Positions 1 to 64,000 of a stretch of DNA of 64,000 nucleotides are shown here, piece after piece. The position numbers and the translations under genes were made by a program. The notes beneath the pieces were generated by a model that worked only from the letters and a program-made list of their open reading frames with translations, was not told where the DNA came from and did no database searches. The stretch is from Flavipsychrobacter sp. (GTDB taxonomy: Bacteria > Bacteroidota > Bacteroidia > Chitinophagales > Chitinophagaceae), in assembly GCA_021155965.1 (NCBI GenBank), contig JAJNBJ010000008.1, positions 1 to 64,000 on the forward strand, in the 5' to 3' direction. Numbering within the stretch: position 1 is the first letter of the stretch; each line of letters opens with the position of its first letter.

Positions 1-2
1 AC

Positions 3-80
3 TTAATTAAACATAAAGAAAAACTCTTTCTTGAAAAACTCGCAAAGAAGCACAATATGCAACTTACAAGTGTCGTATAA
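3..80 (+). CDS. Possible C-terminal end of a gene truncated by the window edge
   Basis: An open frame runs in from the left edge and ends at TAA 78-80. It reads as 25 residues, lysine-rich and helix-like (for example EKLFLEKLAKKHNMQL), which is plausible as a protein tail. Nothing about function can be said. The other two forward frames hit stops early. The low confidence reflects the short length. Confidence 0.28.
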   Translation, partial: LIKHKEKLFLEKLAKKHNMQLTSVV

Positions 81-210
81 GCTACTTGTCATTGGCAGCT
101 TCGAAGGATTGTTGAGGGTTTGCAAATAGTAGATGTTAGTTCCGTGATGAGGCTGTTTCCTATTGCTCAACAATGGTTCGACATGCTCACCATGACATCC
201 TTTAGACTAA

Positions 211-242
211 AAGGGCTTCAACAATGTTGAAGCCCTTTTTAA
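211..242. terminator. Bidirectional hairpin terminator
   Basis: A perfect 12-bp inverted repeat (AAGGGCTTCAAC / GTTGAAGCCCTT) with a 3-nt loop is followed by TTTTT on the plus strand and TTTT on the minus strand. It lies about 25 bp downstream of the gldN stop on the minus strand, so it probably ends gldN and anything arriving from the left. Confidence 0.75.
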
Positions 243-263
243 TTTACCGCTTGCTGGAAAGCA

Positions 264-1190
264 TCAATAATCCCACATATCATGTTCCTTGTTAAATAGC
301 TCACCGGCGGCACCCTGCCCGGCATAAAGGGCTTCCATAGGTGTAAGCCCATTCTCTGCAAAGCTCATGCCGTAAGATCCCGCAACGGTGCCGTAAGGGT
401 TGCTCACTTTGGTGATACGGCTGGTGAACCTGCGGGCCTCCAGGTAGTCCACCCATGTTTCCCGAGCCATATCGTTGTTGGCATTCACGGCATAGTATTC
501 TGCCAGCAGGTTACGTATCTCCGGGTAATAAACCCAGAACATAGCCTGCGATCCGCGATAATCGCCACCCTCGCCATAGATATCGCGCACCGGGGCAATG
601 CCCACAATACGCACCACCATCTGCCCCAGGTTGTTGTCGAATATCCAGTCTTCTATAAGCCGGTATTTGGTAACAGTGGAAGGGTCAAAATCCCGGTAGA
701 TGATGGTGATTACCTCAGTATCTCCTATAGGATCTACCTGGCGCAGGGTGTCTGGTTTGCCCCTGAGCTTTTCTTCCAGTTCCGGGCCGGTAAACAGCGT
801 AGTGAAGCGATCGTCTGTATTGGCGTACGCTTTTATCTTGCCGGTTTTTATGGCATCAACCAATATCTCTATCAGCATGCCGCCGCCGGTATGTTCATCG
901 CCTGCATAGCTGAAGGCAACGTTTGGTTTCTCCAGCGTGCTGATCTCCCGCCACACCCTCTTTTTCCATAGAATATCATCCTGCCGGATAGGTTGCCAGG
1001 GTATGGGTGTACCTTTTGTGTCTTTTATAGGCACATGATCATAGCCGCCATTGGCCGTCATCGACCAGCGCCATGTGAGATTAACTGCTCCCGGCTCGGG
1101 GCGCACAATTTCGGGATCCAGGGTTTGTGCAAACAGGTTGCTGCATAACATAGGCAGAATAGCCATTGAGATGAAATTACGTAGAGGCAT
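264..1190 (-). CDS. gldN: Gliding motility / type IX secretion protein GldN
   Basis: GldN is a periplasmic component of the type IX secretion machinery, where it works with GldK, GldL and GldM in export of surface adhesins and enzymes. The ATG at 1190 is preferred to the longer TTG frame because it gives a clean signal peptide (MPLRNFISMAILPMLCSNLFAQ region, cleavage after FAQ). The mature part carries the family pattern: a Trp/Arg-rich N-terminal block (WKKRVWREIS), a central stretch on IYRDFDPSTVTKYRLIEDW, and FWVYYPEIRNLLAEY near the C-terminus. About 308 residues matches the usual length. gldK, gldL and gldM, normally upstream of gldN, are not beside it: its upstream neighbour is divergent hicA. 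It is therefore a detached copy, or the rest of the operon lies elsewhere. The family call is from recognition, without a search. Confidence 0.85.
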   Translation of the reverse strand: MPLRNFISMAILPMLCSNLFAQTLDPEIVRPEPGAVNLTWRWSMTANGGYDHVPIKDTKGTPIPWQPIRQDDILWKKRVWREISTLEKPNVAFSYAGDEHTGGGMLIEILVDAIKTGKIKAYANTDDRFTTLFTGPELEEKLRGKPDTLRQVDPIGDTEVITIIYRDFDPSTVTKYRLIEDWIFDNNLGQMVVRIVGIAPVRDIYGEGGDYRGSQAMFWVYYPEIRNLLAEYYAVNANNDMARETWVDYLEARRFTSRITKVSNPYGTVAGSYGMSFAENGLTPMEALYAGQGAAGELFNKEHDMWDY

Positions 1191-1324
1191 AGTTGCTTGT
1201 TTTAGTGTGAACGGTCCCGGCAATCCTTTTGAACGCCGCTTAACACTATTAATAGCAAACAACCGGATTACGTAACTAAAAATTTACGGGAATATATTTT
1301 TGGGGCGATAAACGCCAGAATACG

Positions 1325-1440
1325 GGCTAAATGATAGTATTTTTTTGTCCTAGGCGAGTATTCTTCTCAGGGACTCGCCTGCATCAGGGCACTAAAGTTG
1401 AAAATGTGGCTAAATGATAGTATTTTTACTATCTTTGTAG
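1325..1440 (+). promoter_or_regulatory. hicAB promoter with duplicated motif and palindromic operator candidate
   Basis: A 20-bp direct repeat, GGCTAAATGATAGTATTTTT, occurs at 1325-1344 and 1408-1427. The second copy extends into the perfect palindrome GATAGTA-TTTT-TACTATC (1416-1433), which overlaps a Bacteroidota -7 element TATCTTTG (1430-1437), 28 bp before hicA. The arrangement suits autorepression by HicB (inference). Confidence 0.6.
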
Positions 1441-1465
1441 TGCTGCAAAAACAAATTCGGTTGTT

Positions 1466-1648
1466 ATGAAATCAAGCGAACTGCATCGCAGGATCAGGAA
1501 AAACGGATGGGTTCATATCAGAACCGAAGGCAGCCATTATATTTATCAAAAGGATGAGCGCACATACCCGGTACCATTTCACGGGGCAAAGGAAATAGGT
1601 ACCGGGATCGAAAAGAAAATTATTAAAGAGATGGGGCTTAGGAAATAA
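1466..1648 (+). CDS. hicA: HicA-family mRNA interferase toxin
   Basis: This 60-residue protein has the dsRBD-like HicA fold signature: an N-terminal helix (SSELHRRIRKNGWV), then GSHYIYQKD containing the catalytic-type histidine, a P-x-H strand (YPVPFHGAKEIGTG) and a C-terminal helix (KKIIKEMGL). HicA toxins cleave mRNA and tmRNA in the cytoplasm when free of antitoxin. The gene is directly followed by hicB with 21 bp between stop and preferred start, the usual toxin-first order. The length is typical. A duplicated, palindromic promoter region lies upstream. I see no missing key residue, so the toxin looks intact. Confidence 0.92.
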   Translation: MKSSELHRRIRKNGWVHIRTEGSHYIYQKDERTYPVPFHGAKEIGTGIEKKIIKEMGLRK

Positions 1649-1669
1649 CCCTTGACCCTTAAAAGCGAA

Positions 1670-2071
1670 ATGATGAAACAGGTAAAAATAGTTATTGAAC
1701 GGTCATCCGATCTTTTCAGCAGTTACGCTGAAAATGTAGAAGGCATATATGGTGGCGGGGACACCGTGCAGGAAGCTAAAAAATCCATACTTGATGCTAT
1801 AAAATTTTTAAAAAAGCACAATAAGGCTGAACATATACCGGCTATTCTTAAGGGAGATTATCAACTTGTTTTTAAGTTTGATGTTCAAAGTTTCCTGGAT
1901 TATTACAAAGGTGTTTTTACACCTGCCGCGTTGGAGCGGATCGCAGGTATTAACCAGAAACAGATCCAGCATTATTCAACCGGGCACAGAAAACCACGGC
2001 TAGCCCAAAGAAGAAAAATAGAAGAAGCTCTTCATAAATTAGGGCAGGAACTCATTGCTGTTGAATTGTAG
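1670..2071 (+). CDS. hicB: HicB-family antitoxin with C-terminal helix-turn-helix
   Basis: The antitoxin partner of HicA. The N-terminal half (KIVIERSSDLFSSYAENVEG) is the partially degraded RNase H-like HicB fold that neutralises HicA. The C-terminal half is an XRE/Cro-type helix-turn-helix (FTPAALERIAGINQKQIQHY) followed by a basic stretch, fitting autorepression of the operon. I chose the ATG at 1670 over the TTG at 1652 because homologues start close to the first beta strand. An ATG at 1673 is equally possible. About 133 residues is normal for the HTH-bearing subgroup. It probably binds the palindrome at 1416-1433. Confidence 0.88.
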   Translation: MMKQVKIVIERSSDLFSSYAENVEGIYGGGDTVQEAKKSILDAIKFLKKHNKAEHIPAILKGDYQLVFKFDVQSFLDYYKGVFTPAALERIAGINQKQIQHYSTGHRKPRLAQRRKIEEALHKLGQELIAVEL

Positions 2072-2135
2072 CGTGTAATACCAATTTTAACTTCAAAAAT
2101 CCGCATTTCCATACTACAATCCTTTGCGCTTCCCC

Positions 2136-2187
2136 ACTGGTCGAAGTGTCCGCTTCGTCTTGAGCTAATGCAAGCGTCTCGCTTGCG
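2136..2187. repeat. REP-like double hairpin after ACTGGT
   Basis: ACTGGT (2136-2141) is followed by a hairpin CGAAG...CTTCG (2142-2157), then by a perfect 7-bp hairpin GCAAGCG-TCT-CGCTTGC (2170-2186). The layout (short 5' tag, then two small hairpins) matches elements at 4157 and 6029 and resembles REP sequences moved by REP-associated tyrosine transposases. Confidence 0.55.
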
Positions 2188-2233
2188 TTCCCAAAACACA
2201 AGCGCTTTCCGCTCCCCGCTCCCGCTCTCGTCT

Positions 2234-3217
2234 TTAATCTGGCATTTTCTCGCTGGGCTGAAACACCACCCTTTCTATTTTGTTGCTCACAGGTTTCAGC
2301 GCCTGTATATAGGCATACACTGCTTTAAGCTCCACATCATCCATTTTGGCAAAGTTCTCCCATGGCATGGGCGATCCCTTATGAATTCTGCCGGCCTTGA
2401 ACCTGGCCACAAAGGTCTGCTGGTTCCATGTTGCCATTATGCCGGTTTCTTTATCGGGTGTCAGGTTGGGCGATATAAACCCATACCCATACGAAAACGT
2501 ATCAGCCGGCATTTTGAATCCCCCGGCCATAGGCACACCTGTAAATTTGCCGGTTTTCAGGTCGCGGTCGGTATGGCAGCCTACACAGTTCGATACGCTG
2601 TTGGCAATGTACTTGCCATAGGTTGCAGTAGTATCTATGGTCACTGCGGGTGGTGGCGGGTTCTTAGGGCCCTCCGGCTTTATCATGCCAAAAGCCACAA
2701 CGGCTTTGCCCAGGAAGGTCAGCTCCCTTGGTTTCACCTCGTTATGCACCGCAGGCTGCGACCTGAGGAACGAGATCACCGCCGTTACATCGGCATCGCT
2801 CAATTCCTGGAAGGGCATGAACGGAACCAGTACGCTGCCATCGTGCTTCACAGAATAGCGCAGCGCCCGTGCAAGTTGCGCGTCGGTAAAATTGCCAATG
2901 CCAAATTCAGGGTCCGGGGTTATGTTGGGCGCCCTGAAGGTGCCCGGCGGAATGGTTATCTCCCAGCCACCGCTAAGGGGCACTTCTATACCTTTCTTCA
3001 TATCCCCTATCTTGTCCATGGGTATATGGCACGAGGCGCAGTGTGCCGGGCCATATACAAGATACTTGCCGCGTGCAATAACGGCTGAGTCGGTACTGGC
3101 CTTAAATGCAGGCAACGGCGCATCAAATTTTTTGTCCCATGTGGCAAAAACGAAAGTAACAGCTCCTGCTATGACCACGAGCAGCAAAATGAAAAACCAC
3201 TTAAAAAATTTCTTCAT
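2234..3217 (-). CDS. Membrane-anchored diheme c-type cytochrome
   Basis: A periplasmic electron carrier with two haem-binding CxxCH motifs: CASCH (about residue 60) and CVGCH (about residue 213). Each sits in a cytochrome c-like domain of about 130 residues, so the protein is a tandem of two mono-haem domains. One N-terminal transmembrane helix (residues 5-26, FKWFFILLLVVIAGAVTFVF) anchors it. Methionines in FMPFQEL and in MPWENFAKMDD are candidate axial ligands. The pattern resembles diheme cytochromes that serve dehydrogenases or terminal oxidases, but no partner enzyme is adjacent. The ATG at 3217 starts directly before the lysine-rich pre-helix. The substrate and partner are unknown. Confidence 0.85.
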   Translation of the reverse strand: MKKFFKWFFILLLVVIAGAVTFVFATWDKKFDAPLPAFKASTDSAVIARGKYLVYGPAHCASCHIPMDKIGDMKKGIEVPLSGGWEITIPPGTFRAPNITPDPEFGIGNFTDAQLARALRYSVKHDGSVLVPFMPFQELSDADVTAVISFLRSQPAVHNEVKPRELTFLGKAVVAFGMIKPEGPKNPPPPAVTIDTTATYGKYIANSVSNCVGCHTDRDLKTGKFTGVPMAGGFKMPADTFSYGYGFISPNLTPDKETGIMATWNQQTFVARFKAGRIHKGSPMPWENFAKMDDVELKAVYAYIQALKPVSNKIERVVFQPSEKMPD

Positions 3218-3380
3218 AAAAGTGTAGTGTGTGATTGTGAAATAATTACGAAAAATAATAAAATTCGGATTTCCCCGTGAATGTTTTTTGGAGATTTCAT
3301 ATAGTAGATTACAATGACGGATTGTAATGGTTTTTATCGTTCTGAATTCTGAATGGTTAATTGGTCCTTAACTTCGTCTT

Positions 3381-4121
3381 ATGACAGAGGAAGAATACAA
3401 AAAACACATTGATGAAATAAAAGAGTTTCTATACAGACAACATACTATCTATGAACAATATAAGATAGTAGCGTTAGGTGTGGTAAAGGAAACGTTGAAA
3501 TTTCTTACAGAAGATGTTGTAGAACCAAATAAACTATCTGGTTATCTCATACAGTATTTGGTTTATGATAGTGCAGGAAAGTATGGTAACACAAGTCCTA
3601 AGAACGACTACCGAATGAAGTTAGTAACAGTATATCTACAAGGTCTTTTTGTAGCCAGAGATTTAATATTAGAAGGTAACTATAACAAGGCAAGTGCAGT
3701 ATTAAAACAAGACGTTGAAATGGTTGCGCGATTATCTGAGTTAGCGAAAAGTAAAACAGGTAAATTATACAAACAACCTCATCTAAAGTTTGCACCACCA
3801 ATCTTTGGTAAATTGTATGGTAGGTTAAATGACATTGCCCATATCTCCAAAGAGGAAATTTTAGAAGAACTTATTACATATAGAGACAAGGAGGGTAGTG
3901 GATACTCACCAGTAAAAAAGTTAGACGAAAGATTTGCATTAGAATTGTTCTTAGCTGATAGTAATATTAAGTTAGAACTATTACGGTTAACTTTGATTTT
4001 ACATCACGACTTGTTTGGTGACGATGAAATATACCCAAAGGCAAGTGCTTACTTTCATCTATTGACACAGTTGGTAAAAACCGTGGTAATTGTTAGTCGC
4101 TCTAAAAAAGCGAATGGTTGA
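3381..4121 (+). CDS. Hypothetical helical protein, AT-rich, probably acquired
   Basis: I do not recognise a family with confidence. The 246-residue product has no signal peptide and reads as almost all alpha-helical. It has a charged N-terminus (EEEYKKHIDEIKEFLYRQH) and the pattern RDLILEGNYNKASAVLKQDV ... RLNDIAHISKEE, reminiscent of abortive-infection or HEPN/DUF5677-like proteins (weak inference). Codon third positions are much richer in A/T than in neighbouring housekeeping genes, and the gene lies beside a toxin-antitoxin pair and REP-like repeats. Both suggest horizontal transfer. The ATG at 3381 follows a TAACTTCG element that resembles a -7 box. Confidence 0.7.
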   Translation: MTEEEYKKHIDEIKEFLYRQHTIYEQYKIVALGVVKETLKFLTEDVVEPNKLSGYLIQYLVYDSAGKYGNTSPKNDYRMKLVTVYLQGLFVARDLILEGNYNKASAVLKQDVEMVARLSELAKSKTGKLYKQPHLKFAPPIFGKLYGRLNDIAHISKEEILEELITYRDKEGSGYSPVKKLDERFALELFLADSNIKLELLRLTLILHHDLFGDDEIYPKASAYFHLLTQLVKTVVIVSRSKKANG

Positions 4122-4306
4122 AATCCTGGAAGACCCAAAGAAGTGATGGCAGCCGTACTGTTACTCGTTTGCAACGAGCACCCTATGGCAATCAGGAAGC
4201 TGACAGACTATATCAAAGGGTAATAACTGAGATAAACAAAACCGATTATCCAAATCTTGTAAGAAGTATTACCGACAATAGGTTTAGCTATTTTAGACTA
4301 ATATAG
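4118..4306 (+). pseudogene. Possible gene remnant interrupted by a REP-like element
   Basis: This open frame overlaps the end of the previous gene by 4 bp. Its first third translates the REP-like hairpin at 4157-4178. Its last 37 residues (from QEADRLYQRVITEINKTDYP on) look like genuine AT-rich coding sequence ending at TAG. The simplest reading is the tail of a lost gene with a repeat inserted at its broken end. An intact small gene is less likely. Confidence 0.25.
4157..4178. repeat. REP-like hairpin, second copy
   Basis: ACTGTT (4157-4162) precedes the perfect hairpin CTCGTT-TGC-AACGAG (4164-4178). The 17 bp TACTCGTTTGCAACGAG are identical to those at 6034-6050. Confidence 0.55.
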
Positions 4307-4389
4307 CTTGGCTAAAACAAAGGGAATTTATTGATACTACTTGTTATAAAACTGTTGTTTTTATATAACTTGGAAACCAAATACTTATT

Positions 4390-4662
4390 ATGAAACAGTA
4401 TGAAATAGTAAATGGATGGATTAAGAAAACTGAGGTTCGAGATTTTTATAGTTCTAAAATCTTTTATGAGGCTTTAAAGATTGCATCCATAAATTTTATC
4501 GAAGTTTCAGAATACCAAAAGCCCGCACCGGGAAACAAGGAGTTAATCATTAGAATTTATACCGACGATAAATTATTAAGTTTTAGCTACGATGAAAAAG
4601 ATAGGGCAGAATACAATAGAGATTTACTTGAGATTGAAAAGTTAATTGGTTTGAATTCTTAA
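4390..4662 (+). CDS. Hypothetical small cytosolic protein, AT-rich
   Basis: A 90-residue acidic protein of unrecognised family. It begins MKQYEIVNGWIKKTEVRDFY and shows alternating strand/helix character with no signal or membrane segment. The composition is AT-rich like the gene at 3381, so both probably belong to one acquired segment. An AT-rich stretch ending in TATATAACTTGG lies about 20-35 bp upstream and may hold its promoter. Function unknown. Confidence 0.6.
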   Translation: MKQYEIVNGWIKKTEVRDFYSSKIFYEALKIASINFIEVSEYQKPAPGNKELIIRIYTDDKLLSFSYDEKDRAEYNRDLLEIEKLIGLNS

Positions 4663-4992
4663 ATCGGGTGTTTGGTTAAATCTCCGCCGTTGTTGGTCTT
4701 ATTTCCGTCCCCCGCGAGTGTCCTGGCCGATGTCTCTCTGAAGCTGCGCCATGTGCGCATGCGAGGACTCGGCGGCAATCGGAGAACTGTAGTTGATGTT
4801 CCTTGCTGATCGAAACATTTTACCTTGTACACCTCTGTTTCTCCGGTCTCACGCATGGCTATGAAGGCTACTCGGGCGAAACAGAGGTATAATAGGACCT
4901 TCATCAAGTAAAAAATTGAACATTTAAACGGATTTTTTAAAAAACAACACCGTAAATTGTATGCTGATAGTAACCAGTTAAATTAACCACAT
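4663..4992. other. 330-bp intergenic region with inverted repeats
   Basis: No credible gene is seen. A perfect 11-bp inverted repeat, ACCTCTGTTTC (4831-4841) / GAAACAGAGGT (4878-4888), encloses 36 bp. Further left, TCTCCG and CGGAGA, and nested CGAGTGTCCT / AGGACTCG, could form a second long stem across roughly 4680-4790. The 19 bp at 4833-4851 recur exactly at 6771-6789. Confidence 0.5.
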
Positions 4993-6003
4993 ATGAAACG
5001 TATGCTCCAGGTGGCATTTTTGATGTGTACAGTTGTGCTTAAGCCAGCTTTCGCGCAACAGACGGTTGTATACCCTGAGGCTGCAGCCTTGCGGGCAACG
5101 CTGTATGCGCTTGCTGCCGAACAGAAGAACAGTTTCCGGAATATTAAAGGTGCGCTGATCTATACCAGAGGTACAGTGCGATACTTTAGTGGCAACCTGC
5201 ATGTGGTACCGGCGGATACACCAAAAGTTTGTGAAGATACCAACCCCATGCAGGTGTACTATAGTGATTTCCTGGCCAGGGGGATGAGCGAACAACGATC
5301 GCGGGAAGTGTTTAAGAAGTGGCAGGAACTGATCAAGTCAGCACTGCCCGGATGCAGTATGCGGCCAGACGGGAATCAATATCCCGATCTTGAAAGCCTT
5401 ATTTTTAACAGTGCAGATGGCAACGTCAATTTCACGCTTTACAGGAACGGGACGGGGAATGGGTGCCAGGTATCCCTTACTTTTATGTGTAAAGGCTGTT
5501 CGGGTTCAGCGGCAACGAATGGTGTCTCTAATAACAATACGCAAGGCAATAAAGTTCAGTCGGTAGATGCTGAAGGTGTGCATATTGACGCAACAGAATT
5601 TGCACGGCAGCTCAACCAATTATTGGCCTATGCAAAAAGCGGCTTTAAGGAGATCAGGGGTGCCAAAGATAAATCGGAGTACGTGGATAAGTACAGCACC
5701 TCGTTTAAGATCAATGGGGCAATAAGCCAGGAACTTATCGATTTTCCTTTCCTTGGCGTGTCTTATAGTTCTGTGTACATGGAGCCAGTCTCCGGCACCC
5801 GTGGAAATGCCCTCTTTGAACAATTGCGAAAAATAGTTGCCCAGTCGCTGCCTTCCGGGTTTGTTGATGAAGGAGTAAAAGATGATAACAGGATGCGATT
5901 TGCGACCTACTCTGCAAATAATCAAACGCTCTTTGTGGAAATTAACAGATCGAATCTTACCAAAACGCTCACCCTTACTGTGCGATACAAACCTACGTAT
6001 TAG
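4993..6003 (+). CDS. Hypothetical secreted protein with two similar halves
   Basis: A 336-residue protein with a signal peptide (MKRMLQVAFLMCTVVLKPAFAQ). I do not recognise the family. The mature sequence appears to contain an internal duplication. The first half has FRNIKGALIYT ... DGNVNFTLYRNGTGNGCQVSLTF, and the second has FKEIRGAKDKSEY ... DNRMRFATYSANNQ ... LTLTVRY, each ending in similar beta strands. A low-complexity Gly/Asn/Ser linker (about residues 174-190) joins them. Four cysteines lie in the first half, including CKGC. It probably acts in the periplasm or outer membrane. Codon usage matches the chromosomal background better than that of the preceding AT-rich genes. Confidence 0.72.
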   Translation: MKRMLQVAFLMCTVVLKPAFAQQTVVYPEAAALRATLYALAAEQKNSFRNIKGALIYTRGTVRYFSGNLHVVPADTPKVCEDTNPMQVYYSDFLARGMSEQRSREVFKKWQELIKSALPGCSMRPDGNQYPDLESLIFNSADGNVNFTLYRNGTGNGCQVSLTFMCKGCSGSAATNGVSNNNTQGNKVQSVDAEGVHIDATEFARQLNQLLAYAKSGFKEIRGAKDKSEYVDKYSTSFKINGAISQELIDFPFLGVSYSSVYMEPVSGTRGNALFEQLRKIVAQSLPSGFVDEGVKDDNRMRFATYSANNQTLFVEINRSNLTKTLTLTVRYKPTY

Positions 6004-6028
6004 GAGATGCGGAGAGCCCGAATCCCGC

Positions 6029-6077
6029 ACTGGTACTCGTTTGCAACGAGTATCACATGGCGGCGCGTTTGCAACGC
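6029..6077. repeat. REP-like double hairpin, third copy
   Basis: ACTGGT (6029-6034) precedes the hairpin ACTCGTT-TGC-AACGAGT (6035-6051). A second hairpin GCGTT-TGC-AACGC (6065-6077) has the same TGC loop. The tag and spacing match the copy at 2136. Confidence 0.6.
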
Positions 6078-6098
6078 TCGTTTACAATACAGGTTTTT

Positions 6099-6192
6099 CC
6101 TGAAGATCCAGAAATTCTGCAAATCCTGCTTCAGACAATTACAACACTCAATTCTATAAAATTCAACCAATTCTACAAATTCGAGTTCAGAC
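6099..6192 (-). repeat. Dispersed GTCTGAA-type intergenic repeats, two abutting units
   Basis: Read on the minus strand, 6192-6139 is GTCTGAACTCGAATTT followed by spaced GAATT blocks and GTGTTG. It matches 59761-59811 in plus orientation. The adjacent 6139-6099 reads TTGTCTGAAGCAGGATTTGC on the minus strand and matches 58172-58214. Confidence 0.65.
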
Positions 6193-6263
6193 ATTTTTTG
6201 CATTGCAAAAACAAATATTGACCAATCAAACCCGCTACCCTCGCGGCTTTCAAAAAGTCAAAA

Positions 6264-6292
6264 TACCGTCACGGTACAGTTTCAGTACCGTC
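6264..6292. repeat. CGGTAC palindromic repeat
   Basis: The core ACGGTAC-AGTTTCA-GTACCGT is a 7-bp-stem hairpin. The same hairpin on the other strand occurs twice in tandem at 58066-58119. Confidence 0.65.
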
Positions 6293-6346
6293 AAGGAAAA
6301 TAGATTTGGAACCCCCTGGCCTCATTTCGTAACTTTACCTGGATAG

Positions 6347-6397
6347 CCCTCCGTTTTCAGTAGCCGTAGTTTTAACGAAGGTTACAGCGAAGGAGGG
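6347..6397. repeat. CCCTCC...GGAGGG hairpin element, copy 1
   Basis: An imperfect long hairpin with CCCTCC / GGAGGG ends and an inner TAGCC / GGTTA pairing. It shares GCCGTAG and GCGAAGGAGG with the element at 6765-6817. Confidence 0.5.
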
Positions 6398-6591
6398 ATA
6401 CCCAAAAAATTTCGGGTAAGCTCTTTGACATATTGTATTATGAACTTCGTGCCTCTCTTTGTGGGTTAGTAGGTTTTTTTCTCCAAAAAACTACTCAAGA
6501 CCTACAACTTATTTACCTGCCGAAGCTTTTTCGCGAAGGCATGGTTTATTTGCCGTAGCATTTGCGCAGGCACGACGACTTAAAAAATATT

Positions 6592-6671
6592 TATACCCTT
6601 TTTTATACCTTTTTAGGGTATAATTATACCTTTTGGGGGTATAAATATACCCTTTTATACCCCTTTATACC
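6592..6671. repeat. Cluster of TATACC half-sites
   Basis: Eight copies of TATACC(C) or its complement occur at spacings of about 9-12 bp (near 6592, 6604, 6616 inverted, 6625, 6637 inverted, 6647, 6657, 6666). The 10-12 bp phasing resembles an operator array, but it could equally be a decayed low-complexity AT repeat. No gene overlaps it convincingly. Confidence 0.45.
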
Positions 6672-6764
6672 TGAAAAGAAAACACATAAAATAAGCCCAT
6701 GGCGCATTTCCACCACATATAAAAAAGTAAATGTACCAAAACAGGCACTTCCCGGAAATTATAC

Positions 6765-6817
6765 CCTCCGCTCTGTTTCTCCGGTCTCAGCCGCCGTAGC
6801 TTTTTTAGCGAAGGAGG
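6765..6817. repeat. CCTCCG...CGAAGGAGG element, copy 2
   Basis: Related to 6347-6397. It also carries the 19-bp CTCTGTTTCTCCGGTCTCA (6771-6789) shared with 4833-4851. The whole stretch 6004-6825 is non-coding and made mainly of such elements. Confidence 0.5.
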
Positions 6818-6825
6818 CTCTCGCC

Positions 6826-7266
6826 TTACACAGTTGCTTCCACCTTGCTTACACTTCTATAAGGAAATGAGCTGTAAATATGCCTGCGTGCAAATCTGCC
6901 CAGCGCCGGTGCGTTCACCATTTTCACATATAGCGCTTTGGGTATGCCAAACCACTCATAGCTGGTGCCATCTACGAAGTTGATCTGCAGTGTTTCATCT
7001 TTGTATTCAAAATCTGTGATCCCTGAGGTTGTGGTAGTGGCTGTGAACGCAGCAACGGTCTTTGCCCGTGTTTCCGCAGCAATGCTCACCAGGAAATGGT
7101 ATGCCTCTATGATATGCCTGCTTTTGGCTTCTGCCAGTTCGGCATTATCCGGAAATTTATCAGGGTGCCATTCTTTCATCAGGTCACGGTAAACGGCTTT
7201 CAGCTCCTGCAATCCCACATTTTCGTTCACTCCCAGCAATTTCCTGTACCCGATGATCTTTTTCAT
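6826..7266 (-). CDS. J-domain protein with C-terminal KTSC domain
   Basis: A 146-residue cytosolic protein. Residues 5-62 form a DnaJ-type J domain with the HPDK form of the HPD motif (KEWHPDKFPDN), which would stimulate Hsp70/DnaK ATPase. A short Ala/Thr linker follows, then a KTSC-like domain (about 85-143: FVDGTSYEWFGIPKALYVKM ... SSFPYRSV), a small domain otherwise seen in lysyl-tRNA synthetase-associated and stress contexts. No Gly/Phe or zinc-finger region is present, so it is not canonical DnaJ (type III). The ATG at 7266 has no competing start. It lies downstream of the tRNA and its terminator. The substrate is unknown. Confidence 0.82.
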   Translation of the reverse strand: MKKIIGYRKLLGVNENVGLQELKAVYRDLMKEWHPDKFPDNAELAEAKSRHIIEAYHFLVSIAAETRAKTVAAFTATTTTSGITDFEYKDETLQINFVDGTSYEWFGIPKALYVKMVNAPALGRFARRHIYSSFPYRSVSKVEATV

Positions 7267-7293
7267 TTTATATGATCTGTTTATGTAACAAAA

Positions 7294-7313
7294 AAATCGC
7301 CCGGAGGCGATTT
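7294..7313 (-). terminator. Rho-independent terminator of tRNA-Arg
   Basis: A perfect 8-bp stem AAATCGCC / GGCGATTT with a 4-nt loop. On the minus strand it is followed by a run of T. It lies 9 bp beyond the tRNA 3' end. Confidence 0.8.
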
Positions 7314-7322
7314 AAACCTTAG

Positions 7323-7394
7323 TAGTCGCGACAGGAATCGAACCTGTATCAAAAGTTTAGGAAACTTCTATTCTATCCATTGAACTACGCAACC
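7323..7394 (-). tRNA. tRNA-Arg (anticodon CCU)
   Basis: The minus strand folds into a full cloverleaf. The acceptor stem is GGTTGCG / CGCGACT, the anticodon stem GAAGT / ACTTT, the 7-nt loop TTCCTAA gives anticodon CCT, and the T-arm carries GGTTCGATTCC. The discriminator base is A, and the 3' CCA is not encoded. It reads AGG codons. Confidence 0.93.
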
Positions 7395-7464
7395 AGTTCT
7401 TTAAAAAGAGGAGCAAAAGTAAGGCATTTTTCACATTCAATCACATTCTTCACATTCTATCACA

Positions 7465-8064
7465 TTAAGATGCTTTCCTCCACCGCAGCGTCTCCATCAT
7501 ATGCATCACATCCCGCTCCAGGAAATCGTAGGCCGGCTGCAGCGAATCTGCATTGGGGGTAACATCAAAATAAAGCGCCCCGCGTATAAAGTGTTTTACA
7601 GAATCGGTAGCTGTGAACTGGTATTTCGATGCTGCATCGCCGCCCAACTTATAGGTCACTACATATACGTTTTGCCCATTATCAAAAAACATATTATCAA
7701 TATACTGCGCTTTATCGTGGTGGAAAAAGGAAAGGTCGTATGCCCTTTTTACCAGGTAGCTTAGCGGCTGATTTGCATTAATTTCTTTATATGTGAAGTT
7801 GATGATACCACCCAGGCTGGGGAAATTGATGTTTATCCAGTACGGGTTATCTGCCTTTTCCTCAAAAAAAGATGAGTCGGGTGTTATTTCTGCATAAACA
7901 GGATATTCAAATGTATACGGATAACCTTCTTTATCAAAAAGCCGGTAAGCATGTTTTTCGGGGGTATCTATCTTAAAGTAGCCCGGTGGCTTAGGCGGAT
8001 ATACCGTTGGTTTGCACGAAACCGCGAAAACGATCAATACCAGTGAGATAGCTATCCTGTACAT
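7465..8064 (-). CDS. gldD: Gliding motility lipoprotein GldD
   Basis: GldD is a cell-envelope lipoprotein needed for gliding and for a functional type IX secretion system in Flavobacterium. The ATG at 8064 is preferred to the upstream TTG because it starts the signal peptide (MYRIAISLVLIVFAVSC) with a lipobox ending in VSC. The mature part has the family hallmark PKPPGYFKIDTPEKHAYRLF followed by PYTFEYPVYAEI, and a C-terminal region ending in MMETLRWR. About 199 residues is normal for the family. gldB and gldC are not adjacent. It shares a strand with, but is probably transcribed separately from, the downstream tRNA. Confidence 0.93.
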   Translation of the reverse strand: MYRIAISLVLIVFAVSCKPTVYPPKPPGYFKIDTPEKHAYRLFDKEGYPYTFEYPVYAEITPDSSFFEEKADNPYWININFPSLGGIINFTYKEINANQPLSYLVKRAYDLSFFHHDKAQYIDNMFFDNGQNVYVVTYKLGGDAASKYQFTATDSVKHFIRGALYFDVTPNADSLQPAYDFLERDVMHMMETLRWRKAS

Positions 8065-8159
8065 CGGCCCCAAAGATAAGATGATTTACCAACCGCCGGA
8101 ACTGCCTTCGGCTAATCGCCAAAATAGACTAAATTCGCAGCCACAAAACAGAATTTTTT

Positions 8160-8477
8160 ATGGCAGACCAACCAATAACTCCCGAACAGCAACTGAATAT
8201 TGAATTGACAGAAGAAATGGCCGATGGCGAATATGCTAACCTAGCTATAATCACCCACTCTTTTGCAGAATTTGTAGTAGATTTTATAAATGTGATGCCC
8301 AATGTGCCCAAGGCTAAGGTGAAATCGCGCATAGTAATGACCCCACAGCATGCCAAAAGGCTTATGAAAGCGCTGATAGACAATGTGAAACGCTTTGAAG
8401 CACAATATGGCAATATAAAAGACCAGGAACAGCAAACAATGCCGTTCAATTTTGGCGCACCAACCGCACAAGCATAA
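8160..8477 (+). CDS. DUF3467 family protein
   Basis: A 105-residue cytosolic protein of the DUF3467 family, common in Bacteroidota and of unknown function. The family pattern is visible: an acidic N-terminus, then YANLAIITHSFAEFVVDFIN, then AKVKSRIVMTPQHAKRLMKAL and a C-terminal helix (NVKRFEAQYG). It lies 8 bp upstream of guaA on the same strand and is very likely co-transcribed with it. The ATG at 8160 follows an AT-rich stretch with TAAATTCG, a weak -7 match. No catalytic residues can be named. Confidence 0.85.
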   Translation: MADQPITPEQQLNIELTEEMADGEYANLAIITHSFAEFVVDFINVMPNVPKAKVKSRIVMTPQHAKRLMKALIDNVKRFEAQYGNIKDQEQQTMPFNFGAPTAQA

Positions 8478-8485
8478 ATTTTTGA

Positions 8486-10024
8486 ATGAATAATAAAATA
8501 CTCATACTCGATTTCGGCTCACAGTACACCCAGCTCATTGCGCGTAGCATACGCGAGCTTAATGTGTATTGCGAGATACAGCCATGTACCAAACTGGTAA
8601 CTTACGACAGCACGCTGAAAGGTGTTATCCTCTCGGGCAGCCCGTTCTCTGTGAACGATCCCCAGGCGCCACAGCCCGATATTAAGGCTATAGCTGATAA
8701 ACTACCGGTATTGGCAGTGTGCTACGGCGCCCAATTGCTGGCAAAGCAGGCAGGGGGTGAGGTAGGCAAATCGACCCACCGCGAGTATGGCAGGGCACAC
8801 CTGCAGGACGTAGTGCATGACCCATTCTTTGCTACAGTTACCAATGGCTCCCAGGTGTGGATGAGCCATAGCGATACCATTAAAAAACTGCCTAACGACT
8901 GTACACTGCTTGCGCGCACAGAGGCTATTCCTGTAGCGGCGTTCAAGACAGGAAGCAGTTTTGCAAAAAATACGGTGTATGCTATCCAGTTCCATCCGGA
9001 GGTTACGCACAGCACAGACGGCAGGCAGTTGCTTAAGAATTTCATAGTAGATATCTGCCAATGCGAGCAGGACTGGACACCGGCAGCGTTCATACACGAA
9101 ACGGTGGAGCGTATCAAAGAACAGGCCGGCAACAGCAAAGTGGTAATGGCACTGAGCGGTGGCGTTGATTCTACAGTTGCTGCAACCCTTATACACAAAG
9201 CCATTGGCGAGAACCTCTATTGCATATTTGTTGACAACGGCCTGTTGCGCAAGAACGAATTTGAGCAGGTGCTGGATGGCTACAAACACCTGGGTTTAAA
9301 TACCAAGGGGATAGATGCCCGCAACCGCTTCTACAGCGAGCTGGCGGGGGTATCAGATCCCGAGACGAAAAGAAAGATAATAGGCAAGCTGTTCATAGAT
9401 GTTTTCCATGATGAGGCGGTGAAGCTGAAAGACGTCAGCTTCCTTGGCCAGGGCACTATTTATCCCGATGTTATTGAATCTATGTCGGTGCATGGGCCTT
9501 CACAAACCATCAAATCGCACCACAACGTTGGCGGACTGCCGGAGATAATGCACCTCTCACTCATAGAGCCACTACGTTCTTTGTTCAAAGACGAGGTACG
9601 CAGGGTTGGCCGTGAACTGGGCATTGACGAGATATTCATAGGCCGTCATCCCTTCCCCGGTCCGGGATTGGGAATACGTATCCTTGGCCCGGTATCAGAA
9701 GAAAAAGCAATATTGCTGCAGGAAGCTGATGCCATATACATCCAGCATCTGCGCGACAGCGGCTGGTACCACAAAGTCTGGCAGGCAGGCGCTATACTGC
9801 TGCCTGTGCAAAGCGTTGGTGTAATGGGCGATGAACGTACCTACGAATATACCTGCGCCCTCCGCGCGGTAACATCGGTAGACGGTATGACCGCCGACTG
9901 GGCACATCTGCCCTACGATCTGCTGGCACGTATATCCAACGATATTATTAACCGCGTTAGGGGTATCAACCGCGTAGTGTACGATATCAGCTCCAAGCCA
10001 CCGGCTACTATTGAGTGGGAATAG
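8486..10024 (+). CDS. guaA: GMP synthase (glutamine-hydrolysing)
   Basis: Converts XMP to GMP using ATP and glutamine, the last step of guanine nucleotide synthesis. The N-terminal class I glutamine amidotransferase domain (residues 1-190) has the nucleophile in AVCYGAQLL and the His-Glu pair in FHPEVTHS. The ATP-pyrophosphatase domain carries the P-loop [11 protein letters not shown] (about residue 225). The C-terminal dimerisation domain ends in the conserved [13 protein letters not shown]. The length of 512 is typical. The gene follows DUF3467 in a likely two-gene operon. All key residues are present. Confidence 0.98.
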
Positions 10025-10065
10025 TACTATATAAGGATAAATGTATTATCTTTTGCCCCTGAATT

Positions 10066-11433
10066 ATGGTAAAACATAAAGTCATCATAGCCTTATTGTT
10101 TACTTTCCTGGCAAGCCCTGTATATACCTTTGCCCAGCAGAAGAAGGATAAGCATGTTCCTGAGCAGGAGCAAAGCGCCCCACCGGAAGAGGAACCTGTT
10201 CCCAGCAGGCGCGAGGAAAAAAGAAAATTAAAAGAAGAACGCCGCAGGCAAAAGGAAGAAGAACGCCGAAAAGAGGAAGAGGTACGTGAAAGGTACCGCA
10301 CACGTGCACGGCCTGCACCAGCTACCAATACAGGATTTAAATACCCGCCAACAGAAATTAAATCCCGCTACCGGATTCATGTGCTGGCTTCGCTTTACCT
10401 GGATGAACTGGTACAGAAAAGATCAGCCGCTAAGATAATTCCTGAAAAGGCGCTGGCTGGAGTATCGGTTTACGAAGGGGTGAGCATTGCTGCAGACAGC
10501 CTTAAGCGTGCCGGGTATAACATAGATATCTATGTGCATGACATTACCACCGACGGCGAATCAATAGATTCACTTATCGCCAAGCGTACAATAGATTCTG
10601 CCGACCTTATCATCGGTGCTGTAAAGTCTGATGATATTCTCCGAGTTGCCGATTATGCCAAAAAGAAAAGAATAAATTTTGTGTCCACGCTTGCTGATAA
10701 TGATGGTGGCGTACGAAACAACAAATACTTCACCTCACTGCAGCCCTCCCTAAAAAGCCAGTGCCGCCGCATAATGAACGAGGTGACCAATAAATTCCCC
10801 GGCACTAATGTTTCACTGCTCTATCGCACAACATCTGCAGCCAACGAGAATGCTTATAAATACATTATTGCCAATGATGAAATAGTCTTCAAGCAGCGCC
10901 AGTGTAATACCCTTCCGGATAAGCAGGAACTGGCTGCCATATTCGACCTCACCAAACCAAACATAGTTATTATACCTATTATGGAGGCCGGTTTTGCAGA
11001 TACGCTGCTCCGCAAACTGTCGAAAGATTTTCCCACAACTCACTTCGAGATATACGGCATGCCCACCTGGACAACTATAAAAGGCCTCCGCAAAGAGAAT
11101 ATGTTCCAGAACCTTGGTGTGAACATTCCCACATCATGCACTATTGATCTCACTTCACCGGCAGCAAAATATGTAACCCGCCAGTACAAAGAGTTCTTCG
11201 GCGGCAAAGCAACAGAGCCTGTTTATTGCGCCTATGAAACTATGATGTGGTACGCTGCCCTGCTGAAACAATACGGCACCATGTTCAACACCGGCTACAG
11301 CGATAATACTGCTGCCCCCTTCACCAAGTTCACCATCCGCCAGATCCGCGATGCAGATGGCCACATGCTCTACAACGAGAACCGCAATATCATGATGACC
11401 AGGTTTGAAGGTGGTGTATCGCGTACGCAGTAA
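10066..11433 (+). CDS. Secreted periplasmic-binding-fold protein with charged coiled coil
   Basis: A 455-residue protein with a signal peptide (MVKHKVIIALLFTFLASPVYTFAQ). Residues 25-90 are a very charged Glu/Lys/Arg-rich segment (REEKRKLKEERRRQKEEERR), predicted to be a helix or coiled coil. Residues from about 105 on resemble the type 1 periplasmic-binding fold of branched-chain amino-acid receptors (VSVYEGVSIAADSLKRAGYN ... DLIIGAVKSDDI ... YFTSLQPS). In Bacteroidota, proteins of this kind often follow guaA and usually carry LysM domains for peptidoglycan binding. Here the charged helix takes that place. No transporter genes are adjacent, so an amino-acid transport role is doubtful. Confidence 0.72.
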   Translation: MVKHKVIIALLFTFLASPVYTFAQQKKDKHVPEQEQSAPPEEEPVPSRREEKRKLKEERRRQKEEERRKEEEVRERYRTRARPAPATNTGFKYPPTEIKSRYRIHVLASLYLDELVQKRSAAKIIPEKALAGVSVYEGVSIAADSLKRAGYNIDIYVHDITTDGESIDSLIAKRTIDSADLIIGAVKSDDILRVADYAKKKRINFVSTLADNDGGVRNNKYFTSLQPSLKSQCRRIMNEVTNKFPGTNVSLLYRTTSAANENAYKYIIANDEIVFKQRQCNTLPDKQELAAIFDLTKPNIVIIPIMEAGFADTLLRKLSKDFPTTHFEIYGMPTWTTIKGLRKENMFQNLGVNIPTSCTIDLTSPAAKYVTRQYKEFFGGKATEPVYCAYETMMWYAALLKQYGTMFNTGYSDNTAAPFTKFTIRQIRDADGHMLYNENRNIMMTRFEGGVSRTQ

Positions 11434-11441
11434 AAGTTATT

Positions 11442-12527
11442 TTACCGCATTTTCCGCGCCCTCATCCTATACACCACCATCACCACACCCGATACCAGCA
11501 CAATACACCCTAAAATGGCAATGTAAATATGTACATCCTGCAACAACCACGCCAGCAATATCAGCACAACGTTCATCAACACAATAACACCCACGGCCTG
11601 TGTATGCGTGCAACCAGCATCCAGCAGGTAATAGTGCAAATGCCGCCTGTCTGCCTTTAGCGGAGAAATGCCCTTCATGCCCCGCAGTACAAACACCCGT
11701 ATACCATCATAAATAGGCAGGATTAACAACGCAATGAAGAATATAGTGACTTGTTGCATCGTCATTAGATCAGATTGTCCCTTATATACCGTTGGGTCAA
11801 AATAGTACTCCAGGAACAACAACGAAAAGCAAAAGGCGTTAAATCCAAGAAACATTGAGCCTGTATCTCCCATGTATATTTTAGCAGGAGAGACATTGTA
11901 ATATAAAAGTCCGGAGGTAGCTCCCATCAACGTAAAGCAGATAGCAGCCGCTCCCATATTTCCTATATAGGCAAACAGTCCACCAAACACCCCCATATAC
12001 AGTATACCTAATGCACATGCCAGCCCGTCTATACCATCAATAAAGTTGAACACATTAACGAAAAAAGTACAGCTAAGGGTGGTAAGTATAACATCCAGCC
12101 AATCGTAAGCAAATAAGACATCATAATCAAAAGCAAGAAAGAAAAAACGCATCCTCAAATTCGCGAAATAAACCAGCATAAAGGACGCGATGAGCTGCGC
12201 CAGCAATTTCTTCGCAGGGCGCATATTCGTCAAGTCATCATAAAAACCGGTGAAGAAAAGCAGTGCCGATGATGATAGCAGCGCAGGCAAATAATCCTGC
12301 CCCTTTGGCCACGATAAAAGCGCTACAATAATAAAACCCGTAAAAATGCCTATACCGCCCATGCTGGGTATGCCTGCGCCATGTATCTTCCTTATCCTGT
12401 CCGGCACATCATATATCTTCATGCGCCCGGTAATGAAGATGGTCTTCTTCACCGCATACATACTGATGACAGCAGATAAAATGGCTGTGAGCAGGTAAAG
12501 TAAGTATGGGGGTAATGATGATAGCAT
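11442..12527 (-). CDS. Undecaprenyl-phosphate sugar-1-phosphate transferase (WecA/TagO/MraY family)
   Basis: A polytopic inner-membrane enzyme (about 10-11 helices, 361 residues) that moves a sugar-1-phosphate from a UDP-sugar onto undecaprenyl phosphate to start envelope glycan synthesis. Family motifs are present: HGAGIPSMGGIGIF near the N-terminus, the Mg-binding GFYDDLTN, FNFIDGIDGLACALG, and IYMGDTGSMFLG. The late cytoplasmic motif DRRHLHYYLL is the histidine-rich loop typical of WecA/TagO, not of MraY. It is 8 bp downstream of meaB on the same strand. The O-antigen ligase-like gene at 13509 may act on its product. The exact sugar is unknown. Confidence 0.88.
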   Translation of the reverse strand: MLSSLPPYLLYLLTAILSAVISMYAVKKTIFITGRMKIYDVPDRIRKIHGAGIPSMGGIGIFTGFIIVALLSWPKGQDYLPALLSSSALLFFTGFYDDLTNMRPAKKLLAQLIASFMLVYFANLRMRFFFLAFDYDVLFAYDWLDVILTTLSCTFFVNVFNFIDGIDGLACALGILYMGVFGGLFAYIGNMGAAAICFTLMGATSGLLYYNVSPAKIYMGDTGSMFLGFNAFCFSLLFLEYYFDPTVYKGQSDLMTMQQVTIFFIALLILPIYDGIRVFVLRGMKGISPLKADRRHLHYYLLDAGCTHTQAVGVIVLMNVVLILLAWLLQDVHIYIAILGCIVLVSGVVMVVYRMRARKMR

Positions 12528-12535
12528 GCAGTGTA

Positions 12536-13468
12536 TTATCCTATCCTAACGTTTTGATCCAGAAATTGTTTTGTAAAGGCATACAAATTAAAATCCTCAT
12601 TCTTAAGAGCTGCGGCCAGTTGCTCCTTTATACGGTTCCTGTTTATGCCTTTCATCCTTTGCGCCTGTATCAGCTGCCAGCTTTTTTCGGTTAGCAGTTG
12701 CAGGCGTTTTTCAGGCATAGCTTTCTGTCCATCGAAGAATTTGGTTATTTCCGCTGCCAGTTGTGCTACACCATTGTGCTCTGTAGCCACTGTTTTCACC
12801 ACGGGTATTTCGTTGTCGCCATCCGCTTTTTCATGTGCCAGTATGCGCAGGTTGTGGTACAACCCCTCGGCATCTGCATGGTCGGCCTTGTTCACCACAA
12901 AGATGTTGGCTATCTCCATAATGCCCGCCTTCATGGCCTGTACCTCGTCGCCTGCCTCGGGTACCAGTGTCACTACAGTGCAGTCTGCCAGCCCGGCTAT
13001 TTCCACCTCGCTTTGACCCACACCCACGGTCTCCACCAGCACCAGGTCAAATGGGGCTTCCTTCACCAGGTCGGTCACCTCTATTATTTTGGCGCTCAGC
13101 CCGCCCAGTGCCCCGCGTGTTGCCAGCGAACGTATGAAAATATTCGGGTTAGTATAAAACTCGCTCATCCTTATCCTATCCCCCAGCAGTGCGCCGTAAT
13201 TAAAAGGCGAGGACGGGTCTACTGCAATAACTGCGATTTTTTTATTTTCTTTGAGCCAGTGGTGCAGCAGTGCGTTTACCAGCGTACTTTTGCCCGCCCC
13301 CGGCGGCCCTGTGATACCTATAACCCGTGCATGGCGGCTCTCATGAAGGCCCAGCAACAGGGATTCGTAACCATTGAGCTCATTTTCCACAACGGTTATC
13401 CCCCTTGCCAGCGAGAGGAAATTCCCCTCCCGTATCTCTTTATGAAGCAGTTGTATATCGCCTAGCAC
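12536..13468 (-). CDS. meaB: Methylmalonyl-CoA mutase-associated GTPase MeaB/ArgK
   Basis: A G3E-family P-loop GTPase that guards methylmalonyl-CoA mutase and its adenosylcobalamin cofactor. The Walker A motif GITGPPGAGKSTLVNAL starts near residue 50. The Mg-binding stretch follows at AVDPSSPF, the switch region at VETVGVGQSEVEI, and the base-recognition NKAD motif is at VNKADHADA. The start at 13468 is a GTG. No ATG lies nearby upstream in frame. Methylmalonyl-CoA mutase subunits are not in this window. It shares a 40-bp divergent intergenic region with the gene at 13509. Confidence 0.93.
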   Translation of the reverse strand: MLGDIQLLHKEIREGNFLSLARGITVVENELNGYESLLLGLHESRHARVIGITGPPGAGKSTLVNALLHHWLKENKKIAVIAVDPSSPFNYGALLGDRIRMSEFYTNPNIFIRSLATRGALGGLSAKIIEVTDLVKEAPFDLVLVETVGVGQSEVEIAGLADCTVVTLVPEAGDEVQAMKAGIMEIANIFVVNKADHADAEGLYHNLRILAHEKADGDNEIPVVKTVATEHNGVAQLAAEITKFFDGQKAMPEKRLQLLTEKSWQLIQAQRMKGINRNRIKEQLAAALKNEDFNLYAFTKQFLDQNVRIG

Positions 13469-13508
13469 TAAAATTTAAATTTAACCGTTCTTAGAGTAAC
13501 AGCATATA

Positions 13509-14759
13509 GTGGACAAAAGTACTTTTCTAAACAATAAGTTTTTAAACAAATCCAATATTGCATTATTCTGCATATTGGCAATGGCAGTTGGTTTCCTTTG
13601 CGCCCCCGCATTATTGTCAATAGCTATGATGCTTTATGGCGTTAACGGACTGTGGGGCACACATCCTAAAAAATGGTTGCGCGATAGATGGTGGCTGCTG
13701 GGCATCGGCTGGATTGCCTGTTACGCTATCAGCTATTTCTGGAGCGCGAATAAGGAAATGTGGAATATTGGCCTGCAGGTAAAACTGCCCTTCCTGCTGC
13801 TGCCACTGGCATTTGCATATACACCCCGTTTTACTGCAGCACAAATGCGCATACTCACTTTAGGGATGGGTATCATATTACTCGCAGGCGTAGAGTATAG
13901 CCTCTCATTCCTCATCACCGACCGGGAAACCTATTTGCATGGCTACAAGGTCTCACACATTCTGCCTACACCCTCCCGTAACGACCATGTCAGTTTCAGC
14001 CTCGGCCTGGTCATGTATATCATCTGGGCCATCTATAGCTGGAAATTCCTGGAGACCCGCCTTATGAAGGGGTTCATGCTGGCAATTGTTGTCATTATAG
14101 CATTATACCTGCATGTGCTGGCTGCAAAGAGCGGGCTGGTGGCACTATATATTTTCTTATTTGCCTGGAGCATATACCTGGCATTTGGCAGGAAAAAGCT
14201 TTTGGGTATTGCTATTATTGTAGCCATCCCGCTCTTTTTGTTCTTTTCCGTTAAATACATTCCAACCTTCAGGGAACGCAAAGAGTATATAGTGTATACT
14301 TACTACATGCTCATGGCAGGCGACAAGTCGGGTAACTACGGCGATATTGGCAGACTATGGTCCTACAGGCTGGCGGGGGAGATACTGAAAGAACACCCCC
14401 TCACCGGCGCCGGCTCGGGCGATATACTTGATGCCATGAAACAGGGCTATGATAAATTCTATCCCCAGGTAGCCGACCGCGACCGCCTCGTGCCGCACAA
14501 CCAGTTCCTGATAGTGGGTGTGGCTGCCGGCATTCCGGCAATTATCCTGTTCACCCTATGGGTATTTACCCCCCTAACCTGGCTGCGGCGTAACAGGCAA
14601 AGCTTCTTCTTCTTTGCAGCCTGGCTGGTGTTTATGGTACACCTCTTAATAGATACTGCCCTCGAGGTGCAGATGGGTGTTTACGTTAATTGCTTCTTCC
14701 TGCTGCTGATGCGGAAGGAGTTGCAGCAGGTAGGAGAGAAGACAGAATTGGCCACTTAA
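13509..14759 (+). CDS. O-antigen ligase / Wzy-like polymerase family membrane protein
   Basis: A 416-residue polytopic inner-membrane protein (about 10-12 helices) of the Wzy/WaaL superfamily, which ligates or polymerises undecaprenyl-linked glycans at the periplasmic face. The family's large periplasmic loop is visible in the C-terminal third, with the conserved pattern LTGAGSGDILDAM ... VPHNQFLIVGVAAGIP. The gene starts with GTG at 13509, and an internal ATG at residue 21 is an alternative. It is divergent from meaB and near a WecA/TagO-type transferase, which fits an envelope glycan role. Whether it is ligase or polymerase cannot be decided from the sequence. Confidence 0.82.
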   Translation: MDKSTFLNNKFLNKSNIALFCILAMAVGFLCAPALLSIAMMLYGVNGLWGTHPKKWLRDRWWLLGIGWIACYAISYFWSANKEMWNIGLQVKLPFLLLPLAFAYTPRFTAAQMRILTLGMGIILLAGVEYSLSFLITDRETYLHGYKVSHILPTPSRNDHVSFSLGLVMYIIWAIYSWKFLETRLMKGFMLAIVVIIALYLHVLAAKSGLVALYIFLFAWSIYLAFGRKKLLGIAIIVAIPLFLFFSVKYIPTFRERKEYIVYTYYMLMAGDKSGNYGDIGRLWSYRLAGEILKEHPLTGAGSGDILDAMKQGYDKFYPQVADRDRLVPHNQFLIVGVAAGIPAIILFTLWVFTPLTWLRRNRQSFFFFAAWLVFMVHLLIDTALEVQMGVYVNCFFLLLMRKELQQVGEKTELAT

Positions 14760-14777
14760 TAGCAATAGGAACGTATA

Positions 14778-14993
14778 ATGCCGAAGAAAGAGAGAATTAT
14801 ACTGCTTATTTCACTGCTTATCGCATTGATAGTAGTCAGTTTAGGCATTTATTTTGATGGAGATCCGCCTGTCGATTCACTTATCGTTAAAGTCGTTGAA
14901 TTTTTATTTCTTGTCTTAGCTGTTACAGCGCTTTTATTCGGGTTAATGTATTTTTTTGTTTATTGTTTTGATCGCCTTAATCGAAGTAAATAG
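14778..14993 (+). CDS. Small two-helix membrane protein
   Basis: A 71-residue protein with two hydrophobic helices (about residues 7-26 and 38-62) separated by the acidic loop FDGDPPVDS, ending in basic residues (RLNRSK). It starts 18 bp after the O-antigen ligase-like gene and has an AGGA just upstream (14767-14770), so it is probably co-transcribed. Function unknown. Confidence 0.6.
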   Translation: MPKKERIILLISLLIALIVVSLGIYFDGDPPVDSLIVKVVEFLFLVLAVTALLFGLMYFFVYCFDRLNRSK

Positions 14994-15044
14994 CGAGTGA
15001 TACTGAAAATACTATTCTATTCGACGGTGAAGTTTCAACAGAAC

Positions 15045-15108
15045 TTATTCCCCCTTTAGCGTAGGCTTGTGTGCAGACCGAAGAGAGGCAGGGGATGTCC
15101 CACTCGCG
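15045..15108 (-). repeat. Diverged inverted copy of the 60.5-kb repeat
   Basis: On the minus strand, CGCGAGTGGGACATCCCC (15108-15091) and CGGTCTGC (15080-15073) match 60563-60588 exactly, apart from a 10-bp insertion between them. Further similarity (ACACAAG ... GGGGGAATA) continues to about 15045. Confidence 0.6.
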
Positions 15109-15127
15109 CAGGATATTTCTAAAAACA

Positions 15128-15157
15128 AAAATGCCCCCGATGCACCGGGGGCATTTT
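15128..15157. terminator. Bidirectional terminator downstream of pckA
   Basis: An inverted repeat AAAATGCCCCCG / CCGGGGGCATTTT-like with a 6-nt loop, lying 20 bp after the pckA stop on the minus strand. The A/T flanks allow termination in both directions. Confidence 0.8.
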
Positions 15158-15177
15158 CTATAACTTTTTTTTGATAA

Positions 15178-16800
15178 TTATGCTGTCACGCGGTCTTCAG
15201 CCGTTACAGGCGCTGCAGAGCGTATCTCCTCGCTGGCCTGGTCGGCATACTTCGCAAAGTTCTTCACGAACAGTTGCGCCAGTTCACCTGCTTTCTTATC
15301 GTAAGCATGTTTGTCTTCCCATGTTGCCCTTGGGTTCAGTATCTCTGCAGGTACATTCGGCACATCTTTCGGCATCAGCACGCCAAATACAGGGTGTGGT
15401 TCATAGGCTACGTTATCCAACTTGCCGGTCATAGCCGCGGTTATCATGGCGCGTGTATAGCTCAGCTTCATACGGCTGCCCACACCATACGAGCCACCGC
15501 TCCAGCCGGTATTTATCAGCCATACGTTCACGTTCGGGTCAGCTTCCAGCTTTTTGCCCAGCAGCTCTGCATATTTTGCAGGATGCAGCGGCAGGAACAC
15601 ACGGCCAAAGCACGCAGAGAATGTGGTCTGCGGCTCGGTAACACCTACCTCGGTGCCTGCAACTTTTGCAGTATAACCGCTGATGAAGTGATACATAGCC
15701 TGCGCCTTGGTCAGTTTAGATATAGGAGGCAGTATACCGAACGCATCACATGTCAGGAAGAATATATTCTGTGGCTGTCCTCCGTAAGAAGGTTCTTTTG
15801 CATTGGTAATAAAATCAATAGGATAAGCAGCGCGTGTATTTTCAGTTACACTGGCGTTGGTGTAGTCCACTTTTTGTGTACCTGGATAGAACCTGGTATT
15901 CTCCAGGAGGGCCCCTGGTTTAATGGCGCCATATATCTGTGGTTCTTTTTCTTCGGTCAGGTCTATGCATTTTGCATAGCAGCCGCCTTCAAAGTTAAAT
16001 ACAGAGTTATCTGCCCAGCCGTGCTCATCGTCGCCTATCAGGTGGCGCTCGGGGTCAGCGCTCAGGGTGGTTTTACCCGTACCGCTCAGTCCAAAGAACA
16101 ACGCAACGTCTTTATTCGCCCCCTCATTTGCCGAGCAGTGCATACTCAGTACTTTATGGTTGTGCGGCAACACAAAGTTCAGGACACCAAATATGCCTTT
16201 CTTCATTTCGCCGGTATAGGCAGAACCGCCTATCAGGATGATCTTACGGGTAAAGTTCACGATCGTAAAGTTGCCCTGGCGTGTGCCGTCTGTTGCCGGG
16301 TCTGCCTGGAACCCTGGAGCCTGCAGTATCAGCCAGTCGTGTCTTTGCGTTTCTATCTCGCTAGTTGTCGGGCGCAGGAACAGGTCGTTGCAGAACAGGT
16401 TTGCCCATGGCGTTTCGTTAACCACCAGTATGTTCAGGCGGTATGCCGGGTCTGCACAGGCATAGGCATCGCGCACATATACTTCCCTTCCTTCCAGGTA
16501 AGTACAAACTTTCTTATATAAACGCTCAAAATGCTCCGGTGCTATCGGAATATTCACATCACCCCAATCCACGCTATGCTCGGTTATAGAGTCTTTCACG
16601 GTGAATTTATCCTTGGGGGACCTGCCGGTGAACTTGCCGGTATCCACACATAATGCGCCTGTATCATTCAGCACGCCTTGCCCCAGTTCCAGGGTCTTTT
16701 TCACGAGGTCAGCAGGAGAGATATTCCAATGTGCCACTGCGGCGTTAATACCCAGGTCAGCCAAGTTAACTGATGGGTTCTTTTTGCCATGCTCTTGCAT
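15178..16800 (-). CDS. pckA: Phosphoenolpyruvate carboxykinase (ATP)
   Basis: Catalyses oxaloacetate + ATP to phosphoenolpyruvate + CO2 + ADP, the committed step of gluconeogenesis. The substrate-binding arginine is in TGRSPKDKF (about residue 55). The PEPCK-specific P-loop GLSGTGKTTLS follows at about 245, then the metal-binding FNFEGGCYAKCIDL and the adenine-binding RAAYPIDFI region. The 540-residue length and the P-loop class identify the ATP-dependent enzyme, not the GTP-dependent one. The ATG at 16800 is unambiguous. The gene is monocistronic, with a terminator at 15128-15157 and a TAATTTTG -7 element about 37 bp upstream. Confidence 0.98.
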   Translation of the reverse strand: MQEHGKKNPSVNLADLGINAAVAHWNISPADLVKKTLELGQGVLNDTGALCVDTGKFTGRSPKDKFTVKDSITEHSVDWGDVNIPIAPEHFERLYKKVCTYLEGREVYVRDAYACADPAYRLNILVVNETPWANLFCNDLFLRPTTSEIETQRHDWLILQAPGFQADPATDGTRQGNFTIVNFTRKIILIGGSAYTGEMKKGIFGVLNFVLPHNHKVLSMHCSANEGANKDVALFFGLSGTGKTTLSADPERHLIGDDEHGWADNSVFNFEGGCYAKCIDLTEEKEPQIYGAIKPGALLENTRFYPGTQKVDYTNASVTENTRAAYPIDFITNAKEPSYGGQPQNIFFLTCDAFGILPPISKLTKAQAMYHFISGYTAKVAGTEVGVTEPQTTFSACFGRVFLPLHPAKYAELLGKKLEADPNVNVWLINTGWSGGSYGVGSRMKLSYTRAMITAAMTGKLDNVAYEPHPVFGVLMPKDVPNVPAEILNPRATWEDKHAYDKKAGELAQLFVKNFAKYADQASEEIRSAAPVTAEDRVTA

Positions 16801-16836
16801 ATGTTATTTTTTTATGAAAATAAATAAAACAGGCAG

Positions 16837-16844
16837 CAAAATTA
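16837..16844 (-). promoter_or_regulatory. pckA -7 promoter element
   Basis: The minus strand reads TAATTTTG, an exact match to TAnnTTTG, 37 bp upstream of the pckA ATG. No clear -33 TTG at the usual distance. Confidence 0.45.
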
Positions 16845-17068
16845 ACAATTTACTCCTATAAACGGGAGGTTATTTTTTCCACAAATGGCATTTTCATGCT
16901 ATGAAATATTTATCTTATATCGCATGTGAAAGTTCATTACAGGGCTTTACATGTTATTGCGAAAATTATTCCAATATGAACTGCCCTTGCCCAACGCAAC
17001 ATTATTCTTTTTCCAGCAAAAAATTTATATTTTGGCTTCATATTTCATAAACATCCAACTAACATAAC

Positions 17069-17995
17069 ATGAAAAAATTCATTTTATCAATGGCTGTAGT
17101 TGCATATACTATAGCAGGCTATTCACAATCTTCGGTGAAAGAGTATTATGACGATAAAGGAATAGAAAAAGTAAAAAAAGCGATCGTCAAAGAGCGGGAA
17201 CCCGAAACCGGCAAAAGCTTCAAAGATGGGCATGGTGCCGTACCATACCTTACCTCGCCAAAGCAGATACCGGAAACACTGGCGCTCGTTACCTTCTATG
17301 TTTATGATAAAGGCACACAGGTTACCAGCCCGGCATTCATCACCACCTATTCGCTTTCCGAGAAAGGCGGCAACTATTTTGCCAACCAGATACATAAGGC
17401 AAGCATCGATAAACTGAAAGAAACATTCAAAGCGCATGGCATTGTACTCCTTACGCCCGATGAATACCTCAATACTCCTGAGAAACGCGAATTTTATTAC
17501 AAGCAGTTCAAACCCAATGTATCAAAATTGGGCAGCGTGCTCAGCGGCCTCGAAAGCGGCTCTACTGATATTGCTGTATCTGCCGATCATTACCGCGCCT
17601 TAGACGTAGCAGCAGCCGGCGACTTCAGGCGCTCCGAATCACTCAATGAGCTGGCGCAAAAACTTGGTGTAAATAGCACGCTCAGCATCTGCTTCGAGCT
17701 CATGGCCGAGCGCAGGGAGATCAGCATCAATGGTATTAAGTGGTCAATAAACGGTCCAAACCCCAACCCCAAAGAGGATAAAAAATATGTAGCGGAGAAC
17801 ATGGGCAACGGCTATTATACAGGCCAGGTATATTATAAGGCATATACTTACTTCCCCAACAGCATTCGCCTAGCAAAAGAAAATAAGAAAGCGGTTTCAG
17901 AAGAGAACTATGCCGGCATTGATATGGTGCTTGCAGCATTCGTTGAGAAATCAGTAGACAGTTGGAAAGAGGCTATTGAGAAGACCTCAAAATAA
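17069..17995 (+). CDS. Hypothetical secreted protein
   Basis: A 308-residue protein with a signal peptide (MKKFILSMAVVAYTIAGYSQ). I do not recognise the family. The mature part starts with a charged helix (KEYYDDKGIEKVKKAIVKER). It then has mixed alpha/beta sequence with VTFYVYDKGTQVTSPAFITT and FKAHGIVLLTPDEYLNTPEK, the latter resembling proteins that build a named-parameter or curli-assembly-like (CsgG-type) fold (weak inference). It lacks a lipobox and membrane segments beyond the signal, so it is probably periplasmic. Divergent from pckA. A TATATTTTGG stretch about 40 bp upstream may be part of the promoter. Confidence 0.68.
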   Translation: MKKFILSMAVVAYTIAGYSQSSVKEYYDDKGIEKVKKAIVKEREPETGKSFKDGHGAVPYLTSPKQIPETLALVTFYVYDKGTQVTSPAFITTYSLSEKGGNYFANQIHKASIDKLKETFKAHGIVLLTPDEYLNTPEKREFYYKQFKPNVSKLGSVLSGLESGSTDIAVSADHYRALDVAAAGDFRRSESLNELAQKLGVNSTLSICFELMAERREISINGIKWSINGPNPNPKEDKKYVAENMGNGYYTGQVYYKAYTYFPNSIRLAKENKKAVSEENYAGIDMVLAAFVEKSVDSWKEAIEKTSK

Positions 17996-18019
17996 GTTGG
18001 TCAATACCCGGCATTTTGG

Positions 18020-18184
18020 TCAGGCATGCTTATGTTCCACTTTCCGGTACGTATAAGAGCCGTGGTCGAAAGTCACTTCCACTTCTTCGAGTTCAAAAAG
18101 AGCGGTTATTTTTTGGCCAAGCCACTTAAAGAAACGCACTGCTTTGTTCGGAACTCCTTTCCCTATGCCTTTCTGCTGTTCCAT
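18020..18184 (-). CDS. Small hypothetical protein, 54 residues
   Basis: A complete short frame from ATG 18184 to TGA 18020. The product begins MEQQKGIGKGVPNKAVRFFK and continues with an acidic strand (ELEEVEVTFDHGSY) and a basic tail. The amphipathic composition, sensible codon use and position in an otherwise empty gap support a real gene. It has no signal peptide or recognisable domain. It is convergent with the gene ending at 17995. Confidence 0.5.
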   Translation of the reverse strand: MEQQKGIGKGVPNKAVRFFKWLGQKITALFELEEVEVTFDHGSYTYRKVEHKHA

Positions 18185-18376
18185 ATAAAATAATTTTGCA
18201 GGGTATTGGCTTATTATTATTAACGGTTTATGGTTTTATTTTATTGTTAGCTCCAGGTGCTACTTATATTACCCCAGGCAACGTAAAACTATATACAATA
18301 TATATGCCACGGATACTACTCCATATTGTATTTCCCCACATTTTACCAAGCATGTGATTACAATTTAATACATTCA

Positions 18377-18408
18377 TTTGGTTGGCAAAGGTTTATGCCC
18401 TACCTTTG
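18377..18408 (+). promoter_or_regulatory. Promoter of the rpsF operon
   Basis: TTTG (18377-18380) is separated by 20 bp from TACCTTTG (18401-18408), a textbook Bacteroidota -33/-7 pair. Transcription would start near 18415, leaving a leader of about 80 nt before rpsF. Confidence 0.8.
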
Positions 18409-18423
18409 CAGTCCCAAAAAAAT

Positions 18424-18467
18424 TCCGGCTATCTCATGCAAGTGGGATACCCAGTGTTCCGGCCGGA
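18424..18467 (+). ncRNA. Candidate S6:S18-binding leader of rpsF
   Basis: In the rpsF leader, TCCGGC (18424-18429) pairs with GCCGGA (18462-18467), enclosing a smaller TATC / GATA stem and a single-stranded part containing CCG. A CCG-containing stem-loop bound by the S6:S18 complex is a known autoregulatory leader in many bacteria. The match here is by eye only. Confidence 0.45.
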
Positions 18468-18494
18468 TGAGGGATTAACTTTTAAAATTTATTT

Positions 18495-18857
18495 ATGGCA
18501 ACAGAAAACAAACTGCAGAGTTATGAGCTGATGGTCATCTTCACCCCTGTGCTGTCGGAAGATGATTACAAAAACGCTCAGAAAAAGTACTCAGATTACA
18601 TCAAAGAACACGGCGGCAACATTGTTCACCAGGATGCATGGGGCTTACGCTCACTCGCTTATCCCATCCAGAAAAAGACCACCGGCCTTTACTTCGTGAT
18701 GGAATACGAAGCGCCTACCAACACTAACGCTACGCTGGAGATCCAGATGAACCGCGATGAGAGTATCATCCGTCATATGGTTACCCGCATCGACAAGTTT
18801 GCGGCAGCTTACAACCAGAGAAAACGTAACAAACTCGCAACCGAAAACGCATCTTAA
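18495..18857 (+). CDS. rpsF: 30S ribosomal protein S6
   Basis: A ribosomal small-subunit protein that pairs with S18 on the 16S rRNA platform. The S6 pattern is clear: YELMVIFTPVLSEDDYKNA at the start, the central AWGLRSLAYPIQKKTTGLYF, and the helix MNRDESIIRHMVTRID. The 120-residue length is normal for Bacteroidota. First gene of rpsF-rpsR-rplI. It has a strong TTTG-N20-TAnnTTTG promoter and a structured leader. The order S6-S18-L9 without ssb or priB between is the usual arrangement in this phylum. Confidence 0.97.
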   Translation: MATENKLQSYELMVIFTPVLSEDDYKNAQKKYSDYIKEHGGNIVHQDAWGLRSLAYPIQKKTTGLYFVMEYEAPTNTNATLEIQMNRDESIIRHMVTRIDKFAAAYNQRKRNKLATENAS

Positions 18858-18869
18858 AATCTTCTGAAC

Positions 18870-19136
18870 ATGGCAAAGCAAAACGAAATAAAATTCCTTA
18901 CCTCCCAGCGTGTTGAAAAAAGGCCGAAGAAATACTGCCGTTTCAAGAAAATGGGCCTCAGGTATATCGATTATAAAGACGGCGAATTCCTGAAGAAATT
19001 TCTGAATGAGCAAGGCAAAATGTTGCCCCGCCGCATTACCGGTAACTCTCTGAAATTCCAGCGCAAAGTTTCCCAGGCGATAAAGAAAGCCCGCCAGATG
19101 GCTATCTTACCATATGTAACTGACCTTTTAAAATAG
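18870..19136 (+). CDS. rpsR: 30S ribosomal protein S18
   Basis: Binds next to S6 on the small subunit. Typical features are the basic N-terminus, [15 protein letters not shown], the [19 protein letters not shown] core and the C-terminal helix [12 protein letters not shown]. The start is 12 bp after rpsF. The length of 88 is usual. Regulation is probably shared with rpsF through S6:S18 feedback on the leader. Confidence 0.97.
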
Positions 19137-19180
19137 TCGTTCGAAGCTCACGAAGATTTTAAAAATTAAAAGTTTAAACT

Positions 19181-19627
19181 ATGCAAGTAATTCTTATAAA
19201 AGACGTAGATAACCTGGGCTCTGCCCACGAACTGGTTGAAGTAAGGCCGGGATACGCCCGTAATTACCTCATTCCACAGAAATATGCCATTGAAGCCAGC
19301 ACATCCAATACTGCCGTAATGGAAGAGCGCCGCAAACAATTGGCTAAAAAAGAATCCAAGCTGCTGGCTGAAATAAACAATGTAATTGCTGTGCTGAAAG
19401 AGGCCCCTGTAAAAGTAGGCGCTAAGATCGGCGTTAGCGGCAAGATATTCGGTTCTGTTACTTCTATCCAGCTTGCACGCGCCATCCGCGAGCAGAAGGG
19501 TTATGAAATAGACCGCCGCCGCATCACCATCACCAGCGACGTGAAAGAAGCAGGCACCCACAAAGCCAGCATCGACTTCGGCAAAGACAACACAGTTGAA
19601 ATTGAATTTGAAGTAGTAGGAGAATAA
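19181..19627 (+). CDS. rplI: 50S ribosomal protein L9
   Basis: A large-subunit protein with an N-terminal 23S-binding domain (MQVILIKDVDNLG ... GYARNYLIPQKYA), a long connecting helix (about residues 41-75) and a C-terminal globular domain (KIGVSGKIFGSVTSIQLARA ... RRITITSDVKEAGTH). The 148 residues match the family. Third gene of the operon, followed 24 bp later by a strong terminator. Confidence 0.98.
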   Translation: MQVILIKDVDNLGSAHELVEVRPGYARNYLIPQKYAIEASTSNTAVMEERRKQLAKKESKLLAEINNVIAVLKEAPVKVGAKIGVSGKIFGSVTSIQLARAIREQKGYEIDRRRITITSDVKEAGTHKASIDFGKDNTVEIEFEVVGE

Positions 19628-19650
19628 TATCTTCTGTACTCATAAGAATA

Positions 19651-19680
19651 AAACATCCCGCAATTGTGGGATGTTTTATT
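19651..19680 (+). terminator. Rho-independent terminator of the rpsF-rpsR-rplI operon
   Basis: AAACATCCCGC pairs with GTGGGATGTTT (one G-U) around an AATT loop, followed by TTATTTT on the plus strand. Confidence 0.85.
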
Positions 19681-19835
19681 TTAGGCCCTTTGAACACATT
19701 ATTTTACTGCACCCTTTACCGTACTTTATTGTTGTCATTTATCCTAACAAAACAATTTTTTAGGCTTTATTTCCAGCTTGATTAACAGATACAATATTTA
19801 TTTACTATTTTTCGTTTCAGACCAAATTTCAATTT

Positions 19836-21446
19836 ATGAAACGAATTGCTGTTGCTGCTGTTATAATATTCGCAGCCTTCACAAAAACCTTTGCTAAAGA
19901 GGATGATTTTGCTGTTTTTGCCCGCACAAAAGATAGCCTTATGCATATTGCTTTTTACGACAAAGACTTTGCTGCTTATAAAAAGTATTTCAACGAATTT
20001 TTGGCAGCATACAATAAGCAGGATACAAAAAATAAAGAAGAATACCGATCGCAACTTGAGGATGAATATTATTACCTGGCAAGAGCATACGCAGTAAAGG
20101 GCGATAAAGTAAATGCGCTTGCAAGCCTGGAAAAGTCGAAATACTACGATCACAAAGAACTGGTACGCGAGAACGACTTCAACAATATCCGCAAAGAACC
20201 AAGGTTCATGAAATTCCTTGCGACAGCAAAAAACCAGAAATCAAAATACCAGTTGATCATACAAAAGGAAGCCTCTTATAATGATGCTGAGCAAAACAGC
20301 CTCCCACCATTCACCTACCAATCTGCAGGCAACCCTAACCTGGCAGCATTGAAAAACAGGTATGACCTTGATTCAATTGCCGGTGAGGGCAATGATGTAT
20401 CAAAAATTATCAACCTCATGAAATGGGTACATTACCTCATTCCACACGATGGTTCTAAAGGCAACCCTGAAGTGAAGAACGCCACCAGCCTCATCAGGGA
20501 ATGCAGGCGGGATTGCAAAACGCTCAACTGCCGCGGGCTTGCCATAGTATTGAACGAAGTATACCTTGCTGCAGGTTTCAAATCACGTTTTGTTACCTGC
20601 TTGCCTAAAGACACGGCTGACAATGACTGCCATGTTATAACTATGGTTTGGTCCACCTCTTTAAATAAATGGCTGTGGATGGACCCGACTTTTATGGCTT
20701 ATGTGATGGATGAAGAAGGCACGCTGCTTGGCATCGAAGAAGTACGTGGGCGTATTGCACATAACAAGCCTCTTATCCTTAACCCCGATGCCAACCGAAA
20801 CCATGCCACCAGCCAGTCCAAAAACTGGTACCTGGACTATTACATGGCCAAAAACCTTTACAGGCTGGAATGTGCTATTTCCAGCGAATACAGTTATGAA
20901 ACAAAAGGCGATGGCAAAACAAGGGCCTATATACAACTGCTGCCGGGAAAAACTATACCCGAAACTGTTGTGAGTAAAAATGCACATGGTGTTGACGTGT
21001 ACACAAGATATTATACCAATAGCCTCAAAACATTCTGGGCAAAACCGGAAGGTATAGTGGTTGCAGCGAAAGCCGGCAACGGCCATACAGCAGCAGATTA
21101 TGAAAAAGCAATGACAAAGTTTAAAGATTGTTATAATAGTGGATCAGGAAATTGTGTAGACAAATTGCTTGTTCCTGAATCCAAAGGGTGGATAAACGAT
21201 AAACATCTTAAAGAAATGCAGAATGAATATGGTAAGATACTTGCCGTAAAATACCTCAGTATGGAACTAGATAATCCATACCAGGATGTGGCGCTTTTTC
21301 AAATGACCTGTGAAAAGTCGGTGCATTGTATGGGTATCTCGCTTGATGAAAACAGCAAGATCGGGACCTTGCGTTTCAAAACCACTTCAAATTATATAGA
21401 CTGGGTGCTTGCGAAGGCTATTGATAAAGAGAGAAATCGGCGATAA
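19836..21446 (+). CDS. Secreted transglutaminase-like cysteine protein
   Basis: A 536-residue protein with a signal peptide (MKRIAVAAVIIFAAFTKTFA). Residues 25-150 look like helical TPR-type repeats (YYYLARAYAVKGDKVNALAS). The central domain has a complete transglutaminase-like triad in order: Cys in LNCRGLAIVLNEVYLAAGF, His in DCHVITMVW, and Asp in KWLWMDPTFMAY. Such domains act as peptidases or cross-linking enzymes on envelope proteins. The C-terminal 150 residues are of unknown type and include several cysteines (KDCYNSGSGNCVDK, FQMTCEKSVHC). It stands alone between the ribosomal operon and the thiolase gene. The substrate is unknown. Confidence 0.78.
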   Translation: MKRIAVAAVIIFAAFTKTFAKEDDFAVFARTKDSLMHIAFYDKDFAAYKKYFNEFLAAYNKQDTKNKEEYRSQLEDEYYYLARAYAVKGDKVNALASLEKSKYYDHKELVRENDFNNIRKEPRFMKFLATAKNQKSKYQLIIQKEASYNDAEQNSLPPFTYQSAGNPNLAALKNRYDLDSIAGEGNDVSKIINLMKWVHYLIPHDGSKGNPEVKNATSLIRECRRDCKTLNCRGLAIVLNEVYLAAGFKSRFVTCLPKDTADNDCHVITMVWSTSLNKWLWMDPTFMAYVMDEEGTLLGIEEVRGRIAHNKPLILNPDANRNHATSQSKNWYLDYYMAKNLYRLECAISSEYSYETKGDGKTRAYIQLLPGKTIPETVVSKNAHGVDVYTRYYTNSLKTFWAKPEGIVVAAKAGNGHTAADYEKAMTKFKDCYNSGSGNCVDKLLVPESKGWINDKHLKEMQNEYGKILAVKYLSMELDNPYQDVALFQMTCEKSVHCMGISLDENSKIGTLRFKTTSNYIDWVLAKAIDKERNRR

Positions 21447-21527
21447 CTACTTCAAGAAAAATAAATATATAATATGCATCATGCTAACTCCTTTTGATCC
21501 TTCAAATCAAGGTTCCGACAATTTTTG

Positions 21528-21535
21528 TACCTTTG
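21528..21535 (+). promoter_or_regulatory. -7 element of the thiolase gene
   Basis: TACCTTTG matches the Bacteroidota -7 consensus exactly. The expected start site near 21542 lies about 13 bp before the ATG, giving a very short leader. Confidence 0.5.
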
Positions 21536-21554
21536 CGCCACTTAAAAATTGACA

Positions 21555-22733
21555 ATGAAGGAAGTATATATCATATCCGCAGTACGTACACCGATGGGTG
21601 CATGGGGTGGGGCATTAAAAGATTTTTCGGCTACTAAACTGGGAGCGATCGCTATAAAAGCAGCAATTGAAAGAGCAGGTATTAACGCTGCAGAAGTGAA
21701 TGAAGTATTGATGGGGTGCGTAATGCAGGCAAATGTGGGCCAGGCGCCTGCACGCCAGGCAGCACGTTTTGCCGGGGTACCTGATAATGTGCCCTGCACA
21801 ACCGTAAACAAAGTATGTGCCAGCGGCATGAAAGCAGTAATGCAGGGTGCGCAGGCTATCCTGCTGGGTGATGCTGATGTGGTAGTAGCAGGCGGCATGG
21901 AAAGCATGAGCAATGTACCTTTCTATAATGAAAACCTTCGCTGGGGCAGCAAGTACGGAAATGTCACCCTTATAGATGGCCTTGCAAAAGACGGCCTTAC
22001 TGATGTGTACCACAACTATCCTATGGGCAATGCTGCAGACCTCTGTGCAAAAGAATGCAACATCAGTCGCGAGGCGCAGGATGAATTTGCCATCACCAGC
22101 TACAAGCGCAGCCAGGCAGCATGGGATGGGGGCAAATTTGATAATGAGATAGTACCCGTGGAAGTGCCACAAAAGAAAGGCGACCCGATCAAAATAGCAA
22201 AGGACGAAGACCCATGGAATGTGAAGTTTGATAAGATAGCGGGACTTCGCCCGGCGTTTACTAAAGAAGGTACAGTTACCGCAGCAAACGCCAGCACAAT
22301 GAATGATGGCGCAGCAGCACTTGTACTCATGAGCAAAGAAAAAGCAGAAGCCCTGGGCCTGAAACCGATAGCTAAAATAAAAAGCTATGCAGATGCAGAG
22401 CAGGCACCTGAGTGGTTCACCACCTCTCCTGCCGTAGCAGTGCCTAAAGCTGTTGCAAAAGCAGGCCTGAAAATGGAGGATATCAACTTCTTCGAGCTGA
22501 ATGAAGCGTTCAGCGTTGTGGGCATAGTGAACATGCAGAAAATGAACCTGAAACCGGAACAGGTAAATGTGAATGGTGGCGCAGTATCACTGGGCCATCC
22601 GTTAGGCGCAAGCGGTGCACGCATTATCGCTACGCTTATCAGTGTATTGCAGCAAAACAACGCCAAATATGGTGCAGCAGGCATCTGTAATGGTGGTGGC
22701 GGTGCAAGCGCTGTTGTTATTGAGCGCATGTAA
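21555..22733 (+). CDS. Acetyl-CoA C-acetyltransferase (thiolase)
   Basis: Condenses two acetyl-CoA to acetoacetyl-CoA, or runs in reverse in fatty-acid or ketone breakdown. The start ATG 21555 is preferred to TTG 21549. The acyl-accepting cysteine is in NKVCASGMKA (about residue 88). The second-half motifs are FFELNEAFSVV, GHPLGASGARI with the catalytic His, and CNGGGGASAV with the second Cys. The length of 392 is typical of the biosynthetic/degradative thiolase II class (atoB/phaA-like). No 3-hydroxyacyl-CoA dehydrogenase or CoA-transferase is adjacent, so the pathway is open. Confidence 0.95.
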   Translation: MKEVYIISAVRTPMGAWGGALKDFSATKLGAIAIKAAIERAGINAAEVNEVLMGCVMQANVGQAPARQAARFAGVPDNVPCTTVNKVCASGMKAVMQGAQAILLGDADVVVAGGMESMSNVPFYNENLRWGSKYGNVTLIDGLAKDGLTDVYHNYPMGNAADLCAKECNISREAQDEFAITSYKRSQAAWDGGKFDNEIVPVEVPQKKGDPIKIAKDEDPWNVKFDKIAGLRPAFTKEGTVTAANASTMNDGAAALVLMSKEKAEALGLKPIAKIKSYADAEQAPEWFTTSPAVAVPKAVAKAGLKMEDINFFELNEAFSVVGIVNMQKMNLKPEQVNVNGGAVSLGHPLGASGARIIATLISVLQQNNAKYGAAGICNGGGGASAVVIERM

Positions 22734-22754
22734 ACAATATTTTCTTTTTTAGTC

Positions 22755-22787
22755 AAACCCACGGTTAAAAACTGTGGGTTTTTATTT
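22755..22787 (+). terminator. Terminator downstream of the thiolase gene
   Basis: A 12-bp stem AAACCCACGGTT / AACTGTGGGTTT (one G-U) with an AAA loop, followed by TTATTT. Confidence 0.8.
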
Positions 22788-22842
22788 GGCACAAATATTG
22801 CAACATACCGGTAGAACCTTAACCTCTTAGAAGTTATACCTT

Positions 22843-24002
22843 ATGATGCAATATTGTCGCCGGCTTATCCAGCACCCGGGAAAGTTGTTATGTATCTATG
22901 TGCTCATCGCACTCGTCGCCAGCATTCATGTGCTGCTTGTTCCGCCACATTTATTTTTCGGAAAACCCTATACCGATTACAATAACTACCTGATCTTCAA
23001 ACAATCTTTCCACCACCTCCTCTCACACAAAAACCTTTATCTCCCCTACCCTGATGAACAATGGGACCTGTTCAAGTATAGCCCCACTTTCGCTTTGTGC
23101 ATGAGTGCTTTTGCTCATTTACCTACTTACATCGGCCTGATACTATGGAACTCCCTGAACGCAATAGCCTTGTACTGCGCCATACGCCTGCTGCCTATGA
23201 GGAATACCACCCGCAACATCATGCTCGTATTTCTTGTTTTTGAATTGCTGACCAACATACAGAATGCCCAATGCAACGGCATACAAGCCGGCTTGCTGAT
23301 AGGGGCTCATGGTTGCCTGCAAAGAGGTAAGGCCATTGGGCTGCTCTTTGCATATGCATTGCTGCCTTCATAAAAGTATATGCTGTGGCCGGGCTTTGTC
23401 TGTTCCTGTTCTATCCCGGTAAAATGAAGGCTATTGGCTATACTATACTGTGGACGATATTACTTGCAATAATGCCTCTTTTCACCATTGCTCCTCAATC
23501 ACTCATTTGGCAATACCAAAACTGGCTCCAGCTCATGATCCCGGACCTCTCAGGTTCCTACGGCCTATCTGTGCAGGGAATGTTATACAATTGGTTTGGT
23601 GTTGGCCATGCAGTTACTACAGCCATTGCACTACTATTATTTGTTATTCCCTTCCTGCGGTCCAGGTTATATGGCAATGAACAATACAGGCTCACGATGC
23701 TGTCTTTCATGCTGGTGTGGATGATCATTTTCAATGTCAAAGCCGAATCACCTACCTATATAATCGCGGTCTCCGGCATAGCCATATGGTATTTTTCCAC
23801 TCAAAAGAGATCGTTGCATCACATTGTCCTCGGTTCCGTCCTGCTATTCACCTGCCTGTCCACGTCCGATATTTTTCCAGCATTTATCCGCGAGCACTAT
23901 TTCGAGCCGTATTTTGTCAAGGCAATACCTTGTGTGGCAGCATGGTGTTTTATTTTTCTGCACTTATTAAAAATGCAGTACAGCCAATCTGCAGAGGTAT
24001 AA
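22843..24002 (+). pseudogene. GT87/DUF2029-like membrane glycosyltransferase, frameshifted
   Basis: A polytopic membrane protein resembling DUF2029/GT87 lipid-linked mannosyltransferases, split by a frameshift. The first frame (22843-23373) ends in LLFAYALLPS then TAA. The second, in another frame, carries on with FIKVYAVAGLCLFLFYP to 24002. Comparison with the intact neighbour at 24049, which reads FIKVYGIIGFCLFLFYP at the same place, locates the shift to about 23340-23370. Both halves align well with that paralogue (YTDYNNYLIFKQ / FTEYNNYIIFKR, PDEQWDLFKYSPTFAL), so this is one member of a tandem duplication. It is either a recent pseudogene or a sequencing error: the rest of the frame is free of stops. 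Confidence 0.8.
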
Positions 24003-24048
24003 TTACCCGATCCCTTTTGCAGGTAAATTGTATTTTAGCAGCCACATC

Positions 24049-25290
24049 ATGTGGCAATCTGTTAAAGCGCTCTTACTCAAGCCCGGCTTTTTGCTGGCAG
24101 TTTTTGCTATCAGCGCCATATTTATTTCCATACAGCTTATATCTCTTGGCACACATCCGTTTGTGATGCCGCCGCTCAGCCATATACCTTTTGATATAAT
24201 GAACCAGCCCGAATACCTTAGTCAATTCCTGGGCAAGAACTTTACTGAATACAACAACTACATCATCTTCAAGCGCTCATGGTTTCATCTCATCAGCGGA
24301 TCCAACCTCTATGCTGTCTATCCCGATGAGCAATGGGATTTTTTTAAATACAGTCCAACCTTTGCTTTATTCATGGGTTCGCTGGCCTACCTGAATGATT
24401 ACATCGGCCTCTCTGTCTGGAATGTGCTTAATGGTGTTACATTATTTCTTGCCATGCGCATGCTGCCTTTTAATACCAAAGTACAGTGCCTGCTCATGTG
24501 GTTCATAATCAACGACCTGCTTACTTCCTATTCCAATGCGCAAAGCAATGGGCTGATGTGTGCGCTTATTATAGCAGCATATGGCAGCATGGAACGGGGT
24601 AAACCCCAATGGGCTACTTTATGGCTGGTTATCTCTGTTTTTATTAAGGTGTACGGTATCATCGGGTTTTGCCTGTTCCTCTTTTACCCCCGTAAGCTCA
24701 GGTTTATAAGCTATGCCGCCTTATGGACTATTGTCTTTGCTGCGTTACCACTCATAGTTACGCCGCCACAAACCCTGCTATGGCAATACCAAAACTGGCT
24801 GGCCCTCATGAAGGCCGATGCAGCTGCCACCATTGGCCTCTCTGTTACAGGCTGGCTGCACACATGGTTTGACCTTAGTTCCGGCTATACTTATGTTACC
24901 ATCACAGGTATGGTATTGTTCTTAGTCCCTTTCAGCCGTTTCCGTATGTACAGCAATGCCACATTCAAGTTGCTCATCCTTGCCTCCATGCTCATTTGGG
25001 TCATCATCTTCAACCACAAAGCCGAATCCCCCACCTATGTGATCGCTGTTGCAGGGGTTGGCACCTGGTATTTTGCCATGCCCCGGGCACAGTGGCGCAC
25101 GGCACTCCTCTTCACGGTACTCATATTCACCTCCCTTTCCAATACCGACCTTTTCCCACCCTATATAAAACAGCACTTTTTTACACCATATACCATTAAG
25201 GCAGTGCCATGCATCATTGCATGGTGCGTCATTTTTACGGAATTGATGCTGCTTAAACCCTCCCAAAGCACTTTGGAAACCTCCAAATAG
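24049..25290 (+). CDS. GT87/DUF2029-like polytopic membrane glycosyltransferase
   Basis: An intact 413-residue paralogue of the broken gene upstream. About ten hydrophobic helices are visible. The first periplasmic loop carries the family-like acidic and aromatic block YPDEQWDFFKYSPTFALFMG. Conserved acidic residues in this loop are expected to bind a polyprenyl-phosphate sugar donor (known for GT-C enzymes, inferred here). The ATG at 24049 (MWQSVKALLLKPG) is preferred to the in-frame TTG at 24028. It starts 47 bp after the first copy. The acceptor is unknown. Confidence 0.75.
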   Translation: MWQSVKALLLKPGFLLAVFAISAIFISIQLISLGTHPFVMPPLSHIPFDIMNQPEYLSQFLGKNFTEYNNYIIFKRSWFHLISGSNLYAVYPDEQWDFFKYSPTFALFMGSLAYLNDYIGLSVWNVLNGVTLFLAMRMLPFNTKVQCLLMWFIINDLLTSYSNAQSNGLMCALIIAAYGSMERGKPQWATLWLVISVFIKVYGIIGFCLFLFYPRKLRFISYAALWTIVFAALPLIVTPPQTLLWQYQNWLALMKADAAATIGLSVTGWLHTWFDLSSGYTYVTITGMVLFLVPFSRFRMYSNATFKLLILASMLIWVIIFNHKAESPTYVIAVAGVGTWYFAMPRAQWRTALLFTVLIFTSLSNTDLFPPYIKQHFFTPYTIKAVPCIIAWCVIFTELMLLKPSQSTLETSK

Positions 25291-25387
25291 CCTTTTACAT
25301 CAAAAAAATGGCCCCTTATATACCCTTTTGGGAAAAAATTACCGATATTAGCTGCCGGTTTAGAGCAAATACTTTTAATTAGCCAAT

Positions 25388-25546
25388 ATGAATAAGATAT
25401 TACGCATTGTAGCGCTTTTATTGATACTCGTTAATCTCAGCAGTTGCTTCCAGGGCAAATGGCAAAAGTATCGCAAGAACACCCACTACATCAAAAAAGG
25501 GAAGAAATACCAAAAATACCACTCCCGCCGCAACGGAGATTGGTAA
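25388..25546 (+). CDS. Small basic lipoprotein, 52 residues
   Basis: A complete short frame from ATG 25388 to TAA 25544-25546. The first 20 residues (MNKILRIVALLLILVNLSSC) form a classic lipoprotein signal with lipobox LSSC. The mature 32 residues are strongly basic (HYIKKGKKYQKYHSRRNGDW). A clean lipobox makes chance unlikely. It would sit in the membrane with a positively charged tail, perhaps contacting LPS or nucleic acid (speculative). Confidence 0.6.
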   Translation: MNKILRIVALLLILVNLSSCFQGKWQKYRKNTHYIKKGKKYQKYHSRRNGDW

Positions 25547-25652
25547 GATCCACACTTTACGAGGTTCAGTTATTGTTTTATTTTTTTCAATTATAGATTA
25601 TTTTATTTATTTCTATGCGTTTATACGTATAGCTAAAGTAAATATTAATAGT

Positions 25653-25660
25653 TATATTTG
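25653..25660 (+). promoter_or_regulatory. -7 promoter element
   Basis: TATATTTG, an exact TAnnTTTG match, 27 bp before the ATG at 25688. No clear -33 element. Confidence 0.45.
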
Positions 25661-25687
25661 TTATACACACACTTATTCAAAACACAA

Positions 25688-25969
25688 ATGGCCGAAAGAT
25701 CAGACCTCGATTTTTTAGACTATTACCAAACCTATTGTGAGCATACGATCTGGTTCAGGAAGATCGTTTTGCGCGACAATACAAAAAACTACATTACTGT
25801 AAAAGATATTGCCGGCGAGTTTATTGCCGAGCGCAACCGTATACTGCTATACATTCCCAGAGAAAGAAGATTCAAACTCAGGCGCAACCTTAATAAGATA
25901 GCTACCAGCTACTATACACGCATTTCCCATTGGTCCAAGACACAGAAGATAACCATTGATATGGTATAG
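25688..25969 (+). CDS. Hypothetical small basic protein
   Basis: About 93 residues from ATG 25688 (MAERSDLDFLDYYQTYCEHT). The upstream in-frame start at 25658 lies within the promoter element. The C-terminal half is rich in Arg and Lys (YIPRERRFKLRRNLNKIATS), and the middle reads like a two-helix plus strand fold. A nucleic-acid-binding role is possible from the charge alone. I do not recognise the family. Confidence 0.55.
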   Translation: MAERSDLDFLDYYQTYCEHTIWFRKIVLRDNTKNYITVKDIAGEFIAERNRILLYIPRERRFKLRRNLNKIATSYYTRISHWSKTQKITIDMV

Positions 25970-25980
25970 CTTTCTGAAAA

Positions 25981-26010
25981 TACCGTTATTTAACGGTACT
26001 AAATACCGTT
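25981..26010. promoter_or_regulatory. Perfect palindrome plus extra half-site
   Basis: TACCGTTA-TT-TAACGGTA is an 18-bp perfect palindrome (25981-25998), followed by a third half-site TACCGTT at 26004-26010. It sits 56 bp before the gene at 26066 and just after the previous stop. It could be an operator or a short hairpin. It differs from the CGGTAC repeat family. Confidence 0.45.
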
Positions 26011-26065
26011 GTTTATTTTCGTGCTGTACGAATGCTTGTCTGTAAATTGCGGTAAAATAGATCGT

Positions 26066-26332
26066 ATGTCGTTTGTAATAGCCAGTGCCGATTTTTCATG
26101 CTACAGGTCAGAAGACAGAACTAACATTTATTCCAAGCTACAGGAGAACTGGATCAACCTTTCTGCCGATGCCGATAACAGCCATACCATATGGCTCAGC
26201 TCGGTTGCTGAAGACGTACAGGAAACGGAAGCAGTGGAGCTAACCAAAAAGAAATTCTACTCATGCTGCAAGCCCAATTACCGCCCCAATGTTGTTTTCA
26301 AATGGGGACAGCCAACAGGTGCAGCCTGTTAA
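26066..26332 (+). CDS. Hypothetical small protein
   Basis: About 88 residues from ATG 26066 (MSFVIASADFSCYRSEDRTN). The longer upstream frame overlaps the palindrome and is not preferred. The sequence resembles small stress- or DNA-damage-type hypotheticals with SADADNSHTIWLSSVAED in the middle, and ends in two cysteine clusters (YSCCKPNY, AAC). No known domain recognised. A strong terminator follows. Confidence 0.5.
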   Translation: MSFVIASADFSCYRSEDRTNIYSKLQENWINLSADADNSHTIWLSSVAEDVQETEAVELTKKKFYSCCKPNYRPNVVFKWGQPTGAAC

Positions 26333-26384
26333 CTAATAATTGTGTGTGTAACGGATGCACTCGCCTTTCACCATGCATCCAAAC

Positions 26385-26415
26385 AAAAGGGCCCACATTG
26401 TGGGCCCTTTTTATA
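26385..26415. terminator. Bidirectional terminator between a hypothetical gene and ahcY
   Basis: A perfect 11-bp stem AAAAGGGCCCA / TGGGCCCTTTT with a CATTG loop, flanked by A and T runs. It serves the plus-strand gene ending at 26332 and minus-strand ahcY. Confidence 0.85.
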
Positions 26416-26430
26416 TACTATAACTTTCGA

Positions 26431-27750
26431 CTAGTACCTGTAATGATCTGTCTTGTACGGGCCTTCCTTTGGAAGACCAAGGTATTCCGCCTGTGTGTCT
26501 GTCAGTTCTTCAAGCTGAGCGCCAACCTTTGTAAGGTGCAGGCGCGCTACTTTCTCATCAAGGTGCTTAGGTAATACATACACCTTGTTCTCGTAGCGGT
26601 CGTGGTGGTTCCACAACTCTATCTGCGCCAAAGTCTGGTTGCTGAACGAGTTACTCATCACGAAACTTGGGTGGCCTGTAGCACAGCCCAGGTTCACCAG
26701 GCGGCCTTCTGCCAGTACGATCACTTCTTTGCCATCTATGTTATACAGATCAACCTGTGGCTTGATGGTGTCTTTTGTGTTGCCATAGTTCTTGTTGAGC
26801 CATGCCATATCTATCTCGATATCGAAGTGGCCAATGTTACAAACAATAGCTTTATCCTTCATCAGGCGGAAGTGCTTTTCCGTGATCAGGTCGCGGCAAC
26901 CTGAAGCGGTAACGATGATATCTGCTTCTTTCACAGCATCAACCATACGCTTCACTTCAAAACCGTCCATAGCAGCCTGCAATGCGCAGATCGGGTCTAT
27001 TTCTGTAACCATAACACGTGCACCGGCACCACGCAGCGACAATGCGCTACCCTTGCCCACATCGCCATAACCACCTACTACTGCTACTTTACCTGCCATC
27101 ATAACATCTGTAGCGCGGCGGATAGCATCTACCAGGCTTTCCTGGCAACCATATTTGTTATCAAATTTCGACTTAGTAACCGAGTCATTTACATTGATCG
27201 CAGGCATTGGCAATGTGCCTTTAGCCATACGCTCGTACAGGCGGTGAACACCCGTAGTTGTTTCTTCGCTCAGGCCTTTGATATGCTGCACCAGTTCTGT
27301 GTAGTTATCCAGTACAATATTAGTAAGGTCACCACCATCGTCCAGTATCATATTCAACGGACGGTCTTCGCTGCCGAAGAATAAGGTCTGCTCTATGCAC
27401 CAGTCAGCTTCAGCTTGCGTCTGTCCTTTCCATGCAAAAACGCCTATGCCTGCAGCGGCTATAGCAGCAGCAGCATGGTCTTGCGTAGAGAAGATATTGC
27501 ACGAGCTCCAGCGAACTTCAGCGCCCAGTTCCACCAGTGTTTCTATCAGCACAGCTGTCTGGATGGTCATATGCAGGCAACCTGCTATACGAGCGCCCTT
27601 AAGAGGCTTTTTAGCGCCATATTCAGCGCGGATAGCCATAAGGCCCGGCATTTCGGCCTCAGCCAGTCTTATTTCTTTACGGCCCCACTCTGCAAGGCTG
27701 ATATCCTTCACCTGGTAAGGCAATTTGAAGTCGATTTTTGAACGAGTCAT
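26431..27750 (-). CDS. ahcY: Adenosylhomocysteinase
   Basis: Hydrolyses S-adenosylhomocysteine to adenosine and homocysteine in the methyl cycle. The substrate domain has [13 protein letters not shown] and [11 protein letters not shown] with the conserved Lys/Asp. The NAD-binding Rossmann motif is [11 protein letters not shown] (about residue 220). The C-terminus ends in YKTDHYRY, the conserved tail reaching into the partner subunit. ATG codons at 27759 and 27750 are both possible: I prefer 27750 ([16 protein letters not shown]). A TACCTTTG -7 element lies 35 bp upstream. I do not see an SAH riboswitch in the short leader. Confidence 0.97.
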
Positions 27751-27784
27751 TATGCTCATAGACGATTTTTTATTAAAATGTTCG

Positions 27785-27792
27785 CAAAGGTA
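27785..27792 (-). promoter_or_regulatory. ahcY -7 promoter element
   Basis: The minus strand reads TACCTTTG, matching TAnnTTTG. A TTTG lies 15 bp further upstream (27808-27811), closer than the ideal 19-20 bp. Confidence 0.5.
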
Positions 27793-27907
27793 TGAAATTA
27801 ATTAATGCAAAAAGTTAAAAACGCCCGATTCAGCCCATTATTGTGGGACATTTAGGTTAAAAATTCTTAATTGGAAAAGGTAGAACGCAGGATGATTAAT
27901 TTTAGGT

Positions 27908-28369
27908 ATGCTCCACTACCGAAAAGCCATACTTACCGACATCACATCATTGGTATCCCTCCGCATAGAATTCCTGAAAGAGGTGATGCATACAGATACT
28001 CCCGCTAACGATATAAGTGCTGGCCTCGAACAATACTTTACAGCACACCTGCAACAAGGCGATTATATAAACTGGCTGGCACTTGATGGCGATACGATCA
28101 TCGGCACAGGGGGTATTTGTTTCTACAGCATACCGCCAAACTTCTTTAATCCCTCCGGCGACCGCGCCTATATACTCAATGTATATACCCTGCCTGCATA
28201 CCGCCGCCGTGGCATATCTAAAGAAATATTTTCCAGGCTCATGAGCGAGGCCGAACAACGAAACGTACGCCAGGTATCGCTTCATGCAACACCGGATGGC
28301 GCCGCACTGTATGAGCAGTTTGGTTTTAAACCAAAGGGCAACGAGATGGTTTGGGGAAAACATATCTAG
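27908..28369 (+). CDS. GNAT-family N-acetyltransferase
   Basis: A 153-residue acetyl-CoA-dependent acyltransferase. The N-terminal strand-helix reads YRKAILTDITSLVSLRIEFL. The acetyl-CoA-binding motif A is LNVYTLPAYRRRGISKEIF, with the R-x-x-G-I pyrophosphate loop (about residues 92-110). Motif B follows at LHATPDGAALYEQFGFKPKG. The 'YRRRGI ... LHATPDGAALYEQFGF' pattern resembles puromycin or small-molecule acetyltransferases of this phylum. The substrate is unknown. Divergent from ahcY. Confidence 0.88.
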   Translation: MLHYRKAILTDITSLVSLRIEFLKEVMHTDTPANDISAGLEQYFTAHLQQGDYINWLALDGDTIIGTGGICFYSIPPNFFNPSGDRAYILNVYTLPAYRRRGISKEIFSRLMSEAEQRNVRQVSLHATPDGAALYEQFGFKPKGNEMVWGKHI

Positions 28370-28460
28370 TTATCCTACTTCTTATAGGCAAGAAAGGTCA
28401 TGACCACGCGAGGTCTTCCCGGTGATTTTCAAAAAATATTTTGGCATTTCAAAAATCAAT

Positions 28461-28480
28461 CGTAATATTGCAATTAAACA
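28461..28480 (+). promoter_or_regulatory. Candidate ArsR operator upstream of arsR
   Basis: Contains the palindrome ATTGCAAT (28467-28474) within TAATATTGCAATTAAACA, 14 bp before the arsR ATG. The same block recurs upstream of arsM. Confidence 0.5.
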
Positions 28481-28487
28481 ATGAAAC

Positions 28488-28817
28488 ATGGGCGCTACTA
28501 AAACAGATCTGTTCACAAAAAAGCAAAATGAACTGGCAAATATGGCAAAGGCAATTGCCCACCCTGCCCGCATTGCAATTTTGCAGCAACTGATCAAAAC
28601 AAGTGCCTGCATATGCGGGGGGCTTGTTGAGGAATTGGGATTGGCACAACCAACAATCTCCCAGCACTTAAAAGAGCTAAAAAATGCGGGTATCATCCAG
28701 GGCACAGTGGAAGGCACCAGTGTTTGCTATTGTATAAACCCAAAGGTGTGGAAACAGTACCAGCAGTTTTTTAATGAGTTTTTTATAGAGATGAAAAATA
28801 ATGACGAATGCTGCTGA
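28488..28817 (+). CDS. arsR: ArsR-family arsenic-responsive repressor
   Basis: A 109-residue winged-helix dimer that represses the operon until it binds As(III). The HTH reads LAQPTISQHLKELKNAGII, preceded by ACICGGLVEELGL. The C-x-C in this position and the C-terminal pair (ECC) are candidate thiolate ligands. The N-terminal helix has MAKAIAHPARIAILQQL, a typical ArsR start. It is followed by arsM after 92 bp, which contain a second copy of the operator candidate. Confidence 0.9.
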   Translation: MGATKTDLFTKKQNELANMAKAIAHPARIAILQQLIKTSACICGGLVEELGLAQPTISQHLKELKNAGIIQGTVEGTSVCYCINPKVWKQYQQFFNEFFIEMKNNDECC

Positions 28818-28839
28818 TATTTTTTTGCATTGAATGAAC

Positions 28840-28857
28840 GCTATATTGCAATAAACA
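28840..28857 (+). promoter_or_regulatory. Candidate ArsR operator upstream of arsM
   Basis: TATATTGCAATAAACAG contains the palindrome ATTGCAAT (28845-28852), matching 28461-28480. It lies in the arsR-arsM gap, so arsM may have its own ArsR-controlled promoter. Confidence 0.45.
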
Positions 28858-28909
28858 GATAAATAAAAATTAAAAACTAATTTTAAACAACAATTAAAAA
28901 CCAATCAAA

Positions 28910-29749
28910 ATGAGTACCGAACAAGAATTAAAAGACATCGTAAGACAAAAATATGGTGAGATCGCTTTGCAAGACAAAGCAACAAATGCCAGCTCCTGCT
29001 GTGGCTCGGGATGTTGCAGCACAGAAGTATACAACATCATGAGCGATGATTACAGCAAGATGGAAGGGTATAACCCTGATGCCGACCTGGGGCTTGGCTG
29101 CGGGCTGCCAACAGAGTTTGCACAGATCAAGCCGGGGGATGTTGTAATAGACCTGGGAAGCGGTGCAGGCAACGATTGTTTTATAGCCCGTTCACAAACC
29201 GGCGAAACAGGAAAAGTTATTGGCATCGATTTCACAGAACCAATGATCGCAAAAGCCAGGGCAAATGCAGAAAAACTGGGCTATAACAATGTTGAGTTCC
29301 GGCTTGGCGATATTGAAAAGATGCCGGTAACTGCCAAAACTGCCGATGTTATCGTAAGCAACTGTGTGCTCAATCTCGTTCCCAATAAAAAGAACGTCAT
29401 CAGCGAGATGTACAGGGTTTTAAAGTCAAACGGGCATTTCAGTATCTCGGATATAGTACTAGTTGGTGAATTGCCGGATAACCTCAAAAAAGCTGCTGAA
29501 ATGTATGCCGGCTGTGTTAGCGGGGCTATTCAGAAAAACGAGTATCTTGACCTCATTAAGCAGGCAGGTTTTGAAGCCATAACCGTACAAAAGGAAAAGC
29601 AGATCACTATTCCCGACGATATTTTGAGTGCTTATTTAAGCCCTGCGGAAATAGCTGCTTTCAAAGAAAGCGGGACCGGCATCTTCAGCATAACTGTATT
29701 TGCACGCAAACCCAATTGCTGTGATACAGGTTCAGCCTGCTGTAACTGA
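28910..29749 (+). CDS. arsM: Arsenite S-adenosylmethionine methyltransferase
   Basis: Methylates As(III) to mono-, di- and trimethyl arsenicals, using SAM and thiols. The SAM-binding motif I is VIDLGSGAGNDCFIA (about residue 83). The conserved cysteines expected for ArsM are visible: LGLGCGLPT, VSNCVLNLV and MYAGCVSGA. Extra cysteine clusters at the N-terminus (SSCCGSGCCS) and C-terminus (NCCDTGSACC) may help bind or deliver arsenic. The 279-residue length is usual. It lies between arsR and the aquaporin gene, 6 bp before the latter, and makes methyl arsenicals that can leave as gas or through a channel. Confidence 0.95.
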   Translation: MSTEQELKDIVRQKYGEIALQDKATNASSCCGSGCCSTEVYNIMSDDYSKMEGYNPDADLGLGCGLPTEFAQIKPGDVVIDLGSGAGNDCFIARSQTGETGKVIGIDFTEPMIAKARANAEKLGYNNVEFRLGDIEKMPVTAKTADVIVSNCVLNLVPNKKNVISEMYRVLKSNGHFSISDIVLVGELPDNLKKAAEMYAGCVSGAIQKNEYLDLIKQAGFEAITVQKEKQITIPDDILSAYLSPAEIAAFKESGTGIFSITVFARKPNCCDTGSACCN

Positions 29750-29755
29750 TAGCGT

Positions 29756-30427
29756 ATGAGAAACTATATAGCAGAACTGATCGGCACATTTGCACTTGTC
29801 TTTTGCGGCACCGGTGCAATCATCATCGATCAGCAATCAAACGGGGCTGTAACGCATGTAGGTATAGCCATAACATTTGGGCTTATCGTGATGAGCATGA
29901 TCTACAGCCTGGGAAATATTTCAGGGGCACACCTAAACCCTGCGGTCAGCATTGCTTTTGCTGCCGCAGGGCGGTTCCCTGTAAAGCAGCTCCCTGGCTA
30001 TATCATCAGCCAGCTTGCGGGTGCCTTGCTGGCAAGCCTTACTTTAAAATTCCTTTTTCCTGCCAATGATTTCTTGGGGGCTACCATGCCCTCAGGCGCC
30101 GAAATACAATCTGCGGTACTGGAATTATTGCTGACTTTTTTCCTGATGCTGGTGATTATTAACGTAGCAACAGGCAGCAAGGAGCAGGGAATGTTTGCAG
30201 GTCTTGCAATAGGTGGTGTAGTAGCATTGGAAGCCATGTTTGCAGGACCCATTTGCGGCGCATCCATGAACCCAGCCCGTTCTATTGCCCCAGCCATAAT
30301 GTCCGGACATACAGAGCATCTGTGGGTGTATATCATTGCTACCATTGCCGGTGCGGTCCTGGCAGTTCCCACATGGAAATATCTTGCTAACGTTAAAAAT
30401 GTTACAAATGAAGATCGCACTTTTTAG
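29756..30427 (+). CDS. MIP-family aquaporin, probable arsenic channel
   Basis: A 223-residue six-helix channel of the aquaporin/aquaglyceroporin family. Both NPA loops are present: GAHLNPAVS (about residue 62) and GASMNPARS (about 172). In ars operons such channels (AqpS-type) let As(III) or methyl arsenicals flow out down their gradient. Here no ArsB or Acr3 pump is present, so this channel is the only visible exit. It starts 6 bp after arsM, and its stop overlaps the next gene by 20 bp, pointing to translational coupling. Substrate preference cannot be read from the sequence. Confidence 0.88.
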   Translation: MRNYIAELIGTFALVFCGTGAIIIDQQSNGAVTHVGIAITFGLIVMSMIYSLGNISGAHLNPAVSIAFAAAGRFPVKQLPGYIISQLAGALLASLTLKFLFPANDFLGATMPSGAEIQSAVLELLLTFFLMLVIINVATGSKEQGMFAGLAIGGVVALEAMFAGPICGASMNPARSIAPAIMSGHTEHLWVYIIATIAGAVLAVPTWKYLANVKNVTNEDRTF

Positions 30428-31181
30428 CGACATACATGCTAACCTGCCGGCACTGGAAGCATGCCTTGCAGATATCGAAAGGAATAACCCCGATGCGGTT
30501 TATTGCCTGGGCGACCTGGTTGGCTACAACATATGGCCGAACGAGGTCATAAACATGATCAGGAAGCGGGGCATTCCCACTATTGCAGGAAATTATGATT
30601 TCGGCATAGGCAGGCATAGTGATGAATGTGGCTGTGCATACAAGACCGATGAAGAAAAAGAAATGGGAAAGGTATCTATCTCCTACACCAACGAAATTGT
30701 TACGGAAGAAGAAAGGAACTACTTACGCACGCTACCTGCACACATAAGAGTAGAGTTTCAGCTTAACGACGATAAGCTCAATTTGCTTTTGGTACATGGC
30801 AGCCCAAGAAAAATAAATGAATATCTTTTTGAGGACAGGGACGAAAAAAGCTTACACCGCATAATGGAACAGGCGGATGCGGATATTATGTGCTTCGGGC
30901 ATACACATAAACCATATCACCGCATACTTCCATCAGAACTTGACGGCAAAACCCATTTCAGGCACGCCATAAATATTGGTTCCGTCGGCAAGCCAAAAGA
31001 TGGAAACCCAAAAGGATGTTACGTACTGCTCACCATAAAAGAGGATGGCAGCGTTGTCGACACAAAATCAATACAGGTGGAATTTATGCGGTTTGAGTAC
31101 GATGTAGAAAAGGCTGCGCAGGCCGTTGAGCACAGCTCATTGCCAGGTAAATATGCTGATATGCTTCGCAAAGCTTATTGA
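30408..31181 (+). CDS. Calcineurin-like metallophosphoesterase in the ars operon
   Basis: A cytosolic phosphoesterase of about 257 residues related to the YfcE/MJ0936 group. The start ATG 30408 (MKIALFSDIHANLPALEACL) lies inside the aquaporin gene, 20 bp before its stop. Metal ligands are in order: SDIHAN, LGDLVGYN, AGNYDFG (GNxD in place of the usual GNH), VHGSPRKINEY and FGHTHKPY. A short cysteine pair, DECGCAY, follows the third motif and is unusual. The tight overlap puts it in the arsenic operon. Its substrate (a phospho-metabolite, or an arsenate analogue) is unknown. Confidence 0.85.
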   Translation: MKIALFSDIHANLPALEACLADIERNNPDAVYCLGDLVGYNIWPNEVINMIRKRGIPTIAGNYDFGIGRHSDECGCAYKTDEEKEMGKVSISYTNEIVTEEERNYLRTLPAHIRVEFQLNDDKLNLLLVHGSPRKINEYLFEDRDEKSLHRIMEQADADIMCFGHTHKPYHRILPSELDGKTHFRHAINIGSVGKPKDGNPKGCYVLLTIKEDGSVVDTKSIQVEFMRFEYDVEKAAQAVEHSSLPGKYADMLRKAY

Positions 31182-31196
31182 CAAACTAAAAAGGGA

Positions 31197-33134
31197 TTAA
31201 CGCCGAATAAGCTGCTCATATTTTATTGCTGAATCAACTTTTCCCATTTCCCTGTATGATTTTGCAATTACTTCATATATAGGCGTATAATTTTCTTGCG
31301 GCACATTCATTTCCTCTTTAAAGTTTACGATTGCCGAATCGAATTTATGCATACGTAAATAAGAGAGACCAATATTTCGATAATTACCTGGTATGTCAGG
31401 GCGTAACTGGGTTATTTTTTTAAAGTAAATAATAGCATCAGAAAATTTGCTGCGTTCAAAATTTATTACGCCAAGACAGTCTAATACCTTACTGTTAGAA
31501 GAATCCAGAAGTATTGCCTTTTTTGCATAGGCCTCCGCTAGGTCGAACATGTTTTTTCTAATGTAAAGTTGACTTAACCCTGCATAAGCATCTGCATAAT
31601 TGGGATATATTGCAATAGCACGTTCAAAATAGCCAATCGCTTTTTCAAGCATGCGAGATTTTACATCTGATCTTAAGTTTTCATTACCCAAATTGTTACT
31701 AAGCAGAACTCCCATGTTGCGATGCAAGCCTGCGTTTTCAGGAGCATTCTCAATATCAGCTTTGTACAAAACATAATCATTTTCCCAGTCTTTATTACGG
31801 GAGATTGTTATGCTTACGAAAATTATTACAACCGGTACAAGCAGGAGTAATGCTCTTGTGTTTGTTAGAATAGAAAGCCTGTGAACACCATTCTCTTGTT
31901 TTATCGAACTGGAAGACAACTTTTCGATAAACAGCGCAATTAATAAACAAAAACCAACGGAGGCAAAAAACAGGAACCGTTCAGCGAGAATTGCTGGAAT
32001 GAGAAAAAAAACATTGGAAAACAGTGCGATCGTAACGAGGTAAAATAAAATGCCAAAGGCCAACATGTCATTCTTAAATTTAACTAACCGATACAGTCCG
32101 TAAATAGATAGGAACAAATAAAGTACCAGGGACAAAAGCACCCAAATTTCATCGAAACTTGCGAACGGAATTGTAGAGAATGAATAACTGCTTACAAGAG
32201 GGTAAGGAAAAAACAACAATTTTACGTAATAACCACAGCAAAGTACTGCAGTTGCAAGACGAGAAGCACCAGTTGGTGCACTAACTAATTGATTATGAAT
32301 AAAAGGTATAGCAGTTTCATTGTCAAAAGGAAGCGTTCCTTTCAATATTATCGACCTGATAAAAAGGAATGCAGTAAGAGTTATCACCGTAACTGCAACT
32401 ATCTTAATGCTATGCTTCCGATTTCCAGAACGATAAAAGAAAAAAATCAATGGAATGACTATCAAAAAAGAAATAGACGTTTCTTTCGACAAAAGCGACA
32501 AAAACAAACCTAAACCACCAATAATTAACCGGATATTTTTCCTGTCTTCAAAAAATGCTAAGAACGAGTTAACCGACCAAAATGCAAAGAAAAAGCATAA
32601 CAACTCATCACGGCTTTTTATATTGGCGACAACCTCTGTGTGTACCGGATGGACAGCAAAAAGTAAAGATGCAATAAAGGCCACTGCAGTCTTTTGTTGC
32701 TCCATAAGTTTGTCAAAGAATAGAAAGAGCATGATCACACAGCCCAAAAACAGGAGGATATTGATCAAGTGTCCGGTTACCGGATTATTCCCGAACAACT
32801 CATTTTCTACTGCAAACATCACTAATGCAAGAGGGCGATAAGTATCATTAGCTTCTGTTACAACCCCTTGCATATGGGGCGTTGTTAATAACGTAGGAAT
32901 GCCACTGACACCCATGTTGACAAACCTATTGTATGAGATAAACAGATCATCATCTCCAGCGTACCCATTGCTCAGGGTATTTGCGTAAACAAGAAAAGAT
33001 AATATACCCAGGAAGATGCAAAGTATTATCTTAGTCGAGATGCCCTTGCGGACGATCTCAATTTTTTTCTCCAGTGGTTTATTTGTTATCGGAACAACCT
33101 TATTGATTGGATTTTGTTCTTTTTTCTTAGTCAT
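31197..33134 (-). CDS. TMTC-like polytopic GT-C protein with C-terminal TPR repeats
   Basis: A 645-residue membrane protein. About ten or more transmembrane helices fill residues 30-455. The first loop has GYAGDDDLFI and NDTYRPLALVMFAVENELFG, the acidic GT-C signature also seen in TMTC/O-mannosyltransferase-like proteins. The C-terminal 180 residues are about five TPR units (for example AIYPNYADAYAGLSQLYIRK and QLRPDIPGNYRNIGLSYLRM). Such proteins are thought to transfer sugars from polyprenyl-phosphate donors, but activity in bacteria is little studied. The gene is more AT-rich than its neighbours. Convergent with the ars operon. Confidence 0.8.
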   Translation of the reverse strand: MTKKKEQNPINKVVPITNKPLEKKIEIVRKGISTKIILCIFLGILSFLVYANTLSNGYAGDDDLFISYNRFVNMGVSGIPTLLTTPHMQGVVTEANDTYRPLALVMFAVENELFGNNPVTGHLINILLFLGCVIMLFLFFDKLMEQQKTAVAFIASLLFAVHPVHTEVVANIKSRDELLCFFFAFWSVNSFLAFFEDRKNIRLIIGGLGLFLSLLSKETSISFLIVIPLIFFFYRSGNRKHSIKIVAVTVITLTAFLFIRSIILKGTLPFDNETAIPFIHNQLVSAPTGASRLATAVLCCGYYVKLLFFPYPLVSSYSFSTIPFASFDEIWVLLSLVLYLFLSIYGLYRLVKFKNDMLAFGILFYLVTIALFSNVFFLIPAILAERFLFFASVGFCLLIALFIEKLSSSSIKQENGVHRLSILTNTRALLLLVPVVIIFVSITISRNKDWENDYVLYKADIENAPENAGLHRNMGVLLSNNLGNENLRSDVKSRMLEKAIGYFERAIAIYPNYADAYAGLSQLYIRKNMFDLAEAYAKKAILLDSSNSKVLDCLGVINFERSKFSDAIIYFKKITQLRPDIPGNYRNIGLSYLRMHKFDSAIVNFKEEMNVPQENYTPIYEVIAKSYREMGKVDSAIKYEQLIRR

Positions 33135-33304
33135 GTAGGCACTTGGCGAATAAGAAAGTAAAATACATTCTTCTGCATATTGCTCAAAATATTTTTACGC
33201 AAACTATTTTTATCCTCCAAGCCGCCCTCAAAATAAAAAATAGTACAAGCAAAAAAACAGTCTTTTTTTGCGCTACAAAACCACTAAAAATTGTGCAAAA
33301 GACC

Positions 33305-34054
33305 CTACCGTTGCTGCTGCTGGTACCTCTGCTGCATTTGCTGTATATACTGCTGGCGTTGCTCGGGCGTCATGTTTTGTATATCCTGCGGGCTTGGGGC
33401 TGTGTAGCCACCGGGCATTTGTGCCCCCACCGATTTTTTATACCCGGCCAGGCTCAGCAGCGCTGCATTAATGTCGCGCCTTTCGGCCTTTACCAGGTCC
33501 ATCTGCAACTTTTCTTTTCCCTCCCCGTTCACCAGCATGCGCACCACAAAACCGTCTGCGCCCTTCTCCTTCAGCTTATTAAAAAAGCCCGATCCACCCA
33601 GGTACTGGCTTTTCACATCTGTATATCTTGAATAATCAGCAATGTCTTTCGATAGCCACATATCCATCACCTTTTGCGTGCGCTTGTTCTTCACCTTTAT
33701 GTGAACGCTGTTATAATTATTCACCCGCTCATTACCAACCACGGTCACGTCATAATCATCACGGTCACTATTCTCTCCCTGCGACTGGCCCATACTCATT
33801 TCAGAATAGGTCTTATCCCTGTCATTGAGCATATACACCGTATTAGGTGTGCTGTTCAGCAAAAGCGTGATCACCGAAAAACCACCACCGGCATTCATGG
33901 TCATCTCGCTCCGGGTGTCCCCGCCCGAACAATACGACTTACTGACACCATTCATGGAGCTGGATGTGATCTTGAATTCGAGATATACGCCATCTTTTGC
34001 AGAAACATTGGCACAGAAAAAGAATGCGATAACGCAGAGGTAGATGCTTCTCAT
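33305..34054 (-). CDS. DUF4412 secreted protein
   Basis: A 249-residue protein with a signal peptide (MRSIYLCVIAFFFCANVSA). It fits DUF4412, a Bacteroidota periplasmic/outer-membrane family of unknown function: YLEFKITSSSMNGVSKSYCS, then SEMTMNAGGGFSVITLLLN and YMLNDRDKTYSEM. The C-terminus is Gln- and Met-rich (QNMTPEQRQQYIQQMQQRYQ), a low-complexity tail common in this family. It lies 50 bp downstream of the pbp1A gene on the same strand and may be read with it. Confidence 0.78.
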   Translation of the reverse strand: MRSIYLCVIAFFFCANVSAKDGVYLEFKITSSSMNGVSKSYCSGGDTRSEMTMNAGGGFSVITLLLNSTPNTVYMLNDRDKTYSEMSMGQSQGENSDRDDYDVTVVGNERVNNYNSVHIKVKNKRTQKVMDMWLSKDIADYSRYTDVKSQYLGGSGFFNKLKEKGADGFVVRMLVNGEGKEKLQMDLVKAERRDINAALLSLAGYKKSVGAQMPGGYTAPSPQDIQNMTPEQRQQYIQQMQQRYQQQQR

Positions 34055-34104
34055 AACAGTATGCTTTAAATGTTAGACAATGAACCTGAATATACAAAAT
34101 ATTA

Positions 34105-36417
34105 TTACCGTTCATTTACATCCTCATCTTCCACATGCCCGCTGTGCTCACTGGATTCAGCACCTTTTTCAAGGTCTTTGCGGTCTGCGCTGGTAGGGTC
34201 GGTCGCATCACAATCGTTAAAGCCATCCGGCGCTTTAAAGGTAGCTGCGGGGTCTATATTCAGGCTTTTATCTGCCCACACTCTTTTCATAAAGAGCGCC
34301 CATATAGGCAGTGCCGAAGCAGCGCCCTGCCCCAGATCCTCCCGCCTGAACCGGAACTCACGGTCGTCGCAGCCAACCCAGGCGCCTGCCATCAGGTCGG
34401 GTGCATACCCCAGGAACCATGCATCTGCCTGGTTGCTGGTTGTTCCGGTTTTGCCGGCAATATCAGCAGTAACATTGTATCTAAACCGCATGCGGGCGCC
34501 GGTGCCGCCACCCGCAACTACATTGCGCATCAGTTTCACCATCTTAAATGCTGTATTAGGGTTGATCACCTCCTTCTGCACCGATGCAAAGCTCTTCACC
34601 AGCATACCATTCTTATCCTCTATCTTACTGATAAAGAAAGGCTGAGTATGAACCCCTTTACCGGGAAACATGCTGTATGCACCCATCATCTCGAACAACG
34701 AAATGTCTGATACGCCAAGCGCCATAGAGGGCACTTTATCTATCCGGCTGGTAACACCACATTTATGGATAAAATCTGCAAAAGCTTCTATTCCTACCTG
34801 CTTCAGCATATACAGCGCCGCATTATTGATAGACTTAGCCAATGCAATTTTCATGGGCACTTCAGCAGGATATACAACGGGGTTATCTGCATCATACAGC
34901 GTTGTCATAGTAGGGAATTCCTGCGGTGCAGTGGATACAACACCACATGGGCTCCATCCGTTATCAACAGCAAGCGAGTACAGCAAAGGCTTGATGGTAG
35001 AGCCTACCTGGCGCTTTGTGTTCACGTTCACGTGGTCATACATGAAGTAGTTATGGTCTATGCCGCCTACCCAGGCTTTCACCTCACCGGTTGCGGGATC
35101 CATTGCCATAAAACCACATTGCAGGAACAGCTTCATGTACTTGATCGAATCAATAGGGCTCATCACGGTATCCTTATAATGCATTTTGTTCCAGGCAAAC
35201 ACACGCATTTTTATCGGCACGCGCATCATCGCCATAGCTTTTGCTTCCGACATATCCTGGCTGCGGAAATTCTGGTACCTGTCCGACTGCTTTATGGATT
35301 GTGCAAGTATATTCTTGATAGACGCCGACCTTTCCCAAACCGTTCCGTCTTTGTAGCCGGCCTGCCCTATAAACACAGTCTGCCAATTGGAAAGATGCTC
35401 ATGTACAGCTTCTTCTGCATAACGCTGCATGCGCACATCAAGTGTGGTCCATATTTTCAGCCCGTCTTTGTATATATCGTACGGCGTGCCGTCAGGCTTC
35501 TTCATGTCCTTTATCACTTGCTTCACCTGCTGTTCCACTACCTGTCTGAAGTAGGGCGCTATACCGTCGTGGTAATCTATTTTATGATAGTCAAGCGGAG
35601 TTTCCCCGTCTTTTAAGGTCTCCACCTGTTCCTTTGTAATATAGTTGTACTTATACATTTGCTCCAGCACCACATTACGCCTTTCCCTGGCCCTTTGCGG
35701 GTGGCTGCGGGGATTATAAATAGTGTTCCCCTTCAGCATACCAACCAGTACTGCGGCTTCATCAACCGAAACGCTGTCCGGCATTTTATTGTAAAAAGTG
35801 AGTGATGCATTCTTAATGCCAAATACATTATCGCCAAAAGGCACTGTATTCAGGTACATGGTGATGATCTCGTTCTTGGTCAGGTTGCGCTCCAGCTTCA
35901 CAGCAAGCACCCACTCCTTAAGCTTCATAAATGGCAGCCACCAGGCACTTTGGCTCTGCCTCGGGAACAGGTTCTTAGCCAGCTGTTGCGTTATGGTAGA
36001 TGAACCACGTTTTTTCCGTTCCAGTATATAAACAGGAATTGCAATGGTAGCAATAGGGTCTATACCGGCATGCTCATAAAAACGGGCGTCTTCGGTAGCG
36101 AGCAGCGCCTGTATAATGTTGGGTGAAATTTCTGAGAACTTACTGTTCGACCTGTCTGTAACATAATAACGGCCAAGTAACGTGCCATCGGCTGCATATA
36201 CATCAGACGATATGGCGCTCTGCGGGTTTTCCAGTTCTGCAAGCGATGGCATATAACCTACCATGCCATGCTCAATTGCAATAACCAGCGAAATAAAAAC
36301 CAGGAAAAAGAAAATAAAAGTTATCCAAAGGGCACGTATCCACTTCCTGCTTTTGCGCGGTTCAGCCTTGTTCTCTGCCTGTTTGCTTTTATAAATATTG
36401 TTTGGCCTGTTGTCCAT
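34105..36417 (-). CDS. Penicillin-binding protein 1A (bifunctional)
   Basis: An inner-membrane peptidoglycan synthase with glycosyltransferase and transpeptidase domains. A single N-terminal helix (about residues 27-50) precedes the GT51 domain with ATEDARFYEHAGIDP (catalytic Glu), GSSTITQQLAKNLF and the EMYLN-like ITMYLNTVPFG. The transpeptidase domain has the SxxK serine in GSTIKPLLYS, SxN in KSINNAAL, and KTG in GKTGTTSNQADAW. The 770-residue length is typical of class A PBP (mrcA/ponA-like). It lies 14 bp downstream of the TgpA-like gene on the same strand, so the two are probably one envelope operon. Confidence 0.97.
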   Translation of the reverse strand: MDNRPNNIYKSKQAENKAEPRKSRKWIRALWITFIFFFLVFISLVIAIEHGMVGYMPSLAELENPQSAISSDVYAADGTLLGRYYVTDRSNSKFSEISPNIIQALLATEDARFYEHAGIDPIATIAIPVYILERKKRGSSTITQQLAKNLFPRQSQSAWWLPFMKLKEWVLAVKLERNLTKNEIITMYLNTVPFGDNVFGIKNASLTFYNKMPDSVSVDEAAVLVGMLKGNTIYNPRSHPQRARERRNVVLEQMYKYNYITKEQVETLKDGETPLDYHKIDYHDGIAPYFRQVVEQQVKQVIKDMKKPDGTPYDIYKDGLKIWTTLDVRMQRYAEEAVHEHLSNWQTVFIGQAGYKDGTVWERSASIKNILAQSIKQSDRYQNFRSQDMSEAKAMAMMRVPIKMRVFAWNKMHYKDTVMSPIDSIKYMKLFLQCGFMAMDPATGEVKAWVGGIDHNYFMYDHVNVNTKRQVGSTIKPLLYSLAVDNGWSPCGVVSTAPQEFPTMTTLYDADNPVVYPAEVPMKIALAKSINNAALYMLKQVGIEAFADFIHKCGVTSRIDKVPSMALGVSDISLFEMMGAYSMFPGKGVHTQPFFISKIEDKNGMLVKSFASVQKEVINPNTAFKMVKLMRNVVAGGGTGARMRFRYNVTADIAGKTGTTSNQADAWFLGYAPDLMAGAWVGCDDREFRFRREDLGQGAASALPIWALFMKRVWADKSLNIDPAATFKAPDGFNDCDATDPTSADRKDLEKGAESSEHSGHVEDEDVNER

Positions 36418-36431
36418 GAATAGCTACAAAT

Positions 36432-39050
36432 TTACATTTCTTTTTCATCCTCTGGCATCACAAAAAAGCTGGCGCTCCTTACTGGGTTCAGGAAGCCTCC
36501 CAAACGCTTACCCCTACCTATTTTACTACGCACAGTTTTGAAGAATGGCGTTAAGAACCCGGAAACATATTGCTGTTCCTGCACATTTAAAGACTGCTTA
36601 GCGTATTTTTTCTTTAAATATACATTCATAAAGGCCGTGAGCGATGTTCCCAGTTGCGGGTCCACAACTTCACGGGCATATTGCATAGGCGTTTTTGTGC
36701 CCCGGTTTATACCTGCCATATGCAGGTAGTAGGTGGCCGCACGGTATGCCCAATATGGTTTATTGCCATCAGCACGGGCATTGTTGTAACGCATTATATA
36801 ATACAGCAGTATTAATTCGGGCAGTAAAAGCAAAAACAGCAGTATAGCACCAATAGAACCTAATGCTATCCATAACATTTGCTTCTTAGATACCGGCTTT
36901 GGCTTGGCCGCTATCTTCTGCTTTTCCTTTTGTTTTATTGCATCTTTCTTTTTCAGGTACACCTCATCAATAGGTGTGTATTCCGGGAAACGTTTAAGTA
37001 TATCATTGCCTTTGTCCAGCGGGGTTGCCTCAATTTTTTTCATGGCATCCGCATAAGATACTGCTGTGCCTTCATCTCCCTTTTTCATTGCACCTAAAGG
37101 CATAGCAACGCTGTCCCTGTATATCACCGCCACTTTCATATCCATTTGCACGGTTACAGGTGCAGGCAGCTTATACTCCTTGTCATGAAACACAAACTGC
37201 TTCACAGACATCTGCAATATCTTCTTAATCGTGTCCACGCTTTCCACTATGCCATCTGCCGCCAGCCATGCTTTAGGCGGCTGCATAGGTGGTGTGCCAT
37301 CCGGTTGAGGCGTAGGGCGTTCTTCGTTGTCATTGCCTACCGTGGTATCAAAATCCAGCCAGCCATAGCCCGGAAAATACACCTGCACCCATGCATGCGC
37401 CTGGTTGGCATAATACCAGTACCACCCCTTGTTTTTATCGCTGCGGTCTTCGGTAAGGAACCCAACAGCTATACGCGATGGTATACCCAATGACCGGAGC
37501 ATAAATAAGGTAGCGCCAGCATAATAAGCGCAGTATCCTTTATGGTTCTCATTCAGGAAGTACATGAGCTTGGAAGCACTTGGCAGATCAGGCACACCCG
37601 GGTTATCGGTATATTTATATATACGTTCGCCATTCTCATCCTTTGCCAGGAAGTAATTCCTGATGGCTATAACCTTATCAACGGGTGTACGGGCAGTATC
37701 TGTTATTTTATGGGCCAGCGCAGTTATAGAGCCGAATTTTTCATTGCCCGGCATGAACGTATAATACTGCATGAACTTACTGTCCATACCTTTATAATCT
37801 TTTACCTCCCTCAACACCTCGAACCTTTGCTCCTGGAACTGCTGGATCTGCGGGTTCTGTGCATTATAAACAAAGTATGCACTGTTCAACACCGAAACAT
37901 ACCCTTTAGCACGGAAGGCTGATTTGAATTCATTCCTGAAGTCTTTTTCAATAGTTATTGGCTGAACGAAAAAACCAACATTAGGCGCAAGGTAGGTGCT
38001 TGGCGAAAGCATTTTGCTATATACTTCGATCTCCACCGTTTGGCGCAGTTTGGGGCCAAGGCTGTTCTTGATAACAGATGAATCTACCCGGGTAGAGAAC
38101 AAGGGTATTTTCGATGGGTCGGGTTCAAACAGGTCGTTGTATGGAATTGTTGAATCACGCTCAAAAGTCTCGGTGAGCGTATCGAACTTAGTGAAGTAAA
38201 ATGCGGTAAGGTATAATGGATTGGGAATTTCCGTTCCGGGGAAAAAATTGTCTATATGTGCGCAGAATAGTAACTGTTTGCTGCGGCTGAGCGCACTGCT
38301 TAGCCTGGAGTAGTCTTTAAGATCAAAGGTACCATCCTTATTTTCCTTAAGCATGCCGCCCTTGCCTTCCTTACCTCCGCCGCCATAGTTGCTAACCACC
38401 TCTTTTATCTGGCCGGTCATTGCCCAGATCACGCCACCGAGGATCAATGCAGCTAATAATCCAAAAATTGCCAGCCTGCGCGATAAATACCACCAGAATT
38501 TTTGCGACTTGTCCTTGTAGTTATATATCTGCTCTGCTGTGAAGACAATGTAGATAGCATACAGAAGTGCCGGGGTGAATGCTTTCAAAAAAGCCAGCGC
38601 CGAATCATTGTTTGCCTTTGCTATCAGTAATATGCAACCTGTTAGCAGCGATGCCGCTATGAATACCGAAGCGTACCGCAACCTGGTAAAGCCCCAGCCA
38701 ACAAGCCAGCCGAAAGAAAACAAATAGGCAAACACCTGGAAACGCCGCGCAATAAAAAAAGCATCGAACTCGCCTATTGCATATTTATCTATTCCTTTAT
38801 AAACAGAATACAGTGCAATGATGAGTATTAAAAAAGTAGGAACGAACCGGAACCTGAATGAATAAAAAAGTGTTGCCAATCCCATGCCTCCTGCCAGGTA
38901 TAATGTCTGCTGCATTGCCTGGTTCTGCAGTATGGAAAAATGTTCGTTGATATTGACCAACAGAAAATAACCTGCCGCAGCCGTTGGCAGTACCAGGAAG
39001 ATGAGCTTTGCAAGCATCTCGTTTATTGGCGCGGCACGTTCGATCCTCAT
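36432..39050 (-). CDS. TgpA-like membrane transglutaminase
   Basis: An 872-residue inner-membrane protein. About six helices occupy residues 10-225. A large extracytoplasmic part then holds a transglutaminase core with the triad visible in order: Cys in HKGYCAYYAGATLFMLRSLG, His in NQAHAWVQVYFPG, Asp in GWLDFDTTVG (about residues 500-590). A further helix (about 720-745) is followed by a cytosolic DUF4129-like tail. This is the DUF3488-Tgl-DUF4129 layout of TgpA, whose target is the cell wall or membrane proteins. Just upstream of pbp1A, which fits a wall-related role. The substrate is unknown. Confidence 0.85.
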   Translation of the reverse strand: MRIERAAPINEMLAKLIFLVLPTAAAGYFLLVNINEHFSILQNQAMQQTLYLAGGMGLATLFYSFRFRFVPTFLILIIALYSVYKGIDKYAIGEFDAFFIARRFQVFAYLFSFGWLVGWGFTRLRYASVFIAASLLTGCILLIAKANNDSALAFLKAFTPALLYAIYIVFTAEQIYNYKDKSQKFWWYLSRRLAIFGLLAALILGGVIWAMTGQIKEVVSNYGGGGKEGKGGMLKENKDGTFDLKDYSRLSSALSRSKQLLFCAHIDNFFPGTEIPNPLYLTAFYFTKFDTLTETFERDSTIPYNDLFEPDPSKIPLFSTRVDSSVIKNSLGPKLRQTVEIEVYSKMLSPSTYLAPNVGFFVQPITIEKDFRNEFKSAFRAKGYVSVLNSAYFVYNAQNPQIQQFQEQRFEVLREVKDYKGMDSKFMQYYTFMPGNEKFGSITALAHKITDTARTPVDKVIAIRNYFLAKDENGERIYKYTDNPGVPDLPSASKLMYFLNENHKGYCAYYAGATLFMLRSLGIPSRIAVGFLTEDRSDKNKGWYWYYANQAHAWVQVYFPGYGWLDFDTTVGNDNEERPTPQPDGTPPMQPPKAWLAADGIVESVDTIKKILQMSVKQFVFHDKEYKLPAPVTVQMDMKVAVIYRDSVAMPLGAMKKGDEGTAVSYADAMKKIEATPLDKGNDILKRFPEYTPIDEVYLKKKDAIKQKEKQKIAAKPKPVSKKQMLWIALGSIGAILLFLLLLPELILLYYIMRYNNARADGNKPYWAYRAATYYLHMAGINRGTKTPMQYAREVVDPQLGTSLTAFMNVYLKKKYAKQSLNVQEQQYVSGFLTPFFKTVRSKIGRGKRLGGFLNPVRSASFFVMPEDEKEM

Positions 39051-39244
39051 AATTAAAACCGTATTACAGGCTTTTCCTTTTCTTTAATGGATAAATATAG
39101 TAGAAAATTGCAGGGTAATTTGTTAAAACTCGCCGCCTTAACCTGCATTCATATAAAATTCACACTATCATGTAATCGCCTTAGAACCCGCTATGAGATA
39201 ATCCTTTGGTAAAGAGCACAAAAATTATCTAATTTTATGTACGT

Positions 39245-39748
39245 ATGGAACAGATCAAATGGACCGCAAGAAAATTTACATTCGGGTATGACAAAGGATA
39301 TACCCCCTTCTTCCTGGAACGTTTAAAAGCTACTGCTCCACGGCTTGAGGAATTATTTAGTAATACTGATGAAGTCAATGCTTCTAAAAAAGCCGGTGAA
39401 GGCTGGTCGGCAAAAGAGCACCTGGGGCACCTTAGTGATCTCGAAATATTACATGATGGACGAATTGATGATTTTATTGCCGGTGCGCCTATTTTACGTG
39501 CAGCCGATATGAGCAATAAGGCAACTTACGCCGCTGAGCACAATGAGCTATCCATCTCATATTTATTGAACCATTTTCGCGAGGGCAGGAATAATTTTAT
39601 TAAAAGGGTACAAACCCTGGAGGACGACTACTTCAAAAAAGTATCATTACACCCCCGCCTACAGCAACAGGTAACAATTACAGATATTTTGTTCTTTATT
39701 GCCGAACATGACAACCATCATCTTTTACGCATAGCAGAAGCTTTATAA
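39245..39748 (+). CDS. DinB-superfamily protein
   Basis: A 167-residue four-helix-bundle protein of the DinB/YfiT type, a family of metal-dependent thiol transferases and DNA-damage-induced proteins. Metal-ligand candidates are in WSAKEHLGHLSDLEILHDGR and in the C-terminal IAEHDNHHLLRI, which together give the three-His set. A TTTG (39205-39208) and a TAATTTTA (39230-39237), 21 bp apart, may be its promoter. Divergent from the transglutaminase gene. The specific thiol or substrate is unknown. Confidence 0.85.
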   Translation: MEQIKWTARKFTFGYDKGYTPFFLERLKATAPRLEELFSNTDEVNASKKAGEGWSAKEHLGHLSDLEILHDGRIDDFIAGAPILRAADMSNKATYAAEHNELSISYLLNHFREGRNNFIKRVQTLEDDYFKKVSLHPRLQQQVTITDILFFIAEHDNHHLLRIAEAL

Positions 39749-39773
39749 TTGCATCATTGTTTTAAATCACGAT

Positions 39774-39962
39774 ATGAATAAATCGGTCATTATCCTCATC
39801 AGTATCATCTGGCTGCTTTGCTCCATATATTATACGCTGGCAAAGATCAACGATCTGCCATATGCACAATATGCTATGGCGGGAACATGGGTAGCTAGCT
39901 TCCTGTTACTGGGATGCATCATTATTTATATCAGAAAGCACAAACGCAATAACCGCCAATAG
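39774..39962 (+). CDS. Small two-helix membrane protein
   Basis: 62 residues with hydrophobic helices at about 5-22 and 36-53 and a basic tail (IRKHKRNNRQ). It starts 25 bp after the DinB-like gene, so co-transcription is possible. Function unknown. Confidence 0.55.
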   Translation: MNKSVIILISIIWLLCSIYYTLAKINDLPYAQYAMAGTWVASFLLLGCIIIYIRKHKRNNRQ

Positions 39963-40040
39963 CGGTTTATGAGCTATCTGGTAAAAATTGAATATTTTTG
40001 CAGCCGCCCCCTTACATACTGATCTAATTTTATACTTGCT

Positions 40041-41795
40041 ATGAGAACATGCTTACTGGCCTTACTGGGAATATTGCTTACCTCACAACTATTATTTGCA
40101 CAAAATGAACAGGTAAAACTGCTTGTACAAAGCCCGGATGGGAAAAACGTAAAGCTTGTTTGGTTCCTGTTAAGTGGGAACAAGGATATTACAGGGTTTG
40201 ATATCAAAAGAAAAGAAGGCCTGCAGGATTGGGTGAAACTGAACACAGAACCTATAATACCCGGTGTGTCCATGAAAAGAAGTTTCCTGGCTCTTGGGGC
40301 AACTAAAGGCGAAGAAAGTGTTTTAAAGTCACACCTGTATAAACACCTGGCAAGCCGTAAACTGAAAGAAACTGATGCCCAGTACCTCCAAAAATTGCTT
40401 GGCGACGATAAAATGCTGCAGGAAGTGTCAAAAAAAATTGCTGCAGATTATGAGCTTGCATTAATGCATGGCTTTGCATACCTGGACCATACCATCACTA
40501 AAAAGACAGATTACCAGTATGGCCTTTTTGTTCAGGGTACTAATCAATTACTTGCTAAAGTGACATGGAATTATGGAGAGATCGCCGACCTGAACACTAT
40601 CCAGGAGATAACCTCCAGGGCAACTGCCGGTACCAGCGGCGTGCACGTGATATGGAATGCATCCCTCAGCAAAATGCAAAATGCCAGTGTTGCCGGTTTT
40701 AATATTTACAGGCAAGGCATACGCCTGAACTCCAACCCTATAACCTCATCAAATCCAACCGATCTATCCGAATTCTCATGGTTCGACAGATCAGCAAGCA
40801 GTTCAGTACCGATCCAGTATAGCATTAGTGCGGAATCTATCTTTGGCATAGAAGGTATTATAAAGTCTTATACTTACGATCCCGCCGACCATCCTGCGCG
40901 TTACGCGAAGGCGGAAGTTATTGATGTAAACTCTTTAGGTTACTATTTCAAAGATGGCATCAGTGTTAAGTGGACCTTCCCTAAAGAGTATGAACGTTTC
41001 ATAAAAGGTTTTTACGTCGAAAAAGAAAACATGCCAAATGGGTTCAGCCGTATATCCACACTTCTGGAACCAGCTACACGGTCGTTTGTTGACAAAACAC
41101 CATCTCCCACAAGCGTTTACCTGCGCTTCCAGGTTGTTGCGGTGTACAATGACAGAACGTTAGAACCCGGTATTGAACGCTTATACAGCTATTTCCCGAT
41201 CACTGAACCGCCCCGTCCCCTAAACCTTTATGCAGACATACCAGCAACCGATAAAAAAATTATGATCGGTTTGCATTGGAATAAACAAATAGCCGGGGAT
41301 TCTATTACAGATCACTACAAAGTTTACATCAACGAGCCGGGAAGTGAAAGATTTACGCTTATAAATGAAAATTTCCCTGTCAAGGGCAACAAATATGTTT
41401 ATCGCGTACCGGATGGGATATCAAAGGTGTACCGGTTTTATATTACGGCAGCCAGCAAGGTGGGAACAGAAAGCATCCCGAGCGATACTGTTTCTATGCA
41501 AACACCAAGTTCAGAATTACCCATCCCTATCATCACTAAAGCTGTAAGCGATAGTGTTAAAATAACTGTCCAGTGGCAATACCCGGAGATCTCCGATCTG
41601 AAGGGGTTTATATTATTGCTGAACAACAAAGTTATAGCCGGCGAAAAAGAACTTAAAAAAAATACCCGCCAGTTCGTGGTGATCAAATCTGAGCCCGGCA
41701 ATAATACCTTTACACTTAAGGCTATATCAGAGGGCGGCGGCGTAAGTGAAATATCTTCCCCGGTTTCAGTAACAATACCGGCAGGCACAAAATAA
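40041..41795 (+). CDS. Secreted fibronectin type III-repeat protein
   Basis: A 584-residue protein with a signal peptide (MRTCLLALLGILLTSQLLFAQ). It is built largely of FN3-like beta modules: VHVIWNASLSKMQNASVAGF with NIYRQG, then LHWNKQIAGDSITDHYKVYI, and VQWQYPEISDLKGFILLLN are three clear repeats, each with the W...Y core. The N-terminal 160 residues are less repetitive and helix-rich. No T9SS sorting domain is seen at the C-terminus. It probably works in the periplasm or at the cell surface in binding. Monocistronic, with a strong terminator after it. Confidence 0.72.
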   Translation: MRTCLLALLGILLTSQLLFAQNEQVKLLVQSPDGKNVKLVWFLLSGNKDITGFDIKRKEGLQDWVKLNTEPIIPGVSMKRSFLALGATKGEESVLKSHLYKHLASRKLKETDAQYLQKLLGDDKMLQEVSKKIAADYELALMHGFAYLDHTITKKTDYQYGLFVQGTNQLLAKVTWNYGEIADLNTIQEITSRATAGTSGVHVIWNASLSKMQNASVAGFNIYRQGIRLNSNPITSSNPTDLSEFSWFDRSASSSVPIQYSISAESIFGIEGIIKSYTYDPADHPARYAKAEVIDVNSLGYYFKDGISVKWTFPKEYERFIKGFYVEKENMPNGFSRISTLLEPATRSFVDKTPSPTSVYLRFQVVAVYNDRTLEPGIERLYSYFPITEPPRPLNLYADIPATDKKIMIGLHWNKQIAGDSITDHYKVYINEPGSERFTLINENFPVKGNKYVYRVPDGISKVYRFYITAASKVGTESIPSDTVSMQTPSSELPIPIITKAVSDSVKITVQWQYPEISDLKGFILLLNNKVIAGEKELKKNTRQFVVIKSEPGNNTFTLKAISEGGGVSEISSPVSVTIPAGTK

Positions 41796-41814
41796 ACGAT
41801 GCTCGTGCAATAAA

Positions 41815-41852
41815 AGAAAACGTCCCGGTTGCCGGGACGTTTTCTTTTTCTT
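41815..41852. terminator. Strong bidirectional terminator
   Basis: A perfect 14-bp stem AGAAAACGTCCCGG / CCGGGACGTTTTCT with a 3-nt loop, followed by TTTTCTTTT. It lies between convergent genes ending at 41795 and 41853. Confidence 0.9.
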
Positions 41853-42056
41853 TTAGTTGACCCTGTTTTCTGATTCGGGCCATGAAACTTTATATTTTAC
41901 TACATAGATGGCGATTATAGCAATCAAAGGAAAAATAAACCCCAATAGTCCCCAATTCAACGTGCTCCTGTTTAATTCCCTTGCTTTTTTAATGCATATC
42001 ATCGTTACAATAAACCTGAATATCGAGTGGATGATCAGTATTTCCAGAGTGTCCAT
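41853..42056 (-). CDS. Small membrane protein
   Basis: A 67-residue protein with a hydrophobic N-terminal helix and a second helix (NWGLLGFIFPLIAIIAIYVV), joined by a basic loop (IKKARELNRS). The pattern resembles short membrane proteins of the phospholipase-D nuclease N-terminal type, seen next to many regulatory genes, but it has no catalytic part. The role is unknown. It lies 31 bp downstream of the DUF4402 gene and could be read with it. Confidence 0.6.
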   Translation of the reverse strand: MDTLEILIIHSIFRFIVTMICIKKARELNRSTLNWGLLGFIFPLIAIIAIYVVKYKVSWPESENRVN

Positions 42057-42087
42057 AACATACCGTTTTTATCAGTTAATGTTATGA

Positions 42088-42609
42088 TTAGTTATAGTTA
42101 ACAGTTACCGGAACACCAGTAGCGTTAGTGTAAGAACCTGAAGCTTGTCCTGAAGCTACGTTCAGGGTAGCGCCTACGTTCAAAGTCTGTGTGCCACCGC
42201 TGCTCAAAGTACCTGTTGAAGAAGGTGAGCTGGTGAAGCTATTAACGGTCATGCTGTGAGAAGCGCCATCAGTTATTGTGCAGCTTGAAGGCAAAGTGAT
42301 AGCGTAAGTGTAGCTTGCCTGGCCCGATACTGTGAAAGAAGCAGCAGAAACAGTACCGTTTGTAGCTGGCAGGGTAACACCACCGCCACCGCCTGTGGTA
42401 CGGGTGCCTGCAGGAGCCAGAACAGCAGTACCTGAAAGAGTAGCAGAAACAGCCACGTTACCGAAGTTCATATCCACTGTTTTAGAGATAGTGATAGGAG
42501 TAATGATGTTTGCAGAAGCAGAAGCGGTTGCAGTAGCCTGTGCGAAAGAAGAATTAGCAGTTACGATTGCGATTGTTGCGATTGCAATTGATTTGATGAT
42601 GTTTTTCAT
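42088..42609 (-). CDS. DUF4402 pilin-like secreted protein (orphan)
   Basis: A 173-residue protein with a signal peptide (MKNIIKSIAIATIAIVTANSSFA) and a DUF4402 domain, a beta-sandwich family resembling spore-coat-U/archaic pilin subunits. It runs ITISKTVDMNFGNVAVSATL, a Gly-rich hairpin, YTYAITLPSSCTI and the conserved end SYTNATGVPVTVNYN. A short Ala/Ser/Thr N-terminal segment (ATATASASANIITP) could act as a donor strand. It is clearly paralogous to the protein at 47760 (end TYTNATAVPVTVNYN). It is on the other strand and outside the usher operon, separated from it by the two-component genes. Confidence 0.85.
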   Translation of the reverse strand: MKNIIKSIAIATIAIVTANSSFAQATATASASANIITPITISKTVDMNFGNVAVSATLSGTAVLAPAGTRTTGGGGGVTLPATNGTVSAASFTVSGQASYTYAITLPSSCTITDGASHSMTVNSFTSSPSSTGTLSSGGTQTLNVGATLNVASGQASGSYTNATGVPVTVNYN

Positions 42610-42795
42610 TTTAGTTCGTTTTTGTTTGTTTGAGTTTGTTTGTTTGATGCAGAGAGTATTACCAACGGCATGCCAAACTCATAATATATTGAAAATCAAT
42701 TACTTAATTTTTTAAATAACAGCGAAAACGTCCATGAAAAGGACGTGTTTTCCAAAAAACGGAAAAATTCAGATTTAGGAATAAGAGGGGGATTG

Positions 42796-45648
42796 TTAGA
42801 GGCCGTACTCCTTGGTCATTTGCTCAACTACAAGGGCAATGGTTTTGTGTAGTTTATTTACCAGCCTTTCTATTTCAGCATCCGGGTCTTCCATAAACTC
42901 GATCTTGACGATATCGTCCCTAAGCGTATTTATACCCAGGTTAGTGATAGAGGGTTTCATGCGGTGGGCATAATATTTAACTGTAGCATAGTCGCCCGTT
43001 TTGTACGCCTCAACCATTTTCTCTACCGCGGGAGGCGTTTCGCCGATAAATAGGTTGAGCATTTTTTTAATGAAGTTTTCGTCATTTCTGCCCATTACCA
43101 GTAGCTTACTAAGGTCGTAGAGGGGCCCGGAAGGTATTTCCTGGGCTGGATTTTTCAACTCCGCCTGCTCATCTTCCCGTACCCGCGCCGGTTCAAATTT
43201 AGGTGCAGGGGCTTCCCCACTTTTGTTCAGCCATTTGGCAATAGGGTTCACCAGGTTCATTTCATTATATGGCTTAAAGATAAAATCGTTCATGCCGGCT
43301 TCTATGAACTGGTGTTCCTTACCTTTAATGGCATTCGCAGTTAGGGCAAGGATGGGTATTGACTTATTGATCTCGCTCCTGATGATCTTAGTGGCTTGTA
43401 TACCATCCATCACCGGCATCTGGATATCCATCAGCACCATGTCGTAGCTGTCCTTCCTCATCATGTCTATTGCCTGTAAGCCATTTTCTGCCTCTGATAT
43501 GATCGCACCATAGTCTGTAAGAATAGTATATGCCAACAGCCTGTTCAGGCCATTGTCCTCTACCAGCAGTATTTTCTTATTGCTGATATTGCCGGTGTCG
43601 GTTTTTACGGTGCGCTTCTTCTCAAATACTTTTGCCGTTCCTTTCTTAAAGCTGAACGTAAGCGAAATGGTAGTGCCTACATTTTTCTTACTGGTAACGG
43701 AAATAGTGCCGCCCATCAATTCCATCAGTTGCTTGGTAATGCTCATGCCAAGCCCGGTACCACCAAACTTACGTACAACCGTTTCATCCTCCTGGGTAAA
43801 CTTATCGAAAATGGTATTCAGGTATTCTTCCTTTATACCTACTCCGGTGTCTTCAATAATTACCAATAGTTTCTGCCAGTCTTCTTTTTCTTCAAGCAAA
43901 AACGCTTTCAGGCATACTGTACCTTTCTCAGTAAACTTTATCGCATTGCTCACCATGTTCATGAATACCTGGTTCACCCGGAATGGGTCGCCCATCAGCA
44001 CAGGTGCAATGCGTTTATCTGTTTCCTGGTAAAGCAGCAAACCTTTTTCTTCAGCCTTATGTGTTAATATACTCACAACCTGCTCTGCAATTGTCTCCAG
44101 GCTGAAGCTTATATTCTCCAAAGTGATCTTGCCCGCTTCGATCTTTGAGAAATCGAGTAGGTCATTGACAATACCCAACAGGTTGGTAGAAGCACTCTCG
44201 ATTCCCTGCAAATAATTTTTTTGCTGTGCATTCAACTCACTCTTACTTAATAGTTTCCCCAAGCCCATGATCGCATTCAACGGCGTGCGTATCTCATGGC
44301 TCATATTGGTGAGGAATATGTCTTTTGATTTGGAAGACCTGTCAGCAAGCTGCTTTGCTTCCTTAAGTTGGCCTTCCATTTTCTTCTGCTCGGTAATGTC
44401 CAAATGAATACTAATTGTGCCTACAACCGTTTCATCCGTATTAAACAGCGGGGTTGCGCTGGTAAGCCACCACTTATTCTCGCCGTTTTTTGTTTGTACA
44501 GCCAGCTCATAATTTGTATGTATCCCATAGCGCTGTTTTGAGAGCTGATCGCGAGTGCGTTTTAGACTTACACCACGTAAAAAAAGATCAGTGGCTGTTT
44601 TTCCCATCAACTCTTGTATCTCATAGCCACTCATGGTACAGAACCGTTGGTTGGCATAGATAATATGCTCATCCTTATCCAATTCTATCATACCAAGGTT
44701 CATATTCTCTATGATACCCTTGTATTTTTCTTCTATTTTCTTCCGTTCAGTAATATCCACTCCATAACCTATCACCATTTCTACTTCACTTTTTTCATCG
44801 AGTACAGGATACATTCTGCGAAGTTGGTATCTGGTGTTCCCATCGGCAAGCTGAAATGTTTCTTCCCATTCCTGCTGCCTTTTTGTCCGCTTTACCTCGT
44901 TAAATATTCTATTCCTGTTTTCAGCCAGCAACATTGGCTTATTTGTATGTATACAATACTCCTCGTTAGTATGGCCTATTATCCATTTGCGGGTTTCCGG
45001 GTTAACAATAGCAGTAGGGTTAACATAAACGAATCTGTGCTCAACATCAACAACAACAATATCTGCAGGTATATTATTTAAAACCTGTTCATAGAATTTT
45101 TTTTGGGCTTCAAATGTATCTCCAATGGTTTTTTGCCGGGTAATGTCTGTAAACCTCCATAAATGTCCCCTAAACACCCCATCTTTGAATATAGGAATAA
45201 AGTCACGGCTATATATCTGGCCGTTTATTAATTGTATTTCTTCATGTAGTACTGCTTTTCGGTCCTTTACTATTTTTTCGCCATTGGCAATATACTGATC
45301 GAGGTCTTTGAATAAGTGTTTGGTTTGATCAAGGAGGTTGGGCCCATAAGTGCCAATAAGAGTGGCGGGCTTTTCTTTTATCCCGAATAACTTGCAAAAA
45401 ACTTCGTTAACTATTACTATATTCCTGTTCTCATCTACCACAAATACACCATCATTCAGGCTGTTGATCAGCTCGTTAAAACGAATGTTAGCATCAGCCA
45501 GTTCATCAGGGCGATCTTCCCTTGTATTTCCCGCCACTTTCTTTCTTAATTCTTCGAGTTCTTTATTCTGAGCAGCAATACGGTCTTTTGCTGCTTTAAG
45601 AATTGCCCGTTCTTTTTCAAGTTGCTCCTGCAGTTCCCTTGTGGTCAT
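42796..45648 (-). CDS. Cytosolic PAS hybrid histidine kinase with REC and Hpt domains
   Basis: A 950-residue sensor without transmembrane helices. In order: a coiled coil (residues 1-45), three PAS-type sensor domains (about 50-420, with the third ending in a PAC-like TGTISIHLDITEQKK), a HisKA dimerisation helix with the phospho-His in NMSHEIRTPLNAIMGLG, and an HATPase domain with N- and G-boxes (FMNMVSNAIKFTEKG, GTGLGMSITKQL). A receiver follows with the phospho-Asp in VLMDIQMPVMDG, and a C-terminal Hpt domain with the relay His in YYAHRMKPSITNLG. It is a four-step phosphorelay in one chain. Seven bases separate it from the preceding response-regulator gene. The signal is likely intracellular (redox, light or metabolite) and unknown. 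Confidence 0.93.
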   Translation of the reverse strand: MTTRELQEQLEKERAILKAAKDRIAAQNKELEELRKKVAGNTREDRPDELADANIRFNELINSLNDGVFVVDENRNIVIVNEVFCKLFGIKEKPATLIGTYGPNLLDQTKHLFKDLDQYIANGEKIVKDRKAVLHEEIQLINGQIYSRDFIPIFKDGVFRGHLWRFTDITRQKTIGDTFEAQKKFYEQVLNNIPADIVVVDVEHRFVYVNPTAIVNPETRKWIIGHTNEEYCIHTNKPMLLAENRNRIFNEVKRTKRQQEWEETFQLADGNTRYQLRRMYPVLDEKSEVEMVIGYGVDITERKKIEEKYKGIIENMNLGMIELDKDEHIIYANQRFCTMSGYEIQELMGKTATDLFLRGVSLKRTRDQLSKQRYGIHTNYELAVQTKNGENKWWLTSATPLFNTDETVVGTISIHLDITEQKKMEGQLKEAKQLADRSSKSKDIFLTNMSHEIRTPLNAIMGLGKLLSKSELNAQQKNYLQGIESASTNLLGIVNDLLDFSKIEAGKITLENISFSLETIAEQVVSILTHKAEEKGLLLYQETDKRIAPVLMGDPFRVNQVFMNMVSNAIKFTEKGTVCLKAFLLEEKEDWQKLLVIIEDTGVGIKEEYLNTIFDKFTQEDETVVRKFGGTGLGMSITKQLMELMGGTISVTSKKNVGTTISLTFSFKKGTAKVFEKKRTVKTDTGNISNKKILLVEDNGLNRLLAYTILTDYGAIISEAENGLQAIDMMRKDSYDMVLMDIQMPVMDGIQATKIIRSEINKSIPILALTANAIKGKEHQFIEAGMNDFIFKPYNEMNLVNPIAKWLNKSGEAPAPKFEPARVREDEQAELKNPAQEIPSGPLYDLSKLLVMGRNDENFIKKMLNLFIGETPPAVEKMVEAYKTGDYATVKYYAHRMKPSITNLGINTLRDDIVKIEFMEDPDAEIERLVNKLHKTIALVVEQMTKEYGL

Positions 45649-45655
45649 AAAACAT

Positions 45656-47005
45656 TTAGTTCAGCGTTAGCTCGTTTGTCTGGATCATTTTGTAAATGGT
45701 AGACTTCCCGATATCCAACTTATCTGCAACTTTGATAACGTTGTTATCGTACTTCTTCAGGAAGTGTTTTATGATGTCAATGGTGTATTCTTTCAGTGTC
45801 TTTTCCATGTCAACAGAGAAGTCGCCGGAGCCTGATGCAAAATGCAGGTCATCTTCTTTAATAACACTGCCATCGCACATTACAGCAGCAAGGTCTATAA
45901 CTGCTTTTAATTCCCTTACATTACCGGGGTACCTGTGCTTCATTAATTTTTCCTTGGCCTCGGGCGATATACTTATGTTGCCCATTTTGTTGCTCTTGCA
46001 AAACTCATCGAGGAAAAATTTAGCAAGCACAAGGATGTCATTCCCCCTTTCTCTCAAAGGCGGCAGGTCTATTGGCAGTCCCATCACGCGATAAAAAAGG
46101 TCTTCCCTGAAGGTGCCTTTTTTTACCTCCTCCAGCAGGTTTTTGTGCGTAGCAACAATAATCCGCACATCAAGTGTTACTTTCTCATTGCCGCCTACAC
46201 GCACCAGTTCCCTTTCCTGCAATACGCGCAAAATTTTGCTTTGCAGGCTCAGGTCAAGTTCCGCTATCTCATCAAGGAAGATAGTTCCGTTATTGGCTTC
46301 TTCAAACTTACCCGCCTTGCGTGCAAGCGCACCGGTAAAAGCCCCCTTCTCGTGGCCGAACAGTTCGCTTTCTATCAATTCGCGGGGAATTGCCGCCATA
46401 TTCACTGCAACAAAAGGTTTCTTTTTCCGGTCAGAATTATAATGGATAGCTTTTGCTATCACTTCTTTACCTGTACCTGTTTCACCGGTCACTGAAACGT
46501 TGATATTTGTACGGGAAGCTTTTTCCAGGAATGAGAATGTTTTCAGCATTGCCGGGCTGTTGCCTTTTATTGCTTTGTTGAAATCATACTTTTGCCCCAG
46601 TTCTTCTTTCAGGTCTTCCACTTCTTTCTTTAAAGACTGATGCTCTTTAATCCGTGTAACAGCATTCCACAAAAGTTCCTTGGTGTTATCATCTTTGATG
46701 AAATAATCAGAGGCCCCATTCCGCAGCAGGTCAACTGCTGTACTCACATCCTCCTGCCCGCTGATAACGATCACCGGCACATCGGGCATTTGTTGTTTTA
46801 TTTTCTTTAAAAGGTCTCCGCCATTTATGTCAGGCAAAGAATAGTCGATACTGATCAAACCAGGCCTTTTCGATAGATTGGCAAGGCATTCTTTTCCGGT
46901 AGTGTATCTGTAAATTTCATGATCAGGATTGAGGGAGAGGTGGTATCCGAGGATTTCGCCATACCATGGGTCATCTTCAACAATAAATATTCTGAATTGT
47001 TCCAT
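45656..47005 (-). CDS. Sigma-54-dependent response regulator (NtrC/AtoC type)
   Basis: A 449-residue transcription activator. The receiver (1-120) has acidic residues in IVEDDPWYG and the phospho-Asp in LISIDYSLPDING. The AAA+ domain (about 155-370) has Walker A GETGTGKEVIAKAI, the sigma-54 contact loop GAFTGA, and Walker B GTIFLDEIAEL. The C-terminal Fis-type HTH reads NVIKVADKLDIGKSTIYKMI. The GAFTGA loop means it should work with RpoN, which is not in this window. First gene of a two-gene operon with the hybrid kinase, and the natural partner of its Hpt domain. Likely targets are the pilin/usher genes on either side (inference). Confidence 0.95.
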   Translation of the reverse strand: MEQFRIFIVEDDPWYGEILGYHLSLNPDHEIYRYTTGKECLANLSKRPGLISIDYSLPDINGGDLLKKIKQQMPDVPVIVISGQEDVSTAVDLLRNGASDYFIKDDNTKELLWNAVTRIKEHQSLKKEVEDLKEELGQKYDFNKAIKGNSPAMLKTFSFLEKASRTNINVSVTGETGTGKEVIAKAIHYNSDRKKKPFVAVNMAAIPRELIESELFGHEKGAFTGALARKAGKFEEANNGTIFLDEIAELDLSLQSKILRVLQERELVRVGGNEKVTLDVRIIVATHKNLLEEVKKGTFREDLFYRVMGLPIDLPPLRERGNDILVLAKFFLDEFCKSNKMGNISISPEAKEKLMKHRYPGNVRELKAVIDLAAVMCDGSVIKEDDLHFASGSGDFSVDMEKTLKEYTIDIIKHFLKKYDNNVIKVADKLDIGKSTIYKMIQTNELTLN

Positions 47006-47229
47006 TAAATGGAAATTTTTATAAAAATAACTGTTTTACATTAATAACAAAAACTAAATATTGATAAAATTTATTCAAAGTCTTAAAAAACATTTCGATA
47101 ACATTTAATTTCCTGTTTCTGGAAAAAACATCTACATGGTGGAATTTTATTGCCCTGCTATCAAGCATTTGTATTGATAATCAACAATTTAAAAAACTGG
47201 CACATTATTGGATAATAGTTTACAAAATC

Positions 47230-47610
47230 ATGGACATGCGCACCACAAAAAATATGAAATTCTTTATTGTTGACGACGATCCATTTTCAAGGATGCTTTA
47301 TCGTCAGCATTTGATAAATCTTGGGTATAAAAACAGTAGCCTTTTTGACAATGGCTCCGACTGCATTGACAAAATAGGCCTGGAGCCGGATCTCGTTCTG
47401 CTTGATTATGATATGCCTGTGTGTAATGGTGTTGAGGTGATAAAGAGGATCAAGAGGATCAATCCCCATATCCATCTGGTAATTGTGTCAGGAGTAAATG
47501 ACGTTGAGGTAGCCCTGGAAGCAAAGAAACATGGGGCAATTGATTATATAATAAAAGGAGAAAGTGACCTTGAAATGATCAGTAACGTGATCAGCATTAT
47601 TAATAATTAA
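47230..47610 (+). CDS. Single-domain response regulator
   Basis: A 126-residue stand-alone receiver. The acidic pair is in FFIVDDDPFSRM, the phospho-Asp in LVLLDYDMPVCNG, and the switch Thr/Ser and Lys in VIVSGV and YIIKGE. No output domain. The start could be the ATG at 47230 or at 47254 (MKFFIVDDD), the latter giving the standard receiver length. Divergent from the sigma-54 regulator and just upstream of the usher operon. It may be an intermediate in the phosphorelay or act by protein contact. Confidence 0.92.
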   Translation: MDMRTTKNMKFFIVDDDPFSRMLYRQHLINLGYKNSSLFDNGSDCIDKIGLEPDLVLLDYDMPVCNGVEVIKRIKRINPHIHLVIVSGVNDVEVALEAKKHGAIDYIIKGESDLEMISNVISIINN

Positions 47611-47652
47611 TAAATTCATTTGTTAAACATTAACATTTTATAAAAAATTCGC

Positions 47653-47660
47653 TATCTTTG
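47653..47660 (+). promoter_or_regulatory. -7 element of the pilin/usher operon
   Basis: TATCTTTG matches TAnnTTTG. It would give a leader of about 93 nt before the DUF4402 gene. No -33 TTG lies at the usual distance, so an activator may be needed. Confidence 0.45.
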
Positions 47661-47759
47661 AGGTTTCAACGCTTGTGGAAAAATATTATCTTGAGCGGAG
47701 AATGCGTGGTGTAGTTTTGGTGTGTAGTAGTGTGGAGCATTCTTGTAGAAAACCTGAAT

Positions 47760-48290
47760 ATGCGAAACATGAAAAAGAAGAACTTATTATTAGTTATATT
47801 ATCAGTGCTGATTGCATTGATAATAAATAATAATTCTTTGGCACAATCAGTAGCAACGGCCGGCGCATCTGCAAATGTTATTATCCCCGTTAGTGTTGTA
47901 AAGACCACGGATATGAACTTTGGCAATGCAGCGGTATCAGCAGTGGGGGGTGGTATCATAACGCTGGCACCCGGAGGGACAAGGACAAGTGGAGCTGGCG
48001 TTACGCTTCCTGCAACAGCAGGAACAGTGGCACCAGCGGGATTTACAGTTACAGGAGCGCCGGGTTATACGTTTTCCATAACATTACCCTCCAGTGCTGT
48101 AATTACCGGCCCAGGTTCGGCAGCGATGACCATTAATGGGTTCACCAGCTTGCCGTCAGGTACGGGTACACTAAATGCAGGAGGTTCGCAAACGCTTGCC
48201 GTAGGGGCATCGCTCAATGTTTCTGCTGCCCAGGTGCCTGGCACCTATACCAATGCTACCGCTGTGCCTGTAACAGTAAATTACAATTAG
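47760..48290 (+). CDS. DUF4402 pilin-like subunit, first gene of the usher operon
   Basis: About 176 residues from ATG 47760 (ATG 47769 is an alternative). The longer GTG frame is not preferred because it lengthens the signal peptide. The signal (MKKKNLLLVILSVLIALIIN) is followed by SANVIIPVSVVKTTDMNFGN, the Gly-rich hairpin, and the C-terminal strand YTNATAVPVTVNYN. This is the DUF4402 fold, related to spore-coat-U/archaic pilin subunits. The N-terminal segment could complete a neighbour's fold by donor-strand exchange. It precedes the chaperone gene by 50 bp and is probably the major repeated subunit (inference). Confidence 0.85.
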   Translation: MRNMKKKNLLLVILSVLIALIINNNSLAQSVATAGASANVIIPVSVVKTTDMNFGNAAVSAVGGGIITLAPGGTRTSGAGVTLPATAGTVAPAGFTVTGAPGYTFSITLPSSAVITGPGSAAMTINGFTSLPSGTGTLNAGGSQTLAVGASLNVSAAQVPGTYTNATAVPVTVNYN

Positions 48291-48340
48291 AACAATTGAA
48301 TTGTTTTAATAAAGGTTAGGTTGGTTTAAATAGTATTTTC

Positions 48341-49198
48341 ATGATCAGATCAGTACCGCTGGTATTTTTATTCAGGTTCCCTATTTATATAATATGCATT
48401 GCGGGAAGCTTACTGTTTTCTCCAACAACGTCTTCAGCTCAGGGCGACCTGCTCATCTCTCCGTTGCGGATAGTATTTGAAGGCGCAAAAAAATCTCAGG
48501 AGATCAATCTTGCCAATGTAGGAAAAGACACTGCAACATATGCCATCTCGGTTGTGGATTACCGTATGAAAGCAGACGGCTCTTTCGAGCAAATTACCGA
48601 ACCCGATTCCGGGCAATATTTTGCAGGCCCATACATAAGGTTTTTCCCAAGAAAAGTGACGTTGGCCCCTAATGAGGCACAGGTAGTAAAGTTGCAAGTG
48701 ATTAAAACAGCCCAGATGGCAGATGGAGAATATCGTTCTCACCTGTACTTCAGGGCGGTGCCCGATGAGAAACCCCTTGGAGAGCAGGCCAAAAAAGATA
48801 CCGGTGGAATATCCATCTCCCTCAAACCTATCTTTGGCATCACTACACCTGTAATACTCAGGGTGGGAGAAAATGATGCGAATGTAATTTTATCCGACCT
48901 GGATTTTACCATACCGAATGATACACCAAGGCTAAGCCTGTCATTCAACCGCACAGGTAAAATGTCTGTTTATGGAGACATTAAAGTAGACCATGTATCT
49001 CCTTCCGGAAAATCCACACAAGTAAAAATAGTAAAGGGCGTGGGGGTATACACACCAATTCCTGCAAGGCGGTTTGCCATGGAGTTGGACAGGGATAAAA
49101 AAGTGGATTACCATAAAGGCAAATTGCACATCACCTATACTTTGCAAACGAGCGATAAATCAGAGAAAAAAGCGGAAGCGGACGTAGAATTAAAATAA
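48341..49198 (+). CDS. PapD-like periplasmic pilus chaperone
   Basis: A 285-residue periplasmic chaperone of the pilus-assembly type, which would cap subunits before delivery to the usher. A signal peptide ends near TSSAQGD. The first Ig-like domain has ISPLRIVFEGAKKSQEINLAN, where the Arg matches the invariant subunit-carboxylate-binding residue of PapD/FimC. It then has ITEPDSGQYFAGPYIRFFPR and the G1 strand EYRSHLYFRAVP. The second Ig domain (FGITTPVILRVGENDANVIL ...) follows. A PapD/FimC-like architecture in Bacteroidota is uncommon. Lysine at the usual G1 position is not obvious. It lies 37 bp before the adhesin gene. Confidence 0.86.
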   Translation: MIRSVPLVFLFRFPIYIICIAGSLLFSPTTSSAQGDLLISPLRIVFEGAKKSQEINLANVGKDTATYAISVVDYRMKADGSFEQITEPDSGQYFAGPYIRFFPRKVTLAPNEAQVVKLQVIKTAQMADGEYRSHLYFRAVPDEKPLGEQAKKDTGGISISLKPIFGITTPVILRVGENDANVILSDLDFTIPNDTPRLSLSFNRTGKMSVYGDIKVDHVSPSGKSTQVKIVKGVGVYTPIPARRFAMELDRDKKVDYHKGKLHITYTLQTSDKSEKKAEADVELK

Positions 49199-49235
49199 TT
49201 ACCATAAACCAGCTTATTTAAAACAGTAGCAAAAA

Positions 49236-52200
49236 ATGAAAAAGAAGATAACATACCTTATTACGTTACTTCTTTGCTCTTTTGGGGTATCTGCCACTAC
49301 CTATTATAACATAGCCAATTCCACCTCACTGCAGTCAACCACCCAATGGGGCGTAAATACAGATGGCAGCGGGGCACATCCTGCTAATTTCACAACATCC
49401 GGCGATGTTTTCAATATATATAATGGCACAACAACCAGCCTCAGCAATAACTGGACACTGGCAAGCGGGGTTACAATAAATATAGGTGACGGGACTTCTG
49501 CAATTACCTTTGAACAAAACAATGAGAATATAACAACCACTTGCACCATCAATGTACGCGCGAACGCCACATTCCTCATCGAAGACGTAACAGTGGGGCA
49601 ATTAGGCACACTTGCTGCAACGAGCACTGTAAATTATGGATCTTCGGATGCCCACATTATACAGGCTGTCTCTTATGGGAACCTGATATATTCCAGTACC
49701 AGCACCAGTGGTTTTTTTGAATCGGGTACCGCAACCGTGAATGTAAGCGGGGATTTTACAATTTCTGACGGGCGGATTACTGTGAACAATACAGCATCTA
49801 CAACGGTCACCGTGAATGTAAGCGGGGATTTTACAATATCGGGAGACGCACGTATTATCCTTGCAAGCAATTCTACCGCCAGCAGCACCATTAATGTTAC
49901 AGGCACAGTGTCTGCCAGTTCTACATCTACCCCGGTAATCAATTTTTGTTCTGTGACCTCCTCGACAGGTGGTGTCTCTATTTTCCAGGCAAATGGGAAT
50001 GTGACCCTGAATGGCACCAACACAAACATTATTGAATGGGGTAACGGCACAATAAGCAGTAACTATTTCGGGGTAAAGGGCAACCTCACCATAACAGGCT
50101 CAGGCAGATTGAATACAGCTTCATCAACGACCCCTGCAATCGGGTTTATTTTTAATGGAACAGGGATACAGACTCTAACAAATAACAGTACAGGCTCCAC
50201 AAGCAGTACGGAATGTTCATACCAGGTCAATTCCGGGGCGTACGTCAGATTGGGCGCTAACCTTGTTCTCGGAACCGGCACAACCATACATTCCGATATT
50301 ACCGTACTAAGCGGCGGAACACTTGACTGCCAGGGATACAATATAAGTGGGGGATCTACCGGTGGCGGAGGTTGCATTGTTAATTCCGGCGCACGTTTAA
50401 TTACCGCCCACACCGGCGGCATCAATTCAAGTGTCACTGCCACAGGGTCAACATTCAGCAGCGGGGCAAACTATGAGTTCAATGGCACGTCGGCGCAAGT
50501 GACGAGCACAGGGCTTCCGTCTTCAATTGTATCACCCGGCTCATTGACCATAGCCAACAATGCCGGGGTAACACTTTCCCAATCTACATCATTTTCTTCA
50601 GGTGCAACGTTAAACATGGAGGACGGTACGTTTACCATCGGATCCAGCTTGTCCATGTCCAGCGGCTCAAATGTAGTGAGGGACGATGGTGCGCTCAGTG
50701 CCACTCCATCTACCTATAGTGGTGTTAACCTTAGTTATGCGAATCTTGGCATTAATACCTCTGCAATTACTACCGCAAATGAATTTCCGGCTTCGTTCAC
50801 GGGAAACGTAACTGTAAATAAAACAGGGGCAACAATAACATTAAATAATACAAAGACGCTTACCGGTGCCCTTACACTTACGGCAGGCACCCTTGATGCT
50901 TCATCATCAAATTATGACATATCGCTAACCAGCAACTGGACAAACAATGCAGGAAGTGCGGCATTTACTGCCCGAACAGCAACAGTAACGATGAATGGCT
51001 CAAGTTCGCAAACAATTGGCGGCAGCAGCGGCACTTCTTTTAATGACCTGAAAATAAATAACAGTGCTGGTGTGACACTGAGCGTTGCAACAACTTTTGC
51101 TTCAGGCGATACATTGAGCTTGCAAAATGGTGCATTTACCGTTGGCAGTAATTTATCTATGATCAGCGGCTCTAACCTGATACGCGATAACGGCACACTT
51201 AGCGCCACTCCTGCTACATACAACGGCGTGAATCTCACTTACGCCAACCTTGGCAATAACGCATCTGCAGTAACCACCGGCAACGAATGGCCGTCATCTT
51301 TTAACGGAAATGTCACCATCAGCAAAACAGGCGCTACCATTACGCTGAATAATACAAAAACTGCCACAAGCTCAATTACCCTTACCGCAGGCACACTTGA
51401 TGCGTCAGCTTCTAATTATGGCGTATCATTGTCCGGCAACTGGACAAATAATTCCGGGGGTACTGCATTTACGGCAAGAAGCGGCACAGTAACTTTTAAT
51501 GGCTCATCTGCACAATCAATAAGTGGTTCTGCAACAACCTCATTTAATAATTTCACAAACAGTAACAGCAGCGCCGCTGTTGCTGTAAATAGTAATATAA
51601 ATGTCAGCGGCACACTGAATATGAATGGCGCTGCCACTCTTTTAACACCGGTATCAACGGTTGTTATCAACTCATCGGCAGCAGTGGGCACTATATCTGG
51701 TAGCGGGACTATACAAGTTACAAGGACAGCCGCTACCGCTGATTATGTGAACCAGTATAAATTTTCAACGAATACACTTACCGGCATGACCGTTGATTAT
51801 GCCGGCGCCGGTACACAGGCAATTAACAGCACTGTTGGTACTTATGGCGGGATCAAAACAAGCGGCAGCGGCACAAAAACTTTAACCGGCGCTATTACCG
51901 CAGGCAGCAATGGCATAACCATTGGCAGCGGCACAACCCTGGATGTATCCTCATCGAACTATCAGGTAACGAATGGTGGTAACTGGACAAACAGTGGGAC
52001 ATTTACCTCCCAGTCAGGAACAGTTGTATTCAACGCTACAACTACGGGCAAGACACTTTCAGGCACAATGACCGGCAGCAATAAATTCTACAATCTCACT
52101 TTCAACGGAACTGGCGGCGCATGGTCATTTGGCTCCAACTCTGCCGATATTGGCAATAACTTTACGATAACCACCGGAACTGTAACCGCTCCATCATCCA

Positions 52201-54044
52201 CCCTGCAGGTAGCAGGAAACTGGAGCAACAGCGGCACTTTTACCAACAACAGCGGCACAGTTACTATGAATGCTACCTCAACAGGTAAAACGCTCTCAGG
52301 CTCAATGACCGGCAGCAATAAATTTCACAACCTGACTTTTAATGGCAGTGGCGGGGCATGGTCATTCGGTTCAACAGCAGCGGATGTTGGCAATAATTTC
52401 ACCATTACTACGGGAACCGTTACCGCTGCATCATCTACCTTACAGGTAGCAGGCAACTGGAGCAACAGCGGCACATTTACACATAACAGCGGTCTCGTAA
52501 CATTCAATAAAACCGGGGCGCAAACTATCAGCGGTTCATCATCAACGGCATTCAACAGCCTGACGATCGGTTCTGCCAGCGTTACAACATTGAGTACCTC
52601 GGGGCATACAGTAAGAAGCATCCTTCAATGCAACGATACGCTGAATGCAAACGGCAACCTGACGTTATTATCCTCCTCAGCCCAAACAGCATTGATAGAC
52701 GGTGCAGGAACGGGGAAAGTGCTAGGCAATGTAACCATGCAGCGTTACCTTGATTCAGCTTATGGGTACAGGTATTTAAGCTCTCCATTCGAGGCGGCCA
52801 CTTTGAGCCAGTTGTCCAGCTATATTAACTTCTCTTCAACATTCCCTAACTTCTACCGTTATAACGAAAATGTGAATTATAACGGATGGGTAAAAGACAC
52901 CCTTCTGACAGATACACTGCAACCTTGCCATGGCTACGCAGCAAATTACGGCGCATCCACTTCCTCGGTTACTATTTCGCTTAACGGCACAGTAAACAAC
53001 GGCAGCTTATCAAGGACTTTGTATAATAACAACCAGGCTTATACGCAAGGATTTAACCTTGTAGGCAACCCATACCCTTCCCCCATCAACTGGACAGCAT
53101 CAAGTGGCTGGACAAAAACGAACATTGATAATGCAGTGTATTACTTTAAGCATAGTGACACCAACCGGTATTATGGCCGTTATAGCTCTTACATAAGCGG
53201 AGTGTCCAGCGATGGCATTGCGAGTAACATTATCCCGGCTATGCAGGGCTTCTTTGTGCACGTATCCAATGGCTCTTACCCGGTAACAGGAACGCTTGGC
53301 TTCAGTAATACTGTAAGGACCACTAATCTTACCCCATATTATTTTAAACCCACAGCCGACAGGCCACTGGTACGTCTGGATGCAGGCTTTACGAATAACA
53401 GCAATAATACAGACCCTGCCGTGGTCTATTTTGATGATAACGCAACCGCCAATTTCGACTCTGAACTGGATGCCCTTAAACTGATGAACACTGACGCAGG
53501 TGTGCCCAGCCTTTATTCCCAGTCATCAGATGAAAAGACCTACTCTATACAGTCATTAAAAACATTCACTGATAGCGTGACCACAGTGCCACTGGGGTTA
53601 AAGACCGATCATGACGGCTTAGTGAAATTCAATGTGAGAAACATCGAAAACATTGCACCCGGTATGCACATATGGTTTTATGATGCGCAAACAGGCATTG
53701 TCCAGGACCTGAAAACTAACCCGCAATACCAGGTGCAGTTAACCTCTGGCAAGTACGAAAAGAGGTTCTACCTCCAGTTCACCGAAGGCAGCTTTACAAA
53801 TATACCTGGTGTAACCGGCGAGTTAAATGCATTTAGCTCAGGTGGGAATTTGTATGTTTACCTTATTGATGACAAGGCAGGGCTGACGGTTACAGATGTT
53901 TCAGGGCGCGTTCTTGTTGCGCAGGAACTGGAAGGCCAGGGCTACCATGAAATAAAACTACACCCGGGAAGCGGTATATATATTGTAACGCTCTATTCAA
54001 AATCCGGAAAACGATCTAAAAAAGTATTTATAGGCAACGACTGA
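49236..54044 (+). CDS. 1602-residue repetitive surface adhesin with T9SS sorting domain
   Basis: A very large secreted protein with a signal peptide (MKKKITYLITLLLCSFGVSA). Most of it is Ser/Thr/Asn/Gly-rich beta-helix-like repeat (short strands ending in NWTNN, GSG, TLTAGTLDAS). Two internal duplications are clear: a unit of about 170 residues (DNA near 50647 and 51157) and one of about 79 residues (near 52043 and 52281). Four cysteines in all are far apart. After a non-repetitive region (about residues 1170-1500), the last 75 residues are a type A T9SS sorting domain ending in SGRVLVAQELEGQGYHEIKL ... SKKVFIGND. Exported by T9SS, it would sit at the surface. Its position between chaperone and usher genes is odd. 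Confidence 0.85.
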   Translation: MKKKITYLITLLLCSFGVSATTYYNIANSTSLQSTTQWGVNTDGSGAHPANFTTSGDVFNIYNGTTTSLSNNWTLASGVTINIGDGTSAITFEQNNENITTTCTINVRANATFLIEDVTVGQLGTLAATSTVNYGSSDAHIIQAVSYGNLIYSSTSTSGFFESGTATVNVSGDFTISDGRITVNNTASTTVTVNVSGDFTISGDARIILASNSTASSTINVTGTVSASSTSTPVINFCSVTSSTGGVSIFQANGNVTLNGTNTNIIEWGNGTISSNYFGVKGNLTITGSGRLNTASSTTPAIGFIFNGTGIQTLTNNSTGSTSSTECSYQVNSGAYVRLGANLVLGTGTTIHSDITVLSGGTLDCQGYNISGGSTGGGGCIVNSGARLITAHTGGINSSVTATGSTFSSGANYEFNGTSAQVTSTGLPSSIVSPGSLTIANNAGVTLSQSTSFSSGATLNMEDGTFTIGSSLSMSSGSNVVRDDGALSATPSTYSGVNLSYANLGINTSAITTANEFPASFTGNVTVNKTGATITLNNTKTLTGALTLTAGTLDASSSNYDISLTSNWTNNAGSAAFTARTATVTMNGSSSQTIGGSSGTSFNDLKINNSAGVTLSVATTFASGDTLSLQNGAFTVGSNLSMISGSNLIRDNGTLSATPATYNGVNLTYANLGNNASAVTTGNEWPSSFNGNVTISKTGATITLNNTKTATSSITLTAGTLDASASNYGVSLSGNWTNNSGGTAFTARSGTVTFNGSSAQSISGSATTSFNNFTNSNSSAAVAVNSNINVSGTLNMNGAATLLTPVSTVVINSSAAVGTISGSGTIQVTRTAATADYVNQYKFSTNTLTGMTVDYAGAGTQAINSTVGTYGGIKTSGSGTKTLTGAITAGSNGITIGSGTTLDVSSSNYQVTNGGNWTNSGTFTSQSGTVVFNATTTGKTLSGTMTGSNKFYNLTFNGTGGAWSFGSNSADIGNNFTITTGTVTAPSSTLQVAGNWSNSGTFTNNSGTVTMNATSTGKTLSGSMTGSNKFHNLTFNGSGGAWSFGSTAADVGNNFTITTGTVTAASSTLQVAGNWSNSGTFTHNSGLVTFNKTGAQTISGSSSTAFNSLTIGSASVTTLSTSGHTVRSILQCNDTLNANGNLTLLSSSAQTALIDGAGTGKVLGNVTMQRYLDSAYGYRYLSSPFEAATLSQLSSYINFSSTFPNFYRYNENVNYNGWVKDTLLTDTLQPCHGYAANYGASTSSVTISLNGTVNNGSLSRTLYNNNQAYTQGFNLVGNPYPSPINWTASSGWTKTNIDNAVYYFKHSDTNRYYGRYSSYISGVSSDGIASNIIPAMQGFFVHVSNGSYPVTGTLGFSNTVRTTNLTPYYFKPTADRPLVRLDAGFTNNSNNTDPAVVYFDDNATANFDSELDALKLMNTDAGVPSLYSQSSDEKTYSIQSLKTFTDSVTTVPLGLKTDHDGLVKFNVRNIENIAPGMHIWFYDAQTGIVQDLKTNPQYQVQLTSGKYEKRFYLQFTEGSFTNIPGVTGELNAFSSGGNLYVYLIDDKAGLTVTDVSGRVLVAQELEGQGYHEIKLHPGSGIYIVTLYSKSGKRSKKVFIGND

Positions 54045-54050
54045 TCTTTT

Positions 54051-54569
54051 ATGAACGCACGGTATTTATCCGGAAGAAAAATATTGCTCACAGTTTCAGG
54101 GATATTTGCCTTGCTGTTATCAGTGCGTACAAATGCACAGCAACTCCCGCCACGCCCTATATCTGTATCGTGGAACCCATCTTTAGGGTTGCGTTTTGGC
54201 GCTTTTTTTGCCACCACATCCGGTGGCACGGTCAGCGTTTCCCCGGCAGGTGTGCGTACTGCCACGGGCAACCTGATATTGGCTGACTTCGGTTACGTCT
54301 TCGGCGCGGCGAGTTTTGAAATAGTTGCTGCCCCTGGCACACAGATCAATTTGCTGAACGGCCCAACTGTAACGCTTAACGGAAGTGCGGGAGGATCAGT
54401 ATCTTTGACGCTTGGGTCTTCGTCGCCGTCATCGCCTTTTGTGACAACAGCTACCCCACCTGCTGCCAATATCGTGAACATCGGGGGTACACTCACTGTA
54501 GGTAGTTCTGTGGCGAGCCCGCCCGGCGCTTATTCCGGATCTTTTTACCTTACATTTTTCCAGGAATAA
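54051..54569 (+). CDS. Second DUF4402-like subunit, candidate tip or anchor
   Basis: A 172-residue protein with a signal peptide (about 1-30, ending NAQQ). The core matches the other two DUF4402 proteins in order: LRFGAFFATTSGGTVSVSPAG parallels FGNAAVSAVGGGIITLAPGG. The C-terminus is different: PGAYSGSFYLTFFQE in place of the conserved VPVTVNYN. In donor-strand systems a subunit with an altered end often serves as tip or terminator, so a minor role is likely (inference). It starts 6 bp after the adhesin stop and 33 bp before the usher. Confidence 0.75.
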   Translation: MNARYLSGRKILLTVSGIFALLLSVRTNAQQLPPRPISVSWNPSLGLRFGAFFATTSGGTVSVSPAGVRTATGNLILADFGYVFGAASFEIVAAPGTQINLLNGPTVTLNGSAGGSVSLTLGSSSPSSPFVTTATPPAANIVNIGGTLTVGSSVASPPGAYSGSFYLTFFQE

Positions 54570-54602
54570 GCACTGGACCCTATAAATGATGCGTAAAAAG
54601 GA

Positions 54603-57600
54603 ATGACCGATAATATTACTGCTTCTGCTCAAACACACATAACGGGTACAGGCCTTGTCCCCTGGTGGAAGTTAACCCTCTTTATTTTACTTGCTGTCTT
54701 TCTGCCACAATGGCTTCATGCACAAAATGAAGAACCGATGGGCGATGAAATAACCGTAACACTTGAAGTAAAAGGCGTGGGCAATGTTGATGTACCTGCA
54801 ATGTATAACGATAAGGATGTTTTCCTTTCTGTCACAGCTGTTTTTGATTTCCTGAAGATAAAGAATATCCCTTCCCCTACATTGGATACGGTAAAAGGGT
54901 TTATACTGACAGAGAAAGATGCTTTCCTTCTGGACAGGCCACACAACCGCATTTATTACCAGGGTAAGGTTATTGACCTGCAGGATGGCTTTATGCATAC
55001 CGAAACAAGCCTGTACCTGAACCTGAAGTATTTCAAATCGGTTTTCGGGCTGGATGGAACGTTTTACTTCCGCAGGCTTGTGGTGACCATGAGCTCCGAT
55101 TTTGAATTGCCCATCATCCGCGAAATGCGGCAGGAGCTGATGCGCCGCAACCTGAACAAGCTGAAGGGGGACCAGAAGGCCGATACCTTCATCAATTTGC
55201 GCAGGCCATTATTTCACCTGGGCGCTGCCGATTGGGCGGTAATGTCGTCGCAGCAATCCCAGGGGGCAGACCAGACTACTTTAAACCTCGGGCTGGGTGG
55301 CGCACTCCTGGGCGGCGAAGCAAATGCCTCATTGAACTATTACAGCAACCAGGCATTCTCAGAAAAACAGCAATTCTATCAGTGGCGGTATGTTAACAAC
55401 GGCCTTAGTGCCATGAGGCAAGTCATAGCTGGTAAAATATTCACCCAGGCTACCTCTTCATTGTTTGCGCCGGTTGTTGGTGTGCAGGTAACCAATGCAC
55501 CAACCACCTACCGCCAGTCCTACGGTACTTACCGGCTGAGCAATACCACAGAACCTAACTGGATAGTGGAGCTTTACGTGAACGATGTGCTGGTTGACTA
55601 CACCAGGGCAGATGCTTCCGGCTTTTACTCATTTGACGTGCCGCTTTTTTATGGCTTCACAACCGTGAAGCTGAAGTTTTACGGGCCATATGGCGAGCAG
55701 CGCACCAACCAGCAATACATCAATATCCCATTCAACTTCCTGCCCAAGGGTGAATTCGAATACTCCGCCAGCGCCGGCATTGTTGAAGATGACAAGGGCA
55801 GCCAGTTCTCCCGGGTGAACATGAAGTACGGCCTGTCGTCGAAGATAACGATGGGAGGTGGCGTGGAGTACCTTTCCTCAGTTGTTTCCGGCACTACTAT
55901 GCCATTCATCAGCACATCTGTGAGGCTTACATCGCGGATGCTGTTCTCGGGTGAGTATATGCATGGTGTCCGGTCAAGAGGTTTATTGAGCTACCGGATG
56001 AAGGGGGGCGCACAGATAGACCTCGACTATACTAAGTATGCAAAGGGCCAAACCGCCATTTACTTCAACTACCTTGAAGAGCGAAAAGCGGTCATTACAG
56101 CGCCCATCCGCACGAAGAAGATGTCGTTGTTTTCCCGGCTCACGCTCGACCAGATCATTGTACCCAACACCCAATACACCAACATCGAATGGGCCATGTT
56201 AGGGTTCTATAAGAAAGTGGGCATCAACTTTACCACTTATGCATCTGTTATCCCAAGGCAGGCTGAAAAAGTCCCTTACCTGTATAGTATAGCTTCTGTT
56301 ACCGTGCCGTTGCCGTTTAAAATTTTAATGACCTCGCAAGTTCAGTATAACTTTAAGGAAGGCACGCCTATTTTTGCACGGTTCAATTTCGAGAAGCATT
56401 TGTTCACCAAAGGGGTACTCACCTTTGGTTACCAGGAATACTTCAATATTAACCAGAGGAATTTCCTCCTGGGGCTGCGGTACGATTTCTCGTTTGCCAG
56501 GGCTGCTGTTTCTCTCCTCTCCGGCAGCGATGGGTCCTACAGCCGCGTTGAGGCTGCTTCCGGAAGCCTGGTCTTTGATGCCAGGTCGAACTTCATCAAC
56601 GCCAACAACCGCACCAATGTAGGCAAGGCCGGTATCCTCATCAGGCCGTTCCTTGACTTTAACGGCAACAACCAGTGGGACAAAGGCGAACCCAAAGCAC
56701 CGGGGCTGAAGATACGCATCAATGGCGGGCGCGTGATCAATGACGAGCGGGACACCAGCATACGCATACTGGACCTCGAGCCCTACTTCAAGTACTACAT
56801 AGAGCTGAACAGGAGCAGCTTCGACAACATATCGTGGCAGGTACGCAATACAACACTTAGTGTTACTGCCAGCCCGAACGGTTTTACACGCGTGGAAGTG
56901 CCCATACGTGTAGTTGGCGAAGTTTCCGGCAGTGTATCTGTACAAAACAAAGATACCGATAAACCCAGGGGGCAGGGACAGATCAGTGTTGTTATTTATG
57001 ACAGCAGCAGTATGGTGGTTGGCAAGGCCATAACCGAATCGGATGGGTACTTCAGCTATCTTGGCCTGGTGCCGGGGTCTTATACGGTAAGGATAGATTC
57101 CGTGCAACTGAACAACCTGCATTATACCTCGCAGCCCGGCGCTATACCTGTTACTATCAGATCGAACATGGACGGTGATGTGGCAGATGGGCTGGAGTTT
57201 GTGTTGACCTCTACAGCCAAAGACACTACGGGCAAGCTTGTTGAAAAAGAGACCGTGACAGATCCTGTAAAGAAAGATACTGCTGAATTGCAAAAACCAA
57301 TTGTTAAACAGCCGGTGCAGAAAGACACTGTTGTACAACAAAAGCCGGTTGTGCAGCAGCCAGTGAAAGAACCCAAGCCTGCAGAAACACAACCTGCCGG
57401 TGAAGTTATAGGCGAGAAAGGCAGCTACGCAATACTTGTGGAAGTTTATGGCGATATAACCCCTGCAGCTATACTGAAAACGAAGATCATACATGCCTAC
57501 AAGGTGCCTGTATCTATTATGCAGGACGGCATAGACTACAAGGTAGAGATGGTTGGGTTTAAGAGCAGGGCCGAGGCCGCCAAACACCTGCCGCGACTGA

Positions 57601-57659
57601 GAGAATGGGGCTTCCCAGAGGCGCTGATCATTAAGCTGAAGGAGCATATCCTCAGGTAA
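54603..57659 (+). CDS. Outer-membrane usher-like protein with SPOR-like C-terminus
   Basis: A 1018-residue outer-membrane protein. A signal-like hydrophobic segment (about 20-41) is preceded by an unusual 20-residue polar leader. Residues 45-150 are an N-terminal domain (ITVTLEVKGVGNVDVPAMYN) of possibly usher-type recognition role. From about 200 to 680 the sequence has the repeated amphipathic strands of a large beta barrel, with the usher-like FYSFDVPLFYGFTTVKLKFY and YGPYGEQRTNQQYINIPFNF. Residues 690-730 (FLDFNGNNQWDKGEPKAPGL) are a SdrD B-like repeat, then a carboxypeptidase-regulatory-like beta domain (GYFSYLGLVPGSYTVRIDSV). After a Pro/Gln/Thr linker, the last 75 residues resemble an SPOR peptidoglycan-binding domain (YKVEMVGFKSRAEAAKHLPR). 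Usher assignment is by pattern only. Confidence 0.78.
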   Translation: MTDNITASAQTHITGTGLVPWWKLTLFILLAVFLPQWLHAQNEEPMGDEITVTLEVKGVGNVDVPAMYNDKDVFLSVTAVFDFLKIKNIPSPTLDTVKGFILTEKDAFLLDRPHNRIYYQGKVIDLQDGFMHTETSLYLNLKYFKSVFGLDGTFYFRRLVVTMSSDFELPIIREMRQELMRRNLNKLKGDQKADTFINLRRPLFHLGAADWAVMSSQQSQGADQTTLNLGLGGALLGGEANASLNYYSNQAFSEKQQFYQWRYVNNGLSAMRQVIAGKIFTQATSSLFAPVVGVQVTNAPTTYRQSYGTYRLSNTTEPNWIVELYVNDVLVDYTRADASGFYSFDVPLFYGFTTVKLKFYGPYGEQRTNQQYINIPFNFLPKGEFEYSASAGIVEDDKGSQFSRVNMKYGLSSKITMGGGVEYLSSVVSGTTMPFISTSVRLTSRMLFSGEYMHGVRSRGLLSYRMKGGAQIDLDYTKYAKGQTAIYFNYLEERKAVITAPIRTKKMSLFSRLTLDQIIVPNTQYTNIEWAMLGFYKKVGINFTTYASVIPRQAEKVPYLYSIASVTVPLPFKILMTSQVQYNFKEGTPIFARFNFEKHLFTKGVLTFGYQEYFNINQRNFLLGLRYDFSFARAAVSLLSGSDGSYSRVEAASGSLVFDARSNFINANNRTNVGKAGILIRPFLDFNGNNQWDKGEPKAPGLKIRINGGRVINDERDTSIRILDLEPYFKYYIELNRSSFDNISWQVRNTTLSVTASPNGFTRVEVPIRVVGEVSGSVSVQNKDTDKPRGQGQISVVIYDSSSMVVGKAITESDGYFSYLGLVPGSYTVRIDSVQLNNLHYTSQPGAIPVTIRSNMDGDVADGLEFVLTSTAKDTTGKLVEKETVTDPVKKDTAELQKPIVKQPVQKDTVVQQKPVVQQPVKEPKPAETQPAGEVIGEKGSYAILVEVYGDITPAAILKTKIIHAYKVPVSIMQDGIDYKVEMVGFKSRAEAAKHLPRLREWGFPEALIIKLKEHILR

Positions 57660-57664
57660 TTTTG

Positions 57665-57772
57665 TTGCGCAATCGTCCAATTTTTTTTGTAACAACATTG
57701 CTATGTGTAATTGATTGACCTATTGTGTTATCTGCATTTATTTTTGCGCACTATTTGCGCATCTGTTGCGCA
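57665..57772. repeat. TTGCGCA repeats downstream of the usher operon
   Basis: TTGCGCA occurs at 57665-57671, 57744-57750, 57755-57761 and 57766-57772. The last three are spaced exactly 11 bp apart (about one helical turn). No replication gene or other origin signal is near. Confidence 0.5.
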
Positions 57773-57876
57773 TTTTATGATTGATTATCAATAGCTGCCC
57801 TAAAACGGGTTTCCGCTTCAGGGCCTCGTTACAACGCTAATACTAAATGACCATAAAAAACCGGCATTGAAATTTT

Positions 57877-57913
57877 CACGCAAAGGCGCAAAGGATACGC
57901 AAAGCACGCAAAG
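57877..57913 (+). repeat. CGCAAAG intergenic repeat
   Basis: Four CGCAAAG copies lie within 37 bp (CACGCAAAGGCGCAAAGG then GCACGCAAAG). This simple-unit repeat is common between genes in Bacteroidota. It is part of the non-coding 57660-58345 block. Confidence 0.5.
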
Positions 57914-58065
57914 TCCATGCCGTTTTTAATGTTTAAATTGTATAATATTTCAAAGAGCTTTTTGTTTGTGAGTAAGGCCTCACGCAAACCTGCCTGGCAG
58001 AAGGGCGCAAAAACTTTACTAACCATGTAAAGTTCTGCGGTATTTTTTGCCGAAAAAATTGAATT

Positions 58066-58119
58066 ACCATGACGGTACTGAAACTGTACCGTGGCGGTAC
58101 TGAAACTGTACCGTGACGG
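58066..58119. repeat. Tandem CGGTAC palindromic repeats
   Basis: Two copies of a 22-bp unit GCGGTACTGAAACTGTACCG-TG, each a hairpin ACGGTAC/GTACCGT-type around TGAAACT. One more copy in opposite orientation is at 6264-6292. Confidence 0.7.
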
Positions 58120-58171
58120 AAAAATGTCTTCGCTGTGGGTACGGGTTTGGGCTGATTTTGGTGTTTAAAAA

Positions 58172-58214
58172 ATTGTCTGAATCAGGATTTGCAGAATTAG
58201 AGGATTTGCAGGAT
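58172..58214 (+). repeat. TTGTCTGAATCAGGATTT repeat
   Basis: An intergenic repeat of the form TTGTCTGAATCAGGATTTGC-AGAATT-AGAGGATTTGCAGGAT. A minus-strand copy is at 6139-6099. Confidence 0.6.
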
Positions 58215-58273
58215 GCGTGTGTGTGCTCAGTTCTTTGGTTGGACTTTTTGCAAGTGCTCAGCTATTTTCCTTT

Positions 58274-58337
58274 ATTGCGTGAGGTTGCTTCGGAGCACGG
58301 CTATACGCAAAGCCCTGCGTCTCCTCGCAATGACCGG
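58274..58337 (-). repeat. 64-bp dispersed repeat, copy 1
   Basis: Matches 60796-60859 at 59 of 64 positions. On the minus strand it starts with CCGGTCATTGCGAGGAGACG, the widespread 'CATTGCGAGGAG ... GAAGCAACCTC' intergenic repeat known from many bacterial genomes. Confidence 0.8.
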
Positions 58338-58345
58338 TGTTTTTT

Positions 58346-59680
58346 TTACTCTTTGAGTATTTTATTTATGGTGCGGTTGCCGTTGGGGGCGGTGAGGTGG
58401 AGGAGGTAGATGCCGGGAGGCAGGTGCTGTATGGATATGGTGTTCGTGGCTTCTTTTAGTGTGCCGGAGTGCAGTGTTGCGCCTACGAGATTTACTAATT
58501 GGTAGGTGGTGTTGGGTGTTGTGTACTGGATATGGAGGAGAGAGGATGTGGGGTTGGGGTAAATGGAGATTTCTCGTGAAGGTAGCTGTTCTACGGTTCC
58601 TAAATAATTGCATTTGGGGAAAGTTATTTTACGTACCACCCAACTGTTTTTTTCCGGTGTGTATATATTACCACATGAATCTAAAGCTATGCCCGCCGGG
58701 AAAGCTAGTTCAGCGGCTGTTGCGGGCCCGCCATCGCCACTGTACCCACTAGTGCCGGTCCCGGCAATTGTATATATATAGCCGCTAGCATTCACCATCC
58801 TAATTCTATGAAAGTAAGATTCTGCTATAAAAATATTGCCAAACTTATCTATTGTAATATAATTGGGTCGTACACCAGCGGCAGTAGCCGGACCTCCATC
58901 ACCACTATGTCCACCTAAGCCATTGCCAATAAAATAACTGATTATACCCGACGACAAGTTTATTTTAAATATCCTGCTATGATCATTGGACATATAAAGA
59001 ATATTATTGGCCTCTACTATCCCCATAGGATTAATAGACGCCGATGTTGCCGGGACTCCATCAGAGCCAATGCCGATACCAGCGATTCCATTACCTGCTA
59101 CTGTAGAGATTATCCCACCAGGCGTCACCTTCCTGATTCTATAATTAACGCCGTCAGTGATATACAAATTTTGATTGTCATCAAAGCATAGGCAATTTGG
59201 TGTATTTAATTTTGCATTCGTAGCGGGACCTCCATCGCCGCTAAATCCAGCTACCCCTGTACCAGCGAAAGTTGTTACTATACCTGTCGTTTTATCTATC
59301 CGGCGAATACAATTATTGTAAGCATCGGCAATATACATATTGTATGAAGAATCAAATGCTAAATCTGAAATATGCGCGAATGTAGCCGCAGTTGCAGGTC
59401 CACCATCACCCGAATACGCCGAAGCACCTGTTCCAGCAAAATTGGTCATAATTCCACTTGCATCTATTTTCCTAATGCGTTTGCCATAAGCTCCAAGGCC
59501 CAAATAGTAGTTGCCACTTTTGTCGAATAGTATTTTTGTTGGGTAATTAAATGAAGCCGCAGTTGCAGCCCCCCCCTCCCCAGTATTCGCCTGTATGCCG
59601 TTACCCGCAATTGTAGTAATTATCTGTCCCTGCGTTATAACAGGCACAAAAAACAGCAGTATAAAAAGCAGCTTTTTCAT
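58346..59680 (-). CDS. Secreted NHL-repeat beta-propeller protein with T9SS sorting domain
   Basis: A 444-residue protein from ATG 59680 (signal MKKLLFILLFFVPVITQG). The in-frame extension upstream to 60172 runs across repeats and the higB region and is not preferred. It has six similar blade units, each about 55-60 residues, marked by IAGxG and GYSGDGGPATAA-type strands, forming a propeller of the NHL/YncE type. Six blades are visible, so the ring is six-bladed or one blade is degenerate. The last 75 residues are a type A T9SS sorting domain (ISIYPNPTSSLLHIQYTTPN ... GIYLLHLTAPNGNRTINKIL). It is exported by T9SS and likely held at the surface. The ligand is unknown. Confidence 0.88.
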   Translation of the reverse strand: MKKLLFILLFFVPVITQGQIITTIAGNGIQANTGEGGAATAASFNYPTKILFDKSGNYYLGLGAYGKRIRKIDASGIMTNFAGTGASAYSGDGGPATAATFAHISDLAFDSSYNMYIADAYNNCIRRIDKTTGIVTTFAGTGVAGFSGDGGPATNAKLNTPNCLCFDDNQNLYITDGVNYRIRKVTPGGIISTVAGNGIAGIGIGSDGVPATSASINPMGIVEANNILYMSNDHSRIFKINLSSGIISYFIGNGLGGHSGDGGPATAAGVRPNYITIDKFGNIFIAESYFHRIRMVNASGYIYTIAGTGTSGYSGDGGPATAAELAFPAGIALDSCGNIYTPEKNSWVVRKITFPKCNYLGTVEQLPSREISIYPNPTSSLLHIQYTTPNTTYQLVNLVGATLHSGTLKEATNTISIQHLPPGIYLLHLTAPNGNRTINKILKE

Positions 59681-59710
59681 GTAGGTAAAATTAGGGCAGT
59701 GGCAGGCATT

Positions 59711-59738
59711 AAAAAATAGGTATAAATACCTATTTTTT
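59711..59738. promoter_or_regulatory. 28-bp perfect palindrome between divergent genes
   Basis: AAAAAATAGGTA-TAAA-TACCTATTTTTT, a 12-bp inverted repeat 31 bp upstream of the NHL gene. Either an operator or a hairpin that stops read-through between the divergent NHL and higBA genes. Confidence 0.5.
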
Positions 59739-59760
59739 GTGTGAGGGGATTGTTGTATGG

Positions 59761-59811
59761 GTCTGAACTCGAATTTCTGGAATTTTGAGAATTTTTGGAA
59801 TGGGTGTTGAT
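59761..59811 (+). repeat. GTCTGAACTCGAATTT repeat, plus-strand copy
   Basis: Same family as 6192-6139 (minus): GTCTGAACTCGAATTT, spaced GAATTT blocks, ending GTGTTGAT. It lies directly upstream of higB. Confidence 0.65.
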
Positions 59812-59859
59812 ATATGATGCAGATTTTCAGTGTTATCTTCCCATTTTGGGAATTATTTG

Positions 59860-59867
59860 TATCTTTG
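59860..59867 (+). promoter_or_regulatory. higBA -7 element
   Basis: TATCTTTG, an exact TAnnTTTG match, ending 6 bp before the preferred higB ATG (59874). The start site would fall at or next to the ATG, so the transcript would be leaderless or nearly so. Confidence 0.5.
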
Positions 59868-59873
59868 TTGTGC

Positions 59874-60176
59874 ATGAGGGTCATAGCTAAAGGTACGATC
59901 AGGTCGTTTTGGGAAAAACCGGAATACCGCGATGCGGAACAGCAGCTAAAAGCATGGTACAAGGCTGTTACTGAAAGGGATTGGCTAAGCCCGCATGAGA
60001 TCGTTGGCCATTTTACGGATTCTGAGCAGGTGGGCAATGGCAGAATAGTCTTCAACATATGCCGTAATAAATACAGGCTGATCGTGTTTTTCAGGTATGA
60101 TATACATGTAGGCTTTATAAGATTTATAGGGACGCATAAGCAATACGATAAGATAAACGATATTAAGAACATTTAA
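59874..60176 (+). CDS. higB: HigB-family mRNA interferase toxin
   Basis: A 100-residue toxin of the HigB type (ribosome-associated RNase). The start ATG 59874 (MRVIAKGTIRSFWEKPEYRD) gives the standard length. The longer frame from 59814 covers the repeat and the promoter. Family patterns are the N-terminal FWEKPEYRDAEQQLKAWY, the central SADF-like DWLSPHEIVGHF and the C-terminal strand set RLIVFFRYDIHVGFIRFIG, ending near THKQYDKI. Followed by higA after 10 bp. The gene looks intact. Confidence 0.9.
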   Translation: MRVIAKGTIRSFWEKPEYRDAEQQLKAWYKAVTERDWLSPHEIVGHFTDSEQVGNGRIVFNICRNKYRLIVFFRYDIHVGFIRFIGTHKQYDKINDIKNI

Positions 60177-60186
60177 ACTGCTCCAA

Positions 60187-60552
60187 ATGAAACATAGCGC
60201 AATAGAAGTGAGGCCGATAAGGACAAAGAAGGATTACGAGCAAACTATGAAAACCATAGAATCGCTGCTGGATTGTCCGCCAAAATCGAAAGAGGCGGAA
60301 ATACTGGAAGTGCTTTCTGTTCTTGCGGATGAATACGAGAACAAACATTTTCCTATTGAGGCGCCAGACCCTATAGAGGCAATAAAATACAGGATGGAGC
60401 AACTGGACCTGTCGCAAAAAGACCTTGCAAAATACCTTGGCGGAGAGAACAGGGTATCGGAAGTATTGAACAGGAAGCGGCCGCTAACCCTGAAAATGAT
60501 AAAGGCCCTTTACCTGCACCTGCATATACCTGCAGAAACTTTGCTTGCATAG
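60187..60552 (+). CDS. higA: HigA-family antitoxin
   Basis: A 121-residue partner of HigB. The N-terminal half (RPIRTKKDYEQTMKTIESLL) is an extended helix for toxin contact. The C-terminal half (about 75-120) is an XRE-type HTH: LSQKDLAKYLGGENRVSEVL then NRKRPLTLKMIKAL. Antitoxins of this type bind DNA and repress their own operon. The order toxin-antitoxin and the short gap match other higBA loci. It ends directly before repeat copies. Confidence 0.9.
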   Translation: MKHSAIEVRPIRTKKDYEQTMKTIESLLDCPPKSKEAEILEVLSVLADEYENKHFPIEAPDPIEAIKYRMEQLDLSQKDLAKYLGGENRVSEVLNRKRPLTLKMIKALYLHLHIPAETLLA

Positions 60553-60563
60553 GATTGTCCTTC

Positions 60564-60605
60564 GCGAGTGGGACATCCCCCGGTCTGCGACCACCCCCTT
60601 CGCTA
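60564..60605 (+). repeat. 122-bp-period direct repeat, copy 1
   Basis: 42 bp beginning GCGAGTGGGACATCCCCCGG are identical to 60686-60727. Similarity continues for about 40 bp beyond. A minus-strand relative lies at 15045-15108. The unit can fold (TAGCG / CGCTA ends in copy 2). Confidence 0.75.
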
Positions 60606-60685
60606 ACACACAAGACCTGCACACAAAGGGGAATACGTTCAGTTCTTTGGTGGGCTGTTTGCAAGTGCCCAGCAATCTGTCCATA

Positions 60686-60727
60686 GCGAGTGGGACATCC
60701 CCCGGTCTGCGACCACCCCCTTCGCTA
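60686..60727 (+). repeat. 122-bp-period direct repeat, copy 2
   Basis: Identical over 42 bp to 60564-60605. Flanked by TAGCG (60685-60689) and CGCTA (60723-60727), which give a stem. Confidence 0.75.
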
Positions 60728-60795
60728 GCGCACAAGGGCTGCGCGCAAGGGGGAATATGCTTGGTTCATTGGGAGCTGTCGGGCCTATTTCCTTA

Positions 60796-60859
60796 ATTGC
60801 GTGAGGTTGCTTCGGAGCACAGCTATGCACAAAGCCCTGCGTCTCCTTCCAATGACCGG
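60796..60859 (-). repeat. 64-bp dispersed repeat, copy 2
   Basis: Five differences from 58274-58337. Both copies sit just upstream of convergent or downstream gene ends in the 58-61 kb block. The whole 60553-60922 stretch is repeats plus the terminator. Confidence 0.8.
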
Positions 60860-60870
60860 AGTTTTTACAA

Positions 60871-60908
60871 AAAGATCGGGCTGCCAAAAGGCAGCCCGAT
60901 CTTTTTGT
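60871..60908. terminator. Strong terminator of the long repeat protein and higBA
   Basis: A perfect 15-bp stem AAAGATCGGGCTGCC / GGCAGCCCGATCTTT with an AAAA loop. A and T runs on both sides make it bidirectional. Confidence 0.9.
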
Positions 60909-60922
60909 TACTGTAACTTTTA

Positions 60923-63900
60923 TTATTGCTCAACCACAACGTGGAATACTTTGTGGTCGTTGTTTGTTTTTACATTCAGTAAGTACATGCCGCTTGCAAC
61001 ATTGCCCAGGTTGATGGACTCGTTGAGGTTGCCATCCTGTGCAACAGCTTGCGCAGTATGGATGGTCCTGCCGGCCATGTCTGTTACCAGGATAGTTACA
61101 TCAGTATTCACTGCTTCAGCAAATGTGCCTTTCACAGTGAATATGCCCTTGCTTGGGTTGGGCGATACACTGATCTCGGTATTGGTAACAGCAGTGGTAG
61201 TTGCAGAAGAACCGGGACGGAAGCCTGTTGGTGTTACATAGCAAATGCGTGTACCCACACAACCCGTAGGTGCTGTATATGATATAACCACAGTACCTAA
61301 CGATACACCACTAACGATACCTGATGTTGAACCAACGGTTGCAACTGCGGTATTGTTGCTGGCGTAAGTGCCACCTGAAATGGAAGAAGTAAGTGTAATG
61401 CTTCCACCCGGCATCATGGTATAAATAGAACCCGTAACTACCGGCAGCGGGTTAACAGTTACTACAACCGAACCGGACATTGCGCTTACGCAACCTGTAC
61501 CCGATGCCGTAGCAGTAACCGAATAAGTGCCGGCGGTTGTATATAAGCCAAAATCCAATGAAGATCCCGTGCCTGACATAGAATATGTGGGGGTGCCGTT
61601 GCGGAACAGCTTGTAGCTTATGCCGGTGTTGGACCCGCTAAGATAGATATGCACGCCTGTGGTGCCGGTGCAATACCCACCGCCGCCGCTAACCGTATAT
61701 ACCGATGGGTTGGCATACACATATACAGTAGCGCTGCCGCTCATGGTGCTTGTGCAGCCTGCACCGTTTGTGGCCACAACTGTATAAACGCCGGCAGCTG
61801 TCTGCAGTCCGAAGCTCACTGCGCCGCCTGCGCCTGTAACCGGGGAACCAACAGGAGAACCGCTGAGATATAACTGGTAGCTTACGCCAGTGCCCGAACC
61901 GGCTAAGCCAACTGCCACGCCGGCGCCACCTGAGCAATAACCGCCGCCGCCTGTAACTGATACCGGTGCAGGAAGCACATTAACGGTAACACCCACGCTG
62001 CCGGTCATATTGGTCATACAGCCGCCGGTAGTTGACGTACCTTTTACGGTGTAAGTGCCGTTAACCGTTTGTGCACCAAAGCTGATAGCAGAGCCTGTGC
62101 CGGCAACCGGGCTGCCTACTGTTGCAGTTCCACGGTAGAGCTGGTAGTTAACACCTGCATCAGAGCTTGCAAGGCCAACGGTAACGCCCGTGCTGCCTGA
62201 GCAATAGCTGCCGCCACCTGTAACTGTATAGGCTACAGGCGCAGTATTTACTGTAACGTTAACGCTGCCGGTCATTGTAGCAGTACAACCGCCGCTGGCT
62301 GAAGCAGCTATAACCGTATATGTGCCAGCCGTTGTTTTAAGGCCAAAGCTAAGGGCTGCCCCTGTTCCTGCCATTGGTGCGCCCGAAGGAGTAGCGCCAA
62401 CATATAGCTCGTAGTTAACCCCCGCTTGTGAACCCGACAGGTAAACAGGAACCCCTGAACCACCTGAGCAGTAACCACCGCCACCGGTAACTGTATAAGC
62501 AAGCGGTGTTGCAATAATGGTAACTGTTGCGCTGCCGGCCATCGTCCTGAGACAGCCTGTAGTTGGATTTGCTGCCTTTACAGTATAAGTGCCTGCAACT
62601 GTCTGCGCACCAAAAGTGATAGCAGCACCTGTACCGGATACCGGAGAGCCCACAGCTGTGGTGCCACGGTATAACTGGTAGTTTACACCTGAGTTAGAGT
62701 TGTTAAGGCCGACTGATACACCCGTACCACCCGCACAATATGCGCCACCACCGTTAACCGTATCTACTGTAGGAAGCGGGTTAACTGTTACTGTGACACT
62801 GCCGGTCATTGTGTTTGAGCACAATGTGCCGGTGCTGGTAGCCACAACTGTATAAGTGCCTGCTATTGTATGCAAGCCAAAAGATAATGCAAACCCTGTG
62901 CCCGATACAGGCGCGCCAACCGCTGTTGCGCCCCTGAATAACTGGTATTGGGTTGCTGTTGATGAGCTTGCGAGGCCAACTGTTACACCAGTGCCGCCAG
63001 CGCAATAACCGCCACCGCCGGTAACGGTATATGCTGTTGGCAATGCCGCAACTGAAACTGTTGCGCTGCCCGCCATAGTATTAGAACAGCTTGTGGTAGT
63101 GTTTGTACCAATAACAGTATAAGTACCGGTAGCTGTCTGCAAACCGAAGCTGATAGCTGCGCCTGTGCCTGCCACAGGGCTGCCAACAGGTGAGCCACTG
63201 AGATATAATTGATACATGATACCGGTAGTAGTACCTGAGAGGCCCACTACCCTGCCAGTGCCACCCGGGCAATAGCTGCCGCCACCTGTTACGCTGAAGG
63301 TAAACGGCAATGGGTTAATAACAATTGCGGCACTGCCCATGGTATTGATACATCCTGTGGTTGTGTTAGTGCCTTTAACTGTGTATGTTCCTGACGAGGT
63401 CAATGAGGTGAAGCTGATAGCGCTGCCTGTGCCTGCCATAGGGCTGCCAACGGCTGTAAGGCCAAGATAAAGCTGGTAATTCACGCCCACATCAGAACCG
63501 GCAACGTTAATTGATCCGCCAGTACCGCCAGAGCAGTAGCTACCACCTGTAACAGTGTAAACTGTTGGCAATGGATTAACGGAAACCGTTACACTGCCGG
63601 TCATTGTGTTCATGCAGGCAGACGGGCCAGCTACTGTTGCAACAACGGTATAAGTACCTGCAATAGTCTGCATTGGGAAAACGATAGCACTACCTGTGCC
63701 GGTAACAACCGCACCTACAACAGGAAGGCCTCCCCTGTATAGCTGGTAGCTGGTGCCGGTTTGCGAACCGGCAAGGCCGATAGCAACACCGCTGCCTCCA
63801 GAGCAATATGAGCCGCCGCCGGTAACTGTGAATGCAGCAGGTAGTGAGTAGATGATAACTGTTTTGCTGCCGGTCATGAGGTTGGTGCAGCCTGTGGTAA

Positions 63901-64000
63901 GGTCGGTGCCCATGGCCGTATATGTGCCTGCCGTAGTTTGCAAACCGAAACTAATTGCGCCGCCTGTGCCGGTTACAGGGCTGCCAACAGGTGTGGCGCC
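60923..64000 (-). CDS. Large repeat protein with T9SS sorting domain (N-terminus beyond window)
   Basis: The frame stays open to the window edge, so the start is missing and at least 1026 residues are visible. The visible part has nine beta-rich repeats of about 89 residues (spacing about 267 bp). Each has a core YTVTGGG-YC near its start, GVNYQLYRG-like and GTG-AISFG strands, then a GTYTV strand, and C-x-N-TMTGS near its end. The two cysteines per unit probably form a disulfide. After a shorter, different region (GSITLTSSISGGTYASNNTA) comes a type A T9SS sorting domain (VSPNPSKGIFTVKGTFAEAV ... VASGMYLLNVKTNNDHKVFH). The fold resembles Ig-like/PKD surface adhesins. Probably exported by T9SS and surface-bound. 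Confidence 0.85.
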   Translation of the reverse strand, partial: GATPVGSPVTGTGGAISFGLQTTAGTYTAMGTDLTTGCTNLMTGSKTVIIYSLPAAFTVTGGGSYCSGGSGVAIGLAGSQTGTSYQLYRGGLPVVGAVVTGTGSAIVFPMQTIAGTYTVVATVAGPSACMNTMTGSVTVSVNPLPTVYTVTGGSYCSGGTGGSINVAGSDVGVNYQLYLGLTAVGSPMAGTGSAISFTSLTSSGTYTVKGTNTTTGCINTMGSAAIVINPLPFTFSVTGGGSYCPGGTGRVVGLSGTTTGIMYQLYLSGSPVGSPVAGTGAAISFGLQTATGTYTVIGTNTTTSCSNTMAGSATVSVAALPTAYTVTGGGGYCAGGTGVTVGLASSSTATQYQLFRGATAVGAPVSGTGFALSFGLHTIAGTYTVVATSTGTLCSNTMTGSVTVTVNPLPTVDTVNGGGAYCAGGTGVSVGLNNSNSGVNYQLYRGTTAVGSPVSGTGAAITFGAQTVAGTYTVKAANPTTGCLRTMAGSATVTIIATPLAYTVTGGGGYCSGGSGVPVYLSGSQAGVNYELYVGATPSGAPMAGTGAALSFGLKTTAGTYTVIAASASGGCTATMTGSVNVTVNTAPVAYTVTGGGSYCSGSTGVTVGLASSDAGVNYQLYRGTATVGSPVAGTGSAISFGAQTVNGTYTVKGTSTTGGCMTNMTGSVGVTVNVLPAPVSVTGGGGYCSGGAGVAVGLAGSGTGVSYQLYLSGSPVGSPVTGAGGAVSFGLQTAAGVYTVVATNGAGCTSTMSGSATVYVYANPSVYTVSGGGGYCTGTTGVHIYLSGSNTGISYKLFRNGTPTYSMSGTGSSLDFGLYTTAGTYSVTATASGTGCVSAMSGSVVVTVNPLPVVTGSIYTMMPGGSITLTSSISGGTYASNNTAVATVGSTSGIVSGVSLGTVVISYTAPTGCVGTRICYVTPTGFRPGSSATTTAVTNTEISVSPNPSKGIFTVKGTFAEAVNTDVTILVTDMAGRTIHTAQAVAQDGNLNESINLGNVASGMYLLNVKTNNDHKVFHVVVEQ

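Follow-up and report, generated by a model that had tools for sequence, protein, structure and literature searches.

Chaperone-usher pili have been described mainly from Proteobacteria, and our search of the open-access literature found no paper on a chaperone-usher branch in Bacteroidota. The question raised here is whether a cluster of five genes from a Flavipsychrobacter genome (phylum Bacteroidota), lying in a stretch of 64,000 nucleotides hereafter called the window, encodes such a system. The analysis makes it very likely that this operon represents a chaperone-usher lineage of the Bacteroidota, in which a fibre of DUF4402 subunits would be exported through a plug-gated usher.

Organization of the operon

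The five open reading frames occupy positions 47760-48290, 48341-49198, 49236-54044, 54051-54569 and 54603-57659 of the forward strand, with gaps of 50, 37, 6 and 33 bp, as the initial annotation had described. They encode, in this order, a DUF4402 protein (D1), a PapD-like chaperone, a large protein with a type IX secretion (T9SS) tail, a second DUF4402 protein (D2) and an usher. Transcription may begin before position 47760, at the gene of a single-domain response regulator (47230-47610, forward strand; Pfam Response_reg, 1e-21), which ends 149 bp 5' of D1 and occupies the same place in relative loci L047, L048, L049 and L050.

The product of the fifth gene is modelled as an usher

A gated usher barrel in the predicted structure of the 1018-residue protein (54603..57659, forward strand) had been set beforehand as a test of the proposal, and this is what the AlphaFold2 model (pLDDT 83, pTM 0.59) contains. 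The protein consists of an N-terminal domain (aa 48-165), a 24-strand barrel (204-297 and 385-659) with a plug, two C-terminal Ig-like domains (676-870), a linker and a SPOR-like domain. According to DSSP assignments on the model and our own strand count, six barrel strands precede the plug and 18 follow it, an arrangement matching the 24 barrel strands and the plug position of the FimD and PapC ushers. The plug itself (about aa 306-369; 55518..55709, forward strand), inserted between barrel strands 6 and 7, is modelled with a pLDDT of 56-72, below that of the barrel, and contains a conserved VELY.N motif on which the collection scan for relatives was based.

When the model was compared with PDB folds, the 18 best of 116 matches at E <= 0.001 were all FimD or PapC, with E values from 7.9e-27 to 4.7e-12. 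OprD, LptD and other porins entered the list at no better than about E 1e-5, well after the ushers, and the barrel was rejected as a porin on this ground. Sequence comparisons gave less: the usher family profile (A3, built from 63 of 80 ushers) matched seven E. coli ushers weakly (hhalign E 2e-4, probability 46) and EcpC alone at E 0.01, and PDB sequence searches with the usher returned no chaperone-usher pathway match. Neither the protein nor any other in its genome matched the Pfam usher model PF00577, which in 296 Bacteroidota genomes found three proteins only, all of them usher relatives and all below cut-off. This miss gauges the reach of the Pfam model and not the biology, so that the fold result is the stronger evidence.

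SPOR domains bind peptidoglycan. The SPOR-like domain at the C-terminus (about aa 930-1018; 57390..57656, forward strand) shows the b-a-b-b-a-b order in the model, with a mean pLDDT that exceeds 88 over almost its whole length, and the usher family profile matched the SPOR structure 1x60 at E 0.0055 and 0.039. The Pfam SPOR model recognized 31 of 49 long usher tails, the tail of this operon's own usher not being among its matches. The tail profile (A11) was made from 48 of 54 tails of proteins longer than 950 aa, six being left out as they ran off the stretch or looked unsafe; the other 26 of the 80 ushers are shorter.

The second gene encodes a PapD-superfamily chaperone

The 285-residue product of the second gene (48341..49198, forward strand) lies below two Pfam cut-offs, that of its best model fn3_5 (2.4e-5; 25.4 of 27.6 bits) and that of PapD_N (1.6e-4; 22.1 of 23 bits). 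Among 36 family members, fn3_5 was found in 34 and PapD_N in 26 at E <= 0.1. Its identity as a PapD-like periplasmic chaperone is borne out by profile comparison and residue conservation. The family profile (A4, 35 of 38 chaperones) matched eight E. coli chaperones at hhalign E 1.5e-7, and a wider one (A12, made from 6 of 38 close relatives and 26 of 29 chaperones of a second set) did so at 2.5e-8. Against PDB sequences the wider profile ranked Gram-positive WxL-interacting proteins best (E 0.022) and PapD at E 0.75, and the other PDB sequence searches gave no chaperone-usher pathway match. Pro103 is kept in 68 of 68 relatives and in our alignment falls on the EcpB proline, at the position of the proline that, according to the available part of PMC4654587, is the one invariant residue of the superfamily.

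The conserved subunit-binding arginine claimed for this protein is invariant among its close relatives but not beyond them. Arg43, which hhalign places at the classical FimC anchor position, is present in 38 of 38 close relatives and in 8 of 30 chaperones of a second, mostly distant set. The archaic anchor tested for comprises an arginine in the D1 domain and a tyrosine and an arginine in the D2 domain of the chaperone, without the classical arginine, which archaic chaperones lack as far as the available part of PMC4654587 describes them. Its positions were taken from an EcpB search whose matches were EcpB, CfaA-type chaperones and others, CsuC being absent. Arg132, found in 38/38 close relatives and 9/30 of the second set, where tryptophan replaces it in 18/30, aligns with the carboxylate-binding arginine of non-classical chaperones as these are presented in the part of that paper available to us, the hhalign match to EcpB being weak (E 0.12). 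Tyr237 and Arg204 are each kept in 64 of 68 chaperones, and by our reading Arg204 is not at the EcpB Arg148 column. Judged from these alignments, the putative subunit-anchoring residues vary across the chaperone family.

The DUF4402 proteins look like pilins

The first and fourth genes encode DUF4402 proteins, as proposed, both over the Pfam cut-off. D1 (47760..48290, forward strand; 176 aa with a signal peptide; 7.4e-26) has about 24 residues between its predicted mature N-terminus and an NFG motif, and its C-terminus reads VTVNYN. It is modelled with a pLDDT of 90 as a beta-sandwich whose first strand does not begin before residue 45. An N-terminal extension of 24-30 residues was found in 25 of 25 parsed D1 family members (parsing failed for 1 of 26 D1 and 10 of 76 D2 sequences), and the presumed donor-strand region of D1 is rich in Ala and Thr and not strongly hydrophobic. 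In the fold comparison that had been suggested, chaperone-usher pilus entries make up 18 of the best 25 Foldseek matches of D1, and none is significant alone; the lowest E is 0.039, and no match reaches E <= 0.001. The D1 profile (A6, 25 of 26 members) matched E. coli pilins unconvincingly (E 0.0044, probability 8), and PDB sequence searches with D1 gave no chaperone-usher pathway match.

D2 (54051..54569, forward strand; 172 aa; Pfam 2.6e-17), whose family profile (A5) was built from 45 of 76 members, is related to the D1 family (hhalign 8e-24), has a shorter, Pro-rich mature N-terminus, ends in LTFFQE and, in 76 of 80 loci, immediately precedes the usher. Chaperone-usher pilins bear a penultimate aromatic/Gly-14 signature. 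The divergent end ascribed to the second subunit recurs in its family, where 54 of 76 members have Gln as the last residue but one, a place taken by Tyr or Phe in all 26 sequences of the first kind, and D2 is a candidate tip subunit. Both signal peptides, inspected by eye, end in A before Q, without Cys. In a Pfam scan of D1, D2 and 25 D1 relatives the spore-coat-U model gave no match, only DUF4402 and chance-level families being found, and none of the searches made linked DUF4402 to spore-coat U. Both proteins thus look like pilins, the fold evidence for this being weak.

The third gene encodes a large T9SS-tailed protein

The repetitive surface protein of 1602 aa (49236..54044, forward strand) ends in a type A sorting signal for T9SS that exceeds the cut-off (NCBIfam TIGR04183; 25 of 23 bits, and 30.4 bits with the tail alone), the only such tail among the five operon proteins. 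The signal was present in 54 of 54 adhesin tails scanned at the same locus position (profile A10 was made from 53 of the 54 large ORFs in this place; that of L051, not adhesin-like, was omitted), and the genome encodes SprA (2439.7 bits) and at least 150 T9SS tails. The description as a giant T9SS adhesin is upheld as regards the tail; a role as a part of the pilus is not established. A T9SS-tailed large protein lies directly 5' of D2 in most loci where the position is visible. Among the 38 loci with a visible chaperone gene, nine (L048, L049, L052, L059, L068, L086, L089, L090 and L115) lack an adhesin gene between it and D2; in L068 a T9SS-tailed gene stands 3' of the usher instead.

The genes co-occur across Bacteroidota genomes

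Among 296 Bacteroidota genomes, DUF4402 was found in 47 of 63 with an usher and in 0 of 233 others (p = 3e-41), so that all 47 DUF4402 genomes also have the usher; the other 16 usher genomes have no DUF4402 at E <= 0.001. A strong chaperone match was present in 55/63 usher genomes and 0/233 others, weaker PapD-like matches occurring in 36 of these 233. In the family sample, usher and DUF4402 were found in the same 6 of 60 genomes. At the level of loci, 38 of 80 have the chaperone in the gene run 5' of the usher, 13 have none, and in 29 the view is cut by the edge of the sequence segment retrieved. In a second set the chaperone is near the usher in 30 of 36 loci and directly before it in 22 of these 36 distant loci. 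Ten loci consist of the D2-usher pair with no adjoining chaperone. Co-occurrence of PapD-like and DUF4402 genes with the usher, the other test set beforehand, was thus found both by neighbourhood and by genome; the gene order proposed for survey recurs, with the adhesin gene optional. Several type strains of Chitinophaga are among the relatives that carry the operon. The arrangement is far beyond chance clustering, which the genome co-occurrence counts reject.

These counts depend on how genomes were assigned. The 63 usher-positive genomes were picked by hand for a barrel- or plug-region match among the matches listed, and the 46 others of 109 matched genomes had only C-terminal-domain or SPOR-region matches or lay beyond about E 3e-4; for example, G169 (E 2.2e-7, region 702-832) was counted negative and G178 (E 1.4e-11, region 263-380) positive. 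Profiles A1 (29 of 34 extracted relatives) and A12 were built partly from the surveyed genomes, which favours recall there, and the DUF4402 model is independent of them.

A common sigma-54-like motif at the operon and at dispersed pilin genes

With the sigma-54 consensus as reference, a similar site, TGGCACATTATTGG (47198..47211, forward strand), starts 32 bp 5' of the response-regulator start codon. Such sites also precede the response-regulator gene in L047, L048 and L049, and none was found before that of L050. Divergent from the operon lie genes for an NtrC-type sigma-54 activator (45656..47005, reverse strand; Sigma54_activat 9.2e-69), which adjoins the operon in L047, L048, L049 and L050 (cut by the stretch edge in L050), and for a hybrid sensor kinase with Pfam PAS, HisKA, HATPase and receiver domains (42796..45648, reverse strand), also neighbouring the operon in L048, L049 and L047 (cut by the edge in L047). 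A solitary D1-type pilin gene (42088..42609, reverse strand), with its own sigma-54-like site at 42662-42677 on the same strand, is one of seven dispersed, near-identical copies (84.7-92.7% identity, BLAST), all of which have the operon's promoter motif in common.

Discussion

In the mechanism that we propose, the DUF4402 subunits would enter the periplasm by Sec and be held there by the PapD-like chaperone, and the plug-gated usher barrel would polymerise and export them to form a surface fibre. Polymerisation would most likely be by donor-strand exchange through the N-terminal extension of D1, and D2, with its shorter Pro-rich N-terminus, would most likely start or cap the fibre. The giant protein would reach the surface by the separate type IX route and probably act as an adhesin alongside the fibre. 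In many relatives, and probably here too, the usher would be tethered to peptidoglycan by a SPOR domain at its periplasmic end. The sigma-54 promoter and the adjacent kinase and NtrC-type activator would probably activate the dispersed pilin genes along with the operon. That all these parts form one two-route organelle, with a DUF4402 chaperone-usher lineage, a SPOR-tethered usher, a T9SS-delivered adhesin and pilin copies supplied in trans under a single sigma-54 regulon, is a tentative idea that we hold to be somewhat doubtful.

The system could instead belong to the known archaic (sigma) chaperone-usher class and form no separate branch, which we judge unlikely. The initial annotation had called the operon archaic in type, and this class is not established, since the subunits show no spore-coat-U match, including the scanned D1 family members, and the chaperone mixes features of both types. 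Arg132 at the non-classical carboxylate-binding position in all close relatives (PMC4654587, available part), the retention of Tyr237 and the status of archaic systems as a widespread class in the accessible portion of PMC10104325 speak for membership; the Arg132 to Trp replacement in most second-set chaperones speaks against it, as does Arg43 at a classical position that, in what PMC4654587 makes available, archaic chaperones leave without arginine.

Two further explanations were weighed. Instead of building a pilus, barrel and chaperone might be a device for secretion or coating, with chaperone-usher ancestors, that releases DUF4402 proteins one at a time or in short strands like those of a capsule. 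The weak likeness of D1 to known pilins in fold and profile and the composition of its presumed donor strand would suit this device, but the D1 extension is kept throughout the parsed family, the usher has every module for stepwise assembly and the D1-type subunit is amplified in the genome, as suits a polymer; we regard it as improbable. We give hardly any credence to an operon that serves the T9SS adhesin, with the DUF4402 proteins, chaperone and barrel as accessories mounting or presenting the giant protein. It would account for the usual place of a T9SS-tailed gene directly 5' of D2 and the signal in every tail scanned, but nine loci have no such gene there, many distant loci have the chaperone directly before the usher, and the genome has one usher for its at least 150 T9SS tails, which implies that T9SS cargo generally does not need an usher.

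A DUF4402 fibre exported by chaperone and usher, the reading we prefer, would add Bacteroidota, a phylum best known for pili of a different kind, to the range of the chaperone-usher pathway. Neither its usher nor its chaperone reaches the Pfam cut-offs, which explains why family searches miss the system. A testable function, that of a pilin, would be assigned to DUF4402, until now a domain of unknown function, and the locus would couple fibre assembly with a T9SS adhesin. The SPOR-like tail suggests a form of usher anchored to peptidoglycan, and the branch would be a deep one in which to study the divergence of classical and archaic systems.

Among known systems, the type V (FimA/Mfa1) pili are surface fibres of Bacteroidota (Bacteroidia) and, to our knowledge, have not been described as using a chaperone and usher, both of which are encoded here. 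A type V pilus was rejected, there being no fimbrillin match in Pfam and the predicted cleavage sites of D1 and D2 lacking the Cys of a lipobox. The 1602-aa protein with its type A tail, in a genome with SprA, resembles T9SS-secreted adhesins, whereas the four other operon proteins showed no such tail. Archaic pili (Csu, CupE) are likewise widely distributed, Csu entries are among the listed fold matches of D1, and Arg132 and Tyr237 resemble the carboxylate anchor of CsuC and EcpB as far as given in the available part of PMC4654587; unlike in those systems, the spore-coat-U match is lacking, no two-domain tip adhesin was recognised in the operon and the anchor residues vary in distant relatives. 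Type 1 and P pili (FimC-FimD-FimA, PapD-PapC-PapA) differ from the present system in that its subunits are DUF4402 proteins, its chaperone has an extra arginine at a non-classical position, its usher bears a SPOR-like tail, its operon includes a T9SS protein, and its usher and chaperone do not reach the Pfam cut-offs for Usher and PapD_N. With type 1 and P pili it nevertheless shares the module order and fold of the usher, a PapD-superfamily chaperone whose Arg43 aligns with the FimC arginine, and small secreted Ig-like subunits encoded in one operon.

Composition and conservation of the operon

All five genes of the operon at 47760-57659 (+) were found where the initial annotation had placed them, with intergenic gaps of 6-50 bp. 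The 176-aa pilin-like subunit D1 and the 172-aa subunit D2 both belong to DUF4402 (Pfam), and the 1602-aa adhesin-like protein, described as T9SS-targeted, carries a T9SS type A tail (NCBIfam). The 285-aa chaperone gave sub-threshold Pfam matches to fn3_5 (2.4e-5) and PapD_N (1.6e-4), and the 1018-aa usher gave no usher-like Pfam match. The 4.25-Mb draft genome (50 contigs) holds twelve DUF4402 matches and one match each to the operon's chaperone and usher. The closest relatives are found in records of uncultured Bacteroidetes, Taibaiella, Chitinophagaceae and Flavipsychrobacter, which points to a probable Chitinophagaceae-like host.

Scanning a single genome per species yielded 335 relatives, the best 80 of which were kept. 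In 76 of these 80 loci the gene immediately before the usher is D2, and the commonest full order was D1, chaperone, adhesin, D2, usher. The chaperone belongs to the same upstream run as the usher in 38/80 loci, and in 29/80 this run continues, often through the adhesin gene, to the limit of the fetched sequence; the adhesin between chaperone and D2 is missing in nine loci. No chaperone was present in the upstream run of 13/80 loci: ten are a divergent D2-usher pair alone (L058, L062, L064, L067, L069, L076, L079, L088, L095 and L118; seven Bacteroidales and three Bacteroidetes records), L082 and L116 show an adhesin-like gene at a greater distance upstream, and L051 has two ushers. A second set comprises 36 loci, mostly distant ones, many with usher identity near 25%. 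Here the chaperone adjoins or lies close to the usher in 30 and directly upstream of it in 22, as judged by eye, and is often preceded by several DUF4402-like genes. The six loci of this set without such a chaperone are L151, L152, L155, L158, L160 and L164, the adhesin gene filling the view in the last two. L151, L152 and L158, from genomes labelled f37, encode very divergent usher-like proteins of 817-847 aa; a gene of about 517-536 aa immediately precedes the usher-like gene, and no adjoining chaperone was recognised. The f37 genomes have weaker chaperone matches (E 1e-14 to 1e-17). These three loci are possibly another sub-branch.

At the genome level, 63 of 296 Bacteroidota genomes were usher-positive, defined by hand-picked matches to the barrel or plug region. 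DUF4402 was detected (E ≤ 0.001) in 47 genomes, all among these 63, and in 0/233 others (Fisher p 3e-41, kinship among genomes being ignored). The remaining 16 usher genomes have no DUF4402 at this threshold; in several, divergent DUF4402-like genes recognised with our own profile adjoin the usher. In the family sample, usher and DUF4402 occur in the same 6/60 genomes. Chaperone matches at E ≤ 1e-30 were obtained in 55/63 usher genomes and 0/233 others, and at E ≤ 0.001 in 62/63 and 36/233 (best outside 5.4e-19), indicating that weaker PapD-like proteins exist without an usher. It should be noted that some of the surveyed genomes contributed to the usher and chaperone profiles; the DUF4402 model is independent of them. 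Both by neighbourhood and by genome, PapD-like and DUF4402 genes co-occur with the usher, as the reading in the initial annotation requires.

The chaperone combines classical and non-classical features

The chaperone family aligned to eight E. coli K-12 chaperones with E 1.5e-7 and probability 94 (hhalign), and a wider profile reached E 2.5e-8. At E ≤ 0.1, fn3_5 was detected in 34/36 members and PapD_N in 26/36. Searched against PDB sequences, the wider profile matched WxL-interacting proteins best (E 0.022), with PapD at 0.75.

According to an excerpt of PMC4654587, a single proline is the sole residue invariant across the whole chaperone superfamily; classical chaperones bind the subunit carboxylate through two basic residues of their D1 domain, and non-classical ones through a D1-domain arginine plus a tyrosine and an arginine of the D2 domain. 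Among 68 chaperones (38 close relatives and 30 from the second set, most of the latter distant), Pro103 is invariant. Arg43, in the column of the classical FimC arginine, holds in 38/38 close relatives but in only 8/30 of the second set. Arg132, aligned with EcpB Arg89, is present in 38/38 and 9/30, with Trp in this column in 18/30 second-set proteins; Arg204 and Tyr237 are each found in 64/68. These counts indicate that the anchor mixes classical and non-classical features, and they do not settle the chaperone's class.

D1 and D2 differ at both ends

D1 and D2 form one family (E 8e-24). D1 is modelled as a beta sandwich (pLDDT 90). Its first strand begins only at residue 45, so that roughly 16 residues of the mature N-terminus are not part of the sheets (cleavage after residue 28, read by eye). 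A fold search of the PDB with this model gave no match at E ≤ 0.001; the 271 matches at E ≤ 10 (best 0.039) are individually weak. Chaperone-usher pilus entries make up 18 of the best 25 (CfaB, type 1 subunits including FimG and FimH, Csu, Caf1), the other seven being a fish-virus haemagglutinin-esterase and a glycosidase. No spore-coat-U model matched the D1 family, only DUF4402 and chance-level families.

The predicted mature N-terminus lies 24-30 residues from the FG motif in 25/25 parsed D1 proteins, and 23 or fewer in 63/66 parsed D2 proteins (mode 18), which open with a Pro-rich stretch; a passage of PMC10104325 gives 13 residues for the CupE donor strand. The shorter stretch suggests that D2 may accept a strand and donate none, as a tip subunit would. 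The divergent end ascribed to D2 was borne out, the penultimate residue being Gln in 54/76 D2 versus Tyr or Phe in 26/26 D1; the glycine fourteenth from the C-terminus occurs in 75/76 D2 and 12/26 D1.

The giant protein is a probable T9SS substrate

The gene upstream of D2 encodes a T9SS type A signal in 54/54 scanned tails (53 relatives and the window). The genome encodes SprA and at least 150 T9SS tails (150 of 244 candidates scored), so the giant protein is most likely exported via T9SS and not through the usher. Downstream of the operon lie two likely T9SS cargo genes, encoding an NHL-repeat protein (58346-60172, -) and a T9SS-tailed repetitive protein (60923-63943, -).

Putative regulators and dispersed pilin copies

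The gene before D1 encodes a response regulator; genes for an NtrC-type sigma-54 activator and a hybrid kinase diverge from it (42796-47610). These three are probably the pilus regulators. The response regulator and activator adjoin the operon in 4/80 loci, the close relatives L047, L048, L049 and L050, and the hybrid kinase also does in the first three; in many other loci the view is too short upstream to reach this position. A sigma-54-like site begins at 47198, 32 bp before the response regulator, and L047, L048 and L049 have similar sites ahead of their response-regulator gene; no comparable site was seen there in L050. The pattern occurs once within a gene in L049, and its two matches in the window are that at 47198 and one before a pilin copy at 42.1-42.6 kb.

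This copy (L003, 42088-42609, -) is one of seven dispersed solitary D1-type genes, with L001, L002, L004, L005, L007 and L008. They are 84.7-92.7% identical over 467-773 bp and lie on six contigs, two being cut by contig ends; similarity stops within about 180 bp upstream of the start codon and 80 bp downstream of the stop, in unrelated surroundings. Of the 11 genomic occurrences of the strict motif TTTGGCAYNNNNTTGG, seven lie immediately upstream of the seven copies; the reversed control occurs once. A pilin copy in L048 carries such a site too. In the family sample, each of the five other genomes with the usher has two DUF4402 matches, and G313, in the phylum sample, has twelve, suggesting that pilin amplification is occasional. 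Adjoining one dispersed copy is a divergent 162-aa DUF4402 protein (G000:C24:27558-27938), possibly a minor subunit.

The usher and its relation to known systems

In an AlphaFold2 model built from 64 sequences (mean pLDDT 83, pTM 0.59), the usher has an N-terminal domain (aa 48-165), barrel strands 1-6 (aa 204-297), a sandwich of lower confidence (aa 306-369, pLDDT blocks 56-72), eighteen further barrel strands counted by eye (aa 385-659), C-terminal sandwiches (aa 676-870), and, after a disordered linker, a final domain of b-a-b-b-a-b order. Foldseek against the PDB (E ≤ 0.001) gave 116 matches, the best 50 of which were examined. Ranks 1-18 are exclusively FimD or PapC (E 7.9e-27 to 4.7e-12; target-normalised TM-scores 0.43-0.59). 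Among the matches listed below them are Ig-rich Gram-positive surface proteins and, near E 1e-5, OprD-type and LptD barrels. The proposed usher-like barrel is thus upheld as a predicted plugged barrel. The sequence evidence for this identity is slight yet consistent: the Pfam Usher model matched in 3/296 Bacteroidota genomes, none over the cut-off and all inside relatives of this usher, and the family aligned to seven E. coli ushers with E 2e-4 and probability 46 (hhalign), from the plug through the barrel.

Pfam SPOR was detected (E ≤ 0.1) in 31/49 tails of ushers longer than 950 aa; 26/80 ushers measure 950 aa or less. The operon usher's own tail gave no SPOR match at this threshold; its predicted fold order and the family-profile match to a SPOR structure (E 0.0055, and 0.039 in another search) agree with such a domain. 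In genomes labelled f23, several distant ushers have, within a few kb, genes encoding about 545-665 aa that also match the usher profile in its SPOR part (e.g. G155:C4:64256-64888 and G246:C1:2616123-2616782); these may encode a second SPOR protein of the locus.

Searches of the open-access literature gave no paper on DUF4402, alone or with chaperone-usher, and, among the matches listed, nothing relevant on chaperone-usher in Bacteroidetes, Bacteroidota or Flavobacteria or on SPOR with usher; a description may exist in subscription journals, most of which lie outside this scope, or among bioRxiv preprints, all of which do. Excerpts place archaic systems in a wide range of phyla (PMC9452303) and name proteobacteria, cyanobacteria and Deinococcota (PMC10104325). 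The archaic-class composition initially proposed is not established: no spore-coat-U model matched the D1 family, and the chaperone anchor is mixed.

Taken together, these results make it highly probable that the operon functions like a chaperone-usher system that assembles pili, its usher and chaperone being, as judged by predicted fold and profile, members of their superfamilies. FimD and PapC have 24 barrel strands with the plug after strand 6, and the modelled 1018-aa usher appears to share this domain layout in both strand number and plug position.
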